This document shows, piece by piece, positions 1 through 21,335 of a stretch of DNA of 21,335 nucleotides. The notes beneath the pieces are model-generated. The model did no database searches, had not been told where the DNA came from, and saw only the letters and a list, made by a program, of their open reading frames with translations. The stretch is from positions 1 through 21,335 of the forward strand of contig JAICWX010000141.1 of assembly GCA_025934635.1 (NCBI GenBank), in the 5' to 3' direction. The position numbers and the translations under genes were made by a program. The DNA is from Streptosporangiaceae bacterium (lineage in GTDB: Bacteria > Actinomycetota > Actinomycetes > Streptosporangiales > Streptosporangiaceae). Position 1 is the stretch's first letter, and the number at the start of each line of letters is the position of its first letter.

Positions 1-1
1 C

Positions 2-904
2 ACCGGTGGCGCGGCCAGCGGCAAGAACTACAAGATGACGTTCATCCAGGGCGTCGCCGGTGACGGCTTCTACGTCACCATGGGCTGCGGCATCCAGGCC
101 GAGGCCAAGAAGCTCGGCAACGTCACCGTGAACATCCAGGGCCCGACCCAGTTCGACGCCACGCTGCAGAACCCGATCATCCAGTCGGTCACCGCTGCCA
201 AGCCCGACGCGATCCTGATCGCCCCCAACGACGTGTCGGCCAGCCGGCCGCCGATCGCCGCGGCCATGGCCGCCGGCATCAAGGTCGTCCTCGTCGACAC
301 CACGCTGAGCGACCCGTCCGGCGCGGTTTCCCAGATCTCCTCGGACAACGTGGCCGGCGGCACCGCCGCCTTCACCGCCATCAAGCAGCTCGTGCCCGGC
401 GGCGGCCAGGTGCTCGTGGTCAACGTGAAGCCCGGCGTCAGCACCACCGACCAGCGCCAGCAGGGCTTCGCCACCGCGGCCCAGGCCGACTCCAAGTTCA
501 AGTACGTCGGCACCCAGTTCGACCAGGACAGCGCGTCCGTCGCCGCCCAGGTCACGCTGGCGGCGCTGCAGAAGAACCCCGGCATCGTCGGGATCTTCGC
601 GGCCAACCTGTTCTCGGCCGAGGGTGCCGCCACCGGCGTCCGCCAGGCCGGCAAGTCGGGCAAGGTCAAGATCATCGGGTTCGACGCCGAGCCGGACGAG
701 ATCACCGCGCTCCAGCAGGGCACGGTGCAGGGTCTCATCGCCCAGTCCCCGTATACCATCGGGACCGACGCGGTCGACCAGGCCTACGCGGCCCTGACCG
801 GCAAGGCGACCACCGCCAAGATCGGCACCAAGTTCACCATCATCACCAAGGACAACCTCAACTCCGCGGCCAGCCAGGCGGCGATCTACAAGACCAGCTG
901 CTGA
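2..904 (+). CDS. Sugar ABC transporter substrate-binding protein (RbsB-like), 5' end outside window
   Basis: This is the C-terminal part of an extracellular sugar-binding lipoprotein of the Peripla_BP_4 (ribose/xylose/galactose-type) family, which hands a sugar to an ABC permease. The open frame enters from the left edge with no start codon and reads TGGAASGKNYKMTFIQGV, so the signal peptide and first residues are missing. Visible family features are the first-lobe strand FIQGV, PDAILIAPNDVSA (the 'two lobes contact the sugar' loop), DTTLSD, SDNVAGGTAA and the late IIGFDAEPDEITALQQGTVQGLIAQSPY. It ends in TGA at 902-904. It is probably the last gene of a transporter operon whose ATPase and permease lie upstream. 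A LacI gene follows after 40 nt with no terminator between them, so the transporter probably serves the sugar processed by the downstream enzymes. The substrate cannot be read from the sequence. Confidence 0.9.
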   Translation, partial: TGGAASGKNYKMTFIQGVAGDGFYVTMGCGIQAEAKKLGNVTVNIQGPTQFDATLQNPIIQSVTAAKPDAILIAPNDVSASRPPIAAAMAAGIKVVLVDTTLSDPSGAVSQISSDNVAGGTAAFTAIKQLVPGGGQVLVVNVKPGVSTTDQRQQGFATAAQADSKFKYVGTQFDQDSASVAAQVTLAALQKNPGIVGIFAANLFSAEGAATGVRQAGKSGKVKIIGFDAEPDEITALQQGTVQGLIAQSPYTIGTDAVDQAYAALTGKATTAKIGTKFTIITKDNLNSAASQAAIYKTSC

Positions 905-944
905 TCTACCTTCTGATTCATCCGGCGGTAGGCGGAGACCAACC

Positions 945-1970
945 ATGACCACCATGCGCGACGTCGCTCGTGTCGCCGGAGTCAGTGCCAAGACCGTGTC
1001 CCGGGTCTTCAACGATGACCCTCATGTCACCGAGGAGACCCGGGACCGGGTCCGCTGGGCCATGGAAAAGCTCAACTACGTACCGAACATGCTGGCCCGC
1101 AGCTTCCGGGCCGGCGCCGACGCCGCGGTGGGCCTGGCCATTCCCGACATCGGCGACCCGTTCTTCGCCGCGATGACCGCCAGCATCGAGGTGGACCTGG
1201 GCGGGCGCGGGATGGCGGTCGTGGTGACCAGCCTGCGCCAGGGCGCCGAGCACGAGCGCTCGGCCCTCGAATCGCTGCTCCGGCGCCAGATCAGCGGCCT
1301 CATCGTGGCCGCCGTCAGCCCGGACCAGTCCTACCTGGCCCCGTGGCAGCAGCGGACCCCGGTCGTGTTCGTGGACCGGGCCCCGCGCGGCCTGTCCGGC
1401 GTCTACGTGATCGAGGACGACCTGGCCGGCGCGCGCGAGGCCGTCCTGCACCTGGCCAGCCACGGCCACCGGCGGGTGGCCTTCTTCGACATCTCCGCCC
1501 CGGTCATGACGACCCGGCGGCGGCTGAAGGGCTACCGGGCGGCCGTGACCGAGGCCGGCCTGGACGACCGCCCCGACTTCATCTGCACCCACGGCGAGTC
1601 GCCGGACGAATCCGCCACCGCGCTCGTCCGCCGCCTGGCGGCGCCGGACGCCCCCACCGCCGTGTTCTCCTCCAACGTCCCGTGCACGATGGCGCTCGTC
1701 CAGGCCCTGCACAAGGCGGGGCGCACCGACATCGCCGTGGTCGGGTTCGGCGACGTCCCGCTGGCCGCGGCGCTGTCGCCGGCCATCACCGTCATCGACC
1801 AGGACCCGGCCGGGCTGGGCCGCATCGCGGTCGAGCGGCTCCTGCAGCGCATCGAGGACCCCGGCGCGGCCGTCCGCCGCCGGACGGTCCTCCCGGTCCG
1901 GCTGATCCCGCGGGGCTCGGGGGAGCTGAGCCCGCCCACGCTGCCCCCATCCAGGAAGGAAGACCATTGA
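945..1970 (+). CDS. LacI-family transcriptional regulator (first of two paralogues)
   Basis: This is a 341-aa sugar-responsive repressor. The N-terminal helix-turn-helix is textbook LacI (MRDVARVAGVSAKTVSRVFNDDP, residues about 4-26), followed by the hinge helix (NYVPNMLARSFRAG) and a periplasmic-binding-protein-like effector domain with GLAIPDIGDPFFAAM and ALHKAGRTDIAVVGFGD. The ATG at 945 is preceded by GGAG at 934-937, a good Shine-Dalgarno at 7 nt. It follows the transporter gene by 40 nt, and its TGA overlaps the TTG start of the isomerase gene, so translation is probably coupled. It is clearly paralogous to the regulator at 3563: both share LHxAGRTDIA, PAITVID and a C-terminal RGSGEL. 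The effector is unknown; a sugar or sugar phosphate of this pathway is the natural guess. Confidence 0.92.
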   Translation: MTTMRDVARVAGVSAKTVSRVFNDDPHVTEETRDRVRWAMEKLNYVPNMLARSFRAGADAAVGLAIPDIGDPFFAAMTASIEVDLGGRGMAVVVTSLRQGAEHERSALESLLRRQISGLIVAAVSPDQSYLAPWQQRTPVVFVDRAPRGLSGVYVIEDDLAGAREAVLHLASHGHRRVAFFDISAPVMTTRRRLKGYRAAVTEAGLDDRPDFICTHGESPDESATALVRRLAAPDAPTAVFSSNVPCTMALVQALHKAGRTDIAVVGFGDVPLAAALSPAITVIDQDPAGLGRIAVERLLQRIEDPGAAVRRRTVLPVRLIPRGSGELSPPTLPPSRKEDH

Positions 1971-3220
1971 GCGAGCCCGGGACCCACGCATGGCGCCGCG
2001 CCGAGGCGCGGCGGCTGATCGCCTTCGGCCGGGCGTCCGCCCTGCCCGGCGGGGGATTCGGGTGGCTCGACAGCGACGGCGCCGTCGACCCCGCGCAGCC
2101 GCGCCCGCTCTACCTCAGCGCCCGCATGATCCACGTCTTCGCGCTGGCGTACCTGGGCGGTGACGCCGGTGCCCATGAGCTGGCCGCCTCTGGCCTGTCC
2201 GACCTGGTGAGCCGCTACGCCGACGGCCAGAACGGCGGCTGGTTCGCCAGCCTCGACTTCGCCGGCCGGGTCACCGACACCACCAAAGAGAACTACGCGC
2301 ACGCCCACACCCTGCTGGCGGCCTCCACCGCGATCGCGGCCGGCCTGCCCGGGGCGCAGGACCTGTTCGCCGCCACCGCGGACGCCATCGGCCGGCACTT
2401 CTGGTCCGACGCCGAAGGCTGCGCCCGTGACTCCTGGAACGCCGGCTTCACCGAGCTGGAGCCGTACCGCGGCGCCAACAGCAACATGCACTCGGTCGAG
2501 GCCTACCTCGCGGCCGGCGATGCCTGCGGCGATCCGGTCTGGCACCAGCGGGCCCTGTCCATCGCCGCCCACCTGATCGACGGGCACGCCCGGGCCAGCG
2601 CCTGGCGCGTCCCCGAGCACTACGACGAGAACTGGCGCCCCCTCCCGGACTACAACGACGACCACCGCGCCGACCAGTTCCGCCCCTACGGCACCACCCC
2701 CGGCCACTCCTTCGAATGGGCCCGCCTGCTGCTGGACCTCGAAGCGGCGCTCGGCGCCCCCGCGGCCACCCCCGCCCCCGCGGCCAGTCCTGCCCCGCCT
2801 CCCTGGCTGCTCGAGGCGGCCACCGGCCTGTTCGACGCGGCCGTCACCGACGCCGAAGCCCGCGACGGCCACCCGGGCCTGCTCTACACCGTCGATTCGG
2901 CCGGCCAGCCGGTGATCACCTCCCGGCTGCACTGGGTGGCCTGCGAGGCCGTCCTGGCCGCCGACGCCCTGCACCGCCGCACCGGCGAGGACCGCTTCGC
3001 CGCCGCCGCCGCCCGCTGGTGGGCCGACATCGACCGCTACTTCATCGACCGCCAGCGCGGCGGCTGGTGGCACGAGCTCACCCCCGAGCTGACCCCCGCC
3101 GCCGGCACCTGGACCGGCAAGCCCGACCTCTACCACGCCTACCAGTCCCTCCTGTTCCCCTCCCTCCCCCTCACCCCCACCGCCGCCCTCGCCCTGACCC
3201 AGGTCCCCCCGTCGCCCTGA
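1967..3220 (+). CDS. AGE-family sugar isomerase, YihS-like (sulfoquinovose/mannose aldose-ketose isomerase candidate)
   Basis: This is a 417-aa (alpha/alpha)6-barrel enzyme that should interconvert an aldose and its 2-ketose in the cytoplasm. It aligns by eye along its length with E. coli YihS: GFGWLDSDG (30-38), SARMIHVFA (51-59), NGGWFASLDFAG (89-100), YRGANSNMHSVEAY (167-180), WRPLPDYNDD (223-232), GTTPGHSFEWARLLL (242-256) and a terminal DLYH. R53, H175, H247 and H390 fall where YihS has its active-site Arg55, His176, His248 and His383. There is no ATG near the start of homology. The TTG at 1967 overlaps the LacI stop and has AGGAAGGA at 1953-1960 six nt upstream, giving the usual family length. 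Residues about 263-279 form an Ala/Pro-rich insert. YihS-type enzymes also isomerise mannose, fructose and glucose, so the true substrate is open. Confidence 0.85.
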   Translation: MSEPGTHAWRRAEARRLIAFGRASALPGGGFGWLDSDGAVDPAQPRPLYLSARMIHVFALAYLGGDAGAHELAASGLSDLVSRYADGQNGGWFASLDFAGRVTDTTKENYAHAHTLLAASTAIAAGLPGAQDLFAATADAIGRHFWSDAEGCARDSWNAGFTELEPYRGANSNMHSVEAYLAAGDACGDPVWHQRALSIAAHLIDGHARASAWRVPEHYDENWRPLPDYNDDHRADQFRPYGTTPGHSFEWARLLLDLEAALGAPAATPAPAASPAPPPWLLEAATGLFDAAVTDAEARDGHPGLLYTVDSAGQPVITSRLHWVACEAVLAADALHRRTGEDRFAAAAARWWADIDRYFIDRQRGGWWHELTPELTPAAGTWTGKPDLYHAYQSLLFPSLPLTPTAALALTQVPPSP

Positions 3221-3246
3221 CCAGGTCCCCCGTCGCCCTAAACCAG
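3191..3246 (+). repeat. Short tandem duplication across the isomerase stop codon
   Basis: The unit GCCCTGACCCAGGTCCCCC... occurs at 3191-3213 (23 nt) and again at 3214-3234 (21 nt, two single-C deletions), with a degenerate third start at 3235-3246 (GCCCTAAACCAG). The first unit encodes the end of the isomerase; the second begins with the stop codon. It looks like replication slippage in a C-rich tract. Confidence 0.75.
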
Positions 3247-3369
3247 CCGTCACCATCCCCTCATCCAGCCACCCCGCCCCTAGCCCAGTGGCCCCCCGCT
3301 CAGCCGCCGCGCCCCCGCCGCCACCCCCGCCCCACATTCCCCGCCAGTCACTGTGCCGGTCCCCGCCTA

Positions 3370-3431
3370 GCGACATGAATGCTCCATCCATGTCGTTATC
3401 GCGACATCGATGCTCCACCGATGTCGTTAAC
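3370..3431. repeat. Two 31-nt tandem units, each an inverted repeat (CGACAT...ATGTCG)
   Basis: Unit 1 begins at 3370 and unit 2 at 3401; both read GCGACAT, two variable bases, ATGCTCCA, three variable bases, ATGTCGTTA. Inside unit 1 the arms CGACATG (3371-3377) and CATGTCG (3389-3395) pair. In unit 2 the arms are CGACATCG (3402-3409) and CGATGTCG (3419-3426). The variable bases have changed in a compensating way, keeping the arms complementary, which argues for selection on symmetry. Unit 2 also holds CATCGATG (3405-3412), the core of the downstream palindromes. Likely a protein-binding array; which protein is unknown. Confidence 0.65.
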
Positions 3432-3460
3432 GGCGCCGCCCCACCCCCGCCCCACTCCTT

Positions 3461-3508
3461 TGCCATCGATGGCACATGTATGTCAGAATGAGCGTGCGAT
3501 CGATGGCA
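3461..3508. promoter_or_regulatory. Pair of LacI-type operators TGCCATCGATGGCA upstream of second lacI gene
   Basis: A perfect 14-bp palindrome, TGCCATCGATGGCA, lies at 3461-3474. A second copy with one changed base, TGCGATCGATGGCA, lies at 3495-3508, 34 bp centre to centre. Symmetry about a central CG is the hallmark of LacI-family operators. The sites flank a possible promoter (TTTGCC at 3459-3464 and CAGAAT at 3484-3489, 19 bp apart, weak). They are best explained as autoregulatory sites for the adjacent regulator that also control the kinase and aldolase genes. Binding is inferred. Confidence 0.7.
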
Positions 3509-3562
3509 CGACCACATCAAGCGCAGCGACACCAAGAACGCCAAGAACGCCAGGGAGGCCGG

Positions 3563-4561
3563 ATGCCGAGGCTGCTCGACGTGGCGAACGCGGCCGGGGT
3601 GAGCCTGCGCACCGCGTCGCGGGTGCTGAACGACGATCCGCGGGTCGCCCCGGACACCCGGCAGCGCGTCCAGGCCGCCATCACCAGCCTGCGGTTCTCA
3701 CCCGACGCCATGGCCCGGTCCCTGCGGGCCGGGACGGACACCGCGATCGGCTTCGTGGTCGAGTCGATCTCCGACCCGTTCTTCGCCGGGGTGATCGACG
3801 CCGTCGAGCAGCAGCTGTCGCCGCACGGCCGGTCCGTGCTGGTCGCGAGCACGCGGCGCGACGCGGCCCGGGAACGCGACGTCGTCGAGCGCATGCTCCG
3901 GCGCCGCGTCGCCGGGCTCTTGCTCAGCCCGGCCAATGGCAGCCACGCCTGGCTCGACCCCCAGGTGCCGGTCGTCCTCGTCGACCGGCCGGCTCCGGGC
4001 CTGGCCGCGGACCTGGTCGAGATCGACGACCACCGCGCCGCGTTCGACGCGGTGGTCCATCTCATCGCCCGCGATCACCAGCGCATCGCCTACGTGGGCG
4101 ACACCCCCGCCATCGCCACCTCGGCCGCCCGGCTGCGCGGGTATCGCGACGCCCTGCGCGAGCACGGCATCGCGGCCGACGAGTCGCTGATCCGCTGCGA
4201 CAGCGACACCAGCACCGAGGCCGCCCGCACCACGTCCGCCCTGGTCGACCGGGACCGCCCGCCGACCGCCATCCTGAGCGCCACCATCCGGGCGTCGCTG
4301 GGCGTGGTGCCGGCCCTGCACGCCGCCGGGCGCACCGACATCGCCCTGGTCGCATTCGGCGACTTCCCCATGGCCGACACCCTGCGCCCCGCGATCACCG
4401 TGATCGACCACCCCGGCCACGAGGTCGGCCGGGTGGCCGCGGCCAGGCTGCTGGCCCGGCTGGCCGATCCCGCCCTCCCGGTCGAGCGCATCCGGGTCCC
4501 GGCCCGGATCATCGAGCGCGGTTCCGGCGAGCTGTACCCACGCTGGCCGGCCCCGTGGTGA
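3563..4561 (+). CDS. LacI-family transcriptional regulator (second paralogue)
   Basis: This is a 332-aa repressor with the LacI helix-turn-helix (LLDVANAAGVSLRTASRVLNDDP, about residues 4-26), hinge (DAMARSLRAG) and sugar-sensing domain (SISDPFFAGV, LHAAGRTDIALVAFGDFPMAD). The ATG at 3563 was chosen because AGGGAGG (3552-3558) precedes it and the HTH then begins at the family's usual position. An in-frame ATG at 3476 would add 29 unrelated residues and would place the start between the two operators. The gene overlaps the kinase start by the GTGA at 4558-4561, so regulator, kinase and aldolase are probably one transcript. It is a paralogue of the regulator at 945, so one locus has two related sensors. 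Confidence 0.92.
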   Translation: MPRLLDVANAAGVSLRTASRVLNDDPRVAPDTRQRVQAAITSLRFSPDAMARSLRAGTDTAIGFVVESISDPFFAGVIDAVEQQLSPHGRSVLVASTRRDAARERDVVERMLRRRVAGLLLSPANGSHAWLDPQVPVVLVDRPAPGLAADLVEIDDHRAAFDAVVHLIARDHQRIAYVGDTPAIATSAARLRGYRDALREHGIAADESLIRCDSDTSTEAARTTSALVDRDRPPTAILSATIRASLGVVPALHAAGRTDIALVAFGDFPMADTLRPAITVIDHPGHEVGRVAAARLLARLADPALPVERIRVPARIIERGSGELYPRWPAPW

Positions 4562-5922
4562 CCGGAACCACCGGCGTCGTCATCGGCCTCGACATCGGCA
4601 CCACCTCAGCCAAGGCCGTCATCCAGCGGGCCCCAGGCTGCCCCGCTCACGACAACGCCGCCCGTTACGCCGAACAGCCCACCCCCTGGCAGACCCACGC
4701 CGACGGCCAGACCGAGATCGACCCGCACCGCCTGACCAAAGTAGCCGTGGACCTCATCGGCGCCGCCGTCCGCTCCGCCGAGCAGCACCACGGCCCCGTC
4801 CACGTCCGCGCCATCGGCGTCACCGGCCTGGCCGAAAGCGGCGTCCTCCTCGACGCGGCCGGCCGTCCCGTCGCGCCGGCCATCGCCTGGTTCGACCACC
4901 GCGGCGCCCGCGAGCTCGAGCACCTGGCCCGGCGGGAACCGGCCTTCGCCGCCGCCTTCGCGCGCACCACCGGACTCCCGTGGTCGAGCCAGGCCAGCCT
5001 GGCCAAGCTCCTGTGGCGGCAAGCCAGCGGCCACCACGCCGGCCCCAAAGCGACCTGGCTGAGCGTCCCCGAATGGATCGTCTTCGCCCTGGGCGGCGAC
5101 CAGGTCCGCGAGCCGTCGCTCGCCTCCCGCACCGGCCTCATCGACCAGGGCACCGGCCAGCCCTGGCCCGAGGCCCTGGCCGCCGCCGGCCTCCCGGACG
5201 GAATCCTCCCCGCCGAGCGCCTGGCCGGCCACCCCGCCGGCCGCCTCACACACGAGGACGTCACCACCAGCGCCGCCGGAGCGGTGCTCACCGTAGCCGG
5301 GCACGACCACCCGGTCGCCGCCATCGCCGTCGGCGCCACCGGCCCGGACGAGCTGTTCAACTCCAGCGGCACCGCGGACGTCCTGGCCCGCTCCGTCCCG
5401 GGCACCATCGACGAAACCAGCCGCCAGGCCATCGTCGACGCCGGCTGGTCGGCCGGCCGGCACGTCTTGCCGGACACCAGCCTGCTGCTGGCCGGCGTCA
5501 GCGGCGGCCTGCTGCTCCGCCGCGTCCTGACCGCCCTCGGCGCCGGCACAGAAACCACCCGGGCCGCCCTCGACCAGGCCAGCATGCTCATCAACGAGCT
5601 GCCCCCCGGCCTGGAAGTCACCGGCGACGGCCGCAGTCAGGACGACGTGGTCCTGCGCATCCAGGACGGCGCCACCCCGGCCGCGATCTGGACCGCGGCC
5701 GTGCATTACACCGCGGAGCAGGCCAGCCGCCTGCTCACCGACATCGAGAAGATCGTCGGTCCGCACCAGCGGGCCGTGGCGGCCGGGGGCTGGACGCAGA
5801 TGGCCAGCGTGCGCGCGGCCAAGGCGGCCGTGCTCGACGCGCTGAGCTTCTCGCCCGTGGTGCAGCCGGGCGTCACCGGCGCCGCCCTGCTCGCCTGCTA
5901 CGCACTGGAAGGAAAGAGATGA
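4558..5922 (+). CDS. FGGY-family carbohydrate kinase
   Basis: This is a 454-aa two-domain sugar kinase using ATP to phosphorylate a ketose or polyol. The phosphate-1 motif GLDIGTTSAKAV lies at residues 10-21. The catalytic loop is VAGHDHPVAAIAVGATG with the presumed base D250. The second phosphate loop FNSSGTADVL and the C-terminal adenosine motif VAAGGWTQMASVRAAKA are also present. The start is GTG at 4558 (overlapping the regulator stop) or GTG at 4555, one codon earlier; neither has a strong Shine-Dalgarno, which suggests translational coupling. The stop overlaps the aldolase ATG as ATGA (5919-5922). Between a YihS-like isomerase and a LacD/YihT-like aldolase it should make the ketose 1-phosphate (or 6-phosphate) that the aldolase splits. 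FGGY substrates cannot be told from motifs alone. Confidence 0.88.
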   Translation: MTGTTGVVIGLDIGTTSAKAVIQRAPGCPAHDNAARYAEQPTPWQTHADGQTEIDPHRLTKVAVDLIGAAVRSAEQHHGPVHVRAIGVTGLAESGVLLDAAGRPVAPAIAWFDHRGARELEHLARREPAFAAAFARTTGLPWSSQASLAKLLWRQASGHHAGPKATWLSVPEWIVFALGGDQVREPSLASRTGLIDQGTGQPWPEALAAAGLPDGILPAERLAGHPAGRLTHEDVTTSAAGAVLTVAGHDHPVAAIAVGATGPDELFNSSGTADVLARSVPGTIDETSRQAIVDAGWSAGRHVLPDTSLLLAGVSGGLLLRRVLTALGAGTETTRAALDQASMLINELPPGLEVTGDGRSQDDVVLRIQDGATPAAIWTAAVHYTAEQASRLLTDIEKIVGPHQRAVAAGGWTQMASVRAAKAAVLDALSFSPVVQPGVTGAALLACYALEGKR

Positions 5923-6842
5923 ACCAGACAACCCGCAACCGAACGGACCGAACGGGAACCCTCGACGACATCGCGGCCGGCGATCACGTGTTCTCCATCA
6001 TCGCCATGGACCAGCGCAACACATTGCGCCGGATGTTCGCGGCCGCCGGGCACGACGCGACCGACGACGACCTGCGCACCGCCAAGGCCGACGTCGCGCG
6101 GATCCTGACCCCGGGCGCCTCCGGCCTGCTGTCCGATCCCACCTACGGCGTCCCGGCCATCACCGAAGCGGGCGCGCTCGCCCCCGGTTGCGGGCTGCTG
6201 GTCGCGGCCGAGCCCGCCGAGCGGCGCAGCTACCAGGGCGAGCCGCGCACCCACCGCGACCCCGACCTGAACGCCCGCTGGGTCCTGGACCAGGGCGGCG
6301 ACGCCCTGAAGTTCTTCCTCCAGCTGCGCGCCGACCGCCCGGCCCCCGGAGCTGGCGAGCCCGACCTGGTCGCGGAGGGTCTCGCCGTCTGCGCGGAGAT
6401 CATCAAGGACGGCCGGGCCGAAGGCGTCCCCGTGGTCATCGAGAACCTCATCTACTCGCGGCCGGGGGAGGACCTGACCGCCCAGGCCCGCGAGGACGCC
6501 ATCATCGAGGCCGCCCGGGCCCTCAACGACCTGGACATCGACCTGCTCAAGCTCGAGTACCCCGGTTCGCCGGAAGGCTGCCGGCGACTGGCCGGGATCC
6601 TCACCCGGCCATGGGCCGTGCTGTCCGCGGGCGTGCCCTTCGACCAGTTCACCGACATCATCGAGATCGCGGCCGACGAAGGCGGGGCCTCCGGCTTCAT
6701 CGCCGGCCGCTCGGTGTGGCGCGAGGTGGTGGGCCTGTCCGGCCGTCACCGCGAGGAATTCCTCACCACGGTGGCCCGCCCCCGCCTGGACCGGCTGGTC
6801 GAGGTGGCCAGCCGCCGCGCCCGCCCCTGGTCGTCAATATAA
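5919..6842 (+). CDS. Class I aldolase, YihT/LacD family (sulfofructose-1-P or tagatose-1,6-bisphosphate-type)
   Basis: This is a 307-aa TIM-barrel aldolase forming a Schiff base with its ketose-phosphate substrate and releasing DHAP and an aldehyde. It resembles E. coli YihT closely by eye: FSIIAMDQRNTLRRMFAAAG (25-44), DALKFFLQLRAD, DLLKLEYP with the presumed Schiff-base lysine K211, WAVLSAGV (232-239) and GASGFIAGRSVWREVVGL (256-273). Other likely active-site residues are D31, E175 and R264. Its length is nearer YihT (about 292 aa) than LacD (about 325 aa). GGAA/GGAAAG at 5908-5916 precedes the ATG, which overlaps the kinase stop. No terminator is visible downstream; the MarR promoter begins at once. 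Substrate candidates are sulfofructose phosphate, fructose or tagatose phosphates, or a deoxyketose phosphate. Confidence 0.85.
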   Translation: MNQTTRNRTDRTGTLDDIAAGDHVFSIIAMDQRNTLRRMFAAAGHDATDDDLRTAKADVARILTPGASGLLSDPTYGVPAITEAGALAPGCGLLVAAEPAERRSYQGEPRTHRDPDLNARWVLDQGGDALKFFLQLRADRPAPGAGEPDLVAEGLAVCAEIIKDGRAEGVPVVIENLIYSRPGEDLTAQAREDAIIEAARALNDLDIDLLKLEYPGSPEGCRRLAGILTRPWAVLSAGVPFDQFTDIIEIAADEGGASGFIAGRSVWREVVGLSGRHREEFLTTVARPRLDRLVEVASRRARPWSSI

Positions 6843-6848
6843 GTGACT

Positions 6849-6893
6849 GTCAAATAAATTGACTGTCAAATTATTTGACTATATGATCGTGGC
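6849..6893 (+). promoter_or_regulatory. Leaderless promoter with two MarR-type dyad operators
   Basis: TTGACT (6859-6864), a 17-bp spacer and TATGAT (6882-6887) form a near-consensus sigma-70-type promoter. Six nt separate the -10 from the ATG at 6894, so the transcript should start at or beside the A of the start codon. Two sites, GTCAAATAAATTGAC (6849-6863) and the perfect dyad GTCAAATTATTTGAC (6865-6879), sit 16 bp apart over the -35 and spacer. This AT-rich stretch stands out against its surroundings. Autorepression by the encoded MarR protein is the simplest reading. Confidence 0.8.
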
Positions 6894-7763
6894 ATGACTT
6901 CCATGAACGTGCTTGCCACGCCCACCCTGATGCGGCTGGCCCGCGGCGCCTACGCCCAGGCCATCCGGGCCCAGCTGGACCACATCGGGGTCGATGACCT
7001 GCCCCGGAACGGCGCCTTCATGCTGGCCGGGATCGACGCCGCGGGCACGTCCGGCACCGCGGGCGAGCCGCGGCCGGACCTGACTGGTGAGCTCGGCGTC
7101 ACCAAGCAGGCCGTCAGCCACCTGATCGACGTGCTGGCCAGCCGCGGCTACGTCGAGCGGGCCGCCGACTCCGGCGACCGCCGCCGGGTCGCCCTCCAGC
7201 TGACCGGCCGCGGCCGCGAGGTCGTCGAGGCCGTCGTCCGCGGCGTGGACCTGGTCGACGAACAGCTCGCCGACCGGCTGCCGGACGGTCAGGTCGAGGC
7301 GATGCGGGCCGGCCTCATCGCCCTGGCCGAGATCAAGGCCGAGGACCTCGCCACCGGCCGGGGCGCGCGTCGCCCGGACGCGGGCCCGGCCCGCCAGCTC
7401 CGCCGCTTCAGCCCCATCTTCGGCGTCCGCGACCTGGCCGCCGCCCTGGCGCACTACGCCTCGCTCGGCTTCCGCACCTCTGCCTACACAGAAGCCGACC
7501 ACGCTGGCGCCGGCTACTACGGCTTCGCCGACCGCGACGGCACCGGGCTGCACCTAGCCCTGCGCGAATCCGGCTCCGACCTGCACCCGGGCGCGGCCTA
7601 CCTCTACGTGCGCGACGCGGACGCGCTGTACGAACAGTGGAGCCGGCCCGGCATCGGCGGCCACACCCACCCGGCCGTCCCGACCGACTACAAGCTGCGC
7701 GAGGGCTCCCATACCGACCCGGACGGCAACCTCATCCGGTTCGGTTCCCCGCTGGGGGAGTGA
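6894..7763 (+). CDS. MarR-family regulator fused to a VOC (glyoxalase/bleomycin-resistance-like) domain
   Basis: This is a 289-aa two-domain protein. Residues about 8-150 form a MarR winged-helix module, with the recognition region LTGELGVTKQAVSHLIDVLASRGYVER (63-89) and wing DSGDRRRVALQLTGRG. After an Arg/Ala/Gly-rich linker (about 153-170), residues 171-289 form a VOC fold (FSPIFGVRDLAAALAHYASLGF ... HTDPDGNLIRFGSPLGE) of the bleomycin-resistance/dioxygenase type. MarR proteins normally end near residue 150, so the VOC domain is an added module and may be the ligand sensor or a small-molecule binding shield. The ATG at 6894 is favoured by the promoter spacing; a second in-frame ATG is at 6903. 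Its 3' end overlaps kstD tail-to-tail by 32 nt. Confidence 0.85.
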   Translation: MTSMNVLATPTLMRLARGAYAQAIRAQLDHIGVDDLPRNGAFMLAGIDAAGTSGTAGEPRPDLTGELGVTKQAVSHLIDVLASRGYVERAADSGDRRRVALQLTGRGREVVEAVVRGVDLVDEQLADRLPDGQVEAMRAGLIALAEIKAEDLATGRGARRPDAGPARQLRRFSPIFGVRDLAAALAHYASLGFRTSAYTEADHAGAGYYGFADRDGTGLHLALRESGSDLHPGAAYLYVRDADALYEQWSRPGIGGHTHPAVPTDYKLREGSHTDPDGNLIRFGSPLGE

Positions 7764-9459
7764 CCTCGGCGGAGGGCCCGGCCATGGCCTGCACCGCGAT
7801 ATAGCCGAACGTCATGGCCGGCCCGATGGTCGCCCCCGCCCCCGCGTAGCTGTGCCCCATCACCGCCGCGCTCGCGTTGCCCGCCGCGTACAGCCCCTCG
7901 ATCACCGTGCCGTCCGGGCGCAGTACCCGCGCGCGCTCGTCGGTACGCAGCCCGCCCTTGGTGCCCAGGTCGCCGGGGACGATCGTGACCGCGTAGAACG
8001 GCGGCTTGTCCAGCGGGGCCAGGTTGGGGTTGGCCAGCCGCGGGTCGCCGTAGTAGCGGTCGTAGGCCGAGTCGCCCCGCCCGAAGTCCTCGTCCTGGCC
8101 TGCCGCCGCGAACTCGTTGAACCGGGCCACCGTCTTGACCAGGCCGTCGGCGTCCACCCCGGCCGCCGCCGCCAGCCCCGCCAGGGTGCCCTCCCGGACC
8201 ACCGAGCCATGCGCGTACCAGCGCCGCGGCAGCGGCCGGTGCGGCGGCAGCCCGGCGAACAGGTACCGGTCCCGGTAGCGCTGGTCGAAGACCAGCCAGG
8301 CCGGGATGTGCGGGTTCTCCGCCGTGTGCCCGTCGTACATCGCGTGCACCGCGTCGACGTAGGGCGCCGACTCGTTGACGAACCGCTGGCCCGCCCCGTT
8401 GACCATGATGCAGCCGGGCAGGTTGCGCTCGGACAGGCAGAAGTACGGGCCGCCGGGCAGCGCGATCGACGGCCCCCACCAGGCGTCGTCCATCAGCGCG
8501 GTGTCCGCGCCCAGCTCCATCCCCGCCCGGATCCCGTCGCCGGTATTGGCAGGCGCGCCGGTCGTCCACCCGGTCCCGATCGGCTCGCGCTGGTACTGGT
8601 GCCGCATCTCCTCGTTGCGCTCGAACCCGCCCGCCGCGATCAGGACCCCGCGCCGGGCCCGGATCAGCACCGGCTTCCCGTCCCGGACGGCATGTACCCC
8701 CGTCACCCGGCCGCCCGTCATCCCCGAACCGCCCGCCACCCCGGGTTCGCCCGTCACCTCCAGGCGTGTCAGCGCCGTATCCAGCCACACCGGCACATCC
8801 GCTCGCAGCAGCCCCGCCCGCAGCCCCGCCGCCAGCGCCTGCCCCAGGCTGAGCGTCCGCTGCCCGCGCAGCCGCGCCCGGGCCGCCCGGGCCGCCACCC
8901 GCGCCGCCGCCCGGATGCCCCGGGGATGACGCCCCAGGGTGAGCCACCGGTACTCCGCCTGGGTAATGGCCACCGGCGACGGCAGGTACGGCCGGGCCAG
9001 GTGCGCCAGCTCACCGCCCAGCACCCCGCCAGGGAACGGAACGGGTTCGATGCTGCGCCCCGCCGCCAGGCCGCCCGGCGCCTCGGGGTAGTAGTCCGCG
9101 TACCCGGGCACCCAGGAGAACCGTAGCGGCGTCATCGCCAGCACCAGCTCCAGCATGGCCGGCCCGTGCTCGAGGAATGCCTCCCGCGATTCCGCGGGGA
9201 CGTCCCCGGCCACGTACGCCAGGTAGGCGCGGCTCTGCTCCGGCGTGTCAGCCACCCCGGCGCCGCGCAGCACGGCGTTGCCGGGCGCCCAGATCCCGCC
9301 CCCCGACCGGGCCGTCGACCCGCCGAAGGAAGCGGCCTTCTCGATGACCAGAGCACTCAGCCCGAGGTGGGCCGCCGTCAGCGCGGCCGTCATCCCGGCC
9401 GCCCCGCTCCCCGCGATCACCACGTCTACCTCGGCCGCCACGCCGCCTTCGTGTCCCAT
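7732..9459 (-). CDS. kstD: 3-Ketosteroid delta-1-dehydrogenase (KstD-type flavoprotein)
   Basis: This is a 575-aa FAD enzyme of the fumarate-reductase/KstD family that introduces the C1-C2 double bond into ring A of 3-ketosteroids. The dinucleotide fold VDVVIAGSGAAGMTAAL has G17, G19 and G22, followed by IEKAASFGGSTARSGGGIWAPGN. The C-terminal catalytic segment PFYAVTIVPGDLGTKGGLRTDE matches the Tyr and Gly region (Tyr487/Gly491 in Rhodococcus KstD1). A Tyr pair in PGYADYYPE (about 119-125) is near the expected second catalytic tyrosine. ATG at 9459 is preferred over the in-frame GTG at 9486 because a TAACGT -10 (9473-9468) lies 8 nt before it and a KstR-like box spans that point. KstD-like enzymes vary in substrate, so a related ketosteroid or bile-acid dehydrogenase is possible. 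Confidence 0.85.
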   Translation of the reverse strand: MGHEGGVAAEVDVVIAGSGAAGMTAALTAAHLGLSALVIEKAASFGGSTARSGGGIWAPGNAVLRGAGVADTPEQSRAYLAYVAGDVPAESREAFLEHGPAMLELVLAMTPLRFSWVPGYADYYPEAPGGLAAGRSIEPVPFPGGVLGGELAHLARPYLPSPVAITQAEYRWLTLGRHPRGIRAAARVAARAARARLRGQRTLSLGQALAAGLRAGLLRADVPVWLDTALTRLEVTGEPGVAGGSGMTGGRVTGVHAVRDGKPVLIRARRGVLIAAGGFERNEEMRHQYQREPIGTGWTTGAPANTGDGIRAGMELGADTALMDDAWWGPSIALPGGPYFCLSERNLPGCIMVNGAGQRFVNESAPYVDAVHAMYDGHTAENPHIPAWLVFDQRYRDRYLFAGLPPHRPLPRRWYAHGSVVREGTLAGLAAAAGVDADGLVKTVARFNEFAAAGQDEDFGRGDSAYDRYYGDPRLANPNLAPLDKPPFYAVTIVPGDLGTKGGLRTDERARVLRPDGTVIEGLYAAGNASAAVMGHSYAGAGATIGPAMTFGYIAVQAMAGPSAEVTPPAGNRTG

Positions 9460-9461
9460 AC

Positions 9462-9475
9462 TAGAACACGTTACA
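9462..9475 (-). promoter_or_regulatory. KstR-like operator at the kstD start
   Basis: TAGAACACGTTACA matches the published mycobacterial KstR consensus TNNAACNNGTTNNA at every fixed base. It begins three bases upstream of the kstD ATG and contains TAACGT (- strand, 9473-9468), a TANNNT -10 element placed 8 nt before the ATG, consistent with a leaderless kstD transcript. Repression by a KstR-type TetR protein encoded elsewhere is inferred. Confidence 0.7.
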
Positions 9476-9512
9476 GTTTTGCCCACCCGCCAGGAAGGCG
9501 CGGAACGAGGAA

Positions 9513-9560
9513 GTCGGCGTGCCCCCCGGTACGTAAGAAGGTACCCGGGGGCACACCGAC
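9513..9560 (-). terminator. Hairpin terminator between the peroxiredoxin gene and kstD
   Basis: GTGCCCCC (9520 region) pairs with GGGGGCAC, GGTAC pairs with GTACC inside it, and GTCGG/CCGAC extend the base across single mismatches, leaving an 8-nt loop. It begins 12 nt after the peroxiredoxin stop. There is no clear U tract, as is common for actinobacterial terminators. It would separate the peroxiredoxin transcript from kstD. Confidence 0.6.
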
Positions 9561-9571
9561 CCCTGCTAGCG

Positions 9572-10228
9572 CTACTTGGGCTGGGGCACGATCCGGATGT
9601 AGGGCTTGGGCGACTGCCACTCGCCGAAGATCTCCTTGGCCTGGTCGTTGGAGACCGAGCCGGCGATGATCACGTCCTCGCCCTGCTTCCAGTTCACCGG
9701 CGTGGCCACCTTGTGCTTGGCCGTGAGCTGCAGCGAGTCGACCACCCGCAGCACCTCGTCGAAGTTGCGGCCGGTGGTCATCGGGTAGACCAGCACCAGC
9801 TTGATCTTCTTGTCCGGGCCGATGACGAACACGTTCCGCACCGTCTGGTTGTCAGCCGGCGTGCGCGCCTTGGCGTCACCGGAGACGTCGGCCGGCAGCA
9901 TCCCGTAGGCCTTGGCCACCTTGAACTCGTTATCCGCGATCAGCGGGTAGTTCGGCGCCGTGCCCTGGGTTTCCTCGATGTCGGCGGCCCAGCGCTCGTG
10001 GTCACCGGTCGAGTCGACCGACAGGCCGATGATCTTCACGCCGCGCTTGTCGAACTCCGGCTTGATCTTGGCCATGTAGCCGAGCTCGGTCGTGCAGATC
10101 GGGGTGAAGTCCTTGGGGTGCGAGAACAGGACCCCCCACGAGTCCCCGAGCCAGTCATAGAAGTGGATCGGGCCTTCGCTCGTCTCCGCTTCGAAGTCGG
10201 GGGCGGTGTCCCCGATGGTCAATGGCAT
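9572..10228 (-). CDS. 1-Cys peroxiredoxin (Prx6-type AhpC/TSA)
   Basis: This is a 218-aa cytoplasmic peroxidase reducing H2O2 and organic hydroperoxides. The peroxidatic motif HPKDFTPICTTELGYM holds C45, the only cysteine in the protein, so it is a 1-Cys enzyme needing an outside reductant (mycothiol or ascorbate-like systems are possible). The C-terminal NWKQGEDVIIAGSVSNDQAKEIFGEW is typical of the Prx6 group, as is the length. The ATG at 10228 has AGGAGG six nt upstream; an in-frame extension to 10285 would add 19 unrelated residues. It lies downstream of kshB in the same direction but 102 nt away, behind a palindrome, so it is probably a separate unit. It could detoxify peroxide leaking from the neighbouring oxygenase and flavoenzymes; that is inference. 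Confidence 0.93.
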   Translation of the reverse strand: MPLTIGDTAPDFEAETSEGPIHFYDWLGDSWGVLFSHPKDFTPICTTELGYMAKIKPEFDKRGVKIIGLSVDSTGDHERWAADIEETQGTAPNYPLIADNEFKVAKAYGMLPADVSGDAKARTPADNQTVRNVFVIGPDKKIKLVLVYPMTTGRNFDEVLRVVDSLQLTAKHKVATPVNWKQGEDVIIAGSVSNDQAKEIFGEWQSPKPYIRIVPQPK

Positions 10229-10241
10229 GGTTTTCCTCCTC

Positions 10242-10302
10242 GATGCTGAGAAAACAGCATCCGCCTTGGTGCCGAGAAACAGCATCCGTGCTTAGCACGG
10301 AT
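10242..10302. promoter_or_regulatory. 19-bp perfect palindrome and adjacent hairpin repeat upstream of the peroxiredoxin gene
   Basis: ATCCGTGCT-T-AGCACGGAT (10284-10302) is a perfect 9-bp-arm palindrome. Next to it GATGCTG (10242-10248) pairs with CAGCATC (10255-10261). The element GAGAAA(A)CAGCATCCG is present twice, 25-26 bp apart (10248 and 10274). The palindrome could be a repressor site for the peroxiredoxin promoter or the end of the kshB transcript; on the - strand it is followed by only a weak T-rich stretch. Confidence 0.5.
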
Positions 10303-10330
10303 CGGCCCCTCCGCGCAATTTACGACAGAG

Positions 10331-11353
10331 TCAGTAGGTAATGCTGACCTCGGTGGTCAGCGCGACGGCCTGGCAGGCCAGGATGTAGCCCTCGTCCAGG
10401 TCGGCCTGCTCGAGCACCTCGTTGTGGGCCATCTCCACCTCGCCGCCGGTGAGCTGGCAGGCGCAGGCGCCGCAGATGCCCTGGCGGCAGGAAAACGGCG
10501 CGTCCAGGCCGGCCTCGGTGAGCACGTCCAGCATCCGGACCCCGGCTGGCCACGGCAGCCGCTTGGTCGCGCCGTCCTCCAGCGTCACCGCCAGCATGGC
10601 CTCGGGCCCGCCGGCCGGTGCGGTACCGGCCTCGAACGGGTTGTCCGCCAGCGACAGGAACCGCTCCACGTGCAGCCGTTTGGCGGGCACGCCGAGCTGC
10701 CCGAGCGCCTCCCGCACCAGGCCCAGGAACGGATCAGGGCCACAGATATATGTCTCGTAAGACACATACGGCCGGGCCAGGGCCGCGATCGCCGCGGCCG
10801 ACGGCACGCCGAGCAGCGAATCCAGCCAGTGCACCACCGTCAGCCGCCCGGCCGAGGCGGCCACCAGCTCGCGCAGGGCCGGGCCGAAGATCACCGAGCG
10901 CTCGTCCCGGTTGGCGTAGACCAGCACCACCCGCCCCTGCCCGGCGGCCAGGGCCGACTTCAGGATCGACATCACCGGCGTGATCCCGCTCCCCGCCGCG
11001 AACAGCAGGAAATCGGCATTCAAAACCTTGGGGACGAACGTGCCCGCCGGCGCCATCACGTCGAGCACGCTCCCGGCCGTGATGGTGTCGTGGATCCAGT
11101 TCGACGCGTACCCGCCGTCGGTCCGCTTGACCGTGATGGCGGGCCGGTCCCCGGCGTGCGGCGAGCTCGACAGCGAGTAACAGCGGGCCACCGAGCCGGT
11201 CTGCTCCGACGGCACCCGCACGGTAATGAACTGCCCGGGCCGGTACCCGAACGCGGCGGCGAGCGCCGGCGGCACGTCCAGCACCAGCGAGCAGGCGTCG
11301 TCGGTCTCCCGGACCACCTCGGCCACCGGCACCTGGAAATACTCCCGGGTCAA
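10331..11353 (-). CDS. kshB: 3-Ketosteroid 9-alpha-hydroxylase, reductase subunit KshB
   Basis: This is a 340-aa electron-transfer flavoprotein that passes electrons from NADH to KshA. The FAD motif RCYSLSSSP is at 57-65, and the nucleotide-binding segments GSGITPVMSILKSA (121-134) and YICGPDPF (202-209) follow. A C-terminal plant-type [2Fe-2S] ferredoxin domain has C289, C294, C297 and C327. The homology begins at LTREYFQVPVAEVVRET. The TTG at 11353 overlaps the stop of the preceding 90-aa gene (TTGA) and has GAGGTG eight nt upstream, so it is taken as the start; no ATG or GTG is available there. It is the third gene of the kshA operon. Similar reductases serve other Rieske oxygenases, but the KshA and Hsa neighbours make KshB the likely identity. 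Confidence 0.88.
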   Translation of the reverse strand: MTREYFQVPVAEVVRETDDACSLVLDVPPALAAAFGYRPGQFITVRVPSEQTGSVARCYSLSSSPHAGDRPAITVKRTDGGYASNWIHDTITAGSVLDVMAPAGTFVPKVLNADFLLFAAGSGITPVMSILKSALAAGQGRVVLVYANRDERSVIFGPALRELVAASAGRLTVVHWLDSLLGVPSAAAIAALARPYVSYETYICGPDPFLGLVREALGQLGVPAKRLHVERFLSLADNPFEAGTAPAGGPEAMLAVTLEDGATKRLPWPAGVRMLDVLTEAGLDAPFSCRQGICGACACQLTGGEVEMAHNEVLEQADLDEGYILACQAVALTTEVSITY

Positions 11354-11622
11354 GGAGGCGACACCTCGAGCCGCCCGGTCGTCACCGCCGCGTCGATGCT
11401 GTCCCGCAGGCTGCCGCACCCGGCCACGCGGGCGGACGTCTGGCCCAGTGACCCGAACGCCATGAACTCCGCGCAGGTCCGCACCGCGGTGTCGGTCCAC
11501 TGCACCATCGTGTGCTGCGGGCTGAACTTGGCCGCCAGCACCTGCGCGCCGCACCGCCCGCACGCCACGGCGCAGAAGGACGCGGCCCGTTCGTCCCGCG
11601 GCCGGTGCCCGTTAACCAGCAT
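11350..11622 (-). CDS. Small Cys-rich protein of unknown function between kshA and kshB
   Basis: This 90-aa protein has five cysteines, including ACGRCG (C21-x2-C24), C17, C50 and C69, followed by QVLAAKFSPQHTMVQWTDTAVRTCAEF. The CxxC with further cysteines suggests a zinc ribbon or a small metal site. The spacing does not match an ordinary [2Fe-2S] or 4Fe ferredoxin. Its ATG overlaps the kshA 3' end by 11 nt and its TGA overlaps the kshB TTG, so it is sandwiched in a coupled three-gene unit and is very probably translated with the oxygenase. A role in assembling or delivering electrons to KshA would fit but is not shown. I do not recognise a named family. Confidence 0.8.
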   Translation of the reverse strand: MLVNGHRPRDERAASFCAVACGRCGAQVLAAKFSPQHTMVQWTDTAVRTCAEFMAFGSLGQTSARVAGCGSLRDSIDAAVTTGRLEVSPP

Positions 11623-12769
11623 CGCCCTGATGGGCCTGGGCCCGCGCCAGGTTCTCCGCGACCTCGGCCTCCCAGCCGGCCACCGACCGGGTCGTGTCGA
11701 TCTCGAACTCGAACCGGGCCGTCATGTCCGGCTCGATGTCGGCCACGTCCCGGTAGAACTGCTCGTACCAGCGGCGCACCTGGTAGACCGGGCCGTCCTC
11801 GGCGCACAGCAGCGGGTTGTCGATCCGCGCCTTGTTCAGCCAGATCGCCACGTCCTGCTGGAAGCCCAGCCCGACGAAGTCGGCGAACTTGACCGCCACC
11901 CGGGTCGCCTGGCCGTCCGACAGGCCGGCCGGCTTCTTCACGATCGCCCCCCACTGCAGCCGGAACGAGGTGGGGGAGACCGGGTAATGGCAGTTGATCA
12001 GGACGCTCTCCATGGTCATGCCGCGGTAGTCATGCCACAGGTAGTCGATCATGTACGACGGCCCGTAGTACGACGCCTCGGAGCGCAGCGAGGTCTCGAT
12101 GCCCCCGCCGGAGGCGGATGCCGCGGAGTAGCTGGACACCCCGTCGATGTCGGGGCGCGACCGGGTGTTCAGGTACTGCGTCGCGATATGGCCCTCGAAG
12201 ACGTTCTTGAAGAACGTGGGGAACGCGAAGTGGATGTAGAAGAAGTGCGCCATGTCCACCACGTTGTCGATGACCTCGCGGCAGTTCGCCCCCTCGACCA
12301 GGATCGAGTCCCAGGTCCAGTCGGTCCACTCCGGCGAGCCGACGCCCTCGATGGGCGGGATCACGACGTCGTCCGGCGGCGGGTTGCCCTCGGCGTCGTG
12401 CCAGACGAACAGCTGGCCGTTCTGCTCCAGCGTGCGCCAGGACCGGGTGCGGGCCGCCACCGGGACCCGCCGGGCGTACGGGATCCCCGCGCACCGGCCG
12501 TCCCCGCCCCAGCGCCAGTCGTGGAACGGGCAGGCGACGGCGTCGCCCTTGACCGTGCCCTGGGTGAGGTCGCCGCCCATGTGGCGGCAGTAGCCGTCCA
12601 GCACGTGCAGGGCACCCCCGGAATCGGCGAACACCACCAGCTTGGTGCCGAACGCCTGCACCGCGTGCGGTCCGCCGTCCCGGAACCGGGCCGCCAGGCC
12701 CAGGCAGTGCCAGCCGCGCGCGAACCTGGCCGGCGGCGGGCCCGCTTCGATGGTCCGTACCTGATCCAT
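11612..12769 (-). CDS. kshA: 3-Ketosteroid 9-alpha-hydroxylase, oxygenase subunit KshA
   Basis: This is a 385-aa Rieske non-heme iron oxygenase that hydroxylates C9 of androstadienedione-type steroids; with KstD action this breaks ring B. The Rieske ligands are C61 and H63 (CRH) and C80 and H83 (CPFH). The mononuclear iron segment DNVVDMAHFFYIHF carries H175 and H180, and the C-terminal EDGPVYQVRRWYEQFYRD probably supplies the acidic ligand. This motif set is close to mycobacterial and rhodococcal KshA. The ATG at 12769 lies six nt after a -10 (TAGTCT), so the mRNA is probably leaderless. It heads the operon kshA, 90-aa gene, kshB and is divergent from hsaA across a shared KstR-like operator. 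Confidence 0.92.
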   Translation of the reverse strand: MDQVRTIEAGPPPARFARGWHCLGLAARFRDGGPHAVQAFGTKLVVFADSGGALHVLDGYCRHMGGDLTQGTVKGDAVACPFHDWRWGGDGRCAGIPYARRVPVAARTRSWRTLEQNGQLFVWHDAEGNPPPDDVVIPPIEGVGSPEWTDWTWDSILVEGANCREVIDNVVDMAHFFYIHFAFPTFFKNVFEGHIATQYLNTRSRPDIDGVSSYSAASASGGGIETSLRSEASYYGPSYMIDYLWHDYRGMTMESVLINCHYPVSPTSFRLQWGAIVKKPAGLSDGQATRVAVKFADFVGLGFQQDVAIWLNKARIDNPLLCAEDGPVYQVRRWYEQFYRDVADIEPDMTARFEFEIDTTRSVAGWEAEVAENLARAQAHQGDAG

Positions 12770-12775
12770 ACCTCT

Positions 12776-12797
12776 AGACTAGAACATGTTCTAGTCT
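12776..12797. promoter_or_regulatory. Divergent kshA/hsaA promoters inside a 22-bp perfect palindrome (KstR-like box)
   Basis: The 22 bp at 12776-12797 are a perfect palindrome whose core TAGAACATGTTCTA (12780-12793) matches the KstR consensus TNNAACNNGTTNNA. Each outer end supplies TAGTCT as a -10 element: 12792-12797 for hsaA (six nt before the ATG at 12804) and 12781-12776 for kshA (six nt before the ATG at 12769). Both transcripts should therefore be leaderless, and one bound dimer pair would block both -10 boxes. No clear -35 was seen on either side. Confidence 0.82.
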
Positions 12798-12803
12798 TGG
12801 CAT

Positions 12804-13985
12804 ATGGCAGTGTCCAATCAGCAGGCAGTTATCACCGGCGTAACCGAACTGCTACCCGTGCTCAGGCAGCGGGCCCAGGAGGCCGAGGACCACCGGATGG
12901 TCCCGGCCGAGTCGGTCAAGGCGCTCGCCGAGACCGGCTTCTTCCGGCTCCTCCAGCCGGCCAGCGCGGGCGGCCTGGAGGCCGATCCGGTCACGTTCTT
13001 CACCGCGGTCCGGCTGATCGCCAGCGCGTGCGGGTCGACCGGCTGGGTCTCCTCGGTCGTCGGCGTGCACCCCTGGCAGCTGGCCCTGTTCCCGCCGCAG
13101 GCCCAGGAAGACGTCTGGGGGGCAGATCCCGAGACCCGCATGTCGTCTTCTTACGCTCCCACGGGGAAAGCAACGCTCGTGCGGGACGGTTACCGACTCC
13201 ATGGACGCTGGAGCTTCTCCTCCGGCTGCGCGCACGCGTCCTGGGTGCTGCTCGGCGGCATCGTCACCAACGACGAGGGCCAGCCCGTCGACTTCTGCAC
13301 GTTCCTGGTCCCGGCCAGCGACTACGCCATCGACGACGTGTGGGACACGGTCGGGCTGCGCGGCACCGGCAGCAACGACATCGTGGTGGACGACGTCTTC
13401 GTGCCCCGCCATCACGCCCTCAGCTTCACCGACGTGACCCGGTGCAAGTGCCCGGGGCAGGAGGTCAACAGCGGCCCCTTGTACCGCATCCCGTTCGGCT
13501 CGATTTTTTCTTATGCCATCACCACCCCGATCATCGGCATGGCCACCGGCGCCTACCAGGCGCACGTGGAGTACCAGCAGCAGCGGGTGCGGGCCTCCTA
13601 CGTCGGCCAGAAGTCCGCCGACGACCCGTTCGCGCAGGTGCGCGTGGCCGAGGCGGCGGGGCTGCTCGACGTGGCCTGGCTGGCCCTGGAACGGGACATG
13701 ACCGAGCTGATGGGGCACGCGAACGCGGGGGAGAAGATCCCGCTGCCGCTGCGCCTGCGCGTCCGCCGCGACCAGGTCACCGGCACCGGCCAGGCCATCC
13801 GCGCGGTGGACCTGCTGTTCGAGAACTCCGGCGGGCGGGCGCTCAAGCTGGGCACGCCGATCCAGCGGTTCTGGCGGGACGCGCACGCGGGCCGGGTGCA
13901 CGCGATCAACGACCCGGAGCGGGCCCTGACCATGTTCGGCCGCGGCGAGCTCGGCCACGACGTGCCCCCGGATGCCATGTTCTGA
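12804..13985 (+). CDS. hsaA: 3-HSA 4-hydroxylase, oxygenase component HsaA
   Basis: This is a 393-aa flavin-dependent monooxygenase of the acyl-CoA-dehydrogenase fold. It hydroxylates the phenolic seco-steroid 3-HSA to the catechol 3,4-DHSA using reduced flavin from HsaB. Family marks include LAETGFFRLLQPASAGGLEADP (42-63), IASACGSTGWVSSVVGVHPWQLA, GRWSFSSGCAHASWVLLG, DDVWDTVGLRGTGSNDIVVDDVFVP and the C-terminal FENSGGRALKLGTPIQRFWRDAHAGRVHA. The length equals that of the M. tuberculosis protein to within a residue. It is the first gene of hsaADCB, in the same order as in M. tuberculosis. The start is fixed by the promoter six nt upstream; no Shine-Dalgarno is present. Codon use matches its neighbours. 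Confidence 0.94.
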   Translation: MAVSNQQAVITGVTELLPVLRQRAQEAEDHRMVPAESVKALAETGFFRLLQPASAGGLEADPVTFFTAVRLIASACGSTGWVSSVVGVHPWQLALFPPQAQEDVWGADPETRMSSSYAPTGKATLVRDGYRLHGRWSFSSGCAHASWVLLGGIVTNDEGQPVDFCTFLVPASDYAIDDVWDTVGLRGTGSNDIVVDDVFVPRHHALSFTDVTRCKCPGQEVNSGPLYRIPFGSIFSYAITTPIIGMATGAYQAHVEYQQQRVRASYVGQKSADDPFAQVRVAEAAGLLDVAWLALERDMTELMGHANAGEKIPLPLRLRVRRDQVTGTGQAIRAVDLLFENSGGRALKLGTPIQRFWRDAHAGRVHAINDPERALTMFGRGELGHDVPPDAMF

Positions 13986-16253
<2,268 letters not shown>

Positions 16254-16271
16254 TGGGCCGCCTGAAAATGA

Positions 16272-16308
16272 TCCGGGCGCGCCAAGGGGGGGAGTTGGCG
16301 CGCCCGGA
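16272..16308 (+). terminator. Hairpin terminator of the hsaADCB operon
   Basis: A perfect 14-bp stem (16272-16285 with 16295-16308; TCCGGGCGCGCCAA and its complement) closes a 9-nt G-rich loop 19 nt after the hsaB stop. There is no U tract, so it is a U-less actinobacterial-style terminator or an mRNA-stabilising end. Confidence 0.72.
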
Positions 16309-16334
16309 GTCTCGGAACAAGTGCCGGAGTCGGT

Positions 16335-16348
16335 ACCAAGCGCTTGCT
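16335..16348. promoter_or_regulatory. KstR2-box-like palindrome upstream of the CFP32-like gene
   Basis: ACCAAGCGCTTGCT fits all ten fixed bases of the mycobacterial KstR2 consensus AnCAAGnnCTTGnT as I remember it. It lies 98 nt before the downstream ATG. A possible -10, TAGCGT (16358-16363), follows at 9 nt, so a bound regulator would cover the -35 area. The match could also be a chance palindrome or a site of another regulator. Confidence 0.5.
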
Positions 16349-16446
16349 CGGGCAGCCTAGCGTCACGCCGTTACCGTCGTCAACGCCCCGCGCAGACCGC
16401 AACAAGACGATAATGACAGCCCCAACCACGTCTGGGGGAAACCACA

Positions 16447-17229
16447 ATGCCAACCCGTACTTCTTACGCTCAGGGCACACCCAACTGGGTGGATCTGCAG
16501 ACCACCGACCAGCCCGCCGCCAAGGCGTTCTACTCGGGCCTGTTCGGCTGGCTCTACGATGACGAGCCCATGCCCGACGGGCAGGTCTACTCCACCGCCG
16601 TGCTCCGCGGCCACCAGGTCACCGCCATCGCCCCGCAGCCGCCCGAGGTGGCCGCCGCCGGGGTCCCGCCCATGTGGAACACCTACCTCGCGGTGGATTC
16701 GGCCGACGAGGCCACCGCCAAGGTCGAGGCGGCCGGCGGCAAGGTCGGGATGGCGCCGTTCGACGTGATGGACCACGGGCGGATGTCCTTCATCCTGGAC
16801 CCGTCCGGCGCGGCCGTGGCCCTGTGGCAGGCCGGTGAGCACATCGGCGCCACCCTGGTGAACGAGCCCGGCACGATCACCTGGAACGAGCTCATCACCA
16901 GCGACCAGGGCGTGTTCGGGTTCTACACCGCCGTCACGGGGCTGACGGCCGAGGTCATGGACATGGGCGACGGCCAGCCCTACGCGGTGTTCAAGGCGGG
17001 CGAGACGATGGTGGGCGGCTCGATGCTGCCGCAGGCGCCGGACGTGCCCAACCACTGGCACGTGTACTTCGGCACCGACGACACGGACGCCACCGCCGCC
17101 AAGGCCGCCGAGACCGGCGGCACGGTCGTGGTCCCGCCGTTCGACATCCCGGTCGGCCGGATCGCCGTCCTCAGCGACCCGCAGGGCGCGGTATTCAGCG
17201 TCATCAAGATGGCCCCCGAGCCGGCCTAG
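16447..17229 (+). CDS. Double-VOC-domain protein, CFP32/TB27.3 (Rv0577)-like
   Basis: This 260-aa protein is two tandem VOC (glyoxalase-like) modules, about residues 10-130 and 140-258. The opening ([30 protein letters not shown]), the centre ([37 protein letters not shown]) and the end ([26 protein letters not shown] ... [19 protein letters not shown]) agree closely with the M. tuberculosis protein Rv0577. That protein has been described as a secreted/cell-associated antigen and linked to methylglyoxal handling and F420-type ligand binding; its reaction is not settled. No signal peptide is visible here. The ATG at 16447 is preceded by GGGGGAA at 16434-16440. It sits 193 nt after hsaB, beyond the terminator, so it has its own promoter. 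Confidence 0.87.
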
Positions 17230-17238
17230 GGGCTCGCG

Positions 17239-17601
17239 GTGGAGATACCCAGGCCCGGCGAGGGTGACAAGGAATTCTTCCGGTCCATCCTCCCGGAGGA
17301 GGCCGAGGTCAAGCCGATGTTCGGTAACCTCGGCGCATTCGTGAACGGGAACATGTTCGCCGGGCTGTTCGGGTCCGCTGTCGGCGTCCGGCTCGCCGGG
17401 CCGGACGCCGGCGAGCTGGCCGCGATCGAGGGGACCGGCCCGTTCGGGCCCGCCGAGCGCCCGATGGGCGGCTACCTCAGCCTGCCCCCCGCCTGGCGGG
17501 ACGACGCGGACCTGGCTGCCCAGTGGGTGGAGAAGGCGTACGCCCACGTGAGCTCACTGCCCCCCAAGGTCAAGAAACCGAAGAAGAACCCGGCCCGCTG
17601 A
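17239..17601 (+). CDS. TfoX N-terminal-domain protein
   Basis: This is a 120-aa small protein of the TfoX/Sxy N-terminal family, recognised from VKPMFGNLGAFVNGNMFAGLFGSAVGVRL (residues 24-52) and GGYLSLPPAWRDDADLAAQWVEKAYAHVSSLPPK. Only the N-terminal domain is present; such stand-alone versions are common in actinobacteria and have no established role, and competence is not implied. The GTG start at 17239 lies 9 nt after the CFP32-like stop, with AGGGG (17228-17232) as ribosome-binding site, so the two are probably cotranscribed. The tail KVKKPKKNPAR is strongly basic. Confidence 0.82.
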   Translation: MEIPRPGEGDKEFFRSILPEEAEVKPMFGNLGAFVNGNMFAGLFGSAVGVRLAGPDAGELAAIEGTGPFGPAERPMGGYLSLPPAWRDDADLAAQWVEKAYAHVSSLPPKVKKPKKNPAR

Positions 17602-17606
17602 GCGGT

Positions 17607-17650
17607 ATCAGCCCCGGTCCCGATCAGCCCCGGTCCCACGGATCGGGACC
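17607..17650. terminator. Inverted repeat between convergent genes (possible bidirectional terminator)
   Basis: GGTCCCGATC (17616-17625) and GATCGGGACC (17641-17650) form a 10-bp stem with a 15-nt loop. ATCAGCCCCGGTCCC is also present in tandem at 17607 and 17623 (16-nt period). The structure spans the last codons of the - strand SRPBCC gene and follows the TfoX-like stop by a few bases. Confidence 0.5.
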
Positions 17651-18061
17651 AGGGTCGGCGCCGGCCGCGGACTGGCTGAGCCGGCCGAGGAAGTGCTGCC
17701 AGCCGGTGCCGTGCCTGGCCGCCTGGTCCGGCGGGAGGTTCCGGTGGACCAGGCGCAGCCGGGTGCCGGCCGCGGTCGGGGTGAGGGTGAACTCGACCTC
17801 GGTGGCTCCCGGCGGCAGGCCGGTGCTCCCGGCCACCCCCCAGCTGACCACCACCCGCCGGGGCGGATCGACCTCGAGGTAGCGGCCGCGGACCGGGACA
17901 CCGTTGATGTCAACCTCGAAGGCGCCGCCCGGGGCCGGGTTGAGGTTGGCGTGCTGGCCCATCCAGCGGACCATGGCGGCCGGGTCGGTCAGGTGCCGGA
18001 AGACCTCCTGGACCGGGGCGTTCAGGTCCATCGTGGTGTCGTAGGTCCCGTCCTCAGGCAT
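17624..18061 (-). CDS. SRPBCC (AHSA1/START-like) family protein
   Basis: This is a 145-aa single-domain protein of the AHSA1 branch of the START superfamily, with a deep hydrophobic cavity for an unknown ligand. Typical segments are DTTMDLNAPVQEVFRHLTDPAAMVRWMG (8-35), GGAFEVDINGVPVRGRYLEVDPPRRVVVSWG and VEFTLTPTAAGTRLRLVHRNLP ... GWQHFLGRL. The ATG at 18061 overlaps the end of the upstream ArsR gene by 8 nt. ArsR plus AHSA1 pairs are a very common actinobacterial arrangement and suggest a ligand-response unit, but the function is not known. The last residues (DPGPDPWDRG) are encoded by the repeat shared with the adjacent hairpin. Confidence 0.88.
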   Translation of the reverse strand: MPEDGTYDTTMDLNAPVQEVFRHLTDPAAMVRWMGQHANLNPAPGGAFEVDINGVPVRGRYLEVDPPRRVVVSWGVAGSTGLPPGATEVEFTLTPTAAGTRLRLVHRNLPPDQAARHGTGWQHFLGRLSQSAAGADPGPDPWDRG

Positions 18062-18374
18062 CGGGCGGGTTCTCGACCGTGTCCCGGAGCCGGCCGAGAT
18101 GCTGGGTCCAGAAGTCGGCCAGGAACTGCTGCACGGCGCTGAAGCCGTCCGGGTTGACCACGAACAGGTGCCGCGTGCCTTCCCGGCGCTCGTCGACCAG
18201 GCCGGCCTCGCGGAGCACCTTCAGGTGCCGCGAGACGGCCTGGGGGGTGATGTCGAGATGGCTGGCGATGTCGCCGACCGGGCGGGGTTCCCCGGCCACC
18301 AGTTCCAGGATGACCCGGCGGTGCGGCTCGGCCAGCGCCTTGAGGGCCGCGTCCGGGTTCCTGGCCAGGTTCAC
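18054..18374 (-). CDS. ArsR-family winged-helix regulator
   Basis: This is a 106-aa repressor with the ArsR fold: ALKALAEPHRRVILELVAGEPRPVGDIASHLDITPQAVSRHLKVLREAGLVDERREGTRHLFVVNPDG. There is no ELCVCDL-type metal site and no cysteine, so it belongs to the non-metal ArsR branch usually paired with AHSA1 proteins. GTG at 18374 is chosen: TAAACT (18386-18381) forms a -10 six nt before it, which would give a leaderless mRNA starting inside the end of the upstream gene, and no Shine-Dalgarno is seen. It overlaps the SRPBCC gene by 8 nt. Confidence 0.9.
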   Translation of the reverse strand: MNLARNPDAALKALAEPHRRVILELVAGEPRPVGDIASHLDITPQAVSRHLKVLREAGLVDERREGTRHLFVVNPDGFSAVQQFLADFWTQHLGRLRDTVENPPDA

Positions 18375-18383
18375 GGCCGCAGT

Positions 18384-18974
18384 TTACGGCTGGCGGCCGA
18401 GGAACGCGGCCAGCCGCTGGGTGACGGGCGCGCTGTCCGGGACCGGCCGGGCCGGCCCGATACGCGGGCCGCGCATGTCGGGGGTGGCCAGGGCCTGCTC
18501 GGCGAACGCCAGCACGTGGGCGGCCATCCGCCCGTCGAGGTCGGCGGGCTGGCCGGTAGCCCGGGCCAGATCCCAGCCGTGGACGGCGATGTCCAGCGTG
18601 GTGAACCCGGCCAGGGCGGGGCCGGGCATCTCGCCCAGCGGGGTGACGTGCACCCGGGTCAGGGCGTCACCCGCCCCGGCGGCCGCCAGCGCCGCCGCCG
18701 CGGCCTCCGCGTAGGCCGCCACCGGATCGTCGGCGCCCAGGGCCTTGCCGTCCGGGCCGCTGGCCGGCAGCCCGCCCGGGGTCATCGGGTAGCGTGGCGG
18801 CTGGCCGGTGAACAGGGCCTCGGCCAGCCACAAGGTACCGATCACGTGGCTGATCAGGGCCTGGACATCCCACTCGGTACACGGAGTGGGCAGGCCAGCC
18901 TGATCCGGGCTCGTTCCCTTGATGATCCCGGCGGTCGAGGTGACCGCGTACTCGAACGCGCTGAACGTCTCCAT
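18384..18974 (-). CDS. TIGR03086-family (DinB/maleylpyruvate-isomerase-like) metal-binding protein
   Basis: This is a 196-aa protein of the actinobacterial TIGR03086 family, a DinB-like four-helix bundle related to mycothiol-dependent enzymes. Recognisable parts are LPTPCTEWDVQALISHVIGTLWLAEALFTG (28-57) with H43 and FTTLDIAVHGWDLARATGQPADLDGRMAAHVLAFAEQAL with H132 and D135, likely metal ligands. A mycothiol-dependent detoxifying transferase or isomerase is possible; the substrate is unknown. ATG at 18974 was chosen as the first residue of homology. Its stop lies 9 nt before the ArsR start, so TIGR03086, ArsR and SRPBCC genes may form an operon, with an added internal promoter. Confidence 0.85.
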   Translation of the reverse strand: METFSAFEYAVTSTAGIIKGTSPDQAGLPTPCTEWDVQALISHVIGTLWLAEALFTGQPPRYPMTPGGLPASGPDGKALGADDPVAAYAEAAAAALAAAGAGDALTRVHVTPLGEMPGPALAGFTTLDIAVHGWDLARATGQPADLDGRMAAHVLAFAEQALATPDMRGPRIGPARPVPDSAPVTQRLAAFLGRQP

Positions 18975-18982
18975 GACAGCCG

Positions 18983-19012
18983 ACGTTACTACAACAGTCT
19001 TGTTGTGCAACA
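18983..19012 (-). promoter_or_regulatory. Promoter with overlapping ACAACA/TGTTGT dyads for the TIGR03086 gene
   Basis: On the - strand TTGCAC (19010-19005), 16 bp and TAACGT (18988-18983) form a promoter whose -10 ends 8 nt before the ATG, so a leaderless or near-leaderless start is likely. ACAACA (18991-18996) and TGTTGT (19001-19006) form a dyad over the spacer, and TGTTG/CAACA (19001-19012) a second one over the -35. These look like repressor sites; the regulator is not known. Confidence 0.55.
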
Positions 19013-19028
19013 GATTGATTGATTGATT
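19013..19028 (+). repeat. (GATT)4 tetranucleotide microsatellite
   Basis: Four perfect GATT units lie directly upstream of the TIGR03086 promoter. Tetranucleotide runs can vary in length by slippage; here any change would alter the upstream spacing and no reading frame. Confidence 0.8.
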
Positions 19029-19142
19029 GCGTTCAGGTCCGGCCGCGGTTCGCCGGCGGGCGGCGCGGCATCGGCGGAATGTCGGTGGCACGGCGTAGTT
19101 TGGCCCTACCCCGCCCCCGCCCCCGTCCCCCGGGAGTCCCGC

Positions 19143-19895
19143 ATGCTCGGCCACGACCACGCGCTGTCCGGCGCCCTGGCCTTCGCCGTTGTCGCCCCGC
19201 TGCTGCCGGTTACCGGGACGCACCTGGCGGTGGCGGCGGCGCTGACCGCGGGCACCGGGATCCTCCCCGACCTGGACGAGCCCGGCTCCACCATCGCCCG
19301 CACGTTCGGCTTCCTGACCGGGGCCTTCGCCTGGATCGTGCACACGATCAGCGGCGGCCACCGCAAGGGCACGCACAGCTTCCTCGGCGTGGCCATCATG
19401 ACCGTAGCCGCCTACTTCGCCGGGCAGTGGCAGGACAGCGCCCACGTCACCACCGGGCACATGCAGCTGTGGTGGCACCTCGTCCCGGCCGGCCTGCTGC
19501 TGGCCCTGCTGTTCTCGGCGGGTTTGCGCGCCCTGTACATCGGCGGCCACCACGCCGACCTGTTCGGCATCGGGCTGGCCGCCCTGGTCATCTGGCAGGG
19601 CTGGGACCTGGAGAAGGTGACGCCGTGGCACGTGTCGGTGCTGGCGGTGTGCGTCTGCCTCGGCATGCTCGCCCACATCGCCGGCGACATGCTCACCCAC
19701 GACGGCTGCCCGCTGCTGTACCCGGTCACCCGGTACGACTTCGGCCTGCTGCCCGAGCCGATCCGGATCACCACCAACAAGCTCGCCGAGCGCTGGGTCA
19801 TCTCCCCGCTGCTGCTCGCCGCGCTGGCCTACTTCATCTGGCGCGACCTCGGCAGTCAGGTCCTGACCGGGACCCAGCACCTGGCCGGCCGGTAG
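19143..19895 (+). CDS. YdjM-like (DUF457) membrane-bound metal-dependent hydrolase
   Basis: This is a 250-aa integral membrane protein. It opens with the family motif HDHALSGALAF (4-14) and continues with GILPDLDEPGSTIARTFGF, a second metal-type motif HRKGTHSFLG (72-81) and HIAGDMLTHDGCPLLYP; the His and Asp residues are the presumed metal site. Several hydrophobic segments, roughly 10-35, 80-95, 108-130, 139-150, 160-178 and 218-235, suggest multiple membrane passes. ATG at 19143 has GGGAG (19132-19136) six nt upstream; an open frame from 19023 lacks homology. The family includes LexA-regulated E. coli YdjM; its reaction is unknown. It is convergent with the M20 gene, 29 nt away. Confidence 0.87.
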   Translation: MLGHDHALSGALAFAVVAPLLPVTGTHLAVAAALTAGTGILPDLDEPGSTIARTFGFLTGAFAWIVHTISGGHRKGTHSFLGVAIMTVAAYFAGQWQDSAHVTTGHMQLWWHLVPAGLLLALLFSAGLRALYIGGHHADLFGIGLAALVIWQGWDLEKVTPWHVSVLAVCVCLGMLAHIAGDMLTHDGCPLLYPVTRYDFGLLPEPIRITTNKLAERWVISPLLLAALAYFIWRDLGSQVLTGTQHLAGR

Positions 19896-19924
19896 TCCGC
19901 AGCCCCGGTTATCCCGCCTGGCCA

Positions 19925-21052
19925 TTAACCGCCGCAGAAGTCCGCGGCCGCCGCGGTGAGCGCCCGCGCACAGGCCACCGTGCCGGGGATGCTGACCCAC
20001 TCCACCGCGGCATGAGCACCGTCACCGTCCGGACCGAACAGCACCGTCGGGATCCCGGCCACCGCGATAAAGGCGGCGTCCGCCCAGTAGCTGGCGCCCG
20101 CCAGCTCCGCCGGCCGTCCCGTCGTCGCCGCGGCGGCCCGGGCCACCGCCGCGACGATGGCCTCGTCGTCCGCCACCTCGAACGGCGCCCGGGCCAGGGT
20201 GGTCCGGCTGGACACCCGCAGCGCGGGGTCGGCCGCGCGGCACCGGTCCAGCAGTTCGGCGATGTCCCGCTCGGCGTCCCGCACGGTCTCGCCGGGCAGC
20301 GTGCGCCGCTCGATGGTCAGCGTGCACCGGTCCGGGATCGTCGACTCCTCGCGGCCGCCATCGATGACCGAAGCATGCACGAAGCCGTGGCCGAGCCGCG
20401 GATGCACCCGCTCCCGCAGCCGCTCGTTGAGCTCCGCCAGGGCCGTCAGTACGGGCCCGGTTTTCATGATCGCGTCGACGCCGAGGTGCGGCCGCGAGCC
20501 GTGCGCGGCCACCCCGGTCACGCTGAACTCGGTCCACACGAAGCCCCGGTGCGCGGTCGCCACGGTGAGCTCGGTCGGCTCGGTGACGATCGCCGCGTCG
20601 GCGCGGACGTGCCCCAGGATCTCCTGCACGCCCAGGCTGGAATGCTCCTCGTCGGCGACGGCCGCCACGGTCACGTCGAGCCCGCTCCGGGCCGCCTCCC
20701 GGCAGGCGATCAGGGCCGCGGCCAGCCCGGCCTTCATGTCGTAGGCGCCCCGCCCGTAGAGCCGGTCGCCGTCCACCACCGGAGTGAGCGGGTCCTTCAT
20801 CTCACCCGTTCCCACCGTGTCCAGGTGCCCGCATAGCAGCAGCGACCGGGCCGAGCGGCCGCCGCTCCGCACCAGCACGCTGGGCCGCCCCGGCGTCGCC
20901 TCGACGATCTCGGCCGCCAGCCCGGCCGCTTCCGCCCAGTCCGCCACGTACCCGGCGATCTTGCTCTCGCCCGCCGCCCCCGGCACCAGCGACGGATTCT
21001 GCGAGTCGATGGCAACCAGGTCCTTGAGCAGCTCGAGCGTGTCCCGTTCCAT
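19925..21052 (-). CDS. M20-family metallopeptidase/deacylase (ArgE/DapE/CPG2-like)
   Basis: This is a 375-aa di-zinc hydrolase that removes an acyl or aminoacyl group from an amino acid. The metal site is clear: H76 and D78 in LCGHLDTVG, bridging D105 in YGRGAYDMKAG, the catalytic pair E135/E136 in VADEEHSS, E158 in IVTEPTE and the late H347 in GDGAHAAVEW. The lid/dimerisation domain (about 175-285) contains VTGVAAHGSRPHLGVDAI. ATG at 21052 is preceded by AGGAAG; the frame is open further upstream but without homology. It follows, by 65 nt, a PLP lyase resembling diaminopropionate ammonia-lyase, and the pair may act in one pathway. Exact substrate class (N-acetyl, succinyl, oxalyl or dipeptide) is not readable. 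Confidence 0.9.
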   Translation of the reverse strand: MERDTLELLKDLVAIDSQNPSLVPGAAGESKIAGYVADWAEAAGLAAEIVEATPGRPSVLVRSGGRSARSLLLCGHLDTVGTGEMKDPLTPVVDGDRLYGRGAYDMKAGLAAALIACREAARSGLDVTVAAVADEEHSSLGVQEILGHVRADAAIVTEPTELTVATAHRGFVWTEFSVTGVAAHGSRPHLGVDAIMKTGPVLTALAELNERLRERVHPRLGHGFVHASVIDGGREESTIPDRCTLTIERRTLPGETVRDAERDIAELLDRCRAADPALRVSSRTTLARAPFEVADDEAIVAAVARAAAATTGRPAELAGASYWADAAFIAVAGIPTVLFGPDGDGAHAAVEWVSIPGTVACARALTAAAADFCGG

Positions 21053-21117
21053 CAGCTTCCTGCCGCTTCCCCCGGCTCTTCCGCTTCCCTCAGGTCCCCG
21101 GCGCTGTCCCGATCCCC

Positions 21118-21335
21118 TCACTTCCCTTGGGTCCCTTCCGTGCTCAGCAGCAGCACGACGGAAGCCCCGGTCACGCCGAGCCCGGCCCGCCGCGCCTCCG
21201 CCCCCGGTCCCGTGAGCGCGGCGCGCACCCCCGCCAGCGAAGCCGCGCCACTGGGACCCGACCACACCCCCAGCCCCGCCAGGTCCGCCCCGGCCTGCGT
21301 CGCACGCTGGTCGGTCACCGCGATAGCGGCGTCGA
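21118..21335 (-). CDS. PLP-dependent lyase, diaminopropionate ammonia-lyase/threonine-dehydratase-like, C-terminal part
   Basis: Only the last 71 codons are in the window; the frame runs off the right edge without a start. The visible sequence DAAIAVTDQRATQAGADLAGLGVWSGPSGAASLAGVRAAL ... GVTGASVVLLLSTEGTQGK has the end of a fold-type II PLP enzyme: the SGPSGAASLAG helix following the PLP-phosphate region and the terminal VLLLSTEG strand, which is most like diaminopropionate ammonia-lyase. It would release ammonia from a diamino or hydroxy amino acid to give a 2-oxo acid. The PLP lysine is outside the window, so threonine or serine dehydratase and threonine-synthase-like enzymes remain possible. 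Confidence 0.65.
   Translation of the reverse strand, partial: DAAIAVTDQRATQAGADLAGLGVWSGPSGAASLAGVRAALTGPGAEARRAGLGVTGASVVLLLSTEGTQGK

Follow-up and report, generated by a model that had tools for sequence, protein, structure and literature searches.

In the pathways of fucose (FucI-FucK-FucA) and rhamnose (RhaA-RhaB-RhaD) degradation, a kinase of the FGGY family acts on a ketose and an aldolase then yields DHAP; the aldolases and isomerases of these routes belong to families other than those of the locus described here. The tagatose 6-phosphate/1,6-bisphosphate pathway (LacC-LacD) shares with this locus a class I aldolase of the LacD superfamily, and 1-PFK/LacC-like PfkB kinases occur in relatives of the locus, whereas the latter has an ABC importer in place of a PTS and an FGGY kinase. 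The sulfo-EMP pathway (E. coli yih; Arthrobacter, PMC8873060) has the same isomerase-kinase-class I aldolase logic, the same AGE and DeoC/LacD families and the same catalytic residues; on the other hand, the locus lacks the PfkB-type YihV and orthologs of YihS and YihT, and no SLA reductase/dehydrogenase, TauE or sulfoquinovosidase was found in it. Finally, the sections of a 2017 paper dealing with mannoheptulose (PMC5507952) propose two kinases and a LacD-type aldolase for its degradation. The pathway, which is itself a prediction, was assigned there to Rhodobacteriaceae bin08 with an Avi_5339-like ABC transporter, a COG3684 aldolase and COG1940 and COG0529 kinases, and the binding of mannoheptulose by Avi_5339 is mentioned as unpublished.

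The window (the whole stretch of 21,335 nucleotides analysed) probably holds the larger part of a locus for ketose utilisation from an uncultured actinobacterium; the upstream half of this locus, beyond the window, is deduced from relatives. The isomerase, FGGY kinase, aldolase, LacI control and sugar-binding protein of the preliminary description were all found again where it had placed them. The features are as follows:

2 to 904, forward strand: sugar ABC solute-binding protein (Peripla_BP_4), its 5' end cut by the window edge
945 to 1970, forward strand: regulator LacI1 (Pfam LacI, Peripla_BP), coupled to the isomerase, its stop overlapping the TTG start of the latter
1967 to 3220, forward strand: AGE-family aldose-ketose isomerase (PF07221, 345.9 bits), of the YihS subfamily by its catalytic residues, in a separate clade
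3460 to 3489, forward strand: promoter-like site of the LacI2 unit (TTGCCA-18-CAGAAT), by consensus match only
3461 to 3474, forward strand: proposed LacI2 operator 1, a perfect palindrome over the -35 element
3495 to 3508, forward strand: proposed LacI2 operator 2, a palindrome with 1 mismatch right after the -10 element, 34 bp from operator 1
3563 to 4561, forward strand: regulator LacI2 (Pfam LacI, 55.1 bits), first gene of the kinase-aldolase operon
4558 to 5922, forward strand: FGGY sugar kinase with the motif AGHDH, in a clade of its own, with a GTGA overlap with LacI2
5919 to 6842, forward strand: class I (Schiff-base) aldolase of the DeoC/LacD family with K211 (PF01791, 69.2 bits), with an ATGA overlap with the kinase

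Two units follow the gene of the binding protein, one consisting of LacI1 and isomerase (945-3220), the other of LacI2, FGGY kinase and class I aldolase (3563-6842). Because a second LacI gene (3563-4561), absent from the preliminary description, lies between isomerase and kinase, the isomerase belongs to the LacI1 unit and the kinase and aldolase to a separate one, which has its own promoter-like site and palindromes. This site was found once, compared with a mean of 0.0 (sd 0.2) in shuffled sequences. The palindrome pair around it recurs in seven of the nine loci compared (the exceptions being L019 and L030), and exact copies are present in seven of nine genomes, where they are restricted to this locus. 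LacI2 would repress the kinase and aldolase genes through these two palindromes.

The preliminary description had put forward, as one candidate, sulfo-EMP sulfoglycolysis with an FGGY kinase replacing YihV, and the closest solved relatives of both enzymes are indeed those of that pathway: the isomerase matches the sulfoquinovose isomerase YihS with 307-320 bits, and the aldolase the SFP aldolase YihT with 114 bits, against 68 bits for LacD. The active-site positions to which it had drawn attention are conserved, since R53, H175, H247 and H390 of the isomerase align with R55, H176, H248 and H383 of YihS, and K211 of the aldolase with the Schiff-base lysines K193 of YihT and K205 of LacD, where the residue numbers of YihS and YihT are those we take to be the catalytic ones. 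The isomerase thus has the Arg and the three catalytic His of the YihS subfamily of AGE isomerases, the three-His criterion being given in the relevant part of PMC7762179.

The trees with YihS and YihT nevertheless place both enzymes outside the clades that unite the E. coli enzymes with the actinobacterial ones of sulfo-EMP type. The isomerase lies in its own clade of 10 rows (100/100), whereas YihS of E. coli and Enterobacter group (100/100) with the isomerases of loci L198 and L199; the partial isomerase of L190, a locus of the module, falls on the YihS side (92/72). In the aldolase tree, from which the L032 aldolase is absent as it was not picked by the gene caller, the window aldolase lies outside a 20-row YihT superclade (100/99); inside the latter, the two YihT and the 11 rows labelled SFPA all fall in one 14-row clade (100/98). 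The window aldolase clade joins this superclade rather than LacD (91/85), LacD being in this tree and in the residue comparison a single Lactococcus sequence on a long branch. Fifteen isomerase and 12 aldolase positions are fixed differently from the sulfo-EMP enzymes, and at six of the aldolase positions the residue agrees with Lactococcus LacD (a count that leaves L043 out of the module set).

The actinobacterial sulfo-EMP-like clusters L198 and L199 look different, with YihS (59-62%), PfkB-type YihV, YihT (47-51%), ALDH and TauE. No window ORF matched YihQ or YihU (BLAST, E 1e-8), in agreement with the earlier remark that neither a sulfoquinovosidase nor an SLA reductase was in view, and no YihV was found among the window ORFs. 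Among 48 related genome loci, YihQ, YihS, YihT, YihU, YihV and TauE were the best match in none and ALDH in one (L018). No SLA reductase/dehydrogenase was found in the window, which begins inside the binding-protein gene, or in L084, L085 or L122. Since both enzymes fall outside the YihS/YihT clades and no SLA reductase/dehydrogenase, sulfoquinovosidase or YihV was found in the orthologous loci inspected, the sulfo-EMP reading is rejected and a sulfosugar substrate is most improbable; the evidence favours the other option in the preliminary description, a parallel pathway acting on a different sugar.

The set formed by kinase and aldolase is a conserved actinobacterial module. Both genes are adjacent in 43 of the 48 loci, and in 32 the kinase has a LacI gene as its neighbour. 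A small AAA-type kinase is present in 35, parts of an RbsABC-type importer in 34 (ATPase) and 27 (binding protein), and a 1-PFK-like PfkB in 26, directly before LacI in 23 of them. The AGE isomerase appears in just three, among them L043, whose enzyme falls outside the clade of the window isomerase, and hence it is not a fixed part of the module. Of the three-step logic with an unrelated kinase, the tie between FGGY kinase and aldolase stands, with an AGE isomerase nearby, but the isomerase step is not general. Record titles place the module in actinobacteria from bog, soil, lake and offshore samples, in a scan based on exact words from actinobacterial aldolases, which reaches only close relatives; Spirilliplanes yamanashiensis and Asanoa are cultured carriers.

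The window kinase has the FGGY domains, the two-domain fold and the nucleotide and catalytic Asp motifs of FGGY carbohydrate kinases. As the E. coli branches of its tree are long, this tree is read only for the clade of the module and the group sister to it; the kinase clades of the fucose and rhamnose pathways are separate. Its AGHDH motif compares with AGHDT in FucK, SHDT in RhaB (both presumably C1 kinases) and GGGDN in XylB, HD being common to the first three. As HD also occurs in the XylB-like kinase of L186, the motif gives little support for C1 specificity. The AGHD shared with fuculokinase and the HD shared with rhamnulokinase would agree with a 6-deoxyhexose route (for example D-rhamnose or D-quinovose to a 6-deoxyketose 1-phosphate, then DHAP and lactaldehyde), which is nonetheless highly improbable given the 1-PFK-like kinase in 26/48 loci and ALDH in one. 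The PfkB of the relatives reaches 199 bits with the hexose kinase/1-PFK model (cut-off 216.4), on which YihV scores 51, and an enzyme of 1-PFK type would need a free C6-OH on the substrate.

L084 is the fullest orthologous locus. It has on one side a mannitol-dehydrogenase-family gene, an XylB-like FGGY gene (352.6 bits, cut-off 380.25), a Zn dehydrogenase like ketose reductases, permease and ATPase, and then binding protein, LacI1, isomerase, AAA, LacI2 and kinase. Polyol-type dehydrogenases are found in three of the four loci with a close isomerase (L084, L085 and L122; not in the 10 kb flank of L004, a Jatrophihabitans locus), while among the 48 loci, many of them short, a Zn dehydrogenase is present in eight, an XylB-like gene in three and the mannitol-dehydrogenase type in none. 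The XylB-like gene and a D-arabinitol dehydrogenase-like gene of L084 (346.6 bits, cut-off 600) could indicate a pentulose or pentitol route, in which D-lyxose or xylitol/arabinitol would give xylulose or ribulose 1-phosphate and then DHAP and glycolaldehyde; however, a PfkB of 1-PFK type and an aldolase of the LacD/YihT family speak for hexuloses or sugars with longer chains, and this route is very unlikely.

Catabolism of D-mannose or D-fructose (and mannitol/sorbitol) would require a D-mannose isomerase, FGGY phosphorylation to fructose 1-phosphate and cleavage directly or after a second phosphorylation. The parts of PMC7762179 on the YihS subfamily report activity on mannose, fructose, glucose, lyxose and xylulose, so that its substrate range suits this route as well as the pentulose one. 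The mannitol-type and ketose-reductase-like dehydrogenases of L084 and the 1-PFK-like PfkB of the relatives are also consistent with it. D-mannose isomerase (NF051846) is the top NCBIfam family of the window isomerase (441.7 bits, cut-off 600), but this model does not discriminate, because E. coli YihS scores 500.9 bits on it. In Embleya (L217), a binding protein with the same 14 pocket residues has an AGE isomerase and a PfkB gene as neighbours, and inspection of the called ORFs by eye revealed no aldolase, a context that fits mannose/fructose equally well. Against this, the binding-protein pocket matches the Avi_5339 group, in a comparison that holds no fructose-binding protein, and we consider the mannose/fructose route rather unlikely.

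The binding protein points, by sequence likeness, to a ketose of the D-tagatose/D-mannoheptulose type. It matches PDB 5dkv (Avi_5339) with 197.9 bits and 41% identity, the next entry scoring 108, whereas 6sw4 ties with 5dkv in the structure comparison. At pocket positions taken from what we assume to be the ligand positions of the ribose-binding protein, 13 of 14 residues are identical in a relative from Rhizobium, which itself matches 5dkv with 546.5 bits. In Rhizobium and Aureimonas, genes for this type of transporter have as neighbours a LacD-type aldolase and a fusion kinase of ROK and AAA parts, a combination for which the 2017 paper suggested mannoheptulose as the substrate. The window and its module share with the predicted mannoheptulose pathway a LacD-family aldolase (PF01791), a transporter whose binding protein, permease and ATPase are of the same kind and, in 35 of the 48 related loci, a small AAA-type kinase. 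They differ from it in having an FGGY kinase where it has a ROK kinase; moreover, the second small kinase was not found in the window, LacI regulators and an isomerase (AGE or PMI-like) come in addition, and the window aldolase belongs to another subclade (31-34% to the rhizobial enzymes). This aldolase has about 28% identity to Lactococcus LacD, and it stays far below the cut-off of the LacD tagatose-bisphosphate aldolase model TIGR01232 (60.3 against 432.2 bits) and under that of PRK12858 (159.9 against 184).

From these families and the gene order we infer the following steps, and the preferred explanation as a whole is rather likely. An RbsABC-type importer, of which the window holds only the binding protein, would take up either a ketose or a precursor of it, namely an aldose or a polyol; the AGE isomerase would make the ketose from an aldose, and the polyol-type dehydrogenases of some orthologous loci could make it from an alditol. 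The ketose would then receive a phosphate from the FGGY kinase, most likely on C1, before its cleavage by the class I aldolase to DHAP and an aldehyde (phosphate). In many relatives a second phosphate may come from the 1-PFK-like PfkB and/or the small AAA-type kinase. In the window and L001 the AAA kinase was not found at the locus, and in genome G001 the sole AAA relative has 32% identity and a 1-PFK-like PfkB was not found either, so that a bisphosphate route would be conjectural there. On the best reading, the FGGY kinase replaces the ROK kinase rather than YihV; searches of the open-licence literature turned up no paper on the module in its FGGY form or on an FGGY enzyme that phosphorylates sulfofructose. 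More tentatively, the substrate may be a heptose or heptulose (mannoheptulose, perhaps derived from perseitol), with FGGY for ROK, a swap between AGE and PMI-like isomerases, and loss of the second kinase in the window lineage, so that the aldolase would cleave a ketose monophosphate, a chemistry like that of YihT reached in a sister clade.

In some of the JGI records, genes of this module carry the names sulfoquinovose isomerase or sulfofructosephosphate aldolase, and metagenome counts of sulfoglycolysis may therefore be inflated. If the substrate is a heptulose or a tagatose-type sugar, the module would lead into a mostly uncharted area of carbon use, and it would be a clean case in which kinases (FGGY, ROK) as well as isomerases (AGE, PMI-like) have been exchanged around one type of transporter and aldolase.

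The locus at the beginning of the window contains the following genes and sites:

2-904, sugar-binding protein gene (the window start falls inside the gene)
945-1970, LacI1, the regulator coupled to the isomerase
1967-3220, AGE-family isomerase
3460-3489, promoter-like site upstream of LacI2
3461-3474, perfect palindrome TGCCATCGATGGCA, overlapping the -35 of the promoter-like site
3495-3508, one-mismatch copy of this palindrome, after the promoter-like site
3563-4561, LacI2, the second LacI regulator
4558-5922, FGGY kinase
5919-6842, DeoC/LacD aldolase

Start and stop codons overlap at three junctions (LacI1-isomerase, LacI2-kinase and kinase-aldolase), and the unit headed by LacI2 appears to be an operon in its own right. 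Directly 3' of the aldolase there is a fusion of a MarR domain and a glyoxalase-like domain (6903-7763). The region 7732-16253 contains steroid degradation genes: 3-oxosteroid 1-dehydrogenase scores 834.5 against a cut-off of 788, and HsaA, HsaD, HsaC and HsaB are each above the NCBIfam cut-off. Between these genes, on the minus strand, lie an oxidoreductase with a Fer2 domain and a gene recognised by eye as Rieske-type, with no NCBIfam match at 1e-30.

The preliminary description proposed, as a candidate, a sulfo-EMP-like pathway in which an FGGY kinase takes the place of YihV. The set of FGGY kinase, isomerase and aldolase is a sound observation; its coordinates are correct, as are the catalytic residues by residue alignment. 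The sulfosugar reading, on the other hand, is unsupported, as isomerase and aldolase fall outside the YihS and YihT clades. Yardsticks for sulfo-EMP were obtained by searching 396 genomes of the order of a Microbacteriaceae MAG (G208) with E. coli YihT, of which 33 matched. Two such loci contain relatives of YihS (62% in L199, 59% in L198), YihV (33% and 30%) and YihT (47% and 51%) together with ALDH and TauE, L199 having also a glycosidase (27% to YihQ) and, by eye, ABC-type genes. In the isomerase tree YihS and these two loci group at 100/100, and the window isomerase belongs to a separate clade of 10 rows (100/100); within the module (the conserved FGGY kinase and aldolase gene set), the L043 isomerase falls outside the latter clade and a fragment from L190 groups with the YihS side (92/72). 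In the aldolase tree, E. coli and Enterobacter YihT lie, together with the 11 rows labelled SFPA by this analysis, in a 14-row clade (100/98), nested in a 20-row clade (100/99) that excludes the window aldolase. A clade of module aldolases that includes the window's joins this YihT superclade at 91/85, and LacD, a single sequence on a long branch, is farther from it. Fifteen isomerase positions are fixed differently between module and sulfo-EMP-type rows (10 versus 4), and 12 aldolase positions between module and YihT-type rows (12 versus 10); at these 12, the Lactococcus LacD residue is found in the window at 6 and in YihT at 2.

Other cluster types were seen. In L131, L132 and L201 an FGGY kinase is paired with a YihT-like aldolase, a second kind of FGGY-aldolase pairing, L131 having additionally a DUF1537-type kinase (SBD_N/NBD_C). 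L192-L197 contain a YihT relative and a gene about 27-28% to YihQ, with a fucose-isomerase-like gene (by eye) in the YihS place and a YihV relative called in four of the six; they are possibly a hybrid of sulfo-EMP and EMP2.

Scanning a species-genome collection with aldolase words identified 48 loci, and the titles of 45 name Actinomycetota members. Of the other three, L033 is titled uncultured bacterium, L047 belongs to Rhodospirillales (27%), and L029, though titled Rubrivirga, shares its gene order with two Micrococcales MAGs. The kinase is present in 44 loci and stands beside the aldolase in 43; there is an AAA-type kinase in 35 and a LacI adjoining the kinase in 32; importer genes were found for the ATPase (34), permease (29) and binding protein (27). 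A 1-PFK-like PfkB occurs in 26 loci (24 by clustering), and in 23 it immediately precedes a co-oriented LacI gene. Less frequent are a PMI-like isomerase (14/48), a Zn dehydrogenase (8/48), the AGE isomerase (3/48) and an XylB-like gene (3/48); no locus of the 48 has both isomerases or a mannitol-dehydrogenase-type gene. At E 1e-15 the AGE isomerase is present in five of nine whole genomes, and three of the four without it have the PMI-like gene in the locus. One database protein (P0281) joins AGE and AAA domains. In the family of G002 (the genome carrying locus L084), 200 genomes were searched: 43 gave an isomerase match (E 1e-60), 12 a kinase match (E 1e-45) and 20 an aldolase match (E 1e-15). 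Relatives of the isomerase are therefore often present where the module is absent. Neighbour family C10 is found in 11/48 loci (e.g. L032 4755-5858, minus strand, with no match in Pfam or NCBIfam). Family C14 (L004 10884-11897, L191 16724-17722, L032 1626-2639, L036 1553-2566) is followed by a PfkB kinase (family C12) in all four loci; its L032 member has no Pfam match, and weak matches are to F420-dependent oxidoreductases (E 0.005) and, at 19.3 bits, to an NCBIfam model of aldolase type.

The upstream content of the window locus is probably that of L084, where mannitol-dehydrogenase-family, XylB-like FGGY, Zn dehydrogenase, permease and ATPase genes precede a divergent set (binding protein, LacI1, isomerase, AAA kinase, LacI2 and kinase). 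The first has mannitol 2-dehydrogenase 7rk4 as best PDB match (486 bits), with NCBIfam fructuronate reductase and D-arabinitol dehydrogenase both below cut-off, and the Zn dehydrogenase resembles ketose reductases and sorbitol dehydrogenases. L122 keeps this order up to its contig end, L085 has mannitol-dehydrogenase-type and XylB-like genes, and the L004 flank has the XylB-like gene and no dehydrogenase. In the window and L001, isomerase and LacI2 have no AAA gene between them; at E 1e-8, G001, a MAG that may be incomplete, has an AAA relative at 32% only and no 1-PFK-like PfkB.

At least two palindrome matches per sequence occurred in 1/100 shuffles. Exact copies number two in eight of the 48 loci, one in two and none in 38, many loci being incomplete; among nine relatives whose upstream DNA was compared, seven have the pair (in one case with a mismatch), and it is missing from L019 and L030. 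Seven of nine whole genomes contain exact copies, sited at the module locus only, and five (G001, G002, G004, G005, G208) have one-mismatch copies elsewhere; a reversed control pattern matched in 3 in this nine-genome search. With exact copies confined to the locus, LacI2 is best read as a putative repressor that acts locally, within the clade to which the window belongs. Just 5' of the LacI2 promoter, an interrupted inverted repeat, GACATnnATGCTCCAnCnATGTC, stands in two tandem copies (3372-3394 and 3403-3425); allowing 3 mismatches it was found in 3 places, and in as many in 0/100 shuffles.

By sequence, the sugar-binding protein best matches PDB 5dkv from Agrobacterium vitis (title 'Avis_5339'; 197.9 bits, 41% identity; next match 108), which by structural Z is tied with the arabinose-binding 6sw4. 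At 14 pocket positions, corresponding to ligand positions of ribose-binding protein, the window protein has the same residue as a Rhizobium relative of 5dkv (which scores 546.5 bits against 5dkv) in 13 cases and as E. coli RbsB in 7. Ten of the 14 are identical across all 18 non-RbsB rows, including Embleya L217. In the Embleya locus an AGE isomerase is found alongside a PfkB gene, and by eye no aldolase is seen.

In Rhizobium tumorigenes and Aureimonas the 5dkv-type transporter has as neighbours a LacD-type aldolase and a fusion kinase (ROK-AAA_33), the AAA part being below the Pfam cut-off in the former and above it in the latter. The identity of rhizobial-type aldolases to the actinobacterial L188 aldolase (44-46%) and the grouping of the Agrobacterium aldolase with L187-L190 (100/99) indicate that the module also occurs with a second, rhizobial-like aldolase type. 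PMC5507952 describes a similar locus (transporter, LacD-type aldolase and kinases), states, citing others' unpublished observation, that Avi_5339 binds mannoheptulose, and proposes that the sugar is phosphorylated first at C7 and next at C1 before being cleaved to DHAP and erythrose 4-phosphate. Whereas that predicted route, as set out there, has a ROK kinase and a second kinase, the window has neither, and for this reason its locus is not classed as a member. Taken together, the sequence comparisons suggest an actinobacterial relative of the predicted mannoheptulose route with FGGY in the ROK slot. Tagatose- or mannoheptulose-type sugars are the first substrate candidates, mannose or fructose coming second. 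No description of the FGGY version was found in the open-licence papers searched, and the locus is a conserved, apparently undescribed actinobacterial variant of a pathway for ketose import and aldol cleavage.
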